This document shows positions 1-64,000 of a DNA stretch of 64,000 bases, one piece after another. This stretch comes from Limimaricola variabilis (GTDB lineage Bacteria; Pseudomonadota; Alphaproteobacteria; Rhodobacterales; Rhodobacteraceae). Each line of letters begins with the position of its first letter. Position 1 is the stretch's first letter. The stretch spans positions 62,001-126,000 of the forward strand of contig NZ_JACIBX010000003.1 of the NCBI RefSeq assembly GCF_014195545.1. Reading direction: 5' to 3'. A program made the position numbers and the translations under genes. The notes below the pieces were generated by a model. The model worked only from the letters and a program-made list of their open reading frames with translations. It had not been told where the DNA came from and searched no databases.

Positions 1-1
1 C

Positions 2-655
2 GCGCTGGGCGCGTTCCTCTCGGGCGGGCTGGCCGCCGCCGCGATGCTGTTCCTCAACCAGCGCACCGGCCTCAAGGAGGACACGGTGATCGGCCTGATC
101 TTCACCGGCTTCTTCGGGCTGGGGCTGTTCATGGTCTCGGTCTCGCCGACGCCGGTGGACGTGCAGACCATCATCCTCGGCAACATCCTCGCCATCACGC
201 CCGAGGACACGCTCCAGCTCGCCATCATCGGCGCGGTCTGCCTGACGGTGCTGCTGCTGAAATGGAAGGATTTGATGGTCGCCTTCTTCGACGAGACCCA
301 TGCCCGCTCGGTCGGGCTGCGCCCCGGCCTTCTGCGCTTCGTCTTCTTCGTGCTGCTCTCGGCGGCCTGCGTCGCCGCGCTGCAGACCGTGGGCGCGTTC
401 CTTGTCATCGCCATGGTGGTGACGCCCGGCGCCACCGCCTACCTGCTCACCGACCGCTTTCCGCGACTGATCATGATCGCCGTGGCGCTGGGTTCTGTCA
501 CGAGCTTCGTCGGCGCCTATGTCTCCTTCTTCCTCGACGGCGCGACGGGGGGCATCATCATCACGCTGCAGACGCTGATCTTCCTTCTAGCCTTCGTTTT
601 CGCGCCCAAGCATGGCTGGTTGGCGGCGCGGGCCCGCGCGAGGGCGGCGCTATGA
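2..655 (+). CDS. sitC: Metal ABC transporter permease, SitC/MntB-type (5' truncated by window edge)
   Basis: The reading frame is open from base 2, so the N-terminus lies outside the window; the first ATG inside (44) is not the true start. The visible part is about 217 residues of hydrophobic helices of the ABC-3 permease family, which forms the inner-membrane channel for Mn2+, Fe2+ or Zn2+. It carries the family's conserved stretch around [17 protein letters not shown] and the late [14 protein letters not shown] segment. It overlaps the next permease gene by 4 bases (ATGA), as in sitABCD operons where SitC and SitD form the channel. The ATP-binding and periplasmic binding proteins should lie upstream. 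Which metal is moved cannot be told from the permease. Confidence 0.85.
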
Positions 656-1497
656 ACGACCTCCTTCTTCCCTTCCAGCTCGACTTCATGCGCGACGCCT
701 TCATCATCGGCGGCATGATCGCCGTGCCCTGCGCGCTGCTGTCGTGCTTTCTGGTGCTCAAGGGCTGGTCGCTGATGGGCGACGCCGTCAGCCACGCGGT
801 GCTGCCCGGCATCGTGCTGGCCTACATCCTCAACATCCCGCTGCTGATCGGCGCCTTCGTCGCTGGCATGGCCTGCGCGCTGGCCACCGGCTTTCTCACC
901 GATCACAGCCGGATCAAGCAGGACACGGTGATGGGTGTGGTCTTCTCGGGCATGTTCGGCATGGGGCTGGTGCTCTACACTTGGATCGAGAGCGAGGTGC
1001 ATCTCGATCACATCCTGTTCGGCAACATGCTTGGCATCGACGCGCAGGACCTGTGGACGGCCGGCATTGTCGGCGGGCTGGTCAGCCTCGCGCTGCTCGT
1101 GCGCTGGCGGGACCTGATGCTGCACGCCTTCGACGCCGCCCATGCACGCGCGCTGGGGCTGCCGGTGGCGCTGTTCCACTACGGCCTGCTGGCGCTCCTT
1201 TCGCTGACCATCGTCTCGACGCTCTCGGCGGTCGGCATCATCCTCGCCATCGGCCTGCTGATCGCGCCGGGGGCGATCGCCTTCCTCGTCACGCGCCGCT
1301 TCGGGGCGATGCTCGCCGTCGCCGTGGCGGTGACGCTGGTGGCGAGCTGGGGCGGCATCTATGCCAGCTTCTGGATCGACAGCGCGCCGGCACCGACGAT
1401 CATCCTCGGACTCACGCTGATCTTCATCGCGGCCTTCCTGTGGAAGTCCATCACGATCCGGCGGGCCGAGAACGGGAGGGCTTCCCAGACGGGCTGA
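652..1497 (+). CDS. sitD: Metal ABC transporter permease, SitD-type
   Basis: This 281-residue second channel subunit of a SitABCD-like Mn/Fe transporter belongs to the ABC-3 permease family. It shows the family motif [20 protein letters not shown] near residues 38-57, EDTV-like [18 protein letters not shown] near 91-108, and [16 protein letters not shown] near 200-215. About eight hydrophobic helices are visible. The ATG is chosen because it overlaps the upstream stop (ATGA), giving translational coupling. A longer in-frame ORF extends upstream, but that part is antisense-like, arginine-rich sequence inside sitC. The gene ends 20 bp before rimO, so rimO may be read from the same transcript. 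Confidence 0.88.
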
Positions 1498-1517
1498 GAG
1501 CCTTTATCTGGCGCCGG

Positions 1518-2897
1518 ATGCAGAACCCGCCGAATCTCCGCCCCGACCTCGCCCCCAAGGCGCGCCTCGTCGACAGTCCCCGCATCGGCCAGCCGACCAT
1601 CGGCATGGTGTCGCTCGGCTGCCCAAAGGCGCTCGTGGACAGCGAGCGCATCCTGACCCGGCTCCGGGCCGAGGGCTACGCCATCTCGCCCGACTATGCC
1701 GGGGCCGACGCGGTGATCGTCAACACCTGCGGCTTTCTTGACAGCGCCAAGGCCGAGAGCCTCGATGCCATCGGCGAAGCGCTCAAGGAGAACGGCAAGG
1801 TGATCGTCACCGGCTGTCTCGGGGCCGAGCCCGACTACATCACCGGCACGCATCCGCGCGTCCTCGCCGTGACCGGCCCGCATCAATACGAGCAGGTGCT
1901 CGACGCCGTGCACGGCGCGGTGCCGCCGGCGCCCGACCCCTTCATCGACCTGCTGCCGGCCTCTGGCGTGTCGCTGACGCCGCGGCATTTCAGCTATCTG
2001 AAAATCTCCGAGGGCTGCAACCACAAGTGCAAGTTCTGCATCATCCCCGACATGCGGGGACGGCTGCAGTCGCGCCCGGCGCACGCGGTGATGCGCGAAG
2101 CCGAGAAACTGGTGGAGGCGGGCGTGCGCGAGCTCCTGGTGATCAGCCAGGACACCTCCGCCTACGGCCTCGACATCCGCCATGCCGATGAGCGCGGCCA
2201 CCGCGCCCATATCACCGATCTGGCGCGTGATCTGGGCTCGCTCGGTGCCTGGGTGCGGCTGCACTACGTCTACCCCTACCCGCATGTGCGCGACCTGATC
2301 CCGCTGATGGCGGATCCGAATTCCGGCCTGCTGCCCTATCTCGACATCCCGTTCCAGCACGGCCACCCGGACGTGCTCAAGCGCATGGCCCGGCCCGCCG
2401 CGTCCGCAAAGACGCTCGACGAGATCGCGGCCTGGCGCGCGATGTGCCCGGACATCACCCTGCGCTCGACCTTCATCGTCGGCTATCCCGGCGAGACCGA
2501 GGCCGAGTTCGAGTACCTGCTCGACTGGCTTGACGAGGCGCAGCTCGACCGGGTCGGCTGCTTCCAGTACGAGAACGTCGCCGGCGCCCGCTCCAACGAC
2601 CTGCCCGACCATGTCCCCGACGCGGTCAAGCAGGAGCGCTGGGAGCGCTTCATGCAAAAGGCGCAGGCGATCTCCGAGGCCAAGCTTCAGGCCAAGGTCG
2701 GCCGCCACCTGCAGGTCATCGTCGACGAGGTCGACGAGGAGGCCGCGACCTGCCGCACTATGGCCGATGCGCCTGAGATCGACGGCAACCTGTTCATCGA
2801 TGACGGCCACGAGATCCTCAAGCCGGGCGACATGCTCACCGTGCAGGTTGACGAGGCCGGAGAGTACGATCTCTGGGGCCGGATGGTGGGCAGCTGA
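1518..2897 (+). CDS. rimO: Ribosomal protein S12 methylthiotransferase RimO
   Basis: This 459-residue radical-SAM enzyme adds a methylthio group to the conserved aspartate of ribosomal protein S12. The N-terminal UPF0004 domain has cluster cysteines at about C35 ([14 protein letters not shown]), C71 (VNTCGFL) and C100 (VTGCLGAEP). The radical-SAM cluster motif CNHKCKFC supplies C167, C171 and C174. A C-terminal TRAM domain covers roughly the last 70 residues. The [12 protein letters not shown] signature separates RimO from the tRNA enzyme MiaB. The start was set at MQNPPN because the longer upstream frame lies inside sitD. Length is normal for alphaproteobacterial RimO. Confidence 0.95.
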
Positions 2898-3031
2898 GCC
2901 ATGATTGTGACGGCCCGTCAGTGTTGCCGACAGGCGTCGCGCGCTAGATTGCCGGGAAATGGCCTCTGGCAGCGCCGGCGCCGCGCTGGCAGGGTCAACT
3001 GACCGCGCGACAGACGGAGACTCGATTCCTT

Positions 3032-4078
3032 ATGCAAAAATTGCAAGCGCGCCCCCTCGACGATGCCCAGCGGCGGCTCCATGCCGTGCTCAACAATGCC
3101 AGCGTCTCGATCTTCCTGATGGATGACAGGCAACAATGCGTCTACATGAACCGCGCCGCCGAACTTCTAACCGGCTGGACGCTGGAAGAGGTCGTGGCGC
3201 TCGACAAGCCGCTGCACGACATCATCCACCACACCTATCCCGACGGCCGGCACTTCCCGCTGCATGAATGCGCCATCGACCGCGCATTTCCCGAGCACAA
3301 CCAAACCCAGGGCGAAGAAATCTTCGTCCACCGCGACGGCCATTTCTACCCGGTCGGTTTTACCGCCAGCCCGATCCGCGACGAGGAAAGCCAGACCATC
3401 GGCACGATCATCGAGGTACGCGACATCTCCGAGGAGAAGCGGGCCGGAGAACGGCAGCGGCTGCTGGTCAACGAGCTGAACCACCGGGTGAAGAACACCC
3501 TCGCCACCGTGCAGTCGATCGCCTGGCAGACCTTCAAGGGCACCGATCCCGAAACCTTTGAGCGGTTCTCGGGACGGCTGACCACGTTGTCGCGCGCCCA
3601 CAACGTGCTAACCGAGACCGCCTGGGCGCAGGCCTCGCTGCGCGAGATCGCCGATGCCGCGATCGAAACGCTGGCGCCGGGCCGGATCACCGCCACCGGG
3701 CCTGACATCGCCCTTCACCCCAAGGCCGCGGTCAGCCTGTCGATGGCGCTGCACGAGCTGGGTACCAACGCGCTGCGCTACGGCGCGCTGTCCAGCGAGG
3801 GCGGGCAGGTCACGCTGGAATGGTCGGCCGAGCCCGAAGCCGGCGACGGCACTCGGCTGACGCTCGACTGGGTCGAGCGCGGCGGTCCCCGCATCGGCAA
3901 GCCCGAAAAGCGCGGCTTCGGCCTGCGGCTGATCGAACGGCAGATCGCGATGGAGTTCGGCGGTGCCGCCACGGTCGAGTTCCCGCCCGAGGGGCTGACC
4001 TGCCGCATCAGCATGACGGTACCCCCCCTGCCCGACCCGGTCGTGCTCACCCCCGTTACCGGTGCGCCACGTGGTTAG
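3032..4078 (+). CDS. PAS-domain HWE-family sensor histidine kinase
   Basis: This 348-residue cytoplasmic sensor kinase has no membrane segments. Residues about 14-132 form a PAS domain. The phosphoacceptor box LLVNELNHRVKNTLATVQS places the histidine at H151. The later catalytic region has the N-box (HELGTNALRYGA), a WVE triad near residue 291 and a glycine-rich GFGLRLIE segment. The NHRVKN box and WxE motif assign it to the HWE kinase family common in alphaproteobacteria. The PAS domain lacks the LOV cysteine motif, so blue-light sensing is not indicated. It overlaps the following receiver gene by 17 bases, so the two are very likely partners. Confidence 0.9.
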   Translation: MQKLQARPLDDAQRRLHAVLNNASVSIFLMDDRQQCVYMNRAAELLTGWTLEEVVALDKPLHDIIHHTYPDGRHFPLHECAIDRAFPEHNQTQGEEIFVHRDGHFYPVGFTASPIRDEESQTIGTIIEVRDISEEKRAGERQRLLVNELNHRVKNTLATVQSIAWQTFKGTDPETFERFSGRLTTLSRAHNVLTETAWAQASLREIADAAIETLAPGRITATGPDIALHPKAAVSLSMALHELGTNALRYGALSSEGGQVTLEWSAEPEAGDGTRLTLDWVERGGPRIGKPEKRGFGLRLIERQIAMEFGGAATVEFPPEGLTCRISMTVPPLPDPVVLTPVTGAPRG

Positions 4079-4439
4079 AAACGAACTAGATGGCGCAAGG
4101 GTGCTCTTCGTCGAAGACGAGAGCATCCTTGCCATGCTCGGCGAGGACGTGCTGAGCGAGGCAGGCTGCGCCGTCATCGTCGCGATGCGGCTGAACGAGG
4201 CGATGCAGATCGCCCGCGAGTCCGAGATCGACCTTGCGATCATCGACGTCAATCTGGGCAACGAGACGAGCTATCCGCTGGCCGAATGGCTCAAGACCCG
4301 CGGCATCCCTTTCGTTTTCGCGACCGGCTACGCCAAGGCCGGGCTGTCGCCGGGCTTCGCCGCCTATAGCTGCGTGCAGAAGCCCTATGACCCGGATCAG
4401 CTGATCGCCGCCGCGCGCGGCGCCCTGGCGCATGGCTGA
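4062..4439 (+). CDS. Single-domain response regulator
   Basis: This 125-residue protein is only a CheY-like receiver domain. Acidic residues VEDE (18-20) bind Mg2+, D62 in LAIIDVNLGN is the predicted phosphoacceptor, T88 lies in FATGYA and K107 in CVQKPYD. There is no output domain, so it probably acts as a phosphate sink or shuttle, or by protein contact. Overlap with the HWE kinase gene points to that kinase as its donor. HWE kinases commonly pair with such stand-alone receivers in this bacterial class; the cellular output is unknown. Confidence 0.9.
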   Translation: MRHVVRNELDGARVLFVEDESILAMLGEDVLSEAGCAVIVAMRLNEAMQIARESEIDLAIIDVNLGNETSYPLAEWLKTRGIPFVFATGYAKAGLSPGFAAYSCVQKPYDPDQLIAAARGALAHG

Positions 4440-4560
4440 AAGCCTCTGAGCGCCACCCTCCCTATTTCCAACTCGTAAAACTCGCCCGCGTCGGAGAGTG
4501 CCTCCGCGCCTTGCGGGGACGTGGGCCTGTCTCGATTGGCCGAGGAGTGCCCGGCACGAC

Positions 4561-4591
4561 GAAGCCGCGCGGCGTCATGCCGCGCGGCTTC
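4561..4591. terminator. Hairpin terminator between convergent genes
   Basis: A perfect 13-bp stem (GAAGCCGCGCGGC and its complement) has a 5-base loop, GTCAT. It sits between the plus-strand receiver gene and the minus-strand oppF gene, so it could end transcription from both sides. The T-tract is short (CTTCG). Confidence 0.6.
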
Positions 4592-4627
4592 CTTCGCATC
4601 AGGTAAGTGGCGTTCCTTGCAGGCCAG

Positions 4628-5848
4628 CTAGCCCGCCATCCGCCGCGCCGCGTCGAGCACGCTGGGCTCCTTATGGTAGGGACAGGCCACGCGGTGACCG
4701 TTCCCCAGGTCGAGCATCGGCGGCAGGCCTTCGGCGCAATCGGGGCGCGCCTTGGGGCAGCGGGTCCGGAACACGCAGCCCGAGGGTGGGCTCATCGGCG
4801 AGGGCAGCTCGCCGCCGAGCACCGGGCGCTGGCGCTGGCGCTCCAGCACCGGATCCGGGATCGGCACGGAGGCGATCAGCGCCTGCGTGTAGGGGTGCTC
4901 GGGATTGGTGACCAGCGCCTTGGACCGCGCCACCTCCATCACCCGGCCCAGATACATCACCACGATCCGGTCGGAGACGTGCTTCACGACCGACAGGTCA
5001 TGCGCGATGAAGATCATCGCCAGCCCCATGTCGCGCTGCAGCTCCTTCAGGAGGTTCACCACCTGCGCCTGCACCGACACGTCGAGCGCCGAGACCGGCT
5101 CGTCGCAGATCAGCAGCTTGGGCTTGAGGATCAGCGCCCGGGCGATGCCGATCCGCTGGCACTGCCCGCCCGAGAACTCGTGCGGGTAGCGATTGACGAG
5201 GTTCGGCAGCAGGCCGACTCGCTCCATCAGCTCGGCCACCCGGCGGCGGACCTCCTTGCGAGGCGTCTTGGGCTCGTGCGTGACCAGCGGCTCGGCGATG
5301 ATGTCGCCCACCGTCATGCGCGGGTTGAGCGCCGCCAGCGGATCCTGGAACACCATCTGCACGTCGCGCCGATGGGCGCGGCGCTGGCGTTCGGACATCG
5401 CCGCGAGATCCTCGCCCTCGAACATCACCCGCCCGCCGGTCGAGGCGATGGTGCCGACGATGGCGCGCGCCAGCGTCGACTTGCCCGAGCCGCTCTCCCC
5501 CACGACGCCGAGGCTTTCGCCCGGCGCGAGGTCGAAGCTGATGCCGCCCACGGCGTGCAGCTTCTTCGACGGGGTCCAGGGCCAGGCGCCGCGCGGCCGG
5601 ATGTCGAAGGCCACGCGCAGATCCTCGACCCGCAGGATCGGCCGGGCGAGCTTGCCGGTGCGGTCGGGACGTCCGCCATTGTCCGCCTCGGACGCGACGG
5701 GCGCGTCCTTGTGGGCGATGCCTGCCGGTTCGGGCGATGGCGGCGTGGCCACCGGCGTGCCGGAGGCGGGCGGCGCGGCGGGGGCCGGATCGGCGATCTC
5801 GTCGCGGCCGGTGGCCTCGGTGAACTTGTCGTCCTTCGGATCGGTCAT
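4628..5848 (-). CDS. oppF: Oligopeptide ABC transporter ATP-binding protein OppF-type
   Basis: This 406-residue ATPase of a peptide importer follows oppD. It has Walker A (GESGSGKST), signature (FSGGQCQRIGIARAL), Walker B (LLICDEPVSALD) and the C-terminal oligopeptide-transporter extension with clustered cysteines (CVFRTRCPKARPDC), which may hold an Fe-S cluster as proposed for DppD-type subunits. The start at 5848 is preceded by a GGAGGTGA site and shares one base with the oppD stop (TGATG). The first 70 or so residues are an unusual proline/alanine-rich, acidic extension before the ABC domain begins at ILRVEDLRVAF. A longer start at 5938 would lie inside oppD and is rejected. Confidence 0.92.
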   Translation of the reverse strand: MTDPKDDKFTEATGRDEIADPAPAAPPASGTPVATPPSPEPAGIAHKDAPVASEADNGGRPDRTGKLARPILRVEDLRVAFDIRPRGAWPWTPSKKLHAVGGISFDLAPGESLGVVGESGSGKSTLARAIVGTIASTGGRVMFEGEDLAAMSERQRRAHRRDVQMVFQDPLAALNPRMTVGDIIAEPLVTHEPKTPRKEVRRRVAELMERVGLLPNLVNRYPHEFSGGQCQRIGIARALILKPKLLICDEPVSALDVSVQAQVVNLLKELQRDMGLAMIFIAHDLSVVKHVSDRIVVMYLGRVMEVARSKALVTNPEHPYTQALIASVPIPDPVLERQRQRPVLGGELPSPMSPPSGCVFRTRCPKARPDCAEGLPPMLDLGNGHRVACPYHKEPSVLDAARRMAG

Positions 5849-6822
5849 CACTTCACCTCCTCGACGGGGGCATGGCAGGCGCGGCGCAGCATCGGATAGC
5901 CCTCGGCGGGCAGCAGCTCGGGCCGGATCGTCGGGCACGGCCCATGCGCCCAGGCGCAGCGCGGCGTGAAGGGGCAGCCTTTCGGCAGCCGGGTCATGTC
6001 CGGCGGCTCGCCGGCGATGGTCGAGAGCGTCTCGTCGTCGCGGTCGATCCGCGGCACGGCGCGCAACAGACCCAGCGTGTAGGGATGGGTCGGCCGCTCG
6101 AACAGCTGATCGGTCGGGCCGGTTTCCATCACCTGGCCGCCATACATCACCAGCGTCCGCTCGCAGGTGTCGGCGACGATGCCGAGGTCATGGGTGATCA
6201 GGATGATCGCGGTGCCGAACTCGGCCCGGATTTCGGCCATCAGCTCCATGATCTGCGCCTGCACCGTCACGTCGAGCGCGGTGGTCGGCTCGTCCGCGAT
6301 CAGCAGGCGCGGCTGGCACAGAAGCGCCATGGCGATCATGATCCGCTGCCGCATCCCGCCCGAAAACTCGTGCGGGAACATGGTGATGCGGTTCTTGGCG
6401 TCGGGGATCTTCACCGCGTCGAGCATCTTGGTGGCCTCGGCGATCGCGTCGCGCTTGGTCATGCCCTTGTGCAGAGTCAGCACCTCGGCCATCTGCTCGG
6501 AAATCCGCATGTAGGGGTTGAGCGAGGTCATCGGGTCCTGGAAGATCATGCCGATCTCCTCGGACCGCACCCGGTTCAGTTCCTTCTGCTTGAGCTCCAG
6601 CAGGTTGCGCCCGTCGTAGCGGATCTGCCCGGTGGCGCGGCCGTTGCGCGCCAGGAGCCCCATCGCGGCAAAGGCGGTCTGGCTCTTGCCCGAGCCGCTC
6701 TCGCCGACGATGGCGAGGGTCTCGCCCTCCTCGATCGAGAAGGAGACGCCGTTGACGGCGTTCACCTCGCCATCGCCGGTGGTGAAGGTGACGCGCAGGT
6801 CTTCGATATCGAGAAGTGCCAT
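5848..6822 (-). CDS. oppD: Oligopeptide ABC transporter ATP-binding protein OppD
   Basis: This 324-residue ABC ATPase powers peptide import together with OppF. Walker A is GESGSGKSQ near residue 37, signature FSGGMRQRIMIAMAL near 155 and Walker B LLIADEPTTALD near 175, followed by the family's C-terminal cysteine-bearing region (GCPFTPRCAWAHGPC). It begins at MALLDIEDLRV, whose ATG shares one base with the oppC stop. The longer open frame upstream is oppC read out of frame and is not coding. Confidence 0.94.
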   Translation of the reverse strand: MALLDIEDLRVTFTTGDGEVNAVNGVSFSIEEGETLAIVGESGSGKSQTAFAAMGLLARNGRATGQIRYDGRNLLELKQKELNRVRSEEIGMIFQDPMTSLNPYMRISEQMAEVLTLHKGMTKRDAIAEATKMLDAVKIPDAKNRITMFPHEFSGGMRQRIMIAMALLCQPRLLIADEPTTALDVTVQAQIMELMAEIRAEFGTAIILITHDLGIVADTCERTLVMYGGQVMETGPTDQLFERPTHPYTLGLLRAVPRIDRDDETLSTIAGEPPDMTRLPKGCPFTPRCAWAHGPCPTIRPELLPAEGYPMLRRACHAPVEEVK

Positions 6823-7754
6823 CAGCGGTCCTTGGGATCGAGTGCGTCGCGCAGGCCGTCGCCGACGAAGAAGAAGGCGAACAGCGTGACCACGAAGAAG
6901 AACAGCGGGAAGGCAAGCTGCCAGATCACGCCGTATTGCATGTTGCTCGCGCCATTGGAGATCAGCGCGCCGAGCGAGGTGTTGGGCTCTTGGATGCCGA
7001 GGCCGAGGAAGCTGATGAAGCTCTCGGTGATGATCATCTGCGGCACCAGTAGGGTGGCGTAGACGATGACCAGACCGAGCAGGTTCGGCACGATGTGGCG
7101 CAGGATGATGGTCAGGGGCCGCACGCCGGTGGCGTGCGCCGCCTCGACGAATTCCTTGCCCTTGATGGTCAGGGTCTGGCCGCGCGCGATGCGCGACATG
7201 TCGAGCCAAGAGATCAGTCCGATGCCGATGAACAGCATCAGGATCGATCGGCCGAAGATGACCAGCATCAGGATCAGCACGAACATGTAGGGCACCGACA
7301 TCAGGATATCGACGGTGCGCATCATCGCCCCGTCGGTCCGCCCGCCGGCATAACCCGCGATCGCGCCGTAGAGCGTGCCGACCACCACCGCGACGGCGGC
7401 GCCGACGATGCCGACCAGAAGCGAGATCCGCGTGCCCTGCACGGTGCGCGCATAGAGGTCGCGGCCGCTGGAATCGGTGCCGAAATAGTGGCCCGTCTCC
7501 AACGAGGGCACGCCCTGCGTCGCGTTCGAGCCGATCAGCGCGAAATCGACGTAGTCGGGTTCGTACTGCGCCAGGAAGCCGCCGAAGAAGGCGAAGATGC
7601 AGACCGCGATCAGCGCCACGAGACCGGCGACGGCGGCGCGGTTGCGCATGAAGCGGGTCCGCGCGTCCTGCCACAGCGAGCGGCCCTTCACCTCTGCCGC
7701 GGCATGCGCGTCGAGCAGGCGGTCGGCGGTGTCGGGATCGGGATTGAGCGACAT
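6822..7754 (-). CDS. oppC: Oligopeptide ABC transporter permease OppC
   Basis: This 310-residue inner-membrane permease is of the BPD-transporter family. An N-terminal cytoplasmic tail is followed by a first helix (VAGLVALIAVCIFAFFGGFL), a periplasmic loop with the HYFGTDSSGRDLYARTVQG motif diagnostic of OppC/DppC, and about five further helices. The EAA-type loop is in FVEAAHATGVRPLTIILRHI. The start at MSLNPDPD is supported by a strong GAGGAGGGG site 3-4 bases upstream. Stop and start codons overlap with oppD, so the subunits are translationally coupled. Confidence 0.93.
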   Translation of the reverse strand: MSLNPDPDTADRLLDAHAAAEVKGRSLWQDARTRFMRNRAAVAGLVALIAVCIFAFFGGFLAQYEPDYVDFALIGSNATQGVPSLETGHYFGTDSSGRDLYARTVQGTRISLLVGIVGAAVAVVVGTLYGAIAGYAGGRTDGAMMRTVDILMSVPYMFVLILMLVIFGRSILMLFIGIGLISWLDMSRIARGQTLTIKGKEFVEAAHATGVRPLTIILRHIVPNLLGLVIVYATLLVPQMIITESFISFLGLGIQEPNTSLGALISNGASNMQYGVIWQLAFPLFFFVVTLFAFFFVGDGLRDALDPKDR

Positions 7755-7765
7755 GTGACCCCTCC

Positions 7766-8689
7766 TCAATAACGGATCTTCGGGTCGATCCAGGCGTAGA
7801 GCAGGTCGACCACGAGGTTGAACAGCACCGTCAGCACGCCGACCAGAATGGTGATCCCCATGATCACCGAGTAGTCGCGGTTGAAGGCGGAGTTGACGAA
7901 GAACTGCCCGATCCCACCGGTCGAGAAGAACACGTCGATGATCACCGAGCCGGTGATCATGCCGACGAAGGCGGGCCCGAGATAGGACAGCACCGGCAGC
8001 ATCGTCGGCTTGAGCGCGTGGCGCAGGATGATGCGGCTGGTCGGCAGTCCCTTGGCGCGGGCCGTCCGGATGAAGCCGGCGTTCAGCACCTCGAGCATCG
8101 AGGAGCGGGTGATCCGTGCGATCGAGGCCATGTAGGAAGTCGACAACGCGATCACCGGCAGGATCACGTATTCGATCTGCCCGCCCTGCCAGCCGCCGCC
8201 CGGCAGCCAGCCGAGCCAGAGCGTGAAGACCAGCACCAGGATCGGCGCCATGACGAAGTTCGGCAGAACCTGTGCGCCGATCGAGATGCCGACGGCGAGG
8301 TAGTCGAGCCAGGAATTGTGCCGGATCGCCGCGGCGGCGCCGAGGGAGACGCCGACCACCAGCGCCACGATGAAGCTCCAGAACCCGTAGGTGAGCGTCA
8401 CCGGGAAGCCCTGAGCGATCACGTCGTTGACGGTGCGGTCGCGGTACTGGAAGGAGGGCCCGAAGTCGAAATGCACGACGACGTTCCAGACATAGTCGAA
8501 CATCTGCTTCCAGTAAGGCTGATCAAGACCGTAGCGGGCCTCGATGTTGGCCATCACCTGCGCGGGCAGCGGGCGCTCGGAATTGAACGGGCCGCCGGGG
8601 GCGGCATACATCAGCGCGAAGGAGATCACGATCAGCAGAAGCAGGGTCGGGATCGCGACCGCGACGCGCCTGAGGACATAATTCAGCAT
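7766..8689 (-). CDS. oppB: Oligopeptide ABC transporter permease OppB
   Basis: This 307-residue permease begins MLNYVLRRVAVAIPTLLLL, the typical OppB/DppB first helix, and carries APGGPF near residue 30, characteristic of the oligopeptide-type subfamily. Its EAA loop is IRTARAKGLPTSRIILRHAL. About six membrane helices are visible. It lies 11 bp upstream of oppC and 87 bp downstream of oppA, with a hairpin in the latter gap. Confidence 0.93.
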   Translation of the reverse strand: MLNYVLRRVAVAIPTLLLLIVISFALMYAAPGGPFNSERPLPAQVMANIEARYGLDQPYWKQMFDYVWNVVVHFDFGPSFQYRDRTVNDVIAQGFPVTLTYGFWSFIVALVVGVSLGAAAAIRHNSWLDYLAVGISIGAQVLPNFVMAPILVLVFTLWLGWLPGGGWQGGQIEYVILPVIALSTSYMASIARITRSSMLEVLNAGFIRTARAKGLPTSRIILRHALKPTMLPVLSYLGPAFVGMITGSVIIDVFFSTGGIGQFFVNSAFNRDYSVIMGITILVGVLTVLFNLVVDLLYAWIDPKIRY

Positions 8690-8729
8690 GGGGGATGATA
8701 CCTCGGTTCCGCCTCGGGCGGAAATGGGT

Positions 8730-8757
8730 CGCGCCCCCCGCGAAGGCGGGAGGCGCG
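8730..8757 (-). terminator. Intercistronic hairpin between oppA and oppB
   Basis: A 12-bp GC-rich stem with one G-T wobble encloses a 4-base loop. There is no T-tract. Hairpins of this sort after a binding-protein gene commonly protect the upstream mRNA or attenuate read-through, giving more binding protein than permease. That role is inferred from position only. Confidence 0.5.
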
Positions 8758-8776
8758 ATGATCAATCAGGCCGGGA

Positions 8777-10417
8777 TTACTCCGCGGCGACGCGGTAGAG
8801 GTCCTTGGCGTACCAGTTGTCCTGCGCGTTCTCGAGCGGGTAGCCCTTGATGGCGTCGTCCATCATGAACACCGTCGCGTAGTGGTAGATCGGCAGGATC
8901 GGGAACTCCTGGGTCAGGATCTCCTCGGCCTGGGTGTAGAGCGGCAGCGGATCCTCGGCGGTCTTCGCCTCGGCCAGCAGCCCGTCGTAATCGGCATTGT
9001 TGAAGCCCGAGTCGTTGTAGGACGACCCCGAGTCCATGATGTCGAGGAAGGACGACGCCTCGTTGTAGTCGGCACACCAGCCGGCACGGGCGATCTCGTA
9101 GTTCTTGTTGTGGCGCTCCTCGAGGAAGGTCTGCCACTCCATGTTGGCCATCGAGATCTCGACGCCCAGCGTCTGCTTCCACATCTGGCCGATCGCGGTG
9201 GCCACCTGCTTGTGCGACTCGGAGGTGTTGTAGAGCAGGTCGAAGGAGAGCGGCTCGCCATCCTTGCCGTAACCGGCCTCGGCCAGCAGTTCCTGCGCCT
9301 TGGCGTTGCGCTCCTGCTGGGTCATCTGCGCCGCCTCGACGGCGGGGACTTCGAAGCCAGCGGTGGCCCAGTGGGTCAGGGTGTAGGCCGGCTTCTGGCC
9401 GCCCGCGACGACGTTGTCGACGACCACGTCACGATCGATGGCGAGGTAGAGCGCCTCGCGCACCTTCGGATCCTTGAGCGCCTCGGGACCGGAGTCGGAA
9501 ACGTTCAGGTTGTAGTAGTAGGTGCACAGGTTCGGCACCGAGATCGCCTGCGCGGGATACTCTTCCGCCAGACGCGGGAACTGGCCCGCGGGCACGTCGG
9601 TCTGGTCGAACTCGCCGGCGAGATAGCGGGTCAGCGCCTGGTTCTCGTCGTTGATGATGAGCGCCTTCACCTCTTCGATGATGACGTTCTCGGCGTCCCA
9701 GTACTCGGGGTTCTTCTTGAGCGTGATGTATTCCTGCGGGACGCGATCCTCGAGCACGTAGGCGCCGTTCGACACCATGTTGCCAGGCTGGGTCCAGGCG
9801 TCACCATGCTCTTCGATCACCGACTGCGGCACCGGGAAGGTGGTGGTGTGGGTCACCATCTGCGGGAAGTAGGGCAGCGGCTGCGACAGCGTCACCTCGA
9901 GGGTGTGGTCGTCCACGGCCTTCACGCCGAGCTCGGAGGGCTCCTTGTCGCCGGCGATCACCTCGTCGACATTGGCGATCTTCATCAGGCCCATGTACCA
10001 CTGGTACTCGGAGGCGGTCGCCGGGTCGGCGGCGCGCTGCCAGGAGTAGACGAAGTCCTTCGCGGTCACCGGCTCGCCATTCGACCACTTGGCGTCGTCG
10101 CGCAGGGTGAAGGTATAGGTCATGCCGTCCTCGGAGACCTCGTAGCCGGTGGCCACGCCCGGCACCACTTCGCCCTTCTCGTCCTGGTTCATCAGGCCTT
10201 CGAACAGGTTGCGGCCGATCGCCGAGCCCTCGACATCCTCGATGAGGTTGGGGTCGATCGACGGGAATTCATCGAGCACGCGGTAGGTGAAGGTCTGGTC
10301 TGCGGCGAGCTTCTCCCCGGTCTCGGGGTGCTCCATCATCGCGTGACTCTCGGCATGGGCGGCGCCGGCAATGGCGATCAGCGCCGCACCGGCGAGAAGG
10401 CGGGTCTTCAAGGTCAT
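8777..10417 (-). CDS. oppA: Oligopeptide-binding periplasmic protein OppA
   Basis: This 546-residue periplasmic solute-binding protein belongs to the SBP family 5. The start at 10417 gives a clean signal peptide, MTLKTRLLAGAALIAIAGAAHA, with cleavage after AHA; an upstream in-frame start would add 45 non-conserved residues and bury the signal. The body has the family's EFPSIDPNLIEDVEG beginning, TYTFTLRDDAKWSNGEPVTA, and the OppA/MppA-like segment ending CADYNEASSFLDIMDSG. It is the first gene of oppABCDF and should determine peptide specificity. Confidence 0.93.
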   Translation of the reverse strand: MTLKTRLLAGAALIAIAGAAHAESHAMMEHPETGEKLAADQTFTYRVLDEFPSIDPNLIEDVEGSAIGRNLFEGLMNQDEKGEVVPGVATGYEVSEDGMTYTFTLRDDAKWSNGEPVTAKDFVYSWQRAADPATASEYQWYMGLMKIANVDEVIAGDKEPSELGVKAVDDHTLEVTLSQPLPYFPQMVTHTTTFPVPQSVIEEHGDAWTQPGNMVSNGAYVLEDRVPQEYITLKKNPEYWDAENVIIEEVKALIINDENQALTRYLAGEFDQTDVPAGQFPRLAEEYPAQAISVPNLCTYYYNLNVSDSGPEALKDPKVREALYLAIDRDVVVDNVVAGGQKPAYTLTHWATAGFEVPAVEAAQMTQQERNAKAQELLAEAGYGKDGEPLSFDLLYNTSESHKQVATAIGQMWKQTLGVEISMANMEWQTFLEERHNKNYEIARAGWCADYNEASSFLDIMDSGSSYNDSGFNNADYDGLLAEAKTAEDPLPLYTQAEEILTQEFPILPIYHYATVFMMDDAIKGYPLENAQDNWYAKDLYRVAAE

Positions 10418-10794
10418 GAGGTCATCCCTGTGTCTGAGGCGCGAGAGCTTCGCGCCGGATGGACGTCCGCCCTTTGCGGGCGTGGTTGTGGCACGATCCT
10501 TTTGCGACATGCCGCGCAATGCAAGACTTATCGGCGATTGACCAAGCGACATGGCAGGCGCCGGATTTCCGCAGCGTCAGTCAAGCATCTCGACGGATTG
10601 TTGATTTTCCGCCCCTTGCGAAGGCAGTTGATTGCCGGGGCGCGCCCGTTCCAGCAAGATCGCATCACTCCGGCAGGGTCTCGCTCCGCAAAACGTGACG
10701 ACACGCCCTGCGAAGTTCGCCGCAAAGATGTCGGACGCCCCCTCCCCCCGGCCTGCATGAAAGCATAGGTTCGGGCCCGAAGGAGGCCTTGGCC
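10418..10794. other. Divergent intergenic region, no gene seen
   Basis: These 377 bases separate oppA (minus) from the hemerythrin-like gene (plus) and must hold both promoters. The short open frames here have no recognisable product and biased composition. A strong AGGAGG site at 10781-10786 serves the downstream ATG at 10795. No convincing operator repeat was found. Confidence 0.5.
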
Positions 10795-11379
10795 ATGCCC
10801 GACGATACCCCCGATTCCACCCTCGCCCTCGGTCGGCGCGAGGGCCTGCCGGACGCCCTGCGTGTACTGCTCGATGACTATCCGCGCGCCGGCTGGGAGG
10901 AGGATCCCGGCTTCGACGGGCTGGTGCGGTTCTGGCTGTCGAAGCACCTCGCGTTCCGCGAGATGCTGGCGATCCTCACCCGCGAGACCGAGGCCGCCGC
11001 CGATGGCGCCGATCCGGCCCGTTTCGCGGCCGTGCTGTCCCAGCTGGGCGGGCGGCTCGTCGGTGACCTGCACGGGCATCACGGCATCGAGGATGCGCAT
11101 TACTTTCCGCGCCTCGCACGAATGGAGCCCCGGCTTGAGGCCGGCTTCGCCCTGCTCGACGGCGACCACCACGCGCTGGACGGCCATCTGGAGCGCTTCG
11201 TCGATGCGGCCAACGGGCTGATCGGCCAGGCGTCCGCCCCGGCTCGAATGCGCGGCGAGGCGGCGGGCTTCGCCGAACGGCTGTCGGGCTTCGAGGGCTT
11301 TCTCGACCGCCATCTCGTCGACGAGGAGGAACTGGTGGTGCCAGTCCTGCTTCGCCACGGTACGGGGGCGCTGGGATGA
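10795..11379 (+). CDS. Hemerythrin-like (HHE) domain protein
   Basis: This 194-residue protein resembles hemerythrin HHE cation-binding domain proteins, four-helix bundles that bind a di-iron centre and can sense or carry O2 or NO. Candidate metal ligands are in KHLAFREML, HGHHGIEDAHYFPRL, DGDHHALDGHLERF and DRHLVDEEELVVPVLL. ATG at 10795 is chosen over a TTG at 10789 because AGGAGG lies 8 bases before the ATG. Its stop overlaps the LysR start (ATGA), so it is co-translated with the likely regulator of the formate dehydrogenase operon. A redox or oxygen-related role there is inference. Confidence 0.8.
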   Translation: MPDDTPDSTLALGRREGLPDALRVLLDDYPRAGWEEDPGFDGLVRFWLSKHLAFREMLAILTRETEAAADGADPARFAAVLSQLGGRLVGDLHGHHGIEDAHYFPRLARMEPRLEAGFALLDGDHHALDGHLERFVDAANGLIGQASAPARMRGEAAGFAERLSGFEGFLDRHLVDEEELVVPVLLRHGTGALG

Positions 11380-12260
11380 TCGACAGGCTGGAGATGTTCC
11401 TTGCGCTGGCCAAGGCCAGGCATTTCGGCCGCGCCGCCGAGGCGATGGGCGTGACGCAACCGACGCTCTCGGCCGCGATCCGCCAACTCGAGGATCAGCT
11501 TGGCGTGATGCTGGTGCGGCGCGGCTCGCGCTTTCAGGGGCTGACGCCCGAGGGCGAGCGGGTGCTCGACTGGGCCCGGCGAATCTCCGGCGACGTGCGC
11601 GGTATGAAGGAAGAGCTGCGCGCCGCGCGCGAAGGGCTCACCGGGGTGCTGAGGCTGGCCGTCATCCCCACGGCGCTCGGCGCGGTGGCCCAGCTCACCG
11701 GACGTTTCGCCGCGGCGCATCCGGCGCTGCGCTTCTCCGTGCGTTCGGCCACCACCACTCAGCTTCTCGCCGCGATCGAGGATCACGAAGCCGATGCCGG
11801 GATCGGCTATCTCGACAACGAGCCGCTGGGTCGTGTCGTCACAGTCCCGCTCTATACCGAGCGCTACGTCGCGGTGATGCGGCGCGACGCGTCGCTCGCC
11901 GAGCGGTCGCGGCTGCGCTGGGCCGATCTCGCCGGGGCTGATCTGTGCCTGCTGACGCCCGACATGCAGAACCGCCGGATCATCGCAGGCCACCTCGCCG
12001 CCGCCGGTGTCGCGGCGGAGCCGAGGATCGAGACCAACTCGACCATCGTGCTGATTTCCCACGTGCTGAATTCGGGCTGGATCACCATCCTGCCCGAACG
12101 GGCGGCGGCGATCTTTCTGCAGGGCCAGCCATTGGTCGCGCGGCCGCTTGGCGCGCCCGATGCGGCGCATGAGATCGGGCTGATCGCCCCGTGGCGCGAG
12201 CCGCACACGCCACTGTTGTCGGCGCTGCTGGCCGAGGCGAAGCGCTTCGACCGGGATTGA
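11376..12260 (+). CDS. LysR-family transcriptional regulator, likely of fds operon
   Basis: This 294-residue LysR regulator has an N-terminal winged helix-turn-helix (MFLALAKARHFGRAAEAMG then TQPTLSAAIRQLEDQLG) and a substrate-binding effector domain from about residue 90. It sits directly upstream of fdsG on the same strand, with only 93 bases between and a T-N11-A operator candidate in that gap. LysR regulators next to fds genes are usual in this group. The ligand is not visible; formate is a plausible effector. It overlaps the hemerythrin-like gene by four bases. Confidence 0.88.
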   Translation: MIDRLEMFLALAKARHFGRAAEAMGVTQPTLSAAIRQLEDQLGVMLVRRGSRFQGLTPEGERVLDWARRISGDVRGMKEELRAAREGLTGVLRLAVIPTALGAVAQLTGRFAAAHPALRFSVRSATTTQLLAAIEDHEADAGIGYLDNEPLGRVVTVPLYTERYVAVMRRDASLAERSRLRWADLAGADLCLLTPDMQNRRIIAGHLAAAGVAAEPRIETNSTIVLISHVLNSGWITILPERAAAIFLQGQPLVARPLGAPDAAHEIGLIAPWREPHTPLLSALLAEAKRFDRD

Positions 12261-12275
12261 TAGGATCTCTCTATC
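12259..12275. promoter_or_regulatory. Candidate LysR operator before fdsG
   Basis: GATAG-N7-CTATC is a perfect interrupted palindrome and contains T-N11-A (T12261 to A12273), the LysR-family core. It begins on the last two bases of the LysR coding region and lies about 80 bp upstream of the fdsG start. A looser AT-rich half site follows at 12286-12299. Confidence 0.5.
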
Positions 12276-12353
12276 GCGGCACGGAATAGCGATATTGATC
12301 CGGGGCGTGAGCATGCAGTTGTATGCGCGGACGACTCGAGGAGGAGCCAGCCG

Positions 12354-12833
12354 ATGCCGACACCGCCAGCCCCCGTCGATCTGGAGGCGCGCCTTGGGGC
12401 GATCCTCGCGGATCACGCGACCTTCGAAGGGCCGCTTCTGCCGATCCTGCACGCGGTGCAGGCCGAATGGGGCTACGTGCCGCAGGAAGCGCTGCCGATC
12501 ATCGCCGAGGGGCTGAACATCAGCCGCGCCGAGGTGCATGGCGTGGTCAGCTTCTACCATGACTTCCGCGAGGAACCGGCGGGCCGCCACATGGTCAAGA
12601 TCTGCCGCGCCGAGGCCTGCCAGGCCCGCGGCGGTCACGGCGTCGAGGCTGCGGCCAAGGCCCGGCTCGGCGTCGACTGGCACGGCACCACCGCCGATGG
12701 CGGCGTGACGCTTGAGCCGGTCTACTGCCTCGGTCTTTGCGCCACCGGCCCCGCCGCGATGATCGACGGCCGCGTCGTGGCGCGCGTCGACGAAAAGCGG
12801 CTCGAGACCCTGCTCACGGAGGTCGGCGCATGA
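12354..12833 (+). CDS. fdsG: NAD-dependent formate dehydrogenase gamma subunit FdsG
   Basis: This 159-residue NuoE-like subunit has a thioredoxin-fold [2Fe-2S] site with cysteines C84, C89, C125 and C129 (KICRAEACQ and YCLGLCATGP). It passes electrons within the soluble molybdenum formate dehydrogenase. The N-terminal helical part contains LLPILHAVQAEWGYVPQ, usual in NuoE. It is preceded by GGAGGAGCC close to the ATG and overlaps fdsB by four bases. Confidence 0.93.
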   Translation: MPTPPAPVDLEARLGAILADHATFEGPLLPILHAVQAEWGYVPQEALPIIAEGLNISRAEVHGVVSFYHDFREEPAGRHMVKICRAEACQARGGHGVEAAAKARLGVDWHGTTADGGVTLEPVYCLGLCATGPAAMIDGRVVARVDEKRLETLLTEVGA

Positions 12834-14371
12834 GCAAGCTGAAGATCTACGTCCCCCGCGACGCTGCCGCGCTCGCGGTTGATGCCGAAAAGGTGGCTGA
12901 GGCGGTTTTCGCCGAGGCGAAGATCCGCGAGATCGAGGTCGAGCTCATCCGCAACGGCTCGCGCGGGATGCTCTGGCTGGAGCCGATGGTCGAGGTCGAG
13001 AAGGACGGCGTCCGCCATGCCTTCGGCCCGGTGACGCCGCATGACGTCGAGGCGCTCTTCGACGCCGATTGGGGCAAGCACGCGTTGGCCCTCGGTCCGA
13101 CCGAGGAGATCGACTGGATGAAGCGGCAGACCCGCCTCACCTTTGCCCGCGTCGGCGTCATCGATCCGCTCTCCCTCGATGCCTACGAGGCGCATGGCGG
13201 CCTCAAGGGTCTGCGCCGGGCGCTCGGCATGACCGGTACCGAGATGATCGACGAGATGAAGGAATCGGGCCTGCGCGGTCGCGGCGGCGCCGGTTTCCCG
13301 ACCGGAATTAAGTGGGACACGGTGCGGCTTGCTCCCGCCTCGCAGAAATACATTGTCGCGAATGCCGACGAGGGCGATTCCGGCACCTTCGCCGACCGCA
13401 TGCTGATGGAGGGCGACCCCTTCAGCCTGATCGAGGGCATGGCGATCGCCGGCATCTGCGTCGGCGCGACCAAGGGCTACATCTATCTGCGCTCGGAATA
13501 TCCCGAGGCGATCCACACCATGAACGAGGCGATCCGCATCGCCCGCGCGCGCGGTGTGCTCGGCGCGTCGGTGCTTGGCTCCGACTTCGCCTATGACATG
13601 GAGGTCCGCGTCGGCGCGGGCGCCTATGTCTGCGGCGAGGAGACCTCGCTTCTCAACAGCCTCGAGGGCAAGCGCGGCGTCGTGCGTGCCAAGCCGCCCC
13701 TTCCGGCGATCGAAGGCTTCCTCGGCAAGCCGACCGTGGTCAACAACATCATCTCGCTCGGCACCGTGCCGGTGATCTTCGAAAAGGGCGCGGCGCATTA
13801 CCGCGATTTCGGTCTGGGGCGCTCGCGCGGCACCATCCCGATTCAGATCGCGGGCAACGTGAAGTTCGGCGGGCTGTTCGAGACCGCCTTCGGCACGAGC
13901 TTGGGCGCGCTGGTCGACGAGATCGGCGGCGGCACGGCAACAGGCCGCCCGGTCAAGGCGGTTCAGGTCGGCGGCCCGCTGGGCGCCTACTTCCCCCGCT
14001 CCAAGTTCGACACGCCCTTCGGCTACGAGGAGTTCGACGGCCAGGGCGGCCTTATCGGCCATGCCGGCGTGGTGGTGTTCGACGACACCGCCGACATGCT
14101 CGGCATGGCGCGCTTCGCAATGGAGTTCTGCGCGGTCGAGAGCTGCGGCAAGTGCACGCCCTGCCGGATCGGCGCGGTGCGCGGCGTCGAGACGGTCGAC
14201 CGGATCGCCCGCGGCGATGCCTCGGCGATCCCGCTGCTGACGGATCTTTGTGATACCATGAAGGACGGCTCGCTCTGTGCGCTCGGGGGCTTCACCCCCT
14301 ACCCCGTGATGTCGGCGCTCACGCATTTCCCCGACGATTTCCATGCCAACGCCAAGGAGGCTGCGGAATGA
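12830..14371 (+). CDS. fdsB: NAD-dependent formate dehydrogenase beta subunit FdsB
   Basis: This 513-residue NuoF-like diaphorase subunit binds FMN, NAD+ and a [4Fe-4S] cluster and hands electrons from formate to NAD+. A short thioredoxin-like N-terminal domain precedes the flavin domain. The NADH/FMN region contains GLRGRGGAGFPTGIKW near residues 147-162 and NADEGDSGTFADR near 180. The cluster motif is ESCGKCTPCRIG near 437, with a later partner cysteine in SLCALGG. The start at MSKLKIYVP overlaps the fdsG stop (ATGA). Confidence 0.93.
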   Translation: MSKLKIYVPRDAAALAVDAEKVAEAVFAEAKIREIEVELIRNGSRGMLWLEPMVEVEKDGVRHAFGPVTPHDVEALFDADWGKHALALGPTEEIDWMKRQTRLTFARVGVIDPLSLDAYEAHGGLKGLRRALGMTGTEMIDEMKESGLRGRGGAGFPTGIKWDTVRLAPASQKYIVANADEGDSGTFADRMLMEGDPFSLIEGMAIAGICVGATKGYIYLRSEYPEAIHTMNEAIRIARARGVLGASVLGSDFAYDMEVRVGAGAYVCGEETSLLNSLEGKRGVVRAKPPLPAIEGFLGKPTVVNNIISLGTVPVIFEKGAAHYRDFGLGRSRGTIPIQIAGNVKFGGLFETAFGTSLGALVDEIGGGTATGRPVKAVQVGGPLGAYFPRSKFDTPFGYEEFDGQGGLIGHAGVVVFDDTADMLGMARFAMEFCAVESCGKCTPCRIGAVRGVETVDRIARGDASAIPLLTDLCDTMKDGSLCALGGFTPYPVMSALTHFPDDFHANAKEAAE

Positions 14372-17319
14372 AGGACTTTCTGATCCCCTTCGACGGACCG
14401 GGCGGCACCGGGCTGCACGACGACCGCGACATGGGCACGCCCGCCTCGACCTCCACCAGCATGGTGACGTTGAGCATCGACGGCTTCGAGGTGACGGTGC
14501 CCGAGGGCACGAGCGTGATGCGCGCCTCCGCCGAGCTCGGCATCGAAGTGCCGAAACTCTGCGCCTCGGACAACATGGCCGCCTTCGGCTCCTGCCGGCT
14601 TTGCGTGGTCGAGATCGAGGGCCGTCGCGGCACTCCCGCCTCCTGCACCACCCCGGTGGCCGAGGGCATGGTGGCCCACACCCAGACCTCCAAGATCAAG
14701 AAGCTCCGCAAGGGGGTGATGGAGCTCTACATCTCCGATCACCCGCTCGACTGCCTGACCTGCGGCGCCAACGGTGATTGCGAGCTTCAGGACATGGCCG
14801 GCGCTGTGGGCCTGCGCGACGTGCGCTACACGCCCGGCGACAACCACTACGATCCCTCGGGCACCGGTGCGCGCTCCCAGGCAGAGGCGCGGCTGCGCCA
14901 GCCGGTGGGCATCAACAACCCGCAGTTCATCCCCAAGGATGACAGCAACCCCTACTTCACCTACGACCCCTCCAAATGCATCGTCTGCTCGCGCTGCGTG
15001 CGGGCCTGCGAGGAGGTTCAGGGCACCTTCGCGCTGACCATCGAGGGCCGTGGCTTCGACAGCCGGGTTTCAGCAGGCACCAAGCTCGACGACTTCATGA
15101 CCTCGGACTGCGTGTCCTGCGGCGCCTGCGTGCAGGCCTGCCCGACCGCGACGCTGCAGGAGAAGTCGGTGATCGAGATCGGCACGCCCGACCGCGCCGT
15201 CGTCACCACCTGCGCCTATTGCGGCGTCGGCTGTTCGTTCAAGGCCGAGATGCGCGGCGACGAGCTTGTGCGCATGACCCCCTACAAGCACGGCAAGGCC
15301 AACCGCGGTCATAGCTGCGTCAAGGGCCGCTTCGCCTATGGCTATGCCGCGCACAAGGATCGCATCCTCAACCCGATGATCCGCGACAGCATCGACCAGC
15401 CCTGGAAAGAGGTGTCCTGGGACGAGGCCATCGGCTTTGCCGCTTCGAGGATGCGCGGCATCCAGGAGCAGTACGGCAAGAAGTCGATCGGCGTGATCAC
15501 CTCGTCGCGCTGCACCAACGAGGAGACCTACCTCGTCCAGAAGATGGCCCGCGCCGTCTTCGGCAACAACAACACCGATACCTGTGCCCGCGTCTGCCAC
15601 TCGCCGACCGGCTACGGCCTCGGCCAGACCTACGGCACTTCGGCAGGTACGCAGGATTTCGACTCGGTTGAGGATACCGATATCGTCATGGTGATCGGCG
15701 CCAACCCGACCGACGGCCATCCGGTCTTCGCCAGCCGCCTCAAGAAACGGCTGCGCGAGGGCGCGAAGCTGATCGTCGTCGACCCGCGCCGGATCGACCT
15801 CGTCAAGTCGCCGCATGTCGAAGCCGCGCATCACCTTGCGCTGCGGCCGGGCACCAACGTCGCGATCGTCACCGCCATGGCGCATGTGATCGTGACCGAA
15901 GGCCTCTACGACGAGGAATTCATCCGCACCCGCTGCGACTGGGAGGAATTCCAGGACTACGTCGAGTTCGTGGCCGAAGATCGTCACGCGCCCGAGGCGG
16001 TCGAGATGCTGACCGGGGTCCCGGCCGAGGAGCTGCGCCGCGCGGCCCGTCTCTATGCGACTGGGGGCAACGGCGCGATCTATTATGGTCTCGGCGTGAC
16101 CGAGCACAGCCAGGGTTCGACCACCGTCATCGGCATCGCCAACCTTGCCATGCTGACCGGCAATATCGGTCGTCGCGGCGTCGGCGTGAACCCGCTGCGC
16201 GGCCAGAACAACGTGCAGGGCTCCTGCGACATGGGAAGCTTCCCGCACGAGCTTCCGGGCTACCGGCACGTCTCGGGCTCTGAGGTCCGCGAGGTGTTCG
16301 AGAGCCTGTGGAACGTCAAGCTCGACAGCGAGCCGGGCCTGCGCATTCCCAACATGCTCGATGCCGCCGTCGACGGTACCTTCAAGGGCCTCTACTGCCA
16401 GGGCGAGGACATCCTGCAGTCCGACCCCGACACCAAGCACGTGGCGGCGGGCCTGGCGGCGATGGAATGCGTGATCGTGCAGGACCTGTTCCTGAACGAG
16501 ACCGCGAACTACGCGCATGTCTTCCTGCCCGGCTCGACCTTCCTCGAGAAGGATGGCACCTTCACCAACGCCGAGCGCCGCATCAACCGCGTGCGCAAGG
16601 TCATGGCCCCGAAGAACGGCTATGCCGACTGGGAGGTGACGCAGTTGCTGGCGAACGCGATGGGTGGCGGGTGGACCTATACCCACCCCGCGCAGATCAT
16701 GGCCGAGATCGCGGCGACGACGCCGAGCTTCGCCAATGTCAGCTACGAGCTTCTGGAGGAGAAGGGCTCGGTGCAGTGGCCCTGCAACGACGCTTCGCCC
16801 GAGGGCACGCCGCTCATGCATATCGACGGCTTCGTGCGCGGTCGCGGGCGGTTCATCCGCACCGAATACGTGGCGACCGACGAGAAGACCGGCCCGCGCT
16901 TCCCGCTGCTGCTCACCACCGGGCGGATCCTGTCGCAGTACAACGTGGGCGCACAGACGCGCCGCACAGAGAACTCGCGCTGGCATGAAGAGGACGTGCT
17001 GGAGATCCACCCGCACGACGCCGAGACCCGTGGCGTGCGCGATGGCGACTATGTGCGCCTCGCCTCGCGTTCGGGCGAGACCAGCCTGCGGGCGCTGATC
17101 ACCGACCGGGTCAGCCCCGGCGTGGTCTACACCACCTTCCACCACCCGACGACGCAGGCCAACGTCATCACCACCGACTTCTCGGACTGGGCGACCAACT
17201 GCCCGGAATACAAGGTGACGGCGGTGCAGGTGAGCCCGTCGAACGGCCCCTCCGAGTGGCAGCAGGACTACGACGCGCAGGCCGAGCAATCGCGCCGCAT
17301 CCTGCCGGCGGCGGAATGA
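14368..17319 (+). CDS. fdsA: Formate dehydrogenase alpha (catalytic molybdenum) subunit FdsA
   Basis: This 983-residue catalytic subunit oxidises formate to CO2 at a bis-MGD molybdenum centre. An N-terminal NuoG-like region carries a [2Fe-2S] site (C65, C76, C79, C93), an HxxxC-type [4Fe-4S] site (around H125-C138) and two ferredoxin-like [4Fe-4S] sites (C204-C214, C248-C258). The FdhF-like domain starts with a further cluster (C282, C285, C289, C317). The metal ligand is a cysteine, about C410 in CARVCHSPTGYGL, followed by the conserved histidine, so no selenocysteine is used. The start overlaps fdsB by four bases. The protein is close in length to characterised FdsA. Confidence 0.95.
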   Translation: MKDFLIPFDGPGGTGLHDDRDMGTPASTSTSMVTLSIDGFEVTVPEGTSVMRASAELGIEVPKLCASDNMAAFGSCRLCVVEIEGRRGTPASCTTPVAEGMVAHTQTSKIKKLRKGVMELYISDHPLDCLTCGANGDCELQDMAGAVGLRDVRYTPGDNHYDPSGTGARSQAEARLRQPVGINNPQFIPKDDSNPYFTYDPSKCIVCSRCVRACEEVQGTFALTIEGRGFDSRVSAGTKLDDFMTSDCVSCGACVQACPTATLQEKSVIEIGTPDRAVVTTCAYCGVGCSFKAEMRGDELVRMTPYKHGKANRGHSCVKGRFAYGYAAHKDRILNPMIRDSIDQPWKEVSWDEAIGFAASRMRGIQEQYGKKSIGVITSSRCTNEETYLVQKMARAVFGNNNTDTCARVCHSPTGYGLGQTYGTSAGTQDFDSVEDTDIVMVIGANPTDGHPVFASRLKKRLREGAKLIVVDPRRIDLVKSPHVEAAHHLALRPGTNVAIVTAMAHVIVTEGLYDEEFIRTRCDWEEFQDYVEFVAEDRHAPEAVEMLTGVPAEELRRAARLYATGGNGAIYYGLGVTEHSQGSTTVIGIANLAMLTGNIGRRGVGVNPLRGQNNVQGSCDMGSFPHELPGYRHVSGSEVREVFESLWNVKLDSEPGLRIPNMLDAAVDGTFKGLYCQGEDILQSDPDTKHVAAGLAAMECVIVQDLFLNETANYAHVFLPGSTFLEKDGTFTNAERRINRVRKVMAPKNGYADWEVTQLLANAMGGGWTYTHPAQIMAEIAATTPSFANVSYELLEEKGSVQWPCNDASPEGTPLMHIDGFVRGRGRFIRTEYVATDEKTGPRFPLLLTTGRILSQYNVGAQTRRTENSRWHEEDVLEIHPHDAETRGVRDGDYVRLASRSGETSLRALITDRVSPGVVYTTFHHPTTQANVITTDFSDWATNCPEYKVTAVQVSPSNGPSEWQQDYDAQAEQSRRILPAAE

Positions 17320-18122
17320 GCGAGGGGCTGCATCCCTACAAACGGGTTGCGGCCCATGACACGGGGGCGGCCTCCGCCCTCGTGTCGCTGCCCGAGGAGA
17401 CCCCCGTGGCGGTGGTCTACAACGGCTCGACCCAGGCGGTGATGATGACCACCCCCGCTGATATCGACGATTTCGCGCGCGGCTTCACGATCACCGAGGG
17501 CTTCGCCGCGGCGAGCGAGATCGGCGATGTCGAGATCGTCCGCCAGCCCGTGGGCATCGAGGCCCGGATCTGGCTGCCCGAGGAGAAGCAGGCCGCGCTC
17601 GACGCGCGCCGCCGCGCGCAGGTCGGTCCCGTCGGCTGCGGGCTGTGCGGCATCGACAGCCTCGCGCAGGCTGCGCGCGAGGTGCCACGCGTCCCCGCCT
17701 CCGACCTCGTATTGGCCCCCTCCGAGATCGGCGAGGCGCTCGACGCATTGCGGGCGTTGCAGCCGCTGCATGATGAAACCCGCGCCGTTCACGCAGCGGG
17801 CTTCTACGTGCCGGGCCAGGGGATCGTGCTGGCCCGCGAGGATGTCGGCCGTCACAACGCGCTCGACAAGCTGGCGGGCGCCATGGCCGCCGCCGGCACC
17901 GATCCGGCTTCGGGCGGGGTGGTGCTGACCTCGCGCCTGTCGCTCGAAATGGTGCAGAAGACCGCGATGATCGGCGCGCCGGTCATGCTCTCGGTCTCGC
18001 AACCCACGGCCACCGCCGTCGCCCTGGCCGAAACGGCGGGCATCGCGCTGGTCACCCGCAACCGCCACGGCACCCGCATCTTTACCCATCACGCCCGCAT
18101 AGGGAGCGCCCATGTCCTCTAG
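17316..18122 (+). CDS. fdhD: Formate dehydrogenase sulfurtransferase/chaperone FdhD (FdsC)
   Basis: This 268-residue member of the FdhD family equals FdsC of fds operons. FdhD proteins deliver sulfur from a cysteine desulfurase to the molybdenum cofactor and hand the sulfurated bis-MGD to the dehydrogenase. The CxxC pair is C108/C111 in VGCGLCGID, and the conserved REDVGRHNALDKL segment lies near residue 190. The ATG overlaps the fdsA stop, and the gene overlaps fdsD by 11 bases. Confidence 0.92.
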   Translation: MSEGLHPYKRVAAHDTGAASALVSLPEETPVAVVYNGSTQAVMMTTPADIDDFARGFTITEGFAAASEIGDVEIVRQPVGIEARIWLPEEKQAALDARRRAQVGPVGCGLCGIDSLAQAAREVPRVPASDLVLAPSEIGEALDALRALQPLHDETRAVHAAGFYVPGQGIVLAREDVGRHNALDKLAGAMAAAGTDPASGGVVLTSRLSLEMVQKTAMIGAPVMLSVSQPTATAVALAETAGIALVTRNRHGTRIFTHHARIGSAHVL

Positions 18123-18372
18123 AACCACCGGCGAAAAGCTCGTCTACATGGCGAACCAGATCGCCACCTTCTTCGAAAGCCAGGCCGAGGGCACCCGTGC
18201 CGAGCGGGTGGCCGAGCATCTGCGCAGCTTCTGGGAGCCGCGGATGCGCGACAAGCTCTTCGCGATGATGGACAATGGCGAGGCCGATGGCCTGACCCCT
18301 CTCGCCCGCCGCGGCGCGGAGATCTGGCGCGAGTTCGGCAAGGCCGTCCTCGCCCATTCCGAGGAAGAGTGA
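18112..18372 (+). CDS. fdsD: Formate dehydrogenase delta subunit FdsD
   Basis: This 86-residue small subunit begins MSSRTTGEKLVYMANQIATF and matches the FdsD pattern, with KLVYMANQIATFF and a WEPRMRDKL segment. FdsD is needed for assembly or stability of the FdsGBA complex in related bacteria. It is the last gene of the operon, starting inside fdhD, and is followed by a short GC-rich hairpin. Confidence 0.88.
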   Translation: MSSRTTGEKLVYMANQIATFFESQAEGTRAERVAEHLRSFWEPRMRDKLFAMMDNGEADGLTPLARRGAEIWREFGKAVLAHSEEE

Positions 18373-18417
18373 TCTCACTCCCTCGATCCATTTCCTGACA
18401 TTACGCCGTCGAAACGG

Positions 18418-18443
18418 GAGGCCCGGGCAAGGCACGGGGCCTC
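18418..18443 (+). terminator. Possible terminator of the fds operon
   Basis: A 7-bp stem (GAGGCCC/GGGCCTC) has a 12-base loop and ends in TCTC. It lies 46 bp after fdsD. The stem is short and the T-tract poor, so this is only a candidate. Confidence 0.35.
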
Positions 18444-18504
18444 TCGCGCGGCATGGGTCGCAGGTCCGGCGCAGCCGGTAGAACGGCTCGGCGATGAGCC
18501 CGCC

Positions 18505-18738
18505 TCAGCCCTTCTTGGCGCGGTAGATCCCTTCGGGCAGGTGCAGCGCCGCGCCCAGCTCGCGCGCCTGATGCAGCGAGAGGGTGATCCGCACCACCGC
18601 GTCGCGCCGGGGATCATATTGCTCCACCGTCACGCAATCCTCGAAGGCGCAGACGGTGACGTCTTCCTGCAGATTGACCCCACCCTCGTCAACGAGGGTG
18701 ACCACAGTAGCGTCGAAATCGTGCTCGATGGTAAACAT
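18505..18738 (-). CDS. Conserved small protein of unknown function
   Basis: This 77-residue protein begins MFTIEHDFDATVVTLVDEGG and ends LPEGIYRAKKG. It has alternating hydrophobic strands, two cysteines (C30 and C35) and no signal or membrane segment. Proteins of this kind recur in Rhodobacterales without a proven role. It is a single-gene unit on the strand opposite to the fds operon. I do not recognise a domain. Confidence 0.65.
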   Translation of the reverse strand: MFTIEHDFDATVVTLVDEGGVNLQEDVTVCAFEDCVTVEQYDPRRDAVVRITLSLHQARELGAALHLPEGIYRAKKG

Positions 18739-18892
18739 GGGTTCAGCCTAGGCCTGTCCGGGACATCGCGCAAGCGCGCCCGGCGGCGGCATGCCGATCG
18801 CGTGAGCGGTGCCCTGCCGGGGCTGGCCGCGCCGGGGGGCGACAGCTAGGATCGGGCCCAAGTGCTTCACGACCAAGCGGAACCTCGCCTCG

Positions 18893-19672
18893 ATGCTGTC
18901 ACGCCTTTCTCCCTTCGCCCTCGTTGCGGCCCTCGGGCTGTCGGCATGCGCCCCGCCGGTGGTTGTTGCCACCGGTCCGCAGCGGACCACCACCGTCACC
19001 GGCCCCGCCCTGCCCCGCTCGACCCCGGCGGAGGTCACGATCTCCAAGGGGCCGGGCCCGGTCTCCAACCCCGAAGCCGCGCGCTCGGCCGCGCGCAACT
19101 TCGTGCAGGTGGTCGAACGGCTCGAGCCGGTGGCCGAGCAGGTCTGCCGCGCAAACGCGCCCAACCTTGACTGCGATTTCCGAATCGTCGTCGATGACCG
19201 TCCCGGCCAGCCGGCCAACGCCTTTCAGACCCGCGACGCGCGCGGGCGGCCGCTCTTGGCCTTCACGGTGGCGCTGCTGGGCGAGGTGCAGAACGCGGAC
19301 GAGCTGGCCTTCGTGCTGAGCCACGAGGCGGCGCATCACATCGCCGGCCATCTCGACCGGCAAAGCCGCAACGCCACGATCGGCGCCACCGTGTTCGGAC
19401 AGCTCGCCGGCGGCCTCGCGGGCGGCAATGAGGGGCTGGTACGCACCGCGCAGCAGATCGGCGCGGGCGTCGGTGCGCGCAGCTACTCCAAGGATTTCGA
19501 GCTGGAAGCCGACGCGCTGGGCGCGACCATCGCCCAGCGGGCGGGCTATGACGCGGTCAAGGGCGCCCAGTTCTTCCTGCGAATTCCCGATCCGGGCGAC
19601 CGACTGCTGGGCACCCACCCGCCGAACTCCCAGCGCATGGAGATCGTCCGGCGCACCGTCGCCGGGCTCTGA
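18893..19672 (+). CDS. M48-family metalloprotease lipoprotein
   Basis: This 259-residue protein begins with a lipoprotein signal, MLSRLSPFALVAALGLSAC, whose lipobox LSAC makes the cysteine the lipidated residue. The zinc-protease motif HEAAHHIAGH (HExxH) lies in the middle, with a downstream glutamate in FELEADALG. It resembles Oma1/BepA/LoiP-like peptidases that act in periplasmic or outer-membrane quality control. The upstream in-frame extension to 18809 has no signal and is rejected. The target is unknown. Confidence 0.88.
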   Translation: MLSRLSPFALVAALGLSACAPPVVVATGPQRTTTVTGPALPRSTPAEVTISKGPGPVSNPEAARSAARNFVQVVERLEPVAEQVCRANAPNLDCDFRIVVDDRPGQPANAFQTRDARGRPLLAFTVALLGEVQNADELAFVLSHEAAHHIAGHLDRQSRNATIGATVFGQLAGGLAGGNEGLVRTAQQIGAGVGARSYSKDFELEADALGATIAQRAGYDAVKGAQFFLRIPDPGDRLLGTHPPNSQRMEIVRRTVAGL

Positions 19673-19679
19673 GCGACCC

Positions 19680-19709
19680 GCTCGGGGTGCTCAGCCGAGC
19701 ACCCCGAGC
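19680..19709. terminator. Terminator hairpin embedded in the end of the hemolysin III-like gene
   Basis: A perfect 13-bp stem (GCTCGGGGTGCTC) has a 4-base loop. It sits 7 bp after the M48 gene stop and spans the stop codon and last six codons of the convergent minus-strand gene. It can end the plus-strand transcript while still coding for the last residues of the opposite gene. Confidence 0.6.
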
Positions 19710-20347
19710 GCGATCGCGGCGAAGAAGCAGCCCGAGGCGACCAGCACGAAGCCGTGCCAGATCGCGTTCGAGAATTTCAGCGCCTCCCACAGGAAGAACA
19801 CCACCCCGGCCGAGTAGAGCAGCCCGCCGATCACCACCAGCGCGGTCGAGGCCACCGGCAGCGTCGCCGCGATCGACCAGACCAGGGCAAGGCTGAGCCA
19901 GCCCATGAGGAGGTAGAGCACGGTGCCGAGACGCCCCGGGCTCTGCCAGAAGAACAGCTTGGCCACCGCGCCGCCCAGCGCCAGGGTCCAGACCAGCGCC
20001 AGCACGCCATAGGCGAAGGCCGATCCGATCAGCACCACGAGCGGCGTGTAGGTGCCCGCGATCTTGAGATAGATCGCCGCGTGGTCGATCCGGCGCAGTA
20101 TCGGGCGCATCCCGGTCCAGGGCGTCATGTGATAGAAGGCCGAGGCCGTGAAGGTGGCGATCAGCGCACCGCCATAGACGGCGACGGCGGCGATCCGGTC
20201 GGCTCGCGCCTCGACCGCGAGTGTCGCGAAGACAATCAAGAGAACCGCCCCCGTCAATGCGAAGCCCACGCCAAGGGCGTGGATCACGCCATCGGCGATC
20301 CGCTCGGAACGGGCATAGGCGGGATAGTCTTGATGTTTCGGTGTCAT
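19691..20347 (-). CDS. Hemolysin III/PAQR-family membrane protein
   Basis: This 218-residue protein with about seven hydrophobic helices is of the hemolysin III (YqfA, PAQR) family. It has SAFYHMTPW and IDHAAIYLKIAGTYTP, the conserved His/Asp-bearing segments, and a C-terminal IWHGFVLVAS histidine motif. Such conserved residues suggest a zinc-dependent membrane hydrolase fold. Despite the name, a lytic role is not expected. The start is MTPKHQDYPAYARSERIADG; the longer frame enters the divergent promoter and dgkA. Confidence 0.88.
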   Translation of the reverse strand: MTPKHQDYPAYARSERIADGVIHALGVGFALTGAVLLIVFATLAVEARADRIAAVAVYGGALIATFTASAFYHMTPWTGMRPILRRIDHAAIYLKIAGTYTPLVVLIGSAFAYGVLALVWTLALGGAVAKLFFWQSPGRLGTVLYLLMGWLSLALVWSIAATLPVASTALVVIGGLLYSAGVVFFLWEALKFSNAIWHGFVLVASGCFFAAIALGVLG

Positions 20348-20475
20348 GGACGTCGATCTAGCGCATCGGTACGCCGGCGAAAGGGGGATCTTCGGTGTTG
20401 TGACCAACCGATGTCGTGTGACTTGGCTTCCCCCACGTCGCGCGCCATCTTTGATGAAACGATCGGGACGGGAAG

Positions 20476-20835
20476 ATGCGCGAACATTACGAACGGCTGC
20501 GGATGCGCGCGGTCTGGTCCTGGCAGGGTCTGCGCCACATCTGGACCACCGAGGGCAGCCTGCACCAGTGGATGTGGGCCAACATCGTCTCGGCGCTGCT
20601 GGCCTTCGTGCTGCCAATCTCGGCGGGCGAGCGCGGCATGCTGCTAATGGGCGGGGTGATGGTGCTGGCCTTCGAATGCCTCAACACCGCGATCGAGCGG
20701 GTGGTCGACGATGTCGGCGAGGAGCGGCGCGCGCTCGCCAAGCAGGCCAAGGATTCGGGATCGGCGGCCGTTGCCGTGGCCGGGACCGCCGTCGGGCTGG
20801 CCTGGCTGTGCGTGCTCGGCGGGCTGGTGTTCTAG
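20476..20835 (+). CDS. dgkA: Diacylglycerol kinase DgkA
   Basis: This 119-residue integral membrane kinase phosphorylates diacylglycerol to phosphatidic acid, recycling lipid from membrane-derived glucan synthesis. It has three predicted helices and the signature FECLNTAIERVVDDVGEE followed by AKDSGSAAVAVA. Length matches trimeric bacterial DgkA. It overlaps the convergent downstream gene by four bases. Confidence 0.92.
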   Translation: MREHYERLRMRAVWSWQGLRHIWTTEGSLHQWMWANIVSALLAFVLPISAGERGMLLMGGVMVLAFECLNTAIERVVDDVGEERRALAKQAKDSGSAAVAVAGTAVGLAWLCVLGGLVF

Positions 20836-21116
20836 CGTCGGGACGCGATGGTGATGTCGGGGGCCTCGGTCACGCCCGCCGCGCCCATCGCCTCCTTGAG
20901 TTCCGGCATCGACAGGAAGTCCTGCGCGTCCGACAGGCTGGCGAAGCGATGCAGCACGGTCACCCGGGTCTCGTCGTCGGGATCGACGAAGACCTCGGCC
21001 CCGGTGACGCCGTGGCGGCGCCGCTGCGGTTCGAAGTCGTCGTAACCCCGACGCCAGGTGGCGTAGTCGGCCACGGTGTGGCGGATCACCACCAGCACCT
21101 CGCCCAGATCACTCAT
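20832..21116 (-). CDS. Small ABM-like (dimeric alpha/beta barrel) protein
   Basis: This 94-residue protein begins MSDLGEVLVVIRHTVADYATW. The pattern of a first strand ending in H-x-V-x-DY-x-xW, a middle strand TVLHRFASLSDAQDF and a helix MPELKEAMGAAG fits the antibiotic-biosynthesis-monooxygenase or cyclase-like ferredoxin fold. No cofactor ligand is evident. It has its own promoter region with a palindrome at 21150-21164. A role is not assignable. Confidence 0.65.
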   Translation of the reverse strand: MSDLGEVLVVIRHTVADYATWRRGYDDFEPQRRRHGVTGAEVFVDPDDETRVTVLHRFASLSDAQDFLSMPELKEAMGAAGVTEAPDITIASRR

Positions 21117-21149
21117 GAAACACTCCTCCCGCGGACCGACCCGCCTTTG

Positions 21150-21164
21150 CTTACGCTAGGTAAG
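21150..21164. promoter_or_regulatory. Palindrome in promoter of the ABM-like gene
   Basis: CTTAC-GCTAG-GTAAG is a perfect 5+5 inverted repeat about 34 bp upstream of the ABM-like start. Its size and symmetry suit a dimeric repressor operator of TetR or MarR type. No regulator gene of those families is adjacent. Confidence 0.35.
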
Positions 21165-21204
21165 TGGGCTCTACCGTGTCAAGCAGTCGGGCGGTACATG
21201 CATA

Positions 21205-21229
21205 AGGCCGCCCTCCTCGAAGGCGGCCT
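21205..21229 (-). terminator. Terminator after aspS
   Basis: An 8-bp stem AGGCCGCC/GGCGGCCT has a 9-base loop. It lies about 25 bp beyond the aspS stop in the minus direction and is followed by TATG, a weak T-run. Confidence 0.5.
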
Positions 21230-21253
21230 GTTTGCGCGCGCGGAGGCTATACC

Positions 21254-23029
21254 TCAGCTCTCGGGCGGCAGCACCCGCAGCCGCAGCTCGCGCAGCTGTT
21301 CGTTGCTGGGCTCGGAGGGCGCGTTCATCATCAGATCCTCGGCCCGCTGGTTCATCGGGAAGAGGATGACCTCGCGGATGTTGGCCTCGTCGGCCAGCAG
21401 CATCACCACCCGGTCGATCCCGGCCGCGCAGCCGCCATGCGGCGGGGCGCCGTACTGGAACGCGTTGACCATGCCGCCGAAGCGCTTCTTCACCTCGTCT
21501 TCGCCATAGCCGGCCAGCTCGAACGCCTTGAACATGATCTCCGGCTTGTGGTTCCGGATCGCGCCCGAGATCAGCTCGTAGCCGTTGCAGGCGAGGTCGT
21601 ACTGGTAGCCCAGCACTTGAAGCGGATCGCCCTGCAGCGCCTCCATGCCGCCCTGCGGCATCGAGAACGGGTTGTGGGAGAAGTCGATCCGGCCCTCGTC
21701 GTCCTTCTCGTACATCGGGAAATCGACGATCCAGGCAAAGGCGAAGCGATCGGTCTCGGTCAGACCCAGCTCCTCGCCGATCACCACGCGGGCGCGGCCG
21801 GCGACGCGCTCGAAGGCCTCGGGCTTGCCGCCCAAGAAGAAGGCCGCGTCACCGACGCCAAGTCCCAGTTGCTGACGGATCGCCTCGGTGCGCTCGGGCC
21901 CGATGTTCTTGGCGAGCGGGCCGGCGGCTTCCATGCCGCCCTCGGCCTCGCGCCAGAAGATGTAGCCCATGCCCGGAAGACCTTCCTTCTGGGCGAAGGC
22001 GTTCATCCGGTCGCAGAACTTGCGCGAGCCGCCCTTGGGCGCGGGGATGGCGCGGATCTGGGTGCCGTCCTGCTCCAGCAGCTTGGCGAAGATCGCGAAG
22101 CCCGAGCCTTTGAAATGCTCGGACACGTCCTGCATCTTGATCGGGTTGCGCAGGTCCGGCTTGTCGGTGCCGTACCACAGCGCCGCGTCCTTGTAGGAGA
22201 TCAACGGCCATTCGCTGTCGACCTTCCGGCCGCCGCCGAACTCCTCGAAGATGCCCTGCATCACCGGCTGGATCGTGTCGAACACGTCCTGCTGCTCGAC
22301 GAAGCTCATCTCCATGTCGAGCTGGTAGAAATCGGTGGGCGAGCGGTCGGCGCGCGGGTCTTCGTCACGGAAGCAGGGCGCGATCTGGAAATACTTGTCG
22401 AAGCCCGACACCATCAGCAGCTGCTTGAACTGCTGCGGTGCCTGCGGCAGCGCGTAGAACTTGCCCGGGTGCAAGCGCGACGGCACGAGGAAGTCGCGCG
22501 CGCCCTCGGGGGAGGAGGCGGTGATGATCGGCGTCTGGTACTCGCGGAAGTTCTGGTCCCACATCCGCTGGCGGATCGAGCGCACCACGTCCGAGCGCAG
22601 CGTCATGTTCGCCTGCATCGCTTCGCGGCGCAGGTCGAGATAGCGATACTTGAGACGCGTCTCCTCGGGGTACTCCTGATCGCCGAAGACCTGCAGCGGC
22701 AGCTCCTTGGAGGCACCGAGCACCTCGACCCCGCGCACGAAGACCTCGATCTCGCCGGTCGGCAGCTTGGGGTTCACCAGCTCGGGCGCGCGGGCCTTCA
22801 CCTCGCCGTCGATGCGGATGCACCATTCCGAGCGCAGCTTCTCGACCTCGGAGAAGGCCGCGCTGTCGGGATCGCACAGCACCTGCGTCACGCCGTAATG
22901 GTCGCGCAGGTCGATGAACAGGATGCCGCCGTGATCGCGGATCCGATGCACCCAGCCCGACAGCCGGACGGTATCGCCGACATTGTCACGGGTCAGGGCG
23001 GCGCAGGTATGGGTGCGGTAGGCGTGCAT
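21254..23029 (-). CDS. aspS: Aspartyl-tRNA synthetase
   Basis: This 591-residue class II synthetase charges tRNA with aspartate. The N-terminal OB-fold anticodon domain has [20 protein letters not shown]; the catalytic core has motif 2 ([19 protein letters not shown]), a bacterial insertion domain in the middle, and motif 3 ([13 protein letters not shown]) near the C-terminus. The size, including the GAD-type insertion, is that of bacterial AspRS. The start is MHAYRTHTC; 12 extra upstream codons lack conservation. It is a single-gene unit ending in a hairpin. Confidence 0.96.
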
Positions 23030-23100
23030 TCTTGGTCCCTTTCGGCGGGTGTCGCGCCGATACACCGGGTTGGGACCTCGATGTCAAGCGAGCCGGGGGG

Positions 23101-23706
23101 TCAGGTCGCGACCAGCTGCGCCGGGATCGCCCCCCGGAGCGCGTTGCCCATCTCGAAGCGCCTGCCCTCGATGTCCTCGGGGCGCAGCACCGCCTCGCGC
23201 CAGCCTTGCCCCAGCCGTTCGGCGCGCAGCACCCCCGGCAACAGCCCGCAGGAGAGCGCAGGGGTCCTTCCGTCGACGAAGAGGTTGGTGATGGTGCCCT
23301 CGCAGACTTCCCCCCTCCCGTTCAGGAACAGCCACTCGTCCACCCCGTCCGGCAGAGCCGCACGCGCCGCGTCGTAGAGCGTACGCCGCGTGGTCTTGCG
23401 GTAGAGCCACGGATCCGACGGGTCGAGCCGTTCGGGATGGATCGCCACGCGCCACTCGGGCGGGTTCGGCCCCAGCGGCGCGGTGGTCAGCTCGAGCCCG
23501 CCCGCATGATCGAGCGTGAGGCGGCATCGCAGCGGCGTCTCCGGTGCGAGGTCGAGCAGCGCCGCCGCCCGCGCCCGGTCGAAGGGGTAGCCCAGCGCCA
23601 GTGCCGTTCCCGCCATCCGGTCGAGATGCGCCTCGCGCCGGTGCGCGCCCACGCCTGGATGGGCGCCCAACGTCTCTATGATCTTGGGCAGGGTTTCGGA
23701 CGGCAT
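23101..23706 (-). CDS. pabC: Class IV aminotransferase-family protein (aminodeoxychorismate lyase-like)
   Basis: This 201-residue protein of the class IV PLP enzyme fold lies 45 bp after the pabB-like gene on the same strand, so it probably releases 4-aminobenzoate from aminodeoxychorismate in folate synthesis. The predicted PLP lysine is in WLYRKTTRRTLYD, and the family segment NGRGEVCEGTITNLFV follows. It is much shorter than the usual 270-residue PabC, with a reduced N-terminal domain. This short form paired with pabB is seen in related genomes, so it is not taken as a pseudogene. The symbol rests on context. Confidence 0.75.
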   Translation of the reverse strand: MPSETLPKIIETLGAHPGVGAHRREAHLDRMAGTALALGYPFDRARAAALLDLAPETPLRCRLTLDHAGGLELTTAPLGPNPPEWRVAIHPERLDPSDPWLYRKTTRRTLYDAARAALPDGVDEWLFLNGRGEVCEGTITNLFVDGRTPALSCGLLPGVLRAERLGQGWREAVLRPEDIEGRRFEMGNALRGAIPAQLVAT

Positions 23707-23751
23707 CGCGGCTCCTTGCCTGTCTGGGAATATGGTGCGGCCGGTCAGCGT

Positions 23752-24864
23752 TCAGGGCAACAGGCGCGCGAAGCGGGTCTTCCACAACGCCTCGTCCCAT
23801 TCCGAGGCCGCCTCGCTGTCCCAGACGATGCCGCCTCCGGCATTGAGCGTGGCGCGGCCCGCCTCCACCGTCAGCGTCCGGATCGCGACGTTGAACGAGG
23901 CGCGGCCATCCGGCGCCGCCCAGCCGATCGCGCCGCAATAGGCGTCGCGCGGCCAAGGCTCCAGTTCGCGGATGATCTCCATCGCCCTGAGCTTCGGCGC
24001 GCCGGTGATCGAGCCGCAGGGAAACAGCGCGGCGAGGATCGCCCCGAGCCCCGCGCCGGGACGCAGCCGCGCGGTGACGTGGCTCACCATCTGGTGGACC
24101 GTGGCATAGGTCTCGATCTCGAACAGCTTGGGCACCGCTACCGAGCCGGGCACCGCAACGCGGCTCAGATCGTTCCGGAGCAGGTCGACGATCATCAGGT
24201 TCTCGGCCCGGTTCTTTTCGTCCGAGGCGAGAAAGGCGCGATGCGCCGCGTCCTCGGCCTCGGTCGCGCCGCGCGGACGTGTGCCCTTCATCGGCCGGGT
24301 TTCGATTCCCCCTGCCCCGTCGGTGGCGAAGAACAGCTCGGGCGAGCGCGAGATCAGCGCGGGCCCGCCCTCCTGTTCGACCAGCGCGCCATGCGCGACC
24401 CGCTGGCCCCGCGCCAGCGCGGCGAACAAGGCCTCGGGGCTCCCCGAACACTCGGCGTCGAGCGGAAATGTCAGGTTCGCCTGGTAGATGTCGCCCGCCG
24501 CGATGTAGCCGCGCACCTGCGCCAGCGCCCGGGCGTGGTCGGCAGCCTGCCAGCGCGGCTTGACCGGGCCCAGCGTAGCGGGGCCCGGCGCAGGCGCCCA
24601 GGCGTCGGGGCCATCGGGATAGACACCGAAGCGCAGCAGCGGCAGGCGACGCCCCTCCGGCATCAGCGGCAGCAGGCGACGTTCGAAGGCATAGCCCAGC
24701 TCGTAGCTGGCATATCCCGCCAGCCACGCCCCCTCGGCCCGCGCTGCCTCGAGCGCGAGCAGCGCCGGCACCACCCCCTCGGGCCGCCAGGCCTCGATCA
24801 GGCGGCGCGGCCGGGAAAAGATCGCGCCCTGCCCGTCGGGACCGCTGTCGAAGCCTATCCGCAT
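23752..24864 (-). CDS. pabB: Aminodeoxychorismate synthase component I PabB
   Basis: This 370-residue chorismate-binding enzyme aminates chorismate for 4-aminobenzoate synthesis. The conserved PabB/TrpE segments are [53 protein letters not shown] and the [18 protein letters not shown] block; [22 protein letters not shown] closes the fold. PIKGT-type (here PMKGT) distinguishes PabB-like proteins from anthranilate synthase. The start is uncertain: ATG at 24864 or 24876 both fit, and longer versions run into the carB promoter. It is divergent from carB. Confidence 0.9.
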
Positions 24865-25042
24865 GCTGTTCCACATCCTTTCGCACCGTTTCGATACATC
24901 GCGCGGGCCGCGCGCGACAGGGGGCGGACGATTGCTTTCCCTCGGGGGACCATGGGGCCTTGCGTCGAGGCCGCCCATGTCTATAACCGCGACGATTTGC
25001 GCGCCCGCCTCCCCCGGGCGCCTTCAAAAGCGCGAGGGTCCC

Positions 25043-28372
<3,330 letters not shown>

Positions 28373-28435
28373 CGTCAACCGGAACGGCCCACTGGTCCAT
28401 GCGTTTCTCCCGCACCAAGCAGAAGGGAGAGACGC

Positions 28436-29020
28436 ATGGACACCCCCCTCGAGATCGCCTTCCACAACATGGACAGCTCTGACGGGCTCGAAGCCCGGAT
28501 CCGCGAGCGCGCGGCCAAGCTGGAGCGTTTTCACAACCACATCACCAGCTGCCACGTCGTGGTCGAAGTGCCCAACCGCAGTCAGGCGGGCGCCAAGGGC
28601 TATCACGTGCGCGTCGAATGCCGCGTGCCGGGCAAGGAGCTGGTGGTCAGCCACGACCCGGGCAAGGGCGACAAGCACGACCCCTATCTCGCGGTGCGAG
28701 ACGCCTTCTACGCGATGGAGCGTCAGCTCGAACACGCGGCCCAGAAGGTGCAGGGCGAGGTGAAGTCTCATGAGGGCCCGCCGCAGGGCCGGGTGCGTCA
28801 GCTCTTTACCGAATACGGCTTCATCGAGACGCTCGATGGTCGCGACATCTGGTTCCACAAGGCGAGCGTCGCCGAGGACGGCTTTGAGAAGCTCGAGGAG
28901 AACACGCCGGTGGAGCTGTCGATCGTCGATGACGGCCCCAACGGCATGGGTCCGCAGGCGACGAGCGTGCGGCCGATCGGCCGGATGCAGCTGCAGGGCG
29001 ACGTGCCCTCCAACATCTGA
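28436..29020 (+). CDS. Ribosome hibernation factor (HPF/RaiA) fused to a cold-shock-like domain
   Basis: This 194-residue protein has two parts. Residues 1-105 look like the HPF/RaiA S30AE fold (MDTPLEIAFHNMDSSDGLEA, then KLERFHNHITSCHVVVE and a DPYLAVRDAFYAMERQLE helix). Residues about 115-185 resemble a cold-shock domain, with GRVRQLFTEYGFIETLDG (RNP1-like YGFIE) and DIWFHKASV (RNP2-like). Such a protein would bind the ribosome decoding region and RNA at once. AGGGAGAG precedes the ATG. It lacks the long-HPF dimerisation tail, which the cold-shock part replaces. Confidence 0.82.
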   Translation: MDTPLEIAFHNMDSSDGLEARIRERAAKLERFHNHITSCHVVVEVPNRSQAGAKGYHVRVECRVPGKELVVSHDPGKGDKHDPYLAVRDAFYAMERQLEHAAQKVQGEVKSHEGPPQGRVRQLFTEYGFIETLDGRDIWFHKASVAEDGFEKLEENTPVELSIVDDGPNGMGPQATSVRPIGRMQLQGDVPSNI

Positions 29021-29074
29021 GCCACGATCTTCGCAGCGGATCGGCGAAACTTCCCGAAAAGCGGATTTGTCGCC

Positions 29075-29106
29075 GGGCGGCGCGTTGTCAGGACGCGCCG
29101 CCCTTT
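29075..29106 (+). terminator. Intrinsic terminator after the HPF-CSD gene
   Basis: A perfect 11-bp stem (GGGCGGCGCGT/ACGCGCCGCCC) has a 7-base loop and is followed by TTTG. It ends 16 bp before the tdk start. Confidence 0.65.
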
Positions 29107-29121
29107 GTATGTGACCGGCCC

Positions 29122-29706
29122 ATGGCCAAGCTCTATTTCAACTACTCGACCATGAACGCCGGCAAGTCGACGGTGCTGCTACAGGCAGCGCACAACTATG
29201 CCGAGCGGGGGATGCAGACCTACCTGCTCACCGCGCGCTTCGACAACCGCTCCGGCGAGGGCTTCATCAAGAGCCGGATCGGCATCGGGTCGAAGGCCGA
29301 TACCTTCGACGCGGGCGACGACCTGTTCGAGAAGATCCGCACCCGGCTCGAGAGCCCCTGCGCCTGCGTCTTCGTCGACGAGGCCCAGTTCCTGTCGCCC
29401 GAGCAGGTCTGGCAGATCGCCCGCGCGGTGGACGATCTGGGCGTGCCGGTGATGTGCTATGGGCTGAGGGTGGATTTCCTCGGCCACCTCTTTCCCGGCT
29501 CGGCGACATTGCTGGCGCTGGCCGACGAGATGCGCGAGGTGCGCACGATCTGCCATTGCGGGCGCAAGGCGACGATGGTGGTGCGCAAGGATGCCGAGGG
29601 TCGCGTGGCGATGGCGGGCGACCAGGTCGAGATCGGCGGCAACGACCGCTACGTCTCGCTCTGCCGGCGGCACTTCCGCGAGGCGATCGGCGACCGCCCC
29701 GCGTAA
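29122..29706 (+). CDS. tdk: Thymidine kinase
   Basis: This 194-residue type II thymidine kinase phosphorylates thymidine in nucleoside salvage. The P-loop is STMNAGKST (residues 9-17), the Mg-binding motif is VFVDEAQFL near residue 90, and the zinc-binding lasso uses cysteines in TICHCGRKA and a later SLCRRH. Length matches bacterial TK1-type enzymes. It stands alone between a terminator and a convergent operon. Confidence 0.94.
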   Translation: MAKLYFNYSTMNAGKSTVLLQAAHNYAERGMQTYLLTARFDNRSGEGFIKSRIGIGSKADTFDAGDDLFEKIRTRLESPCACVFVDEAQFLSPEQVWQIARAVDDLGVPVMCYGLRVDFLGHLFPGSATLLALADEMREVRTICHCGRKATMVVRKDAEGRVAMAGDQVEIGGNDRYVSLCRRHFREAIGDRPA

Positions 29707-29709
29707 GGC

Positions 29710-30672
29710 TCAGTTGACCAGGTTGGGCGGCGTTTCGCCCTTGGCCCAGGCGCAGGCATTGTCGAGCGCCATCCGCCCCATCGCCTCGCGCACCTCGAGC
29801 GCCGCGGTGCCCAGATGCGGCAGCAGCACGGCGTTGTGGAGCTGGCGGAGCCGCTCGGGGACCTGCGGCTCGTTCTCGTAGACGTCGAGCCCGGCGCCGC
29901 CGATCCGGCCCGCCTCCAGCGCCTCGATGAGCGCGGTCTCGTCGACCACGTCGCCGCGCGCGATGTTGATGAAGATCGCCTCCGGCTTCATCGCCGCGAT
30001 CATCTCGCGGCTGATCAGATGCCGCGTCTCGGGCGTCGCAGGCACGGTGACGACGATGAAGTCGGCGGAGGACATCAGCTCCTCGAGGTCGCCCACCTGC
30101 ATCACCGGCAGCGGCACCGCCTTGGGCGAGCGGTTGTGGTAGAGCACCTGCATCTCGAAGCCCAGCGCGCAGCGCCGCGCCACCGCCTGACCGATCCGCC
30201 CCATGCCGACGATCCCCACCGTCTTGCCGGTGACGTGGCGGCCGAGCATCTGGGTCGGCGCCCAGCCGCTCCACTCGCCCCGACGCACCAGCCGCTCGCC
30301 CTCGCCCGCGCGCCGCGCGGCGGCCAGCAGCAGCGTCATGCCGATATCGGCGGTGGCGTCGGTCACCGTGTCGGGGGTGTTCGACACCGCGACACCAGCG
30401 GCGCGCGCCGCGGTCGCGTCGATATGGTTGTAGCCCACGCCGAAATTGGCGAGCACGCCGCAACGGATCTCTCCCGCCTGCGCGAAGGCCTCGGCGGTGA
30501 AGCGGTCGCCCAGCGTGCACAGGATCGCGTCATACGCCCCGAGCGCTTCGGCCGCCTCGGCCTCGGTCAGCCCGCGATCGGCATCCCGGAAGGTGACGTC
30601 GAATTGCTGCGCGCAGGCGTCGAGCACGGATTGCGGCAGCGGCCGCGTGACGAGCATGGTCTTCTTGGTCAT
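29710..30672 (-). CDS. D-2-hydroxyacid dehydrogenase (glyoxylate/hydroxypyruvate reductase-like)
   Basis: This 320-residue NAD(P)H-dependent enzyme of the D-isomer 2-hydroxyacid dehydrogenase family carries the Rossmann motif GKTVGIVGMGRIGQAVA and the catalytic set R (INIARGDVVDE), E (DVYENEP) and H (LLPHLGTAA). The motif order and size fit glyoxylate or hydroxypyruvate reductases. It overlaps the csaA-like gene by 4 bp and is the last gene of proC-csaA-dehydrogenase. Confidence 0.88.
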   Translation of the reverse strand: MTKKTMLVTRPLPQSVLDACAQQFDVTFRDADRGLTEAEAAEALGAYDAILCTLGDRFTAEAFAQAGEIRCGVLANFGVGYNHIDATAARAAGVAVSNTPDTVTDATADIGMTLLLAAARRAGEGERLVRRGEWSGWAPTQMLGRHVTGKTVGIVGMGRIGQAVARRCALGFEMQVLYHNRSPKAVPLPVMQVGDLEELMSSADFIVVTVPATPETRHLISREMIAAMKPEAIFINIARGDVVDETALIEALEAGRIGGAGLDVYENEPQVPERLRQLHNAVLLPHLGTAALEVREAMGRMALDNACAWAKGETPPNLVN

Positions 30673-31019
30673 GACAGCCGCCCTCCAAGCGGCACGGGCT
30701 GGTCGGGGCCGATCAGCACGATCGCGCCCTCGGCATCGGGCAGGCCGAGCACCAGCACCTCGGATTGAAACTTGCCGATCTGGCGGGGCGGAAAGTTCAC
30801 CACAGCCAGCACCTGCCGGCCCAGAAGCGCGTCGGGCGCGTAATGTTCGGTGATCTGCGCCGAGGAACGCTTCTCACCGATCCCGGGGCCGAAATCGATC
30901 CAGAGCTTGATCGCGGGCTTGCGCGCCTCCGGATAGGGTTCCGCGCGGATGACCCGCCCCGCGCGGATGTCCACCTTGGCGAAATCGTCGAAGACGATTT
31001 CCGGCGCGACCTCAGCCAT
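30669..31019 (-). CDS. CsaA-like tRNA-binding domain protein
   Basis: This 116-residue protein is a stand-alone EMAP/Arc1p-type tRNA-binding OB-fold, as in CsaA, a homodimeric protein with chaperone and tRNA-binding activity. Visible motifs are FAKVDIRAGRVIRAEPYPEA, GEKRSSAQITEHY and GRQVLAVVNFPPRQIGKFQS. It overlaps proC upstream by 8 bp and the dehydrogenase downstream by 4 bp. Confidence 0.87.
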   Translation of the reverse strand: MAEVAPEIVFDDFAKVDIRAGRVIRAEPYPEARKPAIKLWIDFGPGIGEKRSSAQITEHYAPDALLGRQVLAVVNFPPRQIGKFQSEVLVLGLPDAEGAIVLIGPDQPVPLGGRLS

Positions 31020-31827
31020 TCGCCAGCTCGCGCGAGCGGTCGGCGGCGGCCTTGAGCGCGCGGCTCAGCAGCACCGGGAAGCCGTCCTTTTCGTTCATCA
31101 GCACGTCGAGCGCGGCTTGGGTCGTGCCGTTGGGCGAGGTGACGTTCTCGCGCAGCTTGCCGGGATGCTCGTCCGAACGCTCGGCCAGCGCGCCGGCACC
31201 GCCCACCGTCGCCTTGGCGAGCTGGAGCGCCAGTTCGGGGCTGAGCCCCTGCTCCTCGCCGGCCTTGGCCATGGTCTCGATCAGGTGGAACACATAGGCC
31301 GGGCCGGAGCCGGACACGGCGGTGACGCCGTCCATCTGGTCCTCGCGCTCGAGCCGGACCACCTGCCCCACCGCCTTCAGCAGCGCCTCTGCGAGGTCGA
31401 GCTGGTCGGGCGTGGTATGGGCGTTGCCGATGATCGCGGTGATCCCGCGGCCGATAGCCGAAGGCGTGTTGGGCATGGCGCGCACGATCGGGGTCTTCTC
31501 GCCCAGCGACTGCTCGAAGGTGGCGATCGGCGTGCCGGCCGCGACCGAGACGAAGAGCGTCGTGCCGTTGCCCTTGGCCTGCATCGAGGGCAGCGCATCG
31601 CCCATCATCTGCGGCTTGACCGCGACCAGCACGATCGCCGGATCCTCGGGCAGTTCCTCGTTGAGCCGGACGCCCAGCCCCTGCAGCCAGTCGGAGGGCT
31701 TGGGATCGAGCACGGTCACCGAGGACTTCGGCAGCCCGCCCTCGAGCCAGCCCGCCAGCATCGCCGAGCCCATCTTGCCGCAGCCCAGGAGCACGAGGCC
31801 CCGGCGCGCAACGTCATCCATCTGCAT
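31012..31827 (-). CDS. proC: Pyrroline-5-carboxylate reductase
   Basis: This 271-residue enzyme catalyses the last step of proline synthesis, NAD(P)H-dependent reduction of pyrroline-5-carboxylate. The Rossmann motif is LLGCGKMGSAML near residue 11, and the proC signature falls in VTSPNGTTQAALDVLMNE. The start is MQMDDVARRG, seven bases after a perfect AAGGAGG. It leads a three-gene overlapping operon. Confidence 0.94.
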   Translation of the reverse strand: MQMDDVARRGLVLLGCGKMGSAMLAGWLEGGLPKSSVTVLDPKPSDWLQGLGVRLNEELPEDPAIVLVAVKPQMMGDALPSMQAKGNGTTLFVSVAAGTPIATFEQSLGEKTPIVRAMPNTPSAIGRGITAIIGNAHTTPDQLDLAEALLKAVGQVVRLEREDQMDGVTAVSGSGPAYVFHLIETMAKAGEEQGLSPELALQLAKATVGGAGALAERSDEHPGKLRENVTSPNGTTQAALDVLMNEKDGFPVLLSRALKAAADRSRELANG

Positions 31828-32007
31828 GGCGCAACCTCCTTTTTGAATTTCGCGCGAGGCTAGGCGCGCAGGCGGCAAGCTGCAAGCAGATGGCCCGTGG
31901 CCCCTTCCCGTCGCCCGGAACGACAGACCCGCACCCCGCGCCGTGCTATGCTGTCACAGGTGCCCAGCGGCGCCGCATTTTTTCATGCAGTATTAGGAGG
32001 AGTCGTC

Positions 32008-32298
32008 ATGCACGCGATGATACGATCCTATTCCGGCGCCGGCGCGACGGAGCTCTTTGACCTTCTGAGCGAGCGAAAGGCCGAGGTCGAGGAGATCCTG
32101 CGCGACGTGCCGGGCCTCGTCTCCTACGCGCTCATGCGCACCTCCGATGGCGGCGCTACCATCACGATCTGCCAGGACAGCTCGGGCACGGAGGAAAGCC
32201 TGAAGCGGGCGAAGGCATGGCTGCAGGAGAACGCCGCGCATCTCGGCACCCCGCCGCAGGTCCAGGAAGGCCCGGTGGAGTTGCAGTTCAGCGTCTGA
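32008..32298 (+). CDS. Small conserved protein, ABM-like fold, unknown function
   Basis: This 96-residue protein begins MHAMIRSYSGAGATELFDLL. The strand-helix-strand pattern with VPGLVSYALMRTSDGGATIT resembles dimeric alpha/beta-barrel (ABM or GYD-like) proteins. AGGAGG lies 6 bases before the ATG, a strong site. No ligand residues are recognised. It is transcribed toward irr, with a 15-bp gap. Confidence 0.68.
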   Translation: MHAMIRSYSGAGATELFDLLSERKAEVEEILRDVPGLVSYALMRTSDGGATITICQDSSGTEESLKRAKAWLQENAAHLGTPPQVQEGPVELQFSV

Positions 32299-32313
32299 CC
32301 GGCCCAAGCCGCT

Positions 32314-32739
32314 TCAGCGGCGGCGCAGCCGGATCACCACGTCGACCTTGGCGATTTCCGCACCCTCAGGGGCGGAGGGCAGCCGCGCGATCTCGAGCTG
32401 TTCGGCCGGCGCGTCCGAGAGCCGCGCCTCCTCTTCCCAGTAGAAATGCGGGTGGTCGGTCATGTCGGTGTCGAAATAGCTCTTGGAGCCGTCGACGGTG
32501 ATCTCGCGCATCAGGCCAGCGGCGCAGAACGCGGCCAGCGTGTTGTAGACCGTGGCCAGCGACACCTTGTGCCCGGCCGCCGCCGCCGCCTCGAACAGGC
32601 TCTCGGCGGTGACGTGACGGTCCTGCCCGTCGCCGACCAGAAGCGCGGCGAGCGCCAGCCGCTGCCGCGTCGGGCGCAGGCCGGCCGTGGCCAGCCAATC
32701 GGCGCCGCGGCGGGCGGAGGAAAGGGATGCTTGCGTCAT
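32314..32739 (-). CDS. irr: Iron response regulator Irr (Fur family)
   Basis: This 141-residue Fur-family repressor has a winged helix ([14 protein letters not shown], then [20 protein letters not shown]) and the Irr-type metal/heme-binding segment [10 protein letters not shown] in place of Fur's usual histidine cluster. In Bradyrhizobium and related bacteria Irr controls heme and iron genes and is degraded when heme is abundant. The gene is divergent from fabA, a neighbourhood often seen in alphaproteobacteria. The start is MTQASLSS; longer forms cross the fabA promoter. Confidence 0.9.
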
Positions 32740-32875
32740 GACGCAACAGATATGCCCTTCCGCGCGCCCGATTTCAATCTCGGACAGCATGTCGGCGACC
32801 CGCGCCGCCCTTGCCCTGCCGCGCAGGCCGGTGCTAGAGGCATGGATCAGACACATCGCAAGACCATGGGGCCAC

Positions 32876-33385
32876 ATGTCAGATTATCCGACCCAGTTCG
32901 ACAAGGAAGCACTGCTCAAGTGCTCGCGCGGCGAGCTGTTCGGCCCGGGCAACGCGCAGCTTCCGGCGCCGCCGATGCTGATGATGGACCGCATCACTGA
33001 TATCTCCGGGGATGGCGGCGAGCATGGCAAGGGTCATGTCGTGGCCGAATTCGACATCACCCCCGACCTGTGGTTCTTCGAATGCCACTTCCCGGGCAAC
33101 CCGATCATGCCCGGCTGCCTCGGCCTCGACGGGCTGTGGCAGCTCACCGGCTTCAACCTGGGCTGGCGCGGCTGGAAAGGCCGCGGCTACGCGCTCGGCG
33201 TCGGCGAGGTGAAGCTCACCGGCATGGTGCGCCCGGACCGCAAGAAGCTTACCTATTACGTGGATTTCACCAAGGCGGTGCAGACTCGCCGGCTGACCAT
33301 GGGCGTCGCCGATGGCCGGGTCGAGGCCGACGGTGAAACCATCTATCTCGTCAAGGACATGAAGGTCGCTCTCTCCGAGAGCTGA
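32876..33385 (+). CDS. fabA: 3-hydroxydecanoyl-ACP dehydratase FabA
   Basis: This 169-residue hot-dog-fold enzyme dehydrates 3-hydroxyacyl-ACP and isomerises the C10 product, opening unsaturated fatty acid synthesis. The active site is [21 protein letters not shown]-like, with catalytic H71 and D85. It sits 21 bp before fabB, its pathway partner. The 63-codon upstream extension covers the irr promoter and is not used. Confidence 0.95.
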
Positions 33386-33406
33386 ACCGTCAAGGAAGGA
33401 GGCGCC

Positions 33407-34636
33407 ATGCGTCGCGTCGTCGTCACCGGCCTCGGGGTCGTCTCGCCCATCGGCAACTCGGCCGAGGAAGTGGATGCCGCGCTGCGCGCCGGCCGCTCGG
33501 GCATCGAGTTCTCCGAGGAAATGGCCGAATACGGCTTCCGCAGCCGTGTCGCTGGCACGCTCAAGATCGACCTCAAGGAGGAGATCGACAAGCGGACCCT
33601 GCGCTTCATGGGTCCGGGTGCGGGCTATGCCTATCTCTCGATGCGCCAGGCCATCGCCGATGCCGGGCTCGATGAGAGCGAAATCTCGAACGAGCGCACC
33701 GGCCTGATCGCGGGCTCTGGCGGCCCGTCGACCTCGAACCTCTTTGCCGCGCACCAGACCGTGCTCAAGACCGGCAGCCCCAAGCGCATCGGGCCGCTGA
33801 TGGTGCCGCGCGGCATGTCCTCGACGGTCTCGGCGAACCTCGCCACAGCCTATGCGATCAAGGGCATCAACTACTCGATCACCTCCGCCTGCTCGACCTC
33901 GCTGCACTGCATCGGCGCTGCCGCCGAGCAGATCGCGATGGGCAAGCAGGAAGTGATGTTCGCCGGCGGCGGCGAAGAGCTCGATTGGACGCTGAGCTGC
34001 CTGTTCGACGCGATGGGCGCGATGTCGTCGAAGTTCAACGACACCCCGACCAAGGCCTCGCGCGCGTTCGACCGCGACCGCGACGGCTTTGTCATCGCCG
34101 GTGGCGGCGGCATGGTGGTGCTCGAGGAGCTCGAGCATGCCCGCGCGCGCGGTGCCAAGATCTATGCCGAGGTCACCGGCTTCGCCGCGACCTCCGACGG
34201 TCACGACATGGTCGCCCCGTCGGGCGAAGGCGGCGAGCGGGCGATGCGGCTGGCGCTCTCCACCCTGCCCGAGGGCCGCAAGGTCGGCTACATCAACGCG
34301 CACGGCACCTCGACCCCAGTCGGCGATGTGGGTGAAGTCGAGGCCGTGCGCCGCGTCTTCGGCGAGGGCAACACGCCCCCCATCTCCTCGACCAAGTCGA
34401 TGACCGGCCACAGCCAGGGTGCGACCGGCGCGCAGGAGGCGATCTACTGCCTCCTGATGCTCAAGGGCGACTACATCGCGCCGTCGATCAACGTCGAGAA
34501 CCTCGCCGAGGGGATCAACGAGGGCGAGATCGCGACCCAGCTGCGCGAGAATGCCGGGCTCGACACGGTGATGACCAACAGCTTCGGGTTCGGCGGCACC
34601 AACGGCTCGATGCTGCTGTCCCGCTACGACGACTGA
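33407..34636 (+). CDS. fabB: 3-oxoacyl-ACP synthase I FabB
   Basis: This 409-residue condensing enzyme elongates acyl-ACP and is needed for unsaturated fatty acids. The catalytic triad is C162 ([13 protein letters not shown]), H299 ([12 protein letters not shown]) and H335 ([10 protein letters not shown]). It follows fabA and precedes fabI in one operon. AAGGAGG lies just upstream of the start. Confidence 0.95.
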
Positions 34637-34658
34637 CGATAGAGCGGGAGAGACGCAG

Positions 34659-35444
34659 ATGATGTCGATGGTGGGCAAGCGCGGCCTGGTCATGGGGGTC
34701 GCGAACGACCGCTCGATCGCATGGGGCATCGCCCAGGCGCTGCACGGCGCCGGTGCCGAACTGGCGTTCTCCTATCAGGGCGAGACCTTCGGGCGGCGCG
34801 TCGCGCCGCTCGTCGCCCAGCTCGGTTCGGATTTCCTGCTCGATGTGGACGTCACCGACGACGCCTCGCTCGACGCGGCCTTCGCGAAGATCGAGGAGCG
34901 CTGGGGCCGGCTGGATTTCGTGATCCACGCAATCGCCTATTCCAACAAGGACGAGCTGGCCGGGCGCTTCATCAACACCTCGCGCGAGAACTTCCGCAAC
35001 TCGCTCACCATCTCCTGCTACTCGCTGATCGATATCGCGCGCCGCGCGCATCCGCTGATGAGCGCGGGTGGCTCGATCGTCACCCTGACCTATCAGGGCT
35101 CGAACAAGGTGACACCGTTCTACAACGTGATGGGCGTGGCCAAGGCGGCGCTGGAATCCTCGGTGCGCTACCTCGCCAACGATCTCGGCCCCGAGGGCAT
35201 CCGCGTCAACGCGGTGTCGCCCGGCCCGATGAAGACCCTAGCGGGGGCGGCCATCGGCGGCGCGCGCAAGACCTTCAAGCACACCGACGCCAACGCGCCG
35301 CTGCGCTCCAACGCGACGCTTGAGGCGGTGGGCGGCACCGCGCTCTACCTCTGTTCCGACGCGGCGGCCTGCACGACGGGCGAGATCGTCCATGTCGATG
35401 GCGGCTACCACGTGCTGGGTATGCCCCAGAGCGAGAACCTCTGA
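34659..35444 (+). CDS. fabI: Enoyl-ACP reductase FabI
   Basis: This 261-residue NADH-dependent reductase completes each fatty acid elongation cycle. The nucleotide-binding region GLVMGVANDRSIAWGIA is typical of FabI, and the catalytic residues are Y145, Y155 and K162 (YQGSNKVTPFYNVMGVAK). It is the target class of triclosan. Either of two adjacent ATGs, or the third at MVGKR, could be the start. Confidence 0.94.
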   Translation: MMSMVGKRGLVMGVANDRSIAWGIAQALHGAGAELAFSYQGETFGRRVAPLVAQLGSDFLLDVDVTDDASLDAAFAKIEERWGRLDFVIHAIAYSNKDELAGRFINTSRENFRNSLTISCYSLIDIARRAHPLMSAGGSIVTLTYQGSNKVTPFYNVMGVAKAALESSVRYLANDLGPEGIRVNAVSPGPMKTLAGAAIGGARKTFKHTDANAPLRSNATLEAVGGTALYLCSDAAACTTGEIVHVDGGYHVLGMPQSENL

Positions 35445-35508
35445 ACGCTTGCGCGATGGCGCGACCGGTATAGGCTCGCGGCAGGTCACCCCTGTCGCGA
35501 GCCTTTCC

Positions 35509-35937
35509 ATGCCACAGATCGTCTACATCAACCTGCCGGTCGAAAGCGGCGCCAGGTCGCGTGCCTTCTACGAGGCGCTGGGCTTCTCGGTCGTGCCGCA
35601 ATTCACCAATGACCGCTCCATCTGCATCCGCGTCTCGGACGTGATCTACCTGATGCTGCTGGAGCGCGAGGTCTTCGCGGGCTTCGCCCCCGGCCCGGTC
35701 GCCGATCCCGCCACGCAGACCGGCGTTCTGGTGGCGCTGTCGCGCGACAGCCGCGAGGCGGTGGACGCCATCGTCGAAGCGGCGGTAGCGCATGGCGGCA
35801 GCGATACCGGCAAGAAGCAAGAGTTCGGCGACTTCATGTATGGCCGGACCTTCCGCGACCCGGACGGCAACGTGTTCGAGCCGGGCTGGATGGACATGGA
35901 GAAGATGCAGGCCGCGATGGCCGCCCAGAAGGGCTGA
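35509..35937 (+). CDS. VOC-family (glyoxalase-like) protein
   Basis: This 142-residue protein has the VOC fold: a first module ARSRAFYEALGFSVVPQF and a final FRDPDGNVFEPGWMDM with the usual metal-ligand glutamate position. The family includes glyoxalases, dioxygenases and resistance proteins; the substrate is unknown. It lies 64 bp after fabI and may be read from the same transcript, ending at a strong hairpin. Confidence 0.82.
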   Translation: MPQIVYINLPVESGARSRAFYEALGFSVVPQFTNDRSICIRVSDVIYLMLLEREVFAGFAPGPVADPATQTGVLVALSRDSREAVDAIVEAAVAHGGSDTGKKQEFGDFMYGRTFRDPDGNVFEPGWMDMEKMQAAMAAQKG

Positions 35938-35966
35938 GCCCCCCGCAATACCTGGAACCGCATATG

Positions 35967-36002
35967 AAAAGGCCCCGGCGACGCGCGTCACCGGGGCCCT
36001 TC
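35967..36002. terminator. Bidirectional terminator
   Basis: The stem GGCCCCGG/CCGGGGCC is flanked by AAAA and CTT, with an inner GACG/CGTC repeat in the loop. It separates the convergent VOC and FKBP genes. Confidence 0.65.
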
Positions 36003-36021
36003 ATCGTTCAGATGGCCTGGA

Positions 36022-36456
36022 TCAGGCCGGGTCGACGCCCACGAGCTCGACCTTGAAGGTCAGGTCCTGGCCCGCCAGCGGGTGGTTCGCGTCGAGCGTG
36101 ACCTGCTCTTCGTTGGCCTCGATCACGGTGACCGGCACCACCTGGCCCTGCGGGGTCTGCATCTGCAGCCGGGTGCCGGGCTCGGTCGGGATATCGTCCG
36201 GGATCGAGTTGCGCGGCACGGCCTGGCGGGCATTCGGGTCGGGCTGGCCATAGGCGTTCTCGCAGGCCACTTCGACGGTCTTGGTCTCGCCGACTTCCAT
36301 GCCGGGCATGGCGCTGTCGAGACCGGGAATGATCTGGCCCGAGCCCACCTGGAACTCGAGCGGCTCGCGGCCCTCGCTGGAATCGAAGGTCTGGCCGTCG
36401 TTCAGAGTGCCGGTGTAATGGATGCGCACGGTGTCGCCCTGCTTGACTTGCGTCAT
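36022..36456 (-). CDS. FKBP-type peptidyl-prolyl isomerase, SlyD-like
   Basis: This 144-residue isomerase or chaperone has the FKBP start VKQGDTVRIHYTGTLNDGQTF and an insert-in-flap domain, DDIPTEPGTRLQMQTPQ and AGQDLTFKVELV, as in SlyD/FklB-type proteins. It lacks the histidine-rich metal-binding tail of E. coli SlyD. The start MTQVKQGD follows AGGAGAGG; the 36-codon extension upstream is untranslated promoter. Confidence 0.87.
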   Translation of the reverse strand: MTQVKQGDTVRIHYTGTLNDGQTFDSSEGREPLEFQVGSGQIIPGLDSAMPGMEVGETKTVEVACENAYGQPDPNARQAVPRNSIPDDIPTEPGTRLQMQTPQGQVVPVTVIEANEEQVTLDANHPLAGQDLTFKVELVGVDPA

Positions 36457-36633
36457 GAGCCTCTCCTGTTTTCGGTCTGTCGGGGTGAATGTCTGGAGGC
36501 CGCCTGCTCGCGGGTGCTCCTCGTCGGTCCCCATCAAGGTAGGAAGTCCGCGCGCGGTTCGCAACCCGATCGCCCCCAGAGGTCTTTCTTCCGGAGGCGG
36601 GGCATGTCAGCCTCGCGACCATAGGGGGAACGC

Positions 36634-37311
36634 ATGACCATCAGTACAATCGTCTTCGACGCCTACGGCACGCTTTTCGACGTCAACGGCGCGGCGCGCA
36701 TCGCGAGCGCCGAGCCCGGCGGCGAGATGCTGGCGCGCTGCTGGGAGCAGCTCGCGCAGGATTGGCGCCTCAAGCAGCTCGAATACACCTGGCTGCGCGC
36801 GATCACCGGCAACCATGTCGATTTCGGCCATGTCACGGCCGATGCCCTGACCTGGAGCATGGAGAAATCCGGCATCGAGAGCCCCGAGCTGCGCGCTCGG
36901 CTGCTCGCGCTCTACGACACGCTGCCCGCCTATCCGGAGGTGCGCGAGGTGCTGGCCGATCTCAAGGCCAAGGGGCGCAACGTCGCGATCCTGTCGAACG
37001 GCACGCCCGAAATGCTGGAGCGCGCGGTGGACTCGGCCGGGATCGGTGACAGTCTCGATGCCGTGCTTTCGGTCGAGGAAGTCGGCGTGTTCAAGCCGGA
37101 TGCCCGGGTCTACGACCTCGTGCAGAAGCGCTTCGGCGGCACCAAGGACGAGGTGCTCTTCGTCACCTCGAACTTCTGGGACGTGGCCGGGGCGACGGGC
37201 TACGGCTTCATCACCGCATGGGTGAACCGGACCGAGCAGCCGCGCGACCGGCTCTGGTCGCGCCCGACCCATGTGCTGCCCGACCTCACCCATATCGCGA
37301 ACCTCGCCTGA
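36634..37311 (+). CDS. (S)-2-haloacid dehalogenase (HAD type II)
   Basis: This 225-residue HAD hydrolase has the nucleophile in IVFDAYGTLFDV (D9), S/T in AILSNGTPEML, K in VGVFKPDARVY and the type-II dehalogenase segment FVTSNFWDVAGATGYGF. It would hydrolyse L-2-haloacids to D-2-hydroxyacids. It opens a tightly overlapping four-gene operon with two alpha/beta hydrolases and a dehydratase. Confidence 0.88.
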   Translation: MTISTIVFDAYGTLFDVNGAARIASAEPGGEMLARCWEQLAQDWRLKQLEYTWLRAITGNHVDFGHVTADALTWSMEKSGIESPELRARLLALYDTLPAYPEVREVLADLKAKGRNVAILSNGTPEMLERAVDSAGIGDSLDAVLSVEEVGVFKPDARVYDLVQKRFGGTKDEVLFVTSNFWDVAGATGYGFITAWVNRTEQPRDRLWSRPTHVLPDLTHIANLA

Positions 37312-38147
37312 TGCCGCGGCACGAGGCCGAGGACGGGGTCGGGCTGCACTACCTCGACGAGGGCACAGGGCTGCCGGTGCTGTGCCTGCCCGGCCTCACC
37401 CGCAACGCCGCCGATTTCGACCATGTCGCGCCGCATCTGGAGGATGTCCGGCTGATCCGTCCCGACTATCGCGGGCGCGGCAGGTCGGATTGGGCCGACC
37501 CTGCGACCTACACGGTCGCGCAGGAAGCGCGCGACATCCTCGCCCTGATGGATCATCTGGGGCTGGAGCGCGCGGCGATCCTTGGCACCTCGCGCGGCGG
37601 GCTGATCGCGATGGTGCTGGCCGCGACGGCCCGGCCACGGGTGATCGGCGTGGCGCTCAACGATATCGGGCCGGAGATCGCCCCCGCCGGGCTGAAAATC
37701 ATCGAAGGATATCTCGGCCGCCGTCCGGCACAGCGCACATGGGAGGAGGCCGCGCGTTTCCGTGCCAGCGCCTGGACCGGCTTCGAGGGCGTCCCGCACG
37801 CGCGTTGGCTGGCCGAGGTCAGGGGCCAGTACGAGGAAACGCCCGACGGGCTAGAGCTGCGCTACGACCCGCGCCTGCGCGACACGGTGCTGGGCGGCGC
37901 GGTGCAGCCGGCGCCGGATCTCTGGCCGCTGTTCGACGCGCTGGAGGGGCTGCCGCTGGCGCTGATCCGGGGCGCGAACTCGGATCTCCTGACGGCGGCC
38001 ACCGCGGACGAGATGCAGCGCCGCAATCCCGCGATGATCTTTGCCGAGGTGCCGGGACGCGGCCATGTCCCCTTCCTTGACGAGCCGGCGGCGCGCGCGG
38101 CATTGAACGACTGGCTGGCGCGCTGCCGGTCGGTCTGGGGAGAGTGA
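37311..38147 (+). CDS. Alpha/beta hydrolase
   Basis: This 278-residue alpha/beta hydrolase has the oxyanion motif VLCLPGLTRNAADF, a nucleophile serine in ILGTSRGGLIAM and a histidine in PGRGHVPFLDEP. Its substrate is unknown. The ATG at 37311 shares one base with the HAD stop (TGATG); its end overlaps the dehydratase start by four bases, so all are coupled. An esterase or enol-lactonase-type role would fit the operon. Confidence 0.86.
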   Translation: MPRHEAEDGVGLHYLDEGTGLPVLCLPGLTRNAADFDHVAPHLEDVRLIRPDYRGRGRSDWADPATYTVAQEARDILALMDHLGLERAAILGTSRGGLIAMVLAATARPRVIGVALNDIGPEIAPAGLKIIEGYLGRRPAQRTWEEAARFRASAWTGFEGVPHARWLAEVRGQYEETPDGLELRYDPRLRDTVLGGAVQPAPDLWPLFDALEGLPLALIRGANSDLLTAATADEMQRRNPAMIFAEVPGRGHVPFLDEPAARAALNDWLARCRSVWGE

Positions 38148-39124
38148 AGTTGAGCGATATCGAGATGATCCGCGCCGCGCGCGCGCGCATCGCAGGCAAT
38201 CTGCGGCGCACGCCGCTCCTGTCGGCGCCCGCCCTCGACGCGATCGCCGGGCGGCGCGTGCTGCTCAAGGCCGAATGCCTGCAGGTGACTGGATCGTTCA
38301 AGGCGCGCGGCGGCTGGTCGGCGGTCTCGGCGATCGCGCCCGAGGTCCGCGCGCGCGGCGTCATCGCCTTCTCGTCCGGCAACCATGCGCAGGGCGTGGC
38401 CCATGCGGCGCGAGAGCATGGCGTCCCGGCGGTGATCCTGATGCCGCAGGACGCGCCGAAGGCCAAGATCGACGGCACGCGGGCGCTGGGCGCCGAGGTG
38501 GTGCTGTTCGACCGCGAGCGCGACGACCGCGATGCCATGGGCGCGGCGCTGGCCGAGGAGCGCGGGTTGACGCTGATCAAGCCCTTCGACGACGCGCTCG
38601 TCGTCGCAGGACAGGGCACGCTGGGGCTGGAGCTGGCGGAACAGGCGAACGAGCACGGCGTGACCAGCGCCGAGGTGCTGGTCTGCTGCGGTGGCGGCGG
38701 GCTGAGCTCCGGCGTGGCGCTGGCGCTCGAAGCCGAGGCGCCGGGCCTGCGGGTGCGGACCTGCGAGCCCGAGGGCTTCGACGACGTGGCGCGCAGCCTC
38801 GCAGCGGGCGAGATCCGCCGCAACGACCGCCTGTCGGGCTCGATCTGCGACGCCATCGTGACGCCGCAGCCGGGCAACCTCACCTTTCCGATCCTCCGGC
38901 GGCTGTGCGGTCCGGGCCTCGCGGTGAGCGAGGACGAGGTGCTGCGCGCCATGGCGCTGGCCTTCCGCCACCTGCGGGTGGTGATCGAGCCGGGCGGCGC
39001 GGTCTCGCTCGCCGCAGCCCTGTTCCGCCCCGAGGCGCTGACGGGCGAGACGGCGATCGCCGTCGCCACGGGCGGCAACGTCGATGCCGCGCTCTACGCC
39101 CGCGCGCTGAGCACGCTGGAATGA
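38144..39124 (+). CDS. Serine/threonine dehydratase-family PLP enzyme
   Basis: This 326-residue fold-type II PLP enzyme has PLP lysine K53 in QVTGSFKARGG, the phosphate-binding GGGGL of VCCGGGGLSSGVALA and the SSGNHAQGVAHAAREHG segment. The family deaminates threonine, serine or hydroxyamino acids. It uses GTG (38144), in the GTGA overlap with the hydrolase. It lacks the ACT regulatory domain of biosynthetic IlvA, so a catabolic role is more likely. EutB-type hydroxyectoine enzymes are close relatives but no eut genes are adjacent. Confidence 0.87.
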   Translation: MKLSDIEMIRAARARIAGNLRRTPLLSAPALDAIAGRRVLLKAECLQVTGSFKARGGWSAVSAIAPEVRARGVIAFSSGNHAQGVAHAAREHGVPAVILMPQDAPKAKIDGTRALGAEVVLFDRERDDRDAMGAALAEERGLTLIKPFDDALVVAGQGTLGLELAEQANEHGVTSAEVLVCCGGGGLSSGVALALEAEAPGLRVRTCEPEGFDDVARSLAAGEIRRNDRLSGSICDAIVTPQPGNLTFPILRRLCGPGLAVSEDEVLRAMALAFRHLRVVIEPGGAVSLAAALFRPEALTGETAIAVATGGNVDAALYARALSTLE

Positions 39125-39930
39125 TCGTCACCGCCCGCGACGGCTGCCGCCTCGCCACCCGCATCGAGGGTCCCGAGGGCGCGCCCGCTCTGGTGCTGGC
39201 GCACGGGCTCGGCATGGACATGACGCTGTGGGACGCGGTGATGCCATTGCTGCCCGGTGACATCCGGGTGCTGCGCTACGACCTGCGCGGCCACGGCAAT
39301 TCCGACGCGCCTGCCGCGCCCTACTCGATGGGGCAGATGATCTCGGACGCCGAGGCGGTGATCGAGGCGCATGACCTCACCGACACGGTCTTTGCTGGCC
39401 TGTCGCTCGGCGGCATGGTGGCGCAGGGGCTGGCGATCAAGCGGCTCGACCTGGTGCGGGGGCTGGTGCTGGCGAACACGGCGGCCAAGATCGGCACGCC
39501 CAAGCTGTGGGAGGAGCGGATCGCCGCGATCCGCCGCGCCGGTATCGCCGCGCAGGCCGATGCCGTGCTTGACCGCTGGCTGGGTCGCGACGCGCGGCAC
39601 GGCCCGGTGGCCGCACGGGCGCGAAGAGTGCTGACCGGCACCTCGGTCGAGGGCTATGTCGGCGGATGCGCCGCCGTGTCCGGCACCGATTTCTGGACGC
39701 CGACATCGGGGCTGCGGCTGCCCGCCCTAGGCCTCGCCGGGGCCGAGGACCGCTCGACGCCGCCCGACCTGATGCGCGAGACGGTCGCCCTCATCCCCGG
39801 CGCACGTTTCGAGATCCTGCGGCGGGCGGGGCATCTCGCCCCGGCCGAACGCCCCGATGAGTGGGCCGCGCAGGTGACGTCGTTTCTGCGCGCCATCGGT
39901 CATGCGGGCGCGGCCGGGGCCGCGCCCTGA
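39121..39930 (+). CDS. Alpha/beta hydrolase, 3-oxoadipate enol-lactonase-like
   Basis: This 269-residue protein resembles PcaD, which opens beta-ketoadipate enol-lactone. It has LVLAHGLGMDMTLWD, YDLRGHGNSDAP, nucleophile GLSLGGMVAQGLA, and RRAGHLAPAERPDEW with the catalytic histidine. The ATGA overlap with the dehydratase makes it the last gene of the four-gene operon. No other pca gene is near, so an aromatic-degradation role is not certain. Confidence 0.83.
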   Translation: MIVTARDGCRLATRIEGPEGAPALVLAHGLGMDMTLWDAVMPLLPGDIRVLRYDLRGHGNSDAPAAPYSMGQMISDAEAVIEAHDLTDTVFAGLSLGGMVAQGLAIKRLDLVRGLVLANTAAKIGTPKLWEERIAAIRRAGIAAQADAVLDRWLGRDARHGPVAARARRVLTGTSVEGYVGGCAAVSGTDFWTPTSGLRLPALGLAGAEDRSTPPDLMRETVALIPGARFEILRRAGHLAPAERPDEWAAQVTSFLRAIGHAGAAGAAP

Positions 39931-39934
39931 GGGC

Positions 39935-40666
39935 TCAGATCCCCGAGACCACGTTGAACAGGCTGCGGGTGCCGAAAGTGGTGCCCGACAGCTGACCGAA
40001 GCCGATCTCGGCACCGATCGCCAGATAGGTCTCGTCGCCTCCGAAGGCATCGTCCTCGTCCTTGATCCGGCCCAGCTCGCCCCAGATCTCGGGACCGCCG
40101 TCGATCTGGTAGCCACCACCCAGCGCGCCGCGCAGCAACTCGCCCTCGCCATCGGCAAAGCCCAGCTCGCCCATGGCAAAGATCGCCGGGGTGAACTCGT
40201 AGCGCGCGTTCAGCCCGGCCAGGTTGACCCGACCGATCTCGCCGTCATGACGGGCGAGGTAGCTTTCGGTCTCGATCCCGAGAAGCCAGCCCTTGACCTC
40301 GAGGCCGTAGATTTCCGAGTCGCCCTCATCGAAGCCGTCCCGCCCGACGAAGCCGCCCAGCGCCAGCCCGTCGACACCGAGCCAGGGCCCGGACCCGTAG
40401 ATCGCATGCAGGGTCGCGTTGCTGCCATCCGAGCCAAAGCCCGAAAAGCCGTAGGAGGCGAGGTCGAGCGCCAGCCCGAAGCCCAGTCCGACGTCGAATT
40501 GCAGCCCGCCCGAATAGCTGGTGTGGCCGATCTCGCCCGCCTCGAACAGCGCCGAGGTCTCGACCGCGAGCGTGCCGCCCGCAAAGCCCTGCGCTTGCGC
40601 GCCCGTCGCGGCCAAGGCCAGCAGCCCCACCGTCATGCCAATAGATCCGTATGCCCGTGTCATCAT
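39935..40666 (-). CDS. Outer-membrane beta-barrel protein, unknown substrate
   Basis: This 243-residue protein has a signal peptide (MMTRAYGSIGMTVGLLALAA to AQA) and a body of alternating, glycine-rich amphipathic strands such as YSGGLQFDVGLGFGLALDLASY, typical of a small barrel. Repeats such as FAMGELGFADGEGELLRGALGGGY are of YadA/porin-like texture. It does not end in the usual terminal Phe. Convergent to the preceding hydrolase with 4 bp between. Function unknown. Confidence 0.6.
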   Translation of the reverse strand: MMTRAYGSIGMTVGLLALAATGAQAQGFAGGTLAVETSALFEAGEIGHTSYSGGLQFDVGLGFGLALDLASYGFSGFGSDGSNATLHAIYGSGPWLGVDGLALGGFVGRDGFDEGDSEIYGLEVKGWLLGIETESYLARHDGEIGRVNLAGLNARYEFTPAIFAMGELGFADGEGELLRGALGGGYQIDGGPEIWGELGRIKDEDDAFGGDETYLAIGAEIGFGQLSGTTFGTRSLFNVVSGI

Positions 40667-40847
40667 CTGCCCGTGTCCCGTTGATTGGTCTTAGTGCCAT
40701 GGTCCGATTTGCTTCTACACCGGTGTGCGGCACCGCCACAGCCCCTTTCGATTCACGACGCGACCTTGTCGAAACATGTGCGCGCTATAGGTCAGGTATA
40801 ATGGCGCGGTGATCGCATCGCCGCGTGACAGACCAAAGGACCGTCTG

Positions 40848-41060
40848 ATGAACGCCCTCGAATCTACTTTCGCCAAGCTCGAAGACCGCATGAGCCGTGC
40901 GGCCGGTCTTATGCCCGAGCGCCCTGCCCCGGCCCCGGTGCCGGAAACCAAGGGGGACGTCACGACCCGCGCCGCCCGCGCGATCCTCGACGCCGAGAAC
41001 GAGGCCCGCAATGCCAAGATCGCCGCTCTGCGCGCCGCGCGCCTCGAGCGCGAAGACTGA
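40848..41060 (+). CDS. Small charged protein, unknown function
   Basis: This 70-residue protein begins MNALESTFAKLEDRMSRAAG and ends in alternating charged residues (EARNAKIAALRAARLERED), consistent with one or two long amphipathic helices. AAAGGA sits seven bases before the ATG, and a TATAAT hexamer lies at 40797-40802 with no convincing -35 box. I do not recognise a family. Confidence 0.6.
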   Translation: MNALESTFAKLEDRMSRAAGLMPERPAPAPVPETKGDVTTRAARAILDAENEARNAKIAALRAARLERED

Positions 41061-41168
41061 GCAACCCGCGCAGCACCGTCGCGGAAACCGGTGAGCTTCG
41101 GCCGTGCCACGCACGCGCAATAGGTACCTTGCCAAAGCCGAGAACCCACAAGGCGGATCGCAAACACA

Positions 41169-41198
41169 AAGGCCTGCCGGATCGAACCGGCAGGCCTT
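41169..41198. terminator. Bidirectional terminator
   Basis: A perfect 12-bp stem AAGGCCTGCCGG has a 6-base ATCGAA loop, followed by GTTGTCTT. It ends the small plus-strand gene and the minus-strand flgE-like gene. Confidence 0.7.
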
Positions 41199-41230
41199 GT
41201 TGTCTTCCGGTCCGGTAACCGGTTTCGCGG

Positions 41231-42538
41231 TCAGCGCTTCAGTCTGGTCGTCTCGTCGAGCATCTCGTCGACGGTGGTCACGATCTTGGCGTTCGAGGAA
41301 TAGGCCCGCTGGGTGCTGATCAGGTCGGTGAGTTCCTGAGCCACCTCGACGTTCGAGCTCTCCAGCGCGCCCGCCGTCAACGATCCCGTGGATCCCTCGC
41401 CTGCCTGGTTGAGGCTGAACTTGCCCGAGGAGCGGGACAGCAGGAAGGCGTTGCCGTCGGCTTTGAGCAGGCCGTCGGGGTTGGCCACCTCGGCCAGCGG
41501 GATGTTGTAGAGCGGCTTGCGGCTTCCATTGTCGAACACGCCATAAACATCGCCGCGCTCGTCGATCTCGGTCCGCACCAGAACCCCGCTCTCGGCGCCG
41601 TCGGCGCTGATCTTGAGCGGCGAGTAGTCGCCCGCGAACTGGGTCATGCCGTCATAGGTCCCCGGCGCGCCGATGTTGATCGCGACATTCTGGGGCACCG
41701 CGCCGTTGTCGATCGTCAGGGTCGCCACGCCGGTCGCGGGGTCGAAGGCGAAGTTTGCAGGCGCGGCGGCGGTGGAGGTGGCGTTCGAATAGAGCCGCGG
41801 CGCCCCTGCCAGCGCGCCGCTGTCATGGAAATCGACCGTGACGCTGCCGTATTGGGTACCATCGGCGCCGTTGAAGCTGAGGGTCCATTGGTTGTCGACC
41901 GCGCCGGGCTGCCAGGAGAACTGCATCCGCTGCGCGGCACCCAACGGGCTATAATACTCCGCCGAGCTCAGGAAGGGCTCGCCCGGTGTTGCCAGGCCGG
42001 TCTGCTGGGCCGGGATGTTGCCGCTGATCGTCATCTCCGCCGTGGGCGAGCCGGTCTGCGACAGGCTGCCGAGGTTGACGGTCTTGAGATCACCGAACTG
42101 GTTGCGGTCGATGTTGCCCAGATTGGCTGTCTGGTCGTAGGGAAAGCCCGCGAGGTAGTAGCCCGCGGCGTTGCGCAGATTGCCGTTCTCGTCGGGCAGG
42201 AAGGAGCCCGCGCGAGTGAGCATGAAGTTCGCCTCGTTGGTCTCGTTCGGCTGCTTGGAGACCACGAAGAAGCCCGGCCCGCCGATCGCGAGATCGGTCG
42301 CCCGCTCGGTGGCGCGCAGCGCGCCCTCGGTCGAAATCTCAGAGCCCTGCACCGCCCGCACGCCAGAGGGCGCCACCGTACCGTTCTGGCTCAGCGTGCT
42401 GGTGGTGACCATCTGCACGAAGCTGCGCCGGTAGCCGTCGGTGTTGGCGTTGGCGATATTCTCCGAAATCCGGCCCACCGCCGTCGAATTCGCCCGCAGA
42501 CCGCTCACGCCGGTCTGCATGGCGTAGGAAATGCTCAT
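41231..42538 (-). CDS. flgE: Flagellar hook protein FlgE-like
   Basis: This 435-residue axial protein has the conserved N-terminal rod/hook motif TGVSGLRANSTAVGRISENI then NANTDGYRR, and a C-terminal D0 helix ELTDLISTQRAYSSNAKIV as in FlgE/F/G. The central region with FlgE-like beta domains makes hook protein the best fit. No other flagellar gene is in the window; it stands alone beside a terminator. It could be a second or displaced hook gene. Confidence 0.85.
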   Translation of the reverse strand: MSISYAMQTGVSGLRANSTAVGRISENIANANTDGYRRSFVQMVTTSTLSQNGTVAPSGVRAVQGSEISTEGALRATERATDLAIGGPGFFVVSKQPNETNEANFMLTRAGSFLPDENGNLRNAAGYYLAGFPYDQTANLGNIDRNQFGDLKTVNLGSLSQTGSPTAEMTISGNIPAQQTGLATPGEPFLSSAEYYSPLGAAQRMQFSWQPGAVDNQWTLSFNGADGTQYGSVTVDFHDSGALAGAPRLYSNATSTAAAPANFAFDPATGVATLTIDNGAVPQNVAINIGAPGTYDGMTQFAGDYSPLKISADGAESGVLVRTEIDERGDVYGVFDNGSRKPLYNIPLAEVANPDGLLKADGNAFLLSRSSGKFSLNQAGEGSTGSLTAGALESSNVEVAQELTDLISTQRAYSSNAKIVTTVDEMLDETTRLKR

Positions 42539-42986
42539 CGGTCTGCCCTTCCGGTAGCTGCCTGCCCGGCCTCGTTAGCGAAAATCGAAGCACTGTACGA
42601 GAGCAGTATAAACCTATTCTAAAGTATTGGCCCTGTGGTGCCCTGTTAAATCACCGAATGTGGCAGGGATGTGGCGGAGTCGTCTTTTCCGCCGCCGACG
42701 AGACTACTGTCTGATTTTGCTCAAAAACCCGGGGAATACCCGTCTTGACCTCGCGGCGCCCGGACCGGGTAATGCCTCTGCGTTGCCGGGCTGCATCAAC
42801 CCAATGCCGCTGGCTGGTGGCGCCCCTTGCTCAACGGTCTGACTGCATGAAGCCGAGGGCTAGCAGGCAAGGCCAGTCGAGCCCTCTTGGCCTTGTTCTT
42901 CGCATGAACGGCGGCACCCCCGGCCATCGCGAGGCCCGCATGCCTGCCCCTCAGCCTCGAATATCGACTTGGGCGTCGCTGTACCC
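42539..42986. other. 448-bp intergenic region, no gene seen
   Basis: The flgE promoter side (42590-42650) is AT-rich (TATAAACCTATTCTAAAGTA). I found no convincing sigma-28 or sigma-54 element. The plus-strand frames here code for nothing recognisable. The region also holds the 3' end of the synthetase transcript, but no strong terminator stem was seen. Confidence 0.4.
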
Positions 42987-45900
42987 TCAAGCCGACACGG
43001 CATCCGCTGCCACGGAGGAGGCGCGGACGTCCGCGTTTGGGCCACTCATCTCTCGGGTTTCGGCCGAGGCTGCGCGTGCCGGGTTCCCGACCCAGCGGGT
43101 CCAATCCTCGACCACCTCTCCCTTGATCAGGAAGCCGCCCGCATCGACCAGCCCCCCGGCGCCCACCCGCGTGTCGTAATGCACCCAGGTCCCAATCCCG
43201 ATCGTCGCGCCCGCACCGACGAGAACGCTTCCGGATTTGAAGGTGCCGTCCTCGAGGGAGTGGCAATGCAGGACCGACCCGATGTTGAAGGTCGAATAGT
43301 CGCCGATCTCGCAAAGCGACTTCTCCGGGGCGTTCATGCCGTCATCGAGAACCCGCCGCCCCACCCGCATGCCCAGCGCGCGCCACAGCAGGGGCTTGAA
43401 CGGCGTGCCGTTGAGCGACGCGCTCAGGCCGGAAATGCCGAGTTTCCAGTAGCGCTCGTGCCACCAGAAATAGCTGTCGTAGATCGAGCAGTAATTGGGT
43501 TCGAGCCGCCGTCCGCGGAGCGCACCCAATTCCCAGGCGATCTGGTAGAGCAGCGTCGCGACGAAGAGGACCGCCATGGTGCAGGCCAGCCCGAAGGGCG
43601 ACGTCAGGCCCAGATCCACCGTCATCATGTGCCCCAGCACCGCGAAGACCACGAACGCGCCCCACCGCGACAGCAGAAAGAGCCCCATTGACTGGATATT
43701 GTGCCGGTTCTTGCGACGCAGCCGTCCGGCCAGCACCGCCGGCGCCTTGTAGCGGTCGAAGCGATGGTCCCGGCGGACCGATCTCGGGATCTCGAAGGCC
43801 GGTGAGCCGAGCAGGCCCGTCTCCCGCCGCCAGGGCCCGTGAACCGGGATATGGGTCTTGGTGCCGATCAGCACGTCCCGCCCGGCCCGGGAGCCGGGGA
43901 GCACGATGGCGGCGTTGCCGAGGAAGTTCTGCTCGGCGAGGCGGATCCGCTTGAGGCGAAAGCAGCCATTGGCGTATTCGGCATTGGCCAGAACCAGCCC
44001 GTCGGAGGCCATCGTCCCGGCACCGACCTCGCAGAGGAACGGCACGTCCTGGCTTTGGCTCATGCCGAAATTGGTGCCGGTGTTGACGACCGTCCCGAAC
44101 CGGTAGCCGAGCGCCTGAAGCCACGGAACGATATAGCTGCTGTCCCCGAACAACTCGTTGTAGAACTTGTTGTTGGCCGCCCCGGCGAGAATCCGGAACA
44201 TCAGGTGATGGATGCCGTAAAGCGGGTAGATCCGGTCCTCCTTCAGGAACAGCCATGCCAGCCGGGGCACCAGCAAGGCGCTCAGCGCCGACAGGATCAT
44301 CCCGACGACGAAGAGCGCCAGCGTGCCGACGAGGATGTAGGGCAGCGCCAGCAGGGTGGACGTCGTATCGGGCAGCGCCACTGGCATCTCCAGCGCCCCC
44401 GACACGAAGGCATAGAGCACCGAGAACAGCGCGAGCCCTATCGGCCCGGCCCAAAAGATCATGGTGGCAACCAGATAGAGGCTGTAGAGCCAGCTTCGCA
44501 GCACCGTGCGGTGCCGCGACCTGAACGGGCGGAACCCCCGTTCGGCGGGCCTCGCCGGGACGCCGACATAGCTGCCCTCCGGCGGCAGGTCCTGCCCCTC
44601 CATCACGGTCGAGACATGGGCGATGTCCGCGCCATTGCCGATCCGTGTTTGGATATCGATCACCGCCCCTTCGCCCACATGAACGTCGCGCCCGATATGC
44701 ACCGGGCCAAGCCGGATGTGCCCGGAGACCGCTTTGTAGCCGGAAAGAAGGACGCCACGATTGATCACCGTACCGGACCCGATGGTGACGAGATCCGCAG
44801 GCACGGGCGGCTTGGAGCGGATCAGCGCGCTCAAGGCCACCTGGGCGCCGAGCAGCCGGAGATGGGCATTGTAGAGCGGCGTGCCGGTCATCAGCGCCAG
44901 CGGCGAGGCGCGCGACAGGGTGCGAAGCAGCCAGAACCGGAAATAGGTCAGCCCCCATGCCGGGAACTCCGTCGCCCGCCAGCGACCGACGAGGAGCCAT
45001 TTCGCCGCCACCGGCAGCGCCGAGAACCCGACAAGCAAGGCGAATGAGACTGCGACGGCGCGCCAGTAGATCCCCGCGATGCCAGCCGCCTCGAAGACGT
45101 AGGTAAGCCCCGCCAACGCGAGTTCGAGGCCGAGCCAGGTATAGAGCAGGCCGAACGCGACCTGACCGGCACCGGTGCCCCAATAGGCCAGCGCGCCGGC
45201 GCGGTGGATATTGTCCTCGCGCCGCTCGATCGGTGCCGGCGCTTGCAGGGATGCAAGCTGGCCCGCCAGTCCCCGGATCGTCGGGTGGCCGTAGACCTCT
45301 CGGATCGACAGCGCCGTGACGCCGAGCTCGGCGCGCGCCCGAGCGGCGAACCGCGCCATCAGCAACGAGTTCGCCCCCATGTCGTCGAAGAAGTGGTCGA
45401 CGACCGACACCTCTTCCAGCCCGAGAACACTGGCGAGGCAACCCGCGAGGGCGAGTTCTAGCTGGTTGCCGGGCGCGACGCAGCCGCGGCCGCCGATGCG
45501 ACGGCTGCGCGGCGGCGGCAGCGCCTTTCGATCCGCCTTGTCGCAGACCAGCATCGGGATCTCTTCGAGGCGTTCGAAGTAGCTCGGGATCATGTAGGCC
45601 GGCAGCCTTGTCCGCAGCGCCGCGACGATCTCCTCGACGGCGGTGTCGCCGGTGAAATAGGCCACCAGTTCGGTCATGTCAGGCTCTGGCGTGAAGACCT
45701 CGACCACCGCCTGGCGGATCCCTTCGATCTGCATGATCGCCGACTCAATCTCCGCCAGTTCGATCCGGTAGCCACGGATCTTCACCTGGGTATCGATCCG
45801 GCCGAGACATACGAGTTCGCCGGTCTCGTCGACGCGGCCCAGATCCCCGGTCCGGTACAATCGGCCGAGCGTGGACGAGGCTTGTCCTGGCTTTATCGGC

Positions 45901-47126
45901 ACGAAAGCCGCTTGGGTCAGGCCGGGCCGGTTCAGATAGCCGCGCGCGACACCGATCCCGCCGATCGCGATCTCACCCGTGCCGCCCCGCTCGACGAAGC
46001 TGCCGGTATCGGGATCCAGGATGCAGGTCCAGTAGGTCGGAAGAGGCACACCGATGGTCACCAGGCGGCCCGGCTGTAGCTCGGCCACGGTGGCGGTGAC
46101 GGTCGCCTCCGTCGGCCCGTAGGCGTTGAGGATCCGCCGCTTCTCACTGTGCCAGCGCGACACGAGATCGGCGGGGCAGCTCTCGCCCGACACGATGAGG
46201 AGACGCAATTCGGACAGTTCTGGCTCGAGCGTCGCCAAGAGCGTCGGCACGCAGCACAGGGCGGTGATGCGCCGCGCGCCGAGGAACGCTTGCAGGTCCT
46301 CCCCCACGAGGCTCGCCCCGGCATCGTTCGGCACCAGCGTTGCCCCTGTGAGCAGCGGCACCCAGACCTCCTCGACCGAAAAATCGAAGGCGAGGGTAAG
46401 CCCCTGATAGACCCGGTCGCCCGGCCGATAGCCATAGATCTCGCCCGCCACGCGGACGAAGTTGACGATCATGGAATGATCGATCGGCACGCCCTTGGGG
46501 CGCCCCGTGGTGCCGGATGTGTAGATCACGTAGGCGAGCGCATCGGAGGCAATCGATGGCCGGTCGGGGCGGGCGACGTCCTGCCGGGCCAGTTCGTCTC
46601 CGAGCATGTCGATGGCGAAGACTGGACCACCTGCGGCCTCGGCCAGACCGGTCCAGGACGCGACCGTCAGGACCGCCTTGATCCCCGCATCCTCGGCGAT
46701 GAAGGCGATGCGGTCAGCCGGAAATCCGGGGTCGAGCGGTGCGTAGGCCGCACCGATCTTGAGCACCGCCAGCAACCCGACGTAGCTCTCCACCGAGCGG
46801 TCGAAGAGCAGGCCCACGACGTCGCCGTCGCCCAGCCCCTGCGACAGCAGGTAACGCGCCAACCGGTTCGCCAGCCGGTCGAGCGCGCCATAGGTGATGA
46901 TGCGGCACTGAGTTTCGACCGCGACCGACGCAGGCATGCGGTCGGCCATACGTTCGAACAGGTGGTGCAGACGCTCGCCCCGGCGCCAGCGGGGCCGGTC
47001 GTCATGGCCTGAGCGCAGCACGAAACGAGCCTTGCCGGCCGCGGCGGCGGGCGCACCATTGGAGCCCTCGGCAGCCAAGTCCGGCTCAACGCGCAGCCGC
47101 GCGACGATGTCGCCATCAGGCGACAT
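42987..47126 (-). CDS. Pls/PosA-type single-module membrane nonribosomal peptide synthetase
   Basis: This 1379-residue protein has, in order: an adenylation domain (about 50-545; YVIYTSGTTGRPKG, LAFDFSVEEVW, NAYGPTEATVTA, RTGDLGR, CDKADRKALP with K530), a carrier domain (about 556-630; pantetheine serine S587 in DDMGANSLL), then membrane helices alternating with three hexapeptide-rich left-handed helix domains (about 780-860, 1030-1095 and 1270-1350). This is the architecture of epsilon-poly-lysine synthetase Pls and PosA. There is no condensation or thioesterase domain. Reading the pocket by alignment to GrsA I get D-F-E-C-I-S-A-V-T-K; the acidic third residue suits a basic side chain. ATG 47126 overlaps the EctB-like gene by 11 bp. 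Substrate L-2,4-diaminobutyrate is inferred from that partner. It is unlikely to be an ordinary NRPS or acyl-CoA ligase. Confidence 0.85.
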   Translation of the reverse strand: MSPDGDIVARLRVEPDLAAEGSNGAPAAAAGKARFVLRSGHDDRPRWRRGERLHHLFERMADRMPASVAVETQCRIITYGALDRLANRLARYLLSQGLGDGDVVGLLFDRSVESYVGLLAVLKIGAAYAPLDPGFPADRIAFIAEDAGIKAVLTVASWTGLAEAAGGPVFAIDMLGDELARQDVARPDRPSIASDALAYVIYTSGTTGRPKGVPIDHSMIVNFVRVAGEIYGYRPGDRVYQGLTLAFDFSVEEVWVPLLTGATLVPNDAGASLVGEDLQAFLGARRITALCCVPTLLATLEPELSELRLLIVSGESCPADLVSRWHSEKRRILNAYGPTEATVTATVAELQPGRLVTIGVPLPTYWTCILDPDTGSFVERGGTGEIAIGGIGVARGYLNRPGLTQAAFVPIKPGQASSTLGRLYRTGDLGRVDETGELVCLGRIDTQVKIRGYRIELAEIESAIMQIEGIRQAVVEVFTPEPDMTELVAYFTGDTAVEEIVAALRTRLPAYMIPSYFERLEEIPMLVCDKADRKALPPPRSRRIGGRGCVAPGNQLELALAGCLASVLGLEEVSVVDHFFDDMGANSLLMARFAARARAELGVTALSIREVYGHPTIRGLAGQLASLQAPAPIERREDNIHRAGALAYWGTGAGQVAFGLLYTWLGLELALAGLTYVFEAAGIAGIYWRAVAVSFALLVGFSALPVAAKWLLVGRWRATEFPAWGLTYFRFWLLRTLSRASPLALMTGTPLYNAHLRLLGAQVALSALIRSKPPVPADLVTIGSGTVINRGVLLSGYKAVSGHIRLGPVHIGRDVHVGEGAVIDIQTRIGNGADIAHVSTVMEGQDLPPEGSYVGVPARPAERGFRPFRSRHRTVLRSWLYSLYLVATMIFWAGPIGLALFSVLYAFVSGALEMPVALPDTTSTLLALPYILVGTLALFVVGMILSALSALLVPRLAWLFLKEDRIYPLYGIHHLMFRILAGAANNKFYNELFGDSSYIVPWLQALGYRFGTVVNTGTNFGMSQSQDVPFLCEVGAGTMASDGLVLANAEYANGCFRLKRIRLAEQNFLGNAAIVLPGSRAGRDVLIGTKTHIPVHGPWRRETGLLGSPAFEIPRSVRRDHRFDRYKAPAVLAGRLRRKNRHNIQSMGLFLLSRWGAFVVFAVLGHMMTVDLGLTSPFGLACTMAVLFVATLLYQIAWELGALRGRRLEPNYCSIYDSYFWWHERYWKLGISGLSASLNGTPFKPLLWRALGMRVGRRVLDDGMNAPEKSLCEIGDYSTFNIGSVLHCHSLEDGTFKSGSVLVGAGATIGIGTWVHYDTRVGAGGLVDAGGFLIKGEVVEDWTRWVGNPARAASAETREMSGPNADVRASSVAADAVSA

Positions 47127-48393
47127 TCCGGCAGCTTTGGCCAGAGGTCACGTCGACCGCTTCGGCTAGGATCCCCAGGCCTTCGTCGAGCTGCGCGAGT
47201 GGTGTCGTCAGCGGCGCGAAGACCTTCAGCACCTCGTCGCGTGGCCCCGCCCTCTCGATGATGAGACCGCGTTCATAAGCGGCGCCGCAGATCGCCGCCG
47301 CCCGTTCGGCGTCGACGCAGAGCAGCCCCTGCATCATGCCGATCCCCTTCTGCCCCGCGAATACCCCGGGGTGATCCTCCGCGATCCCTGCGAGGGCCTC
47401 ATGGACCCGCTTGGCCTTCCGGGCGATCTCAAGTTCGAAGGTGTCGTCGCGCCAGAACAGATCGAGCGCGGCCCGGGCGGTGACGAAGGCGAGGTTGTTG
47501 CCCCGGAAGGTGCCGTTATGCTCGCCCGGCTCCCACTGATCGAGATCCCGGCGGATCAGCACGATCGACATCGGCAGCCCGGAACCCGATAGGGATTTCG
47601 AAAGGGTGACGATGTCGGGCACGATGCCGGACCGCTCGAAGGAGAAGAAGCCGCCGGACCGCCCGCAACCGGCCTGGATGTCGTCGACGATCAGCAGAAC
47701 CCCATGGGCGCGGCAGACGCGTGACAGGTTGCGCAGCCAGTCTGCCCGCGCAACGTTGAGCCCCCCTTCGCCCTGGACGCATTCGACGATCACGGCGGCA
47801 GGCCAATCGAAGCCCGATGAGGGATCGCAGAGCAGCGCCTCGAAATAGGCCGTCGTGTCGACATCGGGCCCGAGATACCCGTCATAGGGCAACAGCGCCC
47901 CACCCGGCAGCGGCAGACCCGCCCCCCGCCGATGCGCGGCATTGCCGGTCGCCGCGAGCGCGCCGAGCGTCATGCCGTGGAACCCGTTGGTAAAGGCGGC
48001 GATTGTGGTGCGACCGGTCACCTTCCTTGCGATCTTCATCGCCGCCTCGACGGCGTTGGTGCCGGTCGGGCCGGTGAACTGCACGACATGATCGAGCCCG
48101 CAGCGCGACATCGCGGTTTCCGCGAAGGTGGAGAGAAACGCCGCCTTGGCCTCGGTGTGCAAATCGAGGCTCATGGCGATGCCGTCCTTCGAGATGTACT
48201 CGACCAGCGCGGCGGTCAGGGCCGGATGGTTGTGGCCGTAATTCAGCGCCCCGGCCCCCGCCAGGAAGTCCAGGCGGCGCACGCCCTCCACGTCCCAGAT
48301 TTCGCTGCCACTGGCTTTCGAGAAGAGGGCGGGAAACGATCGACAATAGGAGGCGACCGAAGACTCCATTTCGTTGAAAATCGAGTTCTCCAT
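47116..48393 (-). CDS. EctB-like L-2,4-diaminobutyrate aminotransferase
   Basis: This 425-residue class III PLP aminotransferase is very like EctB: MESSVASYCRSFPALFSKA, DFLAGAGALNYGHNHP, VQFTGPTGTNAVEAAMKIAR, DVDTTAYFEALLCDPSSG and GEHNGTFRGNNLAFVTARAA all follow the EctB pattern. K266 (LSKSLSG) is the PLP lysine and D237/D238 hold the pyridine ring. EctB converts aspartate semialdehyde and glutamate to L-2,4-diaminobutyrate. Neither ectA nor ectC is adjacent; instead the Pls-like synthetase follows with an 11-bp overlap, so the amino acid is probably made for that enzyme. AGG lies before the ATG. Confidence 0.88.
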   Translation of the reverse strand: MENSIFNEMESSVASYCRSFPALFSKASGSEIWDVEGVRRLDFLAGAGALNYGHNHPALTAALVEYISKDGIAMSLDLHTEAKAAFLSTFAETAMSRCGLDHVVQFTGPTGTNAVEAAMKIARKVTGRTTIAAFTNGFHGMTLGALAATGNAAHRRGAGLPLPGGALLPYDGYLGPDVDTTAYFEALLCDPSSGFDWPAAVIVECVQGEGGLNVARADWLRNLSRVCRAHGVLLIVDDIQAGCGRSGGFFSFERSGIVPDIVTLSKSLSGSGLPMSIVLIRRDLDQWEPGEHNGTFRGNNLAFVTARAALDLFWRDDTFELEIARKAKRVHEALAGIAEDHPGVFAGQKGIGMMQGLLCVDAERAAAICGAAYERGLIIERAGPRDEVLKVFAPLTTPLAQLDEGLGILAEAVDVTSGQSCRNVA

Positions 48394-48958
48394 AACACCT
48401 CACAGGATAAAAACGGCACAAGTCATCCGCCCGATTTTCGGCAAGCCGGGGTGCAGGAAAACTCAAACGCATTTCTGCGCTGCCCAGAGGGAATGCCCCG
48501 AATGATTATTCAGAGCCGACAAGATCTCAATGATATCAGAAGCTCGTAGCGCCGCAATCAGACGAACTATTTAGCAACCGATCTATTGATCGAAGCTATC
48601 AAACGTGCCGCCTGCCCAAAACGGCATTCGGAGTTCCAGTATCACGAAGATCGAGCGGCCGACTGCCCCAATTTTAATCAATTCAGTCGATCCCTTAGAC
48701 CGTACACCGCGAATACTTTCTCATTTCGTCAGCTTCGAGTTGAATATCGGAAGGGAGATATCAGCATTCGAATTCGCTGCCTTTAAGAAATTGCCCGGAA
48801 AATTCCCGGCAAGGTCTCGGCCCTGACCACTTCGCAAGACCGCCATCCGAAGAACCTGTCTCTGCACTGGCGGCGCCAGAAGCGGCCTGCTCTCCGGACA
48901 TGCCCCTAATCACCGGGACCCGGAAGCTGCGGCAAGCGCTTGGAAGCAAATCGGATTG
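48394..48958. other. AT-richer regulatory region upstream of the EctB/Pls unit
   Basis: From about 48450 to 48790 base composition drops to roughly half G+C, far below the surrounding GC-rich DNA. It contains the palindromes TGATATCA (48531-48538) and CGATC-N4-GATCG (48579-48592). Short open frames here encode nothing recognisable. It ends at the 3' end of the tRNA-Arg gene. It likely holds the promoter of the EctB/Pls unit, and its composition suggests transfer. Confidence 0.5.
48503..48530 (-). promoter_or_regulatory. Candidate sigma-70 promoter for the EctB/Pls unit
   Basis: On the minus strand TTGAGA and TAATCA are separated by 16 bases, about 110 bp upstream of the aminotransferase start. 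The boxes match the consensus only partly. Confidence 0.25.
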
Positions 48959-49035
48959 TGGCGATCCCACGAGGACTCGAACCCCGAACCTGCTGATTAG
49001 AAGTCAGCTGCTCTATCCAGTTGAGCTATGGGACC
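48959..49035 (-). tRNA. tRNA-Arg (anticodon TCT)
   Basis: The minus strand folds as a full cloverleaf of 77 bases: acceptor GGTCCCA with TGGGATC (one G-T pair), discriminator G and encoded CCA, anticodon stem GCTGA/TCAGC with loop CTTCTAA giving anticodon TCT (reads AGA/AGG), and T-arm with GGTTCGAGTCC. The 3' end faces the EctB/Pls unit. Confidence 0.95.
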
Positions 49036-49314
49036 GCGACGGCCCGGGCCCGATGGAATCGGGCTGGGGCATCGGCCGGGACGATTCGTCCAAGCTTGCG
49101 CGAAGATGCAAAAACCGTCCCCCGCCTTCAAGGCGATATTGCCTCCGCCGGGTCCTGTCCAACCTAACGACAAGTCCAACCGCGCGGTCCTCTTCCTTCA
49201 ACGGCGGTAGAGCCCCCTTCTCGTCCGCCTTGCCAGCGAGCGCCATCAGCGCCGAGCCCAGACGACGCGGCGATCCGGGGGCGCGGCCATCGAAGCCGCC
49301 CGAACCGCCTCGCT

Positions 49315-50637
49315 TCAATCGAGCCGGTCGAGGATGTCGGCCAGCCGGTCGAACAGCCCGTCGACCTGCGCCTCGGTGATGATGAAGGGCGGCGACAGCG
49401 CGATGATGTCACCCGTCACGCGGATCATCAGCCCCTCCTCCCAAGCCAGCTTCATCGCCTGCCAGCCTCGCGCACCCGGTGCGCCGGGACGGCTTTCCAG
49501 CTCGATCGCGCCGACAAGGCCGAGATTGCGGATATCGGCGACATGCGGCCGTCCCCGCAACTCGTGCAGCGCGTTCTCCCATTTCGGCGCCAACGCCTCG
49601 ACACGGGCGAACATCTCGTTCGCGCGGTAGCTCTCGAGCGTTGCCAGCGCCGCGGCCACCGCCAGCGGATGCGCCGAGTAGGTATAGCCGTGGAACAGCT
49701 CGATCGGGGTGTCGGCGCGCTCCATCGCGGAGGCGTAGATCTCGCGGCTGACCGCCACCGCGCCCATCGGCACCACGCCGTTGGTCAGCCCCTTGGCGGT
49801 CGCGATGATGTCGGGCGTCACGCCGAAATACTCGGCCGCCGTCATCTTGCCCAGACGGCCATAGCCGGTGATCACCTCGTCGAAGATGAGCAGGATGCCG
49901 TGCCGGTCGCAGATCTCGCGCAGCCGCGCGAGATATCCCTTCGGCGGCAGCAGCACGCCGGTCGATCCTGCCATCGGCTCGACGATGACGGCGGCGATGG
50001 TCGAAGGGTCGTGCAGCGCGCAGAGCCTTTCCAGATCCTCGGCCAGCTCCACCCCGTGCTCGGGGCAGCCGCGCGAGAAGGCGTTGCGCGCCGGGTCATG
50101 AGTGTGCCGCAGGTGGTCGACGCCGTTGAGCAGCGTGCCGAAATGCCGGCGGTTGTTCACGATGCCACCCACCGAGATGCCGCCGAAACCGGTGCCGTGG
50201 TAGCCCCGCTCACGGCCGATCAGCCGGGTCCGCGCCCCGTCACCGCGCATGCGGTGGTAGTGCAGCGCGATCTTGAGCGCGGTGTCGACCGACTCCGAGC
50301 CGGAGTTGGTATAGAAGACATGGTCGAGCCCCTCGGGGAACAGGCCCGCGAGCCGGGTCGACAATTCGAAGGCCTGCGGCGTGCCGAAGTTGAAATGCGG
50401 GGCATAGTCGAGCGTGGCGACTTGCCGTTGCACCGCTTCGACGATCAGCGGATCGTTGTGGCCGGCATTGACGCACCACAGCCCCGCGGTGGCGTCGAGG
50501 ATCTGCCGCCCGTCATCACTGGTGTAATACATGCCGTCGGCCGCCACGATCAGCCGCGGATCGGCGGCAAAGTCGCGGTTCGGCGTGAACGGCATCCAGA
50601 AGCTGGAGGCGTCGTTGATCTTGGCGTGTCGGCTCAC
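49315..50637 (-). CDS. Class III aminotransferase, omega-amino acid:pyruvate type
   Basis: This 440-residue PLP enzyme is close to beta-alanine/omega-amino acid:pyruvate aminotransferases: FWMPFTPNRDFAADPRLI, GLWCVNAGHNDP, HVFYTNSGSESVDTALKIA and YHGTGFGGISVGG are characteristic. K282 (ATAKGLTNG) is the PLP lysine and D253 (IFDEVITGYG) the ring ligand. GTG at 50637 follows an AGGGAGG site with six bases between; no ATG is better placed. It lies upstream of the tRNA-Arg on the same strand. Whether it serves the diaminobutyrate unit is unknown. Confidence 0.88.
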   Translation of the reverse strand: MSRHAKINDASSFWMPFTPNRDFAADPRLIVAADGMYYTSDDGRQILDATAGLWCVNAGHNDPLIVEAVQRQVATLDYAPHFNFGTPQAFELSTRLAGLFPEGLDHVFYTNSGSESVDTALKIALHYHRMRGDGARTRLIGRERGYHGTGFGGISVGGIVNNRRHFGTLLNGVDHLRHTHDPARNAFSRGCPEHGVELAEDLERLCALHDPSTIAAVIVEPMAGSTGVLLPPKGYLARLREICDRHGILLIFDEVITGYGRLGKMTAAEYFGVTPDIIATAKGLTNGVVPMGAVAVSREIYASAMERADTPIELFHGYTYSAHPLAVAAALATLESYRANEMFARVEALAPKWENALHELRGRPHVADIRNLGLVGAIELESRPGAPGARGWQAMKLAWEEGLMIRVTGDIIALSPPFIITEAQVDGLFDRLADILDRLD

Positions 50638-50919
50638 GGCTGGCCTCCCTCTGGCGATGCTGGGCCCAGTTTGCACCGCGCGCGCCTACGGACAATCCCG
50701 CATCTGCGCACGCGATGCACTTGTGTGGCCGGGCCCGCCGCTGGAAACGTCCTTTCAACATTTCAACCCCCGCCCCCGATAGTCGACACGCTCCGTGCAT
50801 ACGGCTTGACCGGAACAGCACGGGACGCGGCCGGTTGATCCAACGGACCGGGGCCGACATCCGGTGGGTCGAGAAGCCCCTCGGCCCCGGCGCTCCGGTT
50901 GTGGGAGGGAGGACCGTTT

Positions 50920-51738
50920 ATGACCCGTGGCAACGCGGCCCAGCCGTCGGAGACGAGAAACTTCGTTACGCCGACGGGCGTCGCCCTCTCCTACGAGCAG
51001 GACGGATCCGGCCCGCCGCTCGTTCTGGTTCATGGCTCGTTCAGCGATCATCGCTCGAACTGGTTTCGCACGCGGCCCAAGCTGGCCCGGCACTTTACCG
51101 TCTACGCCTTCGCGCGCCGCGGGCGGGGCGACAGCACGGCGACCGAGGGTCACAGCGTCGAGGACGAGGCCGAGGATGTCGCGGCCCTGATCGACCATAT
51201 CGGCACACCGGTCCACCTGCTCGGGCATTCCTATGGCGCGCAGGTCGCGCTCGCGGCGGCGGCGCGGCGACCGCGGGCTGTCGCCAAGCTGATCCTCTAC
51301 GAGCCACCCCGCCCCGAGGGACCCCAGCCGATCGTACTCGAGCGGATGCGTGAGGCCGCGGATAGGCAGGACTGGCTCGGCGTGGCGAAGGCCTTCTACG
51401 AGGGTGTCTTCGAACTGCCCCGCGACATCATGCAGAGCCTGATGGCCGCCAGCGACTGGAAGCAGGTGGTCGACGACGCCCGCGCCTCGCTGCAGGACGT
51501 CATGGCGCTGAGCCGCTACGACTTCGATGCCGACCGCTTTGCGGGGCTCGAGATCCCGGTGCTGCTGTTGACCGGCTCCGAGACCCCGCCCGAGATGTTC
51601 GTCACCGACGCGCTGGCCGAAGTCCTGCCGGACGTGCGGCGCGCTCAGTTCGAAGGAGAGGGCCATGAGGCGATGAACACCGCGCCGGACAGGTTTCTGG
51701 AGGCGGTGGTAGGCTTCCTTGAGGCAGAAACAGGCTAG
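50920..51738 (+). CDS. Alpha/beta hydrolase
   Basis: This 272-residue alpha/beta hydrolase has PLVLVHGSFSDHRSNW (oxyanion HG), FARRGRGDSTATEGH, nucleophile in LLGHSYGAQVAL and a late GEGHEAMNTAPDRF histidine. GGGAGGGAGG lies seven bases before the ATG at 50920, a very strong site. Substrate unknown; lipase or esterase-like. Confidence 0.85.
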   Translation: MTRGNAAQPSETRNFVTPTGVALSYEQDGSGPPLVLVHGSFSDHRSNWFRTRPKLARHFTVYAFARRGRGDSTATEGHSVEDEAEDVAALIDHIGTPVHLLGHSYGAQVALAAAARRPRAVAKLILYEPPRPEGPQPIVLERMREAADRQDWLGVAKAFYEGVFELPRDIMQSLMAASDWKQVVDDARASLQDVMALSRYDFDADRFAGLEIPVLLLTGSETPPEMFVTDALAEVLPDVRRAQFEGEGHEAMNTAPDRFLEAVVGFLEAETG

Positions 51739-51876
51739 GCCATGGCCGCCTCGGCACGTTCTGGCCGACAGCGGGAGACCCATCGAACGGTGTCCCCCGC
51801 TCATGCGTTTATCCCGCAAGCAGGCACGAGGCGCGTCCGGCGCCCGTGCTGCGATCCCGCATCGGAGGAAGACGAG

Positions 51877-52053
51877 ATGAGCGAGCATGATGACAAGGCC
51901 AAAGGCGCGATGAACAAGGCCGCCGGCGCCGCCAAGGACAAGCTCGGCGACGCGACCGGCGACAAGGACCTGCAGAACGAAGGCAAGGCCCAGAAGCTCA
52001 AGGGTCATGGCCAGGACATGAAGGGCGAGGCCAAGCGCGCCCTCAAGGACTGA
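51877..52053 (+). CDS. CsbD-family stress protein
   Basis: This 58-residue protein begins MSEHDDKAKGAMNKAAGAAK, with the lysine/alanine/glycine repeats KDKLGDATGDK and KAQKLKGHGQDMKGEAKR of the CsbD family. Such small soluble proteins are induced by general stress; a mechanism is unknown. GGAGGAAGACG precedes the ATG, and a terminator lies just downstream. Confidence 0.87.
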   Translation: MSEHDDKAKGAMNKAAGAAKDKLGDATGDKDLQNEGKAQKLKGHGQDMKGEAKRALKD

Positions 52054-52075
52054 GACCACCCCAGATGGCAAAAGC

Positions 52076-52100
52076 GAAGGCCGCCCGATGGGCGGCCTTC
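52076..52100. terminator. Terminator after csbD-like gene
   Basis: An 11-bp perfect stem GAAGGCCGCCC with a 3-base loop is preceded by AAAAGC and followed by TCAT. It could act on both strands, ending the csbD-like and permease transcripts. Confidence 0.6.
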
Positions 52101-52201
52101 TCATGTCGGGATTGTCCCGGCAGCAGTCGGAGCTGCCCATTGGTATCAAGGAGCCCGTCGCGAGGCGGCCGTAAGGGGTCGGGGACCGCGCGATTGCCGC
52201 C

Positions 52202-53959
52202 TCACTCGGCCGGGCACTCCACCGCCGCAGCCATCCGCCGGGGCGCTTTCGACCGTTGCAGATCCCACCAGGCAAAGGTGAAGTAGATCCCGGTGCACCA
52301 GATCGTCAGGCTGTAGAAGAGCTCCCGGTTCGCATAATAGGCATCAAGGTCCGGGCTGTTGAACAGCACCCGCCAAGCCAGCGCCGCGGGGATAAGGAGC
52401 CCGACCACGATCCAGACCGCACGGATGAGCTTGGTCAGGACGGTGCTGTCCTTTGCCGGCTCGATCGCCTCGCGCGCCGCCAGCTCCTGATGGTGCTCCT
52501 TCACCGCCTGATCGAAAGCCGCGAGCCTGTCCTCGGCCTCCGGCCACTCCTTATCCGCCCCGGCGCGCTTGGCCAGCCAGCTGTAGAGCAGGATCGACAG
52601 GATCCAGGTCGGCACGAAGAGGTAATAGAAGGGAAAAAGGTCGATCAAATTCAGGCCGAAGCCGAAGACCAGTGCCGCCGCCCAGGTGGCGATCGCCGGG
52701 ACGTTCTGATGCGCTCCACGCAGCTTGTGCCAGTAGGTCTTCATCCCCATCCGCGGGAACAGGTGCTGCTCGGCGAAGACGATGCCGCCGACCGGCACCA
52801 GCAGCAGGCCGGCATAGGTCAGGAGCGGCAGGAAGCTGCGATAGATGATCGGGAAGCAACTGCCCACCACCACAACGGCCCCGACGATCAACGTCACCTT
52901 GGTGCGCGAGGTGTTCGGAAACACCGCCTGTGCGGCGAGGCCCGCTCGATAGAGGTTGGAGTTCGCCGTGGTCCACCCCGCCACGATGACGATGACGAAG
53001 CCGCTGGCGCCGAGCGCGAGATAGGCCACGTCGCCCGGCGAGACGACGGCGATCGAGGTCTGCATGAAGGCCGCGGTGGCCGCGCCCATCAGCGCCGCGG
53101 AGATCCATGCGACGTAGTGGCCGAACATCATGCCGGTCGCCGTACACAAGCCGTAGCGGGTCTTGCGGGCATAGCGCAGCAGCGCCATGTCGATCAGCCC
53201 GAAATGGGCGAAGGTGTTGGCGGCCCACGCGAAACCGATGACCTCCCAGATGCCGATCCCGGGCTCGCCCGCGGCATTGGTGCCGGTGAACACCGTCGCG
53301 CCCGCGAGATCCACGAAGGCCCGGAAGCTGTCGAGTGTGGTCTGGCCGGTCAGCGACTCGTTCAGCGCCGGAAGCAGGACCATCCCGCCCGCGGTGAACA
53401 TCACCATCAGCCAGGGCGCACAGATCGAGGCGAACTCGCTGAGCACGTTGAAGCCGTAATAGGCCACGAGCACGGCGATAACGCTGGCCGAGGCGGCGAT
53501 CAGCACGAATGCCGGACTCGTCGGATAGGGCATCAGCTGTGGCGGCACCCCGAACAGCACCCGCAACGCGGTGGCCGAGACTGTGATCATCGCTGCCGAT
53601 ATAACGACGAAGATCAGCACGTTCGCGCCATTGTAGAGCCGCGAGAACAGCTCGCCCATGTTCTGTTCGAGATAGGTGTAGAGGCTCAGCCGGGTCTTCA
53701 CGGCGATCGGCGCGGTGATCAGCCAGAAGCTCAGCACCGCGAGCATGTTGCCGATCAGCAGGCCGATCAGGATGTCGTGGATCGTGGCGCCGAGCGCCAC
53801 GAAGGCCGCGCCGATCACGAATTCAGTCGCCGCCACATGTTCCGCTGCGTAAAGGCCGAGGAAGTGCCCCGGCCCGTGCAGTCGGTGCCGCGGCACCGGT
53901 AGCTGTTCGTCGTCCATCCCCGCAATGGCGTGGCGCAGCTCGCCTGTAGTCTCAGCCAT
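52202..53959 (-). CDS. NCS1-family nucleobase/cytosine-type permease
   Basis: This 585-residue membrane protein has about twelve hydrophobic helices of the NCS1 (purine-cytosine permease) family, with HFLGLYAAEHVAATEFVIG opening the core and FAWAANTFAHFGLIDMALLRYA in the middle. It has long hydrophilic stretches, including a charged insert near residues 470-510. Substrate (cytosine, hydantoin, allantoin or another) cannot be told. It is a single-gene unit. Confidence 0.83.
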   Translation of the reverse strand: MAETTGELRHAIAGMDDEQLPVPRHRLHGPGHFLGLYAAEHVAATEFVIGAAFVALGATIHDILIGLLIGNMLAVLSFWLITAPIAVKTRLSLYTYLEQNMGELFSRLYNGANVLIFVVISAAMITVSATALRVLFGVPPQLMPYPTSPAFVLIAASASVIAVLVAYYGFNVLSEFASICAPWLMVMFTAGGMVLLPALNESLTGQTTLDSFRAFVDLAGATVFTGTNAAGEPGIGIWEVIGFAWAANTFAHFGLIDMALLRYARKTRYGLCTATGMMFGHYVAWISAALMGAATAAFMQTSIAVVSPGDVAYLALGASGFVIVIVAGWTTANSNLYRAGLAAQAVFPNTSRTKVTLIVGAVVVVGSCFPIIYRSFLPLLTYAGLLLVPVGGIVFAEQHLFPRMGMKTYWHKLRGAHQNVPAIATWAAALVFGFGLNLIDLFPFYYLFVPTWILSILLYSWLAKRAGADKEWPEAEDRLAAFDQAVKEHHQELAAREAIEPAKDSTVLTKLIRAVWIVVGLLIPAALAWRVLFNSPDLDAYYANRELFYSLTIWCTGIYFTFAWWDLQRSKAPRRMAAAVECPAE

Positions 53960-55029
53960 GTCACCCGTTCTTTTCTTCTCGACCCGCTAATTTCGGCGCC
54001 TTCTAGCGGCTGGACAGCACATGCACCAGCGGTTGTGGCAGGGTTCGAAGCCCCTTGTTTAAAAGGAAGGCAATTGCCCAAATCCTATGCATGTCGTTGG
54101 GGCAAGCCGGCGCAGCCGAGAAGCGATGCGTGCCGCTTTCGTTTTCCCCGCCTCGGTGATGCCATGTAGTGGCCTTGTCGGCTTCCGGGCCGCTGCCCCC
54201 GTCGCGCCCGCAAGAGGTTGCCCCAACGTCGGGCTGGGTGCCTGCTCGTCCTCCAGGCTGGCCATTTGGGGCTTATTGCCTTGTAGGCGCAACTCCCCCT
54301 CAAGTTGTAGATCACAAAGGCACCGGCCGGGTGCCAGACTTCTAGCCTTTCAGTCCGATGCCATCTCAAGCGCCGCGCTGAAGTTCGGCCGGATCAGGAA
54401 CTTGCAGGCCGGCAGCAAAGCTAAACCGTTCCTGCTACCCGATACCGAACCTGTGGCTCGGCACTTGGCACCCCTCGGGCCATCGACGCACCGGCCCCGC
54501 CGGCAATCTGCGCTATTGCGCAGGAAAGGAGGCCGACGCGCCCTGCTTCCAAAAAGCCCGGGCACCTAACACCCGGCGGCGATCTGGGCAGCTGCGGGAA
54601 TCACCCTTCGGGGCCTGCCGTCACCGCCGCGCGAACGAAGGATAAAACCTGGCTATCCTTGGCCAAACCCAAGGCAAATGTGGCAGTTCTGGGGCAATAC
54701 TAAAGAATAGGCAGGTGCCTGTTATTGTGACGTCACGAAACGAGCAACGCTCATGTTTTTGGCTCCCCACTATCCTTGACCTCCCCTGACCGGGACGACC
54801 TTATCGGTTCATGGCTGCTGAAAGTGGTCCTCCGGAGCTCGACAGGGCTCCGCAACTCTCTCGCGCGGCGGGTCGATCTTTCGGCCTCCCGGCCTTCAGG
54901 ACAGGCGGAAAGGTCCAGATGAGAATTCCCTCCCTCGAATAGGGGCAAAACGCGCCCCCTGCCGCCGCCCTCCCTTCACAGCCCCACGACCCTCACCCCC
55001 GGCGCGCGCGCCGCAGGAGACCTATTGCC
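53960..55029. other. 1.07-kb gene-free gap
   Basis: No recognised protein is encoded on either strand; the open frames are short and unlike known families. Local inverted repeats include GTGACGTCAC (54727-54736), AGGCA-GG-TGCCT (54709-54720) and a CTTGG/CCAAG stem near 54657-54673. AAAGAATAG-type AT-rich sequence at 54700 interrupts the GC-rich background. It may hold the promoter of the surface operon, a small RNA, or decayed sequence. Confidence 0.45.
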
Positions 55030-58000
55030 ATGGCCCAACCACATCGCCCCAATCGCCCCGCCATGGGCCGGACCCGCAAATCCTTCGGTATTGCCGCGAT
55101 CCTTCTGGCCTTCTGGGTGCCCGGGGCGATGGCTCAGAAGGCGCAAATCGTCTCCGTGCCCTTTCCGGAGGGTTTCATCGGCGATGTCGGGACCAGCAAG
55201 AACAAGACCGACAACATCAAGAACTTCTCGACGCTCGACGTGGACGTCGCCTATTTCCGGCAGGTCTCGGACACGGGGATCTATACCGCGCAGGGCAACG
55301 ACATCCCCGGCGTGATGCGGATCATCACCACGTCAGGCGAGGTGATCGACGTCGAAGGTGCGATCAACTGGCGCGAGACGGCAAAAAATCAGTTACACCA
55401 TTTCGGCTTCATCCCCTCCCCGGGCTCGCCCTCCTACACGCTGACCTATAGCGGTGGCACTTACGTACTGCGCTCGGAAACCGATACCGACAAAGGCAGC
55501 AACTACGGCCTGCGCACGGTCGGCTCGGACCTGGTCCACGCTGACGGCGCCGATGTCAGCGGCAACGCGGCGAACGGCCTGCTCGACGACCTCAACGCCT
55601 ATCTGCAGGATGTCCGGGCCAACTCCGCCAAGATCACCGCTCCGGACAGCAGCACTGGCAACGTCTACGAGGCCACTCTGGCCGACAACGAGCAGGCACT
55701 GGGAACCTGGACCGCCGATCGTGACGTCGCATGGGCCATCGTCGGCGGCGCCGACGAGAGCAAGTTCTCGATCGACCGAGCGGGCGCCCTTCGCCTTCTG
55801 GTCCCGCAGACCGCTGCCAGCCCGAACGACGCAAATGGCGACAGCACCTATGAAGTGGTGATCCAGGCCACCGACGCGCAGAACTACGCCAGCACCCAGA
55901 CGATCTATGCCACCGTCGGCAGCACCGAAACCACCGCTCCGGTCCTGACCGGCCCGGACGGCCAGAATGGTGCCACCGCCACGGTCGCCATCGCCGAGAA
56001 CACCACCGCCGTCGCCGCCTACACCGCCGACGAGAGCGTCACCTGGACGCTGACCGGCGCCGACGCCGCCAAGTTCGCGATCGCCGCCGACGGCCGCCTT
56101 GCCTTCCGCGACGCGCCCGACTTCGAGGCCAATGGCAGCGCGGCCGGCGACAACGCCTATAAGGTCACCGTCGTCGGCACCGACGCGGCCGGCAACGCCG
56201 CCCGACAGGAGCTCACTGTCAACGTCGGTGATGTCGACGAGGCGGCCCCGGTGCTGACCGGCCCGGACAGCCAGACCGGCGCCACCGCCACGGTCACCGT
56301 CGCCGAGAACAGCACCGCCGTCGGCACCTATGCCGCCGACGAGAGCGTCACCTGGACGCTGACCGGCGCCGACGCCGCCAAGTTCGCGATCGGCACCGAC
56401 GGCAGCCTCGCCTTCAAAGCCGCGCCCGACTTCGAGGCCAATGGCAGCGCGGCCGGCGACAACGCCTATAAGGTCACCGTCGTCGGCACCGACGCGGCCG
56501 GCAACGCCGCCCGACAGGAGCTCACTGTCAACGTCGGTGATGTCGACGAGGCGGCCCCGGTGCTGACCGGCCCGGACAGCCAGACCGGCGCCACCGCCAC
56601 GGTCACCGTCGCCGAGAACAGCACCGCCGTCGGCACCTATGCCGCCGACGAGAGCGTCACCTGGACGCTGACCGGCGCCGACGCCGCCAAGTTCGCGATC
56701 GGCACCGACGGCAGCCTCGCCTTCAAAGCCGCGCCGGACTTCGAGGCCAGGGCCAGCGCCGCCGGCGACAACGCCTACAAACTCACCGTGACCGGCACCG
56801 ACGCCGCCGGCAACGAAAGCCGCCAGGACCTCACTGTCAACGTCGGTGATGTCGACGAGGCGGCCCCGGTGCTGACCGGCCCGGACGGCCAGACCGGCGC
56901 TACCGCCACGGTCACCATTGCCGAGAACAGCACCGCCGTCGCCGCCTATGCCGCCGACGAAAGCGTCAGCTGGACGCTGACCGGCGCCGACGCCGCGAAG
57001 TTCGCGATCGGCACCGATGGCAGCCTCGCCTTCAAGGCCGCCCCGGACTTCGAGGCCATTGGCAGCGCCGCCGGCGACAACGCCTACAAACTCACCGTGA
57101 CCGGCACCGATGCCGCCGGCAACGAAAGCCGCCAGGACCTCACCGTCAATGTCGGCGATGTGCATGAGACGTTGGCTCTTGCGGCGGGCGGTCCGGTTTC
57201 GCTGCGCGCGGATGGGCGGGACGGCGCGAGCGGGCTGGACGGCCTGCTGCAGGCGGCGCGGATCGACGGGCGGGCCGCGCGGAGCGGTGAACTGCGCTTT
57301 GCGCTGCGCGACGGCGCGGCGACGGCGAATGGCCGTATCACGCTTGATGCTCAAGGTTTGGTCACAGTTGCAGCCGGGACGCCGGCAGGGCGCTACCCCC
57401 TGCCCTACCGCTTCTGCGAGGTGGCCGATTCCGACAACTGCACCGATGGCACGGCCGAGATCGTGATCGCGGCAGCGCGGCTGACGCTCACCGACGACGC
57501 CCCCGCTGCACCGCTCCAGGGACGTGATGGCGGCAAGGTCGCGGCCGTTCTCGCCAACGACCGGATCGGTGGCGCCCCCGCCAAGGCCGAGGACCTGAAG
57601 CTGAGCCTGGTCGCCTCGCCGCTGAAGGGGCTGAGCCTCGACGCGGTCGGCGTGCTTCGCCTGGCGGCCGGGACGGCGGCCGGCGATTACGCGGTCACCT
57701 ATCGCGCCTGCGAAGCGCTGAACCCTGGCAACTGCGCCCAGGCGGTGGTCCGCTTTGCCGTCGCAGCGGCCGAGGTCACCGCCGGCAGCGATGATTTCAG
57801 CGACCGGCCGATCTATGGCGTGTCGGGCGGGCGCACCGCCTCGGTGATCGGCAATGACCGCTTCGGCGGCGCGCCGGCTGTTGCCTCCGACGCGGTGTTC
57901 TCGATCACCGACGATGCCGGCCTCCCCGGTCTCGGCATCGACGCCGAGGGGCGGATCACCGTGCCGCGCTTTTCCGAGCCGGGGCTATATGATGTCGGCT

Positions 58001-59799
58001 ACGGTGTGTGCGAGGCCCTCAACCCGGCGAACTGCATCGAGGGACGGGCGCGGATCCGCATCGCGCCGATCGCCAGCGTCGCCGGGACGGTGTTCGACGA
58101 TATCGACCATGACGGCCGCTTCGATCCCGGCCGGGATCGCGGCGTCGGCGCGGGCTACCGCGTGAGAGTGGTTGATGCCGAGGGTAGCCCGCAGCCGATC
58201 TTCGATGCCGATGGGGAGGCGGTCGAGTTCGTCACCACCGACGCGGACGGAAGCTACAAGCTCTTCGTCGACTCCGGTTCGGGCTACCGCGTGGTGATGA
58301 ACAACCCCGCGGGCGATCCACTCGGCGGCTTCGGCATCGGCGATCTCGAACCGGGTGAGGCGCTCGAGCAGCAGAACCTGGCGATCGACCCCTCGGGCGT
58401 GATCTACGACTCGGTCACCCGGGCACCGATTGCCGGTGTCACGGTGCGGCTGGTCGACACCGCCGGCGCACCGCTGCCGCGCCGCTGCCTCGTCGACCCG
58501 GCACAGCAGGCGCAGGTCACCGGCGCGGACGGCTTCTACCGCTTCGACCTCGTGCCCGACGCGGCGCCGCAATGCCCGATCACCGAGACCGAGTACCGGA
58601 TCACCATGGACCTGCCCGGCGGCTTTCATGCCGGCGCCTCGACGCGGATTCCCGCGGCCTCGGAGGCGCCTTTCGACGCCACCGCCTGCGCCGGCGACCC
58701 GATCCCGGGCGGCGATTGCGAGATCAGCGCCTCGGTCAACCCGCCGGCGGCGGGTGAGGCGGCACGCTATTTCATGAGCTTCCTGCTCGAGCCCGGCGAT
58801 CCGAACGTGGTCAACAACCACATCGCCGTCGATGCCGCTCTGGGGGACCCGGCGCTCGACTTCGCGGCGCTGTCGGAAGAGGCCACGCGCGGCACGGCGC
58901 TGCCGTTCCGGATCGTGGCGCGTGAGGTCGAATACGACCGGATCGACGTCGAGGACCTGTTGCCGGAAGGCTTCGTCTACAGCGCGGGATCGGCACGGGT
59001 GAACAGCCGGGCGCAGGAGCCCGAGATCGACGGGCGGCTGTTGCGCTTCGCCGGGCTGACCCCGGATGCCGATGGCGAGATCGTGATCACCCTCTCGATC
59101 GTCGCGGCGGGCGGGATCGGCGACGGCCGCCACGTTTCCATGGCGGTGCTGCGCGACCCCGATGACGGCACCGTCCTCGCCCGCGCCGAGGCCGCCCTCA
59201 TCCTCGTGCCCGAACGGGTGTTCGACTGCGCCGATGTCGTCGGCCGGGTGTTCGAGGATCGCGACGGCGACGGCCGTGCCGATGCGGACGAGCCGGGCCT
59301 CGGCGGCATGGTGCTGCGCGCGCCGGGCGGCGAGACGGTGCTCACCGACGCGCATGGTCGCTTCTCGGTGCCCTGCGCGATGCTGCCCCGGGCCGGGATC
59401 GGTTCGAACATGCAGCTCAAGCTCGACGAGCGCGCCCTGCCCGAGGGCTGGATCCCCAGCACTCCGAACCCGCAGGTTACCCGGCTGACCCGGGGCAAGA
59501 TGGCGCGGATGGATTTCGGCGTGCAGCCGGGCCGCAAGGCAGTGCTGCAGCTGACCGACGCCGCCTTCGGCCCGGACGGGCAGCTGCGCCCCGAATGGCA
59601 GGACGGCATGCGCGAGCTGATCGCCGCGCTGGCCGAAGGGCCGACCCGGCTCGGGCTGGTCTATCTCGACCCGGCCCGGACCGAGATCGCCCGCGCCCGC
59701 CTCGACGCCATCTCCGACGCCATTTCGCGTCACCACGCCAGCGGCGCGAGCCGCCAGCCGCTGGTCCTCGAAACCCTGATCCGTGGAGACGCCCGGTGA
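55030..59799 (+). CDS. Large secreted repeat protein with SdrD-B-like domains
   Basis: This 1589-residue protein has a signal peptide (cleavage near AMA, residue 35), an N-terminal domain (36-300), then four 103-residue cadherin-like repeats (about 302-713; LTGPD to VNVGDVDEA), two domains with FxVCEALNP-type C-rich segments (about 720-1010), and SdrD-B-like modules with aspartate loops DIDHDGRFDPG (near 1020) and DRDGDGRADADE (near 1405), with a conserved-repeat/DUF11-like domain near 1258-1370. The last 80 residues resemble a degenerate OmpA-like domain. ATG 55030 follows AGGAG by 10 bases; ATG 55063 is an alternative with a tidier signal. Its stop overlaps the barrel gene by 4 bases (GTGA). 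A cell-surface adhesin or matrix protein is likely. Confidence 0.82.
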   Translation: MAQPHRPNRPAMGRTRKSFGIAAILLAFWVPGAMAQKAQIVSVPFPEGFIGDVGTSKNKTDNIKNFSTLDVDVAYFRQVSDTGIYTAQGNDIPGVMRIITTSGEVIDVEGAINWRETAKNQLHHFGFIPSPGSPSYTLTYSGGTYVLRSETDTDKGSNYGLRTVGSDLVHADGADVSGNAANGLLDDLNAYLQDVRANSAKITAPDSSTGNVYEATLADNEQALGTWTADRDVAWAIVGGADESKFSIDRAGALRLLVPQTAASPNDANGDSTYEVVIQATDAQNYASTQTIYATVGSTETTAPVLTGPDGQNGATATVAIAENTTAVAAYTADESVTWTLTGADAAKFAIAADGRLAFRDAPDFEANGSAAGDNAYKVTVVGTDAAGNAARQELTVNVGDVDEAAPVLTGPDSQTGATATVTVAENSTAVGTYAADESVTWTLTGADAAKFAIGTDGSLAFKAAPDFEANGSAAGDNAYKVTVVGTDAAGNAARQELTVNVGDVDEAAPVLTGPDSQTGATATVTVAENSTAVGTYAADESVTWTLTGADAAKFAIGTDGSLAFKAAPDFEARASAAGDNAYKLTVTGTDAAGNESRQDLTVNVGDVDEAAPVLTGPDGQTGATATVTIAENSTAVAAYAADESVSWTLTGADAAKFAIGTDGSLAFKAAPDFEAIGSAAGDNAYKLTVTGTDAAGNESRQDLTVNVGDVHETLALAAGGPVSLRADGRDGASGLDGLLQAARIDGRAARSGELRFALRDGAATANGRITLDAQGLVTVAAGTPAGRYPLPYRFCEVADSDNCTDGTAEIVIAAARLTLTDDAPAAPLQGRDGGKVAAVLANDRIGGAPAKAEDLKLSLVASPLKGLSLDAVGVLRLAAGTAAGDYAVTYRACEALNPGNCAQAVVRFAVAAAEVTAGSDDFSDRPIYGVSGGRTASVIGNDRFGGAPAVASDAVFSITDDAGLPGLGIDAEGRITVPRFSEPGLYDVGYGVCEALNPANCIEGRARIRIAPIASVAGTVFDDIDHDGRFDPGRDRGVGAGYRVRVVDAEGSPQPIFDADGEAVEFVTTDADGSYKLFVDSGSGYRVVMNNPAGDPLGGFGIGDLEPGEALEQQNLAIDPSGVIYDSVTRAPIAGVTVRLVDTAGAPLPRRCLVDPAQQAQVTGADGFYRFDLVPDAAPQCPITETEYRITMDLPGGFHAGASTRIPAASEAPFDATACAGDPIPGGDCEISASVNPPAAGEAARYFMSFLLEPGDPNVVNNHIAVDAALGDPALDFAALSEEATRGTALPFRIVAREVEYDRIDVEDLLPEGFVYSAGSARVNSRAQEPEIDGRLLRFAGLTPDADGEIVITLSIVAAGGIGDGRHVSMAVLRDPDDGTVLARAEAALILVPERVFDCADVVGRVFEDRDGDGRADADEPGLGGMVLRAPGGETVLTDAHGRFSVPCAMLPRAGIGSNMQLKLDERALPEGWIPSTPNPQVTRLTRGKMARMDFGVQPGRKAVLQLTDAAFGPDGQLRPEWQDGMRELIAALAEGPTRLGLVYLDPARTEIARARLDAISDAISRHHASGASRQPLVLETLIRGDAR
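55933..57168 (+). repeat. Four tandem 309-bp repeats in the surface protein
   Basis: The unit is 309 bp (103 codons), at about 55933, 56242, 56551 and 56860. Copies 1-3 share very high identity: 56112-56426 equals 56421-56735 at every base, a 315-bp perfect direct repeat. Copy 4 and the first half of copy 1 differ more. All junctions keep frame. Confidence 0.92.
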
Positions 59800-62654
59800 C
59801 CCGCAACAACTTTCTCGCCGCCACCGCGCTCGGAGTCACCCTCGCCGTCAGCGGCCAGTCACTGGCGGCCCGCGCCGATGGATCCGCCTTCGTGATCGAG
59901 GGGCTGCCGGCCGTGCCCGGCGCGGCGGCCGAGGCTACCGCCCCCGACGCCTTCGCCTTCGAGATCCGCGCCCCTGGCCGTCCCTCGGCCCGCCCCGCGC
60001 TGCGGCCTGTGACGCTCGATCCCGAGGCGTCGTCCCCTGCCCTCGTCGAGGCTGCGTCCCTCCCCGTGCCGGAGCCCGTCGCCCCGGCCGGGCCGCGACT
60101 CGCTGGCTTGGGCGCGGTGGCGCCCGAGGCGCAGGCGGCGCGGCCGCTCTGGACCCGGACCGGCATGCTGGATCTGACCTTCGGGCGCGATCTCGACGAG
60201 GGAACCGGCTGGAGCGAAGGCCGGGCCGCCTTCTTTGCCCAGGGACCGGTCGGAGATGGCTGGACGCTGACCGCCTCGGCCGACAGTGGCGGGCGGCCGC
60301 TCGACGAGTTGCTCGACGGGCTGACCGGCACCGAGCGGCGCGACGCGCTGGCCCGGCTGCACGCCGCACCGGGTGCGCCCGATTTCGGCGATGGCAGCGC
60401 GCTGCTGCATCCCGGCGGCCGCGACGGCCGGCTGTTCGCCAGGATTGCCCGCGACGACAGCCACCTGACCTTCGGCCAGTCCCGCGTCAGCCTTGCCGAT
60501 GGCGACCTGATCCGGGCCGAGCGCAGCATCTACGGGCTGAGCGGCCGCCATGCGACCGAGACCGGCAGCGTCGAGGGTTTCGCCTCGCGCGAGGATGCGC
60601 TGCCCGAGACCGACCTGTTCGACGCCACCGGTGGCGCTTCCTATCGCCTCGCACATCGAGACGTGCTGCCCGGCACGGTGCAGCTCAGCGTCGAGCGGCG
60701 CGACGAGACCGGCCGGCTGATCGAGCGGCGGCAGCTGGTCGAAGGGCTCGACTACAGCGTCAACCACGCCCAGGGCCACGTGCTGCTCGGCCGGCCGCTG
60801 ATGGGCCAGGTCGGCCGCGCGCTGTTCTCGGATGAAAGCGACGAGATCACCCTGCGCGCCGATTACGCCCGCCCGGCCGACGGCATCGACGATCTCTCGA
60901 CCGGGCTGCGGGCGCGCCAGGAGATCGGCGGCGGGCTGAGCGTCGGGGCGACCGCGCTCGACGAGGAGACCGGCGATGCGCGGATGCGTGTGGCCGGGGT
61001 CGATGCCACGCTCGAGGCGGCGCCGGGTCTGCGCCTCACGGCCGAGTTGGCGCGCTCGGAAGGGTCGGGCCGCGCCTTCAACCGCTCCTCCGATGGCGGG
61101 CTGAGCTTTTCGACGGAGGCGTCCGGCGCGCCGGGCACCGAAGCCACCGCCTGGTCGCTCGGCGCCGAGGCCGATCTCGCCCCGCTGGCCGGGACCGAGG
61201 GCACGGCCAGTGCCTGGGTTGAGCGGCGTGAAGCCGGCTTCGCAGGAACCGGCGCCGCCGAGCCCGAGACGCTCACCCGTGCCGGGGCGGAGGTCGAGGT
61301 CGCGGTGACGGAGGCCACGCGGCTCGGCTTCGGCGCCGAGAGCGTCGAGCGCGGCACAGAGCGCCGCCGCGAACTGCGGCTCGATCTGGCGCAGCGCATC
61401 GATCCGGCCACCGAGCTGCGCCTTGGCCTCGAACGCGAGACGCTGTCGGGCGGCGGCCAAAATGGCACGCGCAGCGACGCCGCGCTGAGGGTTGAGCGCC
61501 GCATGGGTGGCGCGACCGCCCATCTCTTCGCCGAGGGAACGCTGGCGGCCGAGGGGGATCTCGACCGCTATCACCGCTACGGGGCGGGCCTGTCGGGCGC
61601 GCTCACCGACCGGCTCAGCGCCGAGGCGGAGCTGGGCTTCGGCAGCGCCGGCACCGGGCTCGAGGCCGGACTGAGCTATGCTCGCGACGACGGCGAGGTC
61701 TATCTGCGCCACCGCGTCGTCGGCGATGCGACCGACGATATCGCGGGCCACGGGCTGGTGCTGGGCCAGCGCCGCGACATAGGCGACGACTGGTCGATCT
61801 TTGCCGAGCAGGACCTGCTGCTCGGCGGGGCCGGCGACGGCCACGGTCAGAGCTACGGGCTGACCTGGGCGCCGGACGGGTTCAGCCTCGATCTCGCCGC
61901 CACCATCGACGCCGAGACCGAGGGCCGCACCCGCCGCACGCTGAGCTTCGGCGCCGCGGTCGAGCGCCCGCACGGGGCGGCCCGTGCCCGGATCGAGCTG
62001 CACGAGATCGACGTGCCCGGCGAGAACGGCGACGGCGTGCTGATCGCGGCGCGCAGTCGGCAGCTGACCGACGATCTCGGCGGCACGCTGCGCGCCCGGG
62101 TGGAATACGCGCATGAACGCCGCGCTGGCCAGGCCGACGGCGAATATGCCGAGGCCGGGCTGTCCTACGCGCTGCGGCCGGTCATGGATGATGATCTCAT
62201 CGTGGTCCTGTCGTATGACATGCGCGCCGATCTCGATCGCGGCGCGGTCGGCGCCGCCGACAGCGGCACGCCGCTGCAGCGCAGCCATGTCGTCTCGGCC
62301 GATCTCGACTACCGGCTCGGCCGCGACCTCTCGGTCGGCGCGAAATACGGCGTCCGGCTGGGCGAGTTGGCGACCGACCGGGCGCAGCCGGACTGGCAGG
62401 ATTCCACGGCGCATGTCTTCGTGCTGCGCGGCGAGTGGAGCTTCGCCGAGAACTGGGACCTGCTGCTGGAGTACCGCGCGCTCTACCAGCCTGAAACCGA
62501 GGCCCTCGACCACGGCGTGCTCGCGGCGCCCTATTACCGGATCAGCGACAACGCCCGGATCGGCGCGGGCTACGATTTCGGCAGCTTCTCGAGCGATCTG
62601 ACCGATCTCGACCACAGCCGCGGCGCGTTCGTGAACGCCATCTGGAGCTTCTGA
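59796..62654 (+). CDS. Large outer-membrane beta-barrel protein paired with the repeat protein
   Basis: This 952-residue protein begins with a signal peptide (MTRNNFLAATALGVTLAVSG, cleavage near ARA-DG) and ends in Phe (NAIWSF), as barrel substrates of the BAM complex do. The body is full of alternating-residue strands. A region VEGLDYSVNHAQGHVLLGRPL near residue 312 recalls N-terminal domains of barrel proteins paired with DUF11/SdrD-like proteins. GTG 59796 lies in the GTGA overlap with the repeat protein stop, so both are made together. It probably anchors or exports its partner, which is inference. Confidence 0.8.
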   Translation: MTRNNFLAATALGVTLAVSGQSLAARADGSAFVIEGLPAVPGAAAEATAPDAFAFEIRAPGRPSARPALRPVTLDPEASSPALVEAASLPVPEPVAPAGPRLAGLGAVAPEAQAARPLWTRTGMLDLTFGRDLDEGTGWSEGRAAFFAQGPVGDGWTLTASADSGGRPLDELLDGLTGTERRDALARLHAAPGAPDFGDGSALLHPGGRDGRLFARIARDDSHLTFGQSRVSLADGDLIRAERSIYGLSGRHATETGSVEGFASREDALPETDLFDATGGASYRLAHRDVLPGTVQLSVERRDETGRLIERRQLVEGLDYSVNHAQGHVLLGRPLMGQVGRALFSDESDEITLRADYARPADGIDDLSTGLRARQEIGGGLSVGATALDEETGDARMRVAGVDATLEAAPGLRLTAELARSEGSGRAFNRSSDGGLSFSTEASGAPGTEATAWSLGAEADLAPLAGTEGTASAWVERREAGFAGTGAAEPETLTRAGAEVEVAVTEATRLGFGAESVERGTERRRELRLDLAQRIDPATELRLGLERETLSGGGQNGTRSDAALRVERRMGGATAHLFAEGTLAAEGDLDRYHRYGAGLSGALTDRLSAEAELGFGSAGTGLEAGLSYARDDGEVYLRHRVVGDATDDIAGHGLVLGQRRDIGDDWSIFAEQDLLLGGAGDGHGQSYGLTWAPDGFSLDLAATIDAETEGRTRRTLSFGAAVERPHGAARARIELHEIDVPGENGDGVLIAARSRQLTDDLGGTLRARVEYAHERRAGQADGEYAEAGLSYALRPVMDDDLIVVLSYDMRADLDRGAVGAADSGTPLQRSHVVSADLDYRLGRDLSVGAKYGVRLGELATDRAQPDWQDSTAHVFVLRGEWSFAENWDLLLEYRALYQPETEALDHGVLAAPYYRISDNARIGAGYDFGSFSSDLTDLDHSRGAFVNAIWSF

Positions 62655-62665
62655 TGGACTCGCCC

Positions 62666-62685
62666 ACCCCCGCCGTCGCGGGGGT
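62666..62685 (+). terminator. Terminator hairpin after the barrel gene
   Basis: The stem ACCCCCGC/GCGGGGGT encloses CGTC. A second stem GCGACGG/CCGTCGC follows at 62700-62728, and a palindrome TAGGTCGACCTA at 62744-62755. There is no T-run, so termination is a guess. Confidence 0.45.
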
Positions 62686-62772
62686 AGGCATCTGCATGAG
62701 CGACGGTCCGCGAATGGTGGGCCGTCGCAACAGGGCCTGTAATTAGGTCGACCTACCGCCTACGTTTCCTCT

Positions 62773-64000
62773 TCAGCTCAACGGAATACCGAGCCGCGTG
62801 ACGAGATCGATCCAGCGACGCCGCCATCCACCCTTGCGGTCGACGGTGTCGAGCGCGTGCAGGGTCAGGCGAGCGCCGAGGTAGCGGAAGGGTTCGGGCG
62901 GGATCGGGGCCGGCATCGTGCGCGCGAATTCGAGGTCGAGATCCGGATCCTCGCACCCGTCGAGCCTGGCCAGCCCGATCCGTGCCCCGAACCGGCTCGC
63001 CGAGACGCCGAAACCCGAATAGCCGCCCGCATACAGGCCCTTGCCGCCGTGATAGCTCTGGAAATGCACCGCCATGCGGGTGGTAAGCGCGATCGGCCCG
63101 CTCCATGCATGGGTGAAGCGAATGTCGTCGAGCTGCGGAAACGTCGTAAGGAACGCCTCTGCCAGCCCCTCATAGGGGGCGGGCCCGCGATCCGGTCGGG
63201 GGTCGCGCGGCGCGTTCATGTAATAGCCGAGCCGCCCGCCGAACAGGATCCGGTTGTCGCGCGTCAGCCGCATGTAGTTGAGCTGCGTGCGGGTGTCGTA
63301 GACCCCCTGCCGGTTGGCCCAGCCGATGCGCGACATCTGCTCGGGCGAAAGCGGTTCGGTCATCAGGATCCGGTCGCGCAGCATGGCCACCCGGGACCGG
63401 ATCCGGGGGTGACCGGCGGCGAAGGCGTTGGTCGCGAAGAGCGCCCGCCGCGCCTCGATCACGCCCTCCCCCGCCTGCAGGCGCAGCCTCGCGCCGAGAT
63501 CCTCGACCCGGCCCATCGGGCTATGCTCGTAGATCCGCACGCCCAGCGCTCGCGCCGTGCGCTTGAGCCCCCAGGCCAGCTTGGCGGGGTGGACCGTGCC
63601 GCTGTCGCGCTTGCTCCAGAGCCCGCCCGAGAAGATCGGTGACCGCAGATGCCCCCTGAGTGCGGTTTCGTCGAGCAACTCCACCTCGTGGCCATGCGCC
63701 CTGTGGAGGTCGTATTCCTCCCGCAGCACCGGCAGCCCCCCGGGCCCGACGGCGACCGTCAGCTCACCGTTCCATTCCTGGTCGCAGTCGATCCCATGCT
63801 CCGCGATGGTGCGCCGGAACCCGGCCATGTTGTCGCGACCCAAGACCTCGAGCCGATCGAGGTCGCGGGGGAAGATCCGTTTGGCGTTGCCGAGCCCATG
63901 CATCACCGAGGTCGAGACGATGGCGCCCGGCCGCCCCGACCCGCCATGCGCGATCCGCTCGGCCTCGATCAGCACCACCTCGCGCTTCGGATCGGTTTCC
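62773..64000 (-). CDS. FAD-dependent oxidoreductase (DAO/PuuB-like), 5' truncated by window edge
   Basis: The frame runs to the window end, so the N-terminal dinucleotide-binding motif lies outside; the first ATG inside (63978) is not the start. Visible features are EAERIAHGGSGRPGAIVST early, a middle substrate domain, and the C-terminal AWSGPIALTTRMAVHF and GGYSGFGVSASRFGA segments that close the FAD site in the DAO family. Members include gamma-glutamylputrescine oxidase. About 410 residues are present. Substrate unknown. Confidence 0.83.
   Translation of the reverse strand, partial: ETDPKREVVLIEAERIAHGGSGRPGAIVSTSVMHGLGNAKRIFPRDLDRLEVLGRDNMAGFRRTIAEHGIDCDQEWNGELTVAVGPGGLPVLREEYDLHRAHGHEVELLDETALRGHLRSPIFSGGLWSKRDSGTVHPAKLAWGLKRTARALGVRIYEHSPMGRVEDLGARLRLQAGEGVIEARRALFATNAFAAGHPRIRSRVAMLRDRILMTEPLSPEQMSRIGWANRQGVYDTRTQLNYMRLTRDNRILFGGRLGYYMNAPRDPRPDRGPAPYEGLAEAFLTTFPQLDDIRFTHAWSGPIALTTRMAVHFQSYHGGKGLYAGGYSGFGVSASRFGARIGLARLDGCEDPDLDLEFARTMPAPIPPEPFRYLGARLTLHALDTVDRKGGWRRRWIDLVTRLGIPLS

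Follow-up and report, generated by a model that had tools for sequence, protein, structure and literature searches.

The window, a 64,000-nucleotide stretch of DNA from Limimaricola variabilis, carries on its minus strand two overlapping genes, one for an EctB-class transaminase and one for a single-module synthetase of the Pls/PosA family. The features at the locus are as follows.

48959..49035, minus strand: tRNA-Arg (TCT), upstream of the pair (also the sole Rfam match)
47116..48393, minus strand: gene for an EctB-class L-2,4-diaminobutyrate:2-oxoglutarate transaminase, 425 aa (ORF list and TIGR02407)
47116..47126, minus strand: 11-bp overlap of the transaminase and synthetase genes (ORF coordinates and reading of the junction sequence)
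42987..47126, minus strand: gene for a Pls/PosA-family single-module homopolymer synthetase, 1379 aa (ORF list, Pfam, TIGR02353)
45552..47000, minus strand: adenylation domain, about residues 43-525 (Pfam and alignment)
45261..45449, minus strand: carrier (PP-binding) domain, residues 560-622 (Pfam)
42990..45206, minus strand: terminal polymerisation domain, residues 641-1379 (TIGR02353, hydropathy, motif runs, AlphaFold2, Foldseek)
41231-42538: flagellar hook-type gene (Pfam), the border of the two-gene segment opposite the tRNA-Arg

An 11-bp overlap between an EctB-like gene and a 1379-residue synthetase had been claimed in the earlier note, and the two frames do share 47116-47126; this arrangement would allow their translation to be coupled. 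Around the pair, a promoter and terminator scan gave no more signals than shuffled sequence gives, and the Rfam search returned no RNA feature beyond the tRNA-Arg. Of the 7 neighbours given to Pfam, 3 match nothing, and none was recognised as a gene for export or self-protection. A tRNA-linked insertion of the pair is a suspicion only. An empty site was sought in congeners, anchored on the omega-aminotransferase gene that lies past the tRNA, and none was shown; the congener matches to this anchor are 61-65% identical, and none of six other flanking window genes occurs in the compared stretches, so these matches probably represent a different copy of the gene.

The synthetase matches the NCBIfam Pls/PosA family model TIGR02353 over nearly the whole length of the profile (554.7 bits against a cut-off of 423.1; residues 662-1350, profile 13-695 of 695) and the adenylation model TIGR01733 with 405.8 bits (cut-off 317.4). 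Pfam places AMP-binding at 57-398 and PP-binding at 560-622, with no match in the synthetase to a Condensation domain or to a hexapeptide repeat. Ser587 of the carrier domain is invariant in 11 of 11 aligned rows, and the window's genome has two phosphopantetheinyl transferase matches. The terminal domain is predicted from hydropathy to contain six membrane helices in three pairs, at a threshold that picks out residues 558-576 of the carrier domain as well. Motif runs and an AlphaFold2 model of the last 739 residues (pLDDT 85.4, pTM 0.86) predict three beta-helical blocks. The best PDB matches found by Foldseek are hexapeptide-repeat acetyltransferases, each covering the domain in part, with TMq at or below 0.17 among the best 50 listed. 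The adenylation and carrier domains, membrane helices and three hexapeptide domains described earlier are thus borne out by agreement of Pfam, hydropathy, motif runs and the model.

The transaminase scores 592.1 bits against the NCBIfam ectB model TIGR02407 (cut-off 552.2), and the closest solved chains are the diaminobutyrate-2-oxoglutarate transaminases 9s1q, 9s1p and 6rl5. Lys266, invariant in 9 of 9 aligned sequences, falls on a position that is Lys in 9s1q but Ala in 9s1p, and it is likely, from this alignment, to be the PLP lysine. In being over the TIGR02407 cut-off and in this lysine, the enzyme resembles the EctB proteins found in ectoine operons (PDB 6rl5 among others), but it sits on a separate branch from ectoine-operon EctBs of the same family. 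Two profile searches, the first run without a positive control, found no ectoine synthase EctC in the window's genome, while in the second the EctC model matched 7 of 15 genomes. Among these matches are three relatives (G024, G039 and G198), each of which has two EctBs: the first adjoins EctC, the second the synthetase, and the two kinds are placed apart from each other in the EctB tree. An ectoine operon reading of the window EctB was rejected, as EctC was not found in the genome.

The adenylation pocket reads DFECISAVTK at what we take to be the specificity-code positions, mapped through GrsA motifs, and three relatives have the same code. Asp and Glu are present at code positions 1 and 3. 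A comparison with Pls and PosA had been proposed in the earlier note, and it sets the window apart at position 2, which is Phe. By alignment, the Pls of PDB 7wew has DAESIGTVVK, in which the small residues Ala and Gly take the places of the window's Phe and Ser; PosA, which uses ornithine, is given as DMEHNGTVSK (PMC10522769), and here the window has Glu at PosA Glu221 and Phe at PosA Met218. The same source proposes that position 2 is Phe in PDAP and PDAB synthetases, Met for Orn and Ala for Lys, so that the Phe of the window agrees with the poly-Dab/poly-Dap proposal. PDAP and PDAB homologues are described there as difficult to tell apart by alignment (PMC10522769), and, judged at the sequence level, the window pocket by itself does not separate L-2,4-diaminobutyrate (Dab) from L-2,3-diaminopropionate (Dap).

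The pair is found again in other genomes, which argues that the arrangement is not due to chance. The search suggested at the outset found it in relatives and on two Skermanella plasmids, S. rosea pSR-1 and S. mucosa pSM-2, where an annotated ectB lies by a Pls/PosA gene (code DFECLSVVTK) in the order and strand of the window, although with intergenic gaps of 131 and 143 bp instead of an 11-bp overlap; a hypothetical protein, an S41 peptidase and a porin are encoded downstream. Across loci flanked on either side by no less than 1.5 kb of sequence, a Dab transaminase is adjacent or fused in 8/8 synthetases with a DFEC[IL]S code, compared with 0/13 for other codes. A stricter tally, entered by hand, which drops the window together with two loci chosen through their EctB hits and adds ten plasmid loci, gives 7/8 against 0/20, and its Fisher p = 7e-6 is optimistic because the counted loci are related. 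Two types of Dab transaminase pair with the code, EctB (TIGR02407) and DAT (TIGR00709), the latter over its cut-off in loci L073 and L159. In L159, from Pseudonocardia xinjiangensis, synthetase and transaminase are fused, in that order, in one 2253-codon frame. The DFECLSVVTK synthetase of Paenarthrobacter aurescens pTC1 has no transaminase within 6 kb. Nor was one seen beside two Catenulispora synthetases (DFECLSVVSK), whose contigs stop less than 200 bases downstream; the end of the synthetase contig shares no overlap with the contig that starts with a transaminase.

The original paper on the PddA-PddD gamma-poly-D-Dab pathway is reportedly that of Yamanaka et al. 2020. In Streptoalloteichus hindustanus, poly-D-Dab is made by the synthetase PddA with the transaminase PddC, so that for actinobacteria the synthetase-plus-transaminase idea has been published before (PMC8225329). 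PddA, known here by description, resembles the window protein as a single-module, membrane NRPS-like Dab synthetase encoded with a diaminobutyrate-2-oxoglutarate transaminase. However, that pathway also has a racemase, PddB, and an aspartate kinase, PddD, whereas the window pair consists of two genes only and would be expected to use the L configuration. No DapF-like racemase is coupled to the synthetase, which overlaps the EctB gene and has the flagellar gene and the tRNA as the next recognised features; a wider motif scan, run without a positive control, found none here or beside any other locus. No pathway-specific aspartate kinase is among the 7 neighbours given to Pfam. When 249 genomes from the family of an Amycolatopsis relative were scanned for a PddA-like reference, 30 loci were returned, 24 with the code DAESIGTVVK, 2 with a deviant A domain and 4 without an A domain in the compared stretch.

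PosA, the delta-poly-L-ornithine synthetase of Acinetobacter baumannii, shares with the window the A-T-terminal-domain architecture, the pocket Asp and Glu, and, by prediction, a three-fold beta-helix domain that carries six membrane helices. The epsilon-poly-L-lysine synthetase Pls shares architecture and family, but its monomer requires no dedicated supply gene, unlike the window pair. Cationic isopeptide polymers are described mainly from soil actinobacteria. According to the literature drawn on here, none had been reported from non-actinobacteria before PosA (PMC10522769), epsilon-poly-lysine clusters are reported from actinobacterial species only (PMC12067966), and the natural role of such polymers is largely unclear (PMC9606270). 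The words ectoine and aminotransferase are absent from the main text of the PosA paper (PMC10522769). Judged by titles and abstract openings, the literature searched contained neither an ectB and Pls-type pair nor a proteobacterial poly-Dab.

Taken together, the two genes probably form a minimal operon in which the EctB-class enzyme makes Dab and the synthetase polymerises it to gamma-poly-Dab, a reading to which we give a probability of about 0.82. The transaminase would move the amino group of glutamate to L-aspartate-4-semialdehyde, an intermediate of the lysine/threonine pathway, and the adenylation domain would activate the resulting Dab as an adenylate. In the pocket, the conserved Asp would grip the alpha-amine and the Glu the side-chain amine, while Phe at code position 2 would make the pocket shorter. 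Once loaded on the carrier domain's phosphopantetheine arm, Dab units would be coupled repeatedly by the membrane-bound beta-helical domain through their side-chain amines, giving gamma-poly-Dab with free alpha-amines. Dab as the monomer, and with it the gamma-poly-Dab proposal of the earlier note, draws sequence-level support from the pocket code, the pairing counts, the missing EctC, the paralogous EctBs of relatives and the fusion; the alphaproteobacterial host also given there fits the nearest named homologues. The isopeptide linkage, the homopolymer and any secretion are likewise inferred. L-Dab is the likelier configuration because no racemase gene is seen beside the pair.

That the synthetase prefers Dap and makes a poly-Dap-like polymer, with EctB serving otherwise or changed in its reaction, is unlikely: EctB-class enzymes are generally known to yield Dab, not Dap, two distinct Dab-transaminase types adjoin the DFEC[IL]S code, and one neighbour only, among the 7 and a second transaminase given to Pfam, has a Dap-synthesis fold. 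This is a PALP enzyme gene at 38144-39124, 3.9 kb off and on the opposite strand. In favour of this reading, Dap is the better substrate of the S. albulus PD-1 PDAP synthetase, which also activates Dab to a lesser degree (PMC4668381). If anything slightly less probable is that Dab is activated but ends up in short oligomers or is transferred singly to lipid, polysaccharide or protein. The acyltransferase likeness of the terminal domain by Foldseek would fit such a role, as would the 7-12 units of the PosA product in vitro (PMC10522769) and the ability of Pls to esterify its polymer with added alcohols (PMC9606270), yet the terminal domain is complete by its TIGR02353 match and the characterised members of the architecture considered here make homopolymers (PMC10522769, PMC8225329, PMC4668381).

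EctB is also widespread outside such pairs, with genes in 29/100 family genomes and in 123 plasmid records, and one plasmid synthetase with the same code has no EctB nearby. The two genes could on this basis be chance neighbours, EctB feeding another use of Dab and the synthetase taking another basic amino acid, for instance ornithine or arginine. This is very improbable, as EctC was not found in the genome, and the pairing turns up again in EctB lineages from separate parts of the tree, tracks the code and occurs as a fusion.

With gamma-poly-Dab as the product, the compact pair, bringing its own monomer supply and probably from a Gram-negative host, would be a movable and testable source of the polymer, and the link between code and partner would serve as a rule for predicting the Dab users in this large family. 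The fusion in one genome may point to a direct hand-over of Dab. At somewhat under even odds, a two-gene gamma-poly-L-Dab system may move between alphaproteobacteria and actinobacteria, its supply enzyme coming from at least two transaminase families and fused once, with a rhizobial lineage nested in the same clade that has changed its pocket from DFEC-S to DFEA-G, its enzymes reading DFEALGTVTK, and has no transaminase partner. If true, the rhizobial change would be a natural experiment in polymer specificity. The synthetase family is rare in this group: matches over the TIGR02353 cut-off occur in 3 of the 198 genomes of the bacterial family and in 10 of the 385 of the class, the window's own included.

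The earlier note described an EctB-like gene that overlaps a synthetase gene by 11 bp. Both the ORF listing and the junction sequence bear this out, with the two genes on the minus strand and the transaminase upstream. The features are:

47116-48393, minus strand: EctB-class transaminase
42987-47126, minus strand: Pls/PosA-family synthetase, 1379 aa
Synthetase residues 57-398, minus strand: adenylation domain (Pfam)
Synthetase residues 560-622, minus strand: carrier domain (Pfam)
Synthetase terminal domain, minus strand: family-defining TIGR02353 (554.7 bits, cut-off 423.1)

Pfam and NCBIfam profile searches of the synthetase gave no match to a condensation domain. The adenylation and carrier domains and membrane helices proposed earlier all stand, but the three hexapeptide domains have no Pfam match and appear instead as three beta-helical blocks, defined by motif runs and a structure model. 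This model of the C-terminal 739 residues (mean pLDDT 85.4, pTM 0.86), built on an alignment of 23 sequences including its own, predicts three pairs of long helices with a beta-helical block after each, and agrees with the structure prediction for PosA in PMC10522769. In the PDB, Foldseek ranks hexapeptide acetyltransferases highest for this model, each with partial coverage. Hydropathy recovers the same three helix pairs, plus a false positive in the carrier domain.

EctB enzymes convert aspartate semialdehyde to L-2,4-diaminobutyrate (L-Dab). The window transaminase scores 592.1 against the ectB model (cut-off 552.2), and its nearest solved structures are diaminobutyrate-2-oxoglutarate transaminases. 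Its Lys266, invariant in nine aligned homologues, aligns to a lysine in 9s1q that is alanine in 9s1p. In the predicted pathway to gamma-poly-Dab, this enzyme would make L-Dab from aspartate semialdehyde; Dab would be adenylated and loaded on the carrier, as domain chemistry and pocket suggest; and the terminal domain would, as in Pls and PosA, link unit after unit through side-chain amides. Two matches to phosphopantetheinyl transferases occur in the genome. Since neither side of the pair showed a recognisable Dab racemase gene, the expected monomer is L-Dab, in contrast to the D-Dab product of the PddA system.

The synthetase-linked EctB is the only one over cut-off in this genome. Ectoine synthase (EctC) was not found in a genome search that lacked a positive control, which is why the search was repeated over 15 genomes; EctC matched in 7 of the 15 and again gave no match in the window's genome. 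Three pair-bearing relatives among the 15 (G024, G039 and G198) each have EctC and two EctBs, one copy adjoining EctC and the other the synthetase.

Pocket codes of ten residues were read by alignment to the window's motifs, in which we take the code positions to follow GrsA. The window code, DFECISAVTK (also in L031, L032 and L034), proved distinct from both references, DAESIGTVVK in Pls (7wew, by alignment) and Pls-like loci, and DMEHNGTVSK in PosA (PMC10522769). The near variants are DFECLSAVTK (L154) and DFECLSVVTK (L156, L159, L073, L196, L197, L201). In PMC10522769, position 2 is proposed to determine chain length, with Ala for Lys, Met for Orn, and Phe in poly-Dap and poly-Dab enzymes; the window pocket fits the Phe group. 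Alignment separates poly-Dap from poly-Dab enzymes poorly, according to the same text, and the pocket by itself is therefore no proof of Dab.

Partner genes bear on this choice. In 97 loci, 56 frames carry an adenylation then a terminal domain and 51 yield a full code. A Dab transaminase lies within 3 kb, or fused, at 8/10 DFEC[IL]S frames versus 0/41 others, most of the latter having short flanks; with flanks of at least 1.5 kb each side the counts are 8/8 versus 0/13. Both DFEC[IL]S loci without a partner come from Catenulispora, on contigs that stop <200 bases downstream. A reduced test omitted the window, together with L156 and L159 because EctB hits had led to their retrieval, and added ten plasmid loci, giving 7/8 versus 0/20 (Fisher 6.8e-6, which overstates the evidence since loci share descent); the lone unpaired code-bearing locus is Paenarthrobacter aurescens pTC1. 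More independent support for the code-partner link comes from the two recruited transaminase types and a fusion. Geminicoccus harenae (L073) has a DAT-type (TIGR00709) transaminase in EctB's place. Pseudonocardia xinjiangensis (G206), whose genome also holds L040, has both an EctB pair (L156) and a natural fusion (L159:4460-11218) in which an Ala/Pro-rich linker joins a DFECLSVVTK synthetase to a DAT-type diaminobutyrate transaminase. The fusion frame of 2253 codons was taken stop to stop, so its initial few hundred codons are probably not translated.

Five loci dropped from the test for incomplete codes (L040, L042, L060, L097, L102) share a related pocket core and lack the final catalytic lysine position; in the first three the C-terminal part of the adenylation domain is apparently shortened. 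All five may be remnants, or may depend on help in trans. Many actinobacterial loci between L038 and L079 (Geodermatophilus, Arthrobacter, Pseudonocardia and others) have a TIGR02353 frame with no readable adenylation domain, followed by a second frame coded DIWQSTANHK or near. In L039, domain search found carrier and terminal domains at 5857-8868, and adenylation and carrier domains with a weak partial Condensation match at 8607-11399. The arrangement is that of a bipartite Pls relative.

The terminal domain is over cut-off in 3/198 genomes of the family, own included, and G024 and G039 carry the pair; at E<=1e-80 it occurs in 2/390 genomes of the order, own included, the other being G751, again with the pair. 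It occurs in 10/385 genomes of the class, own included, and no EctB-like frame was found in the regions retrieved around the 9 others, some of which stop at contig ends; one class locus (L173) is a 3474-codon frame that yielded no code. A scan of named genomes gave 52 loci, among them an alphaproteobacterial MAG (L034) with the pair, its EctB 65% identical. Among 10 plasmid records opened out of 30 listed, those of Skermanella rosea and S. mucosa have an annotated ectB immediately upstream of the Pls/PosA gene; the other 8 loci have no Dab transaminase within about 6 kb either side.

In an EctB tree of 44 rows, one clade (100/97) holds the synthetase-linked copies from the window, G039 and G198, and the ectoine-operon copies of these genomes lie apart from it. 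The G024 EctB pairs with that of Pseudonocardia (94/90), and the G751 EctB is a long branch of unsure placement. Synthetase linkage costs 4 changes, of which starred branches force 3, and a single origin is therefore not established. In a 37-row synthetase tree made by a quick method, all ten paired loci fall inside one 16-row set (98*). Nested there, sister to paired L154, are plasmid genes of Shinella, Phyllobacterium, Aureimonas and Rhizobium (R. rhizoryzae) that share the code DFEALGTVTK (L198, L199, L200, L202, L203). None has an EctB nearby, so the missing partner and the altered pocket coincide on the tree. Phosphopantetheinyl transferase and/or acetyltransferase neighbours are annotated in 3/5 (L198-L200), the other two records being unannotated there.

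The pathway type itself is already known: for Streptoalloteichus hindustanus, PMC8225329 describes a Dab transaminase dedicated to a poly-Dab synthetase. The present case stands out by the two-gene form, the likely host and the code-partner rule. The two Skermanella records name both genes with no joint interpretation, and an open-licence search found no literature on the alphaproteobacterial pair, a weak sign of novelty.

Upstream of the pair lies a tRNA-Arg (48959-49035), and GC falls to 0.57 in 48000-48999, a hint of tRNA-linked insertion that a follow-up comparison did not confirm. Just beyond the tRNA, a second class-III transaminase (49315-50676) scores 721 against the AptA omega-aminotransferase model (cut-off 500), with no link to the pair seen. 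Elsewhere, a second, divergent EctB (L155, G067:C28), with no EctC in the 10 kb fetched, lies near an NRPS-type adenylation domain coded DVEIMGVIV- and perhaps marks another Dab-using pathway.
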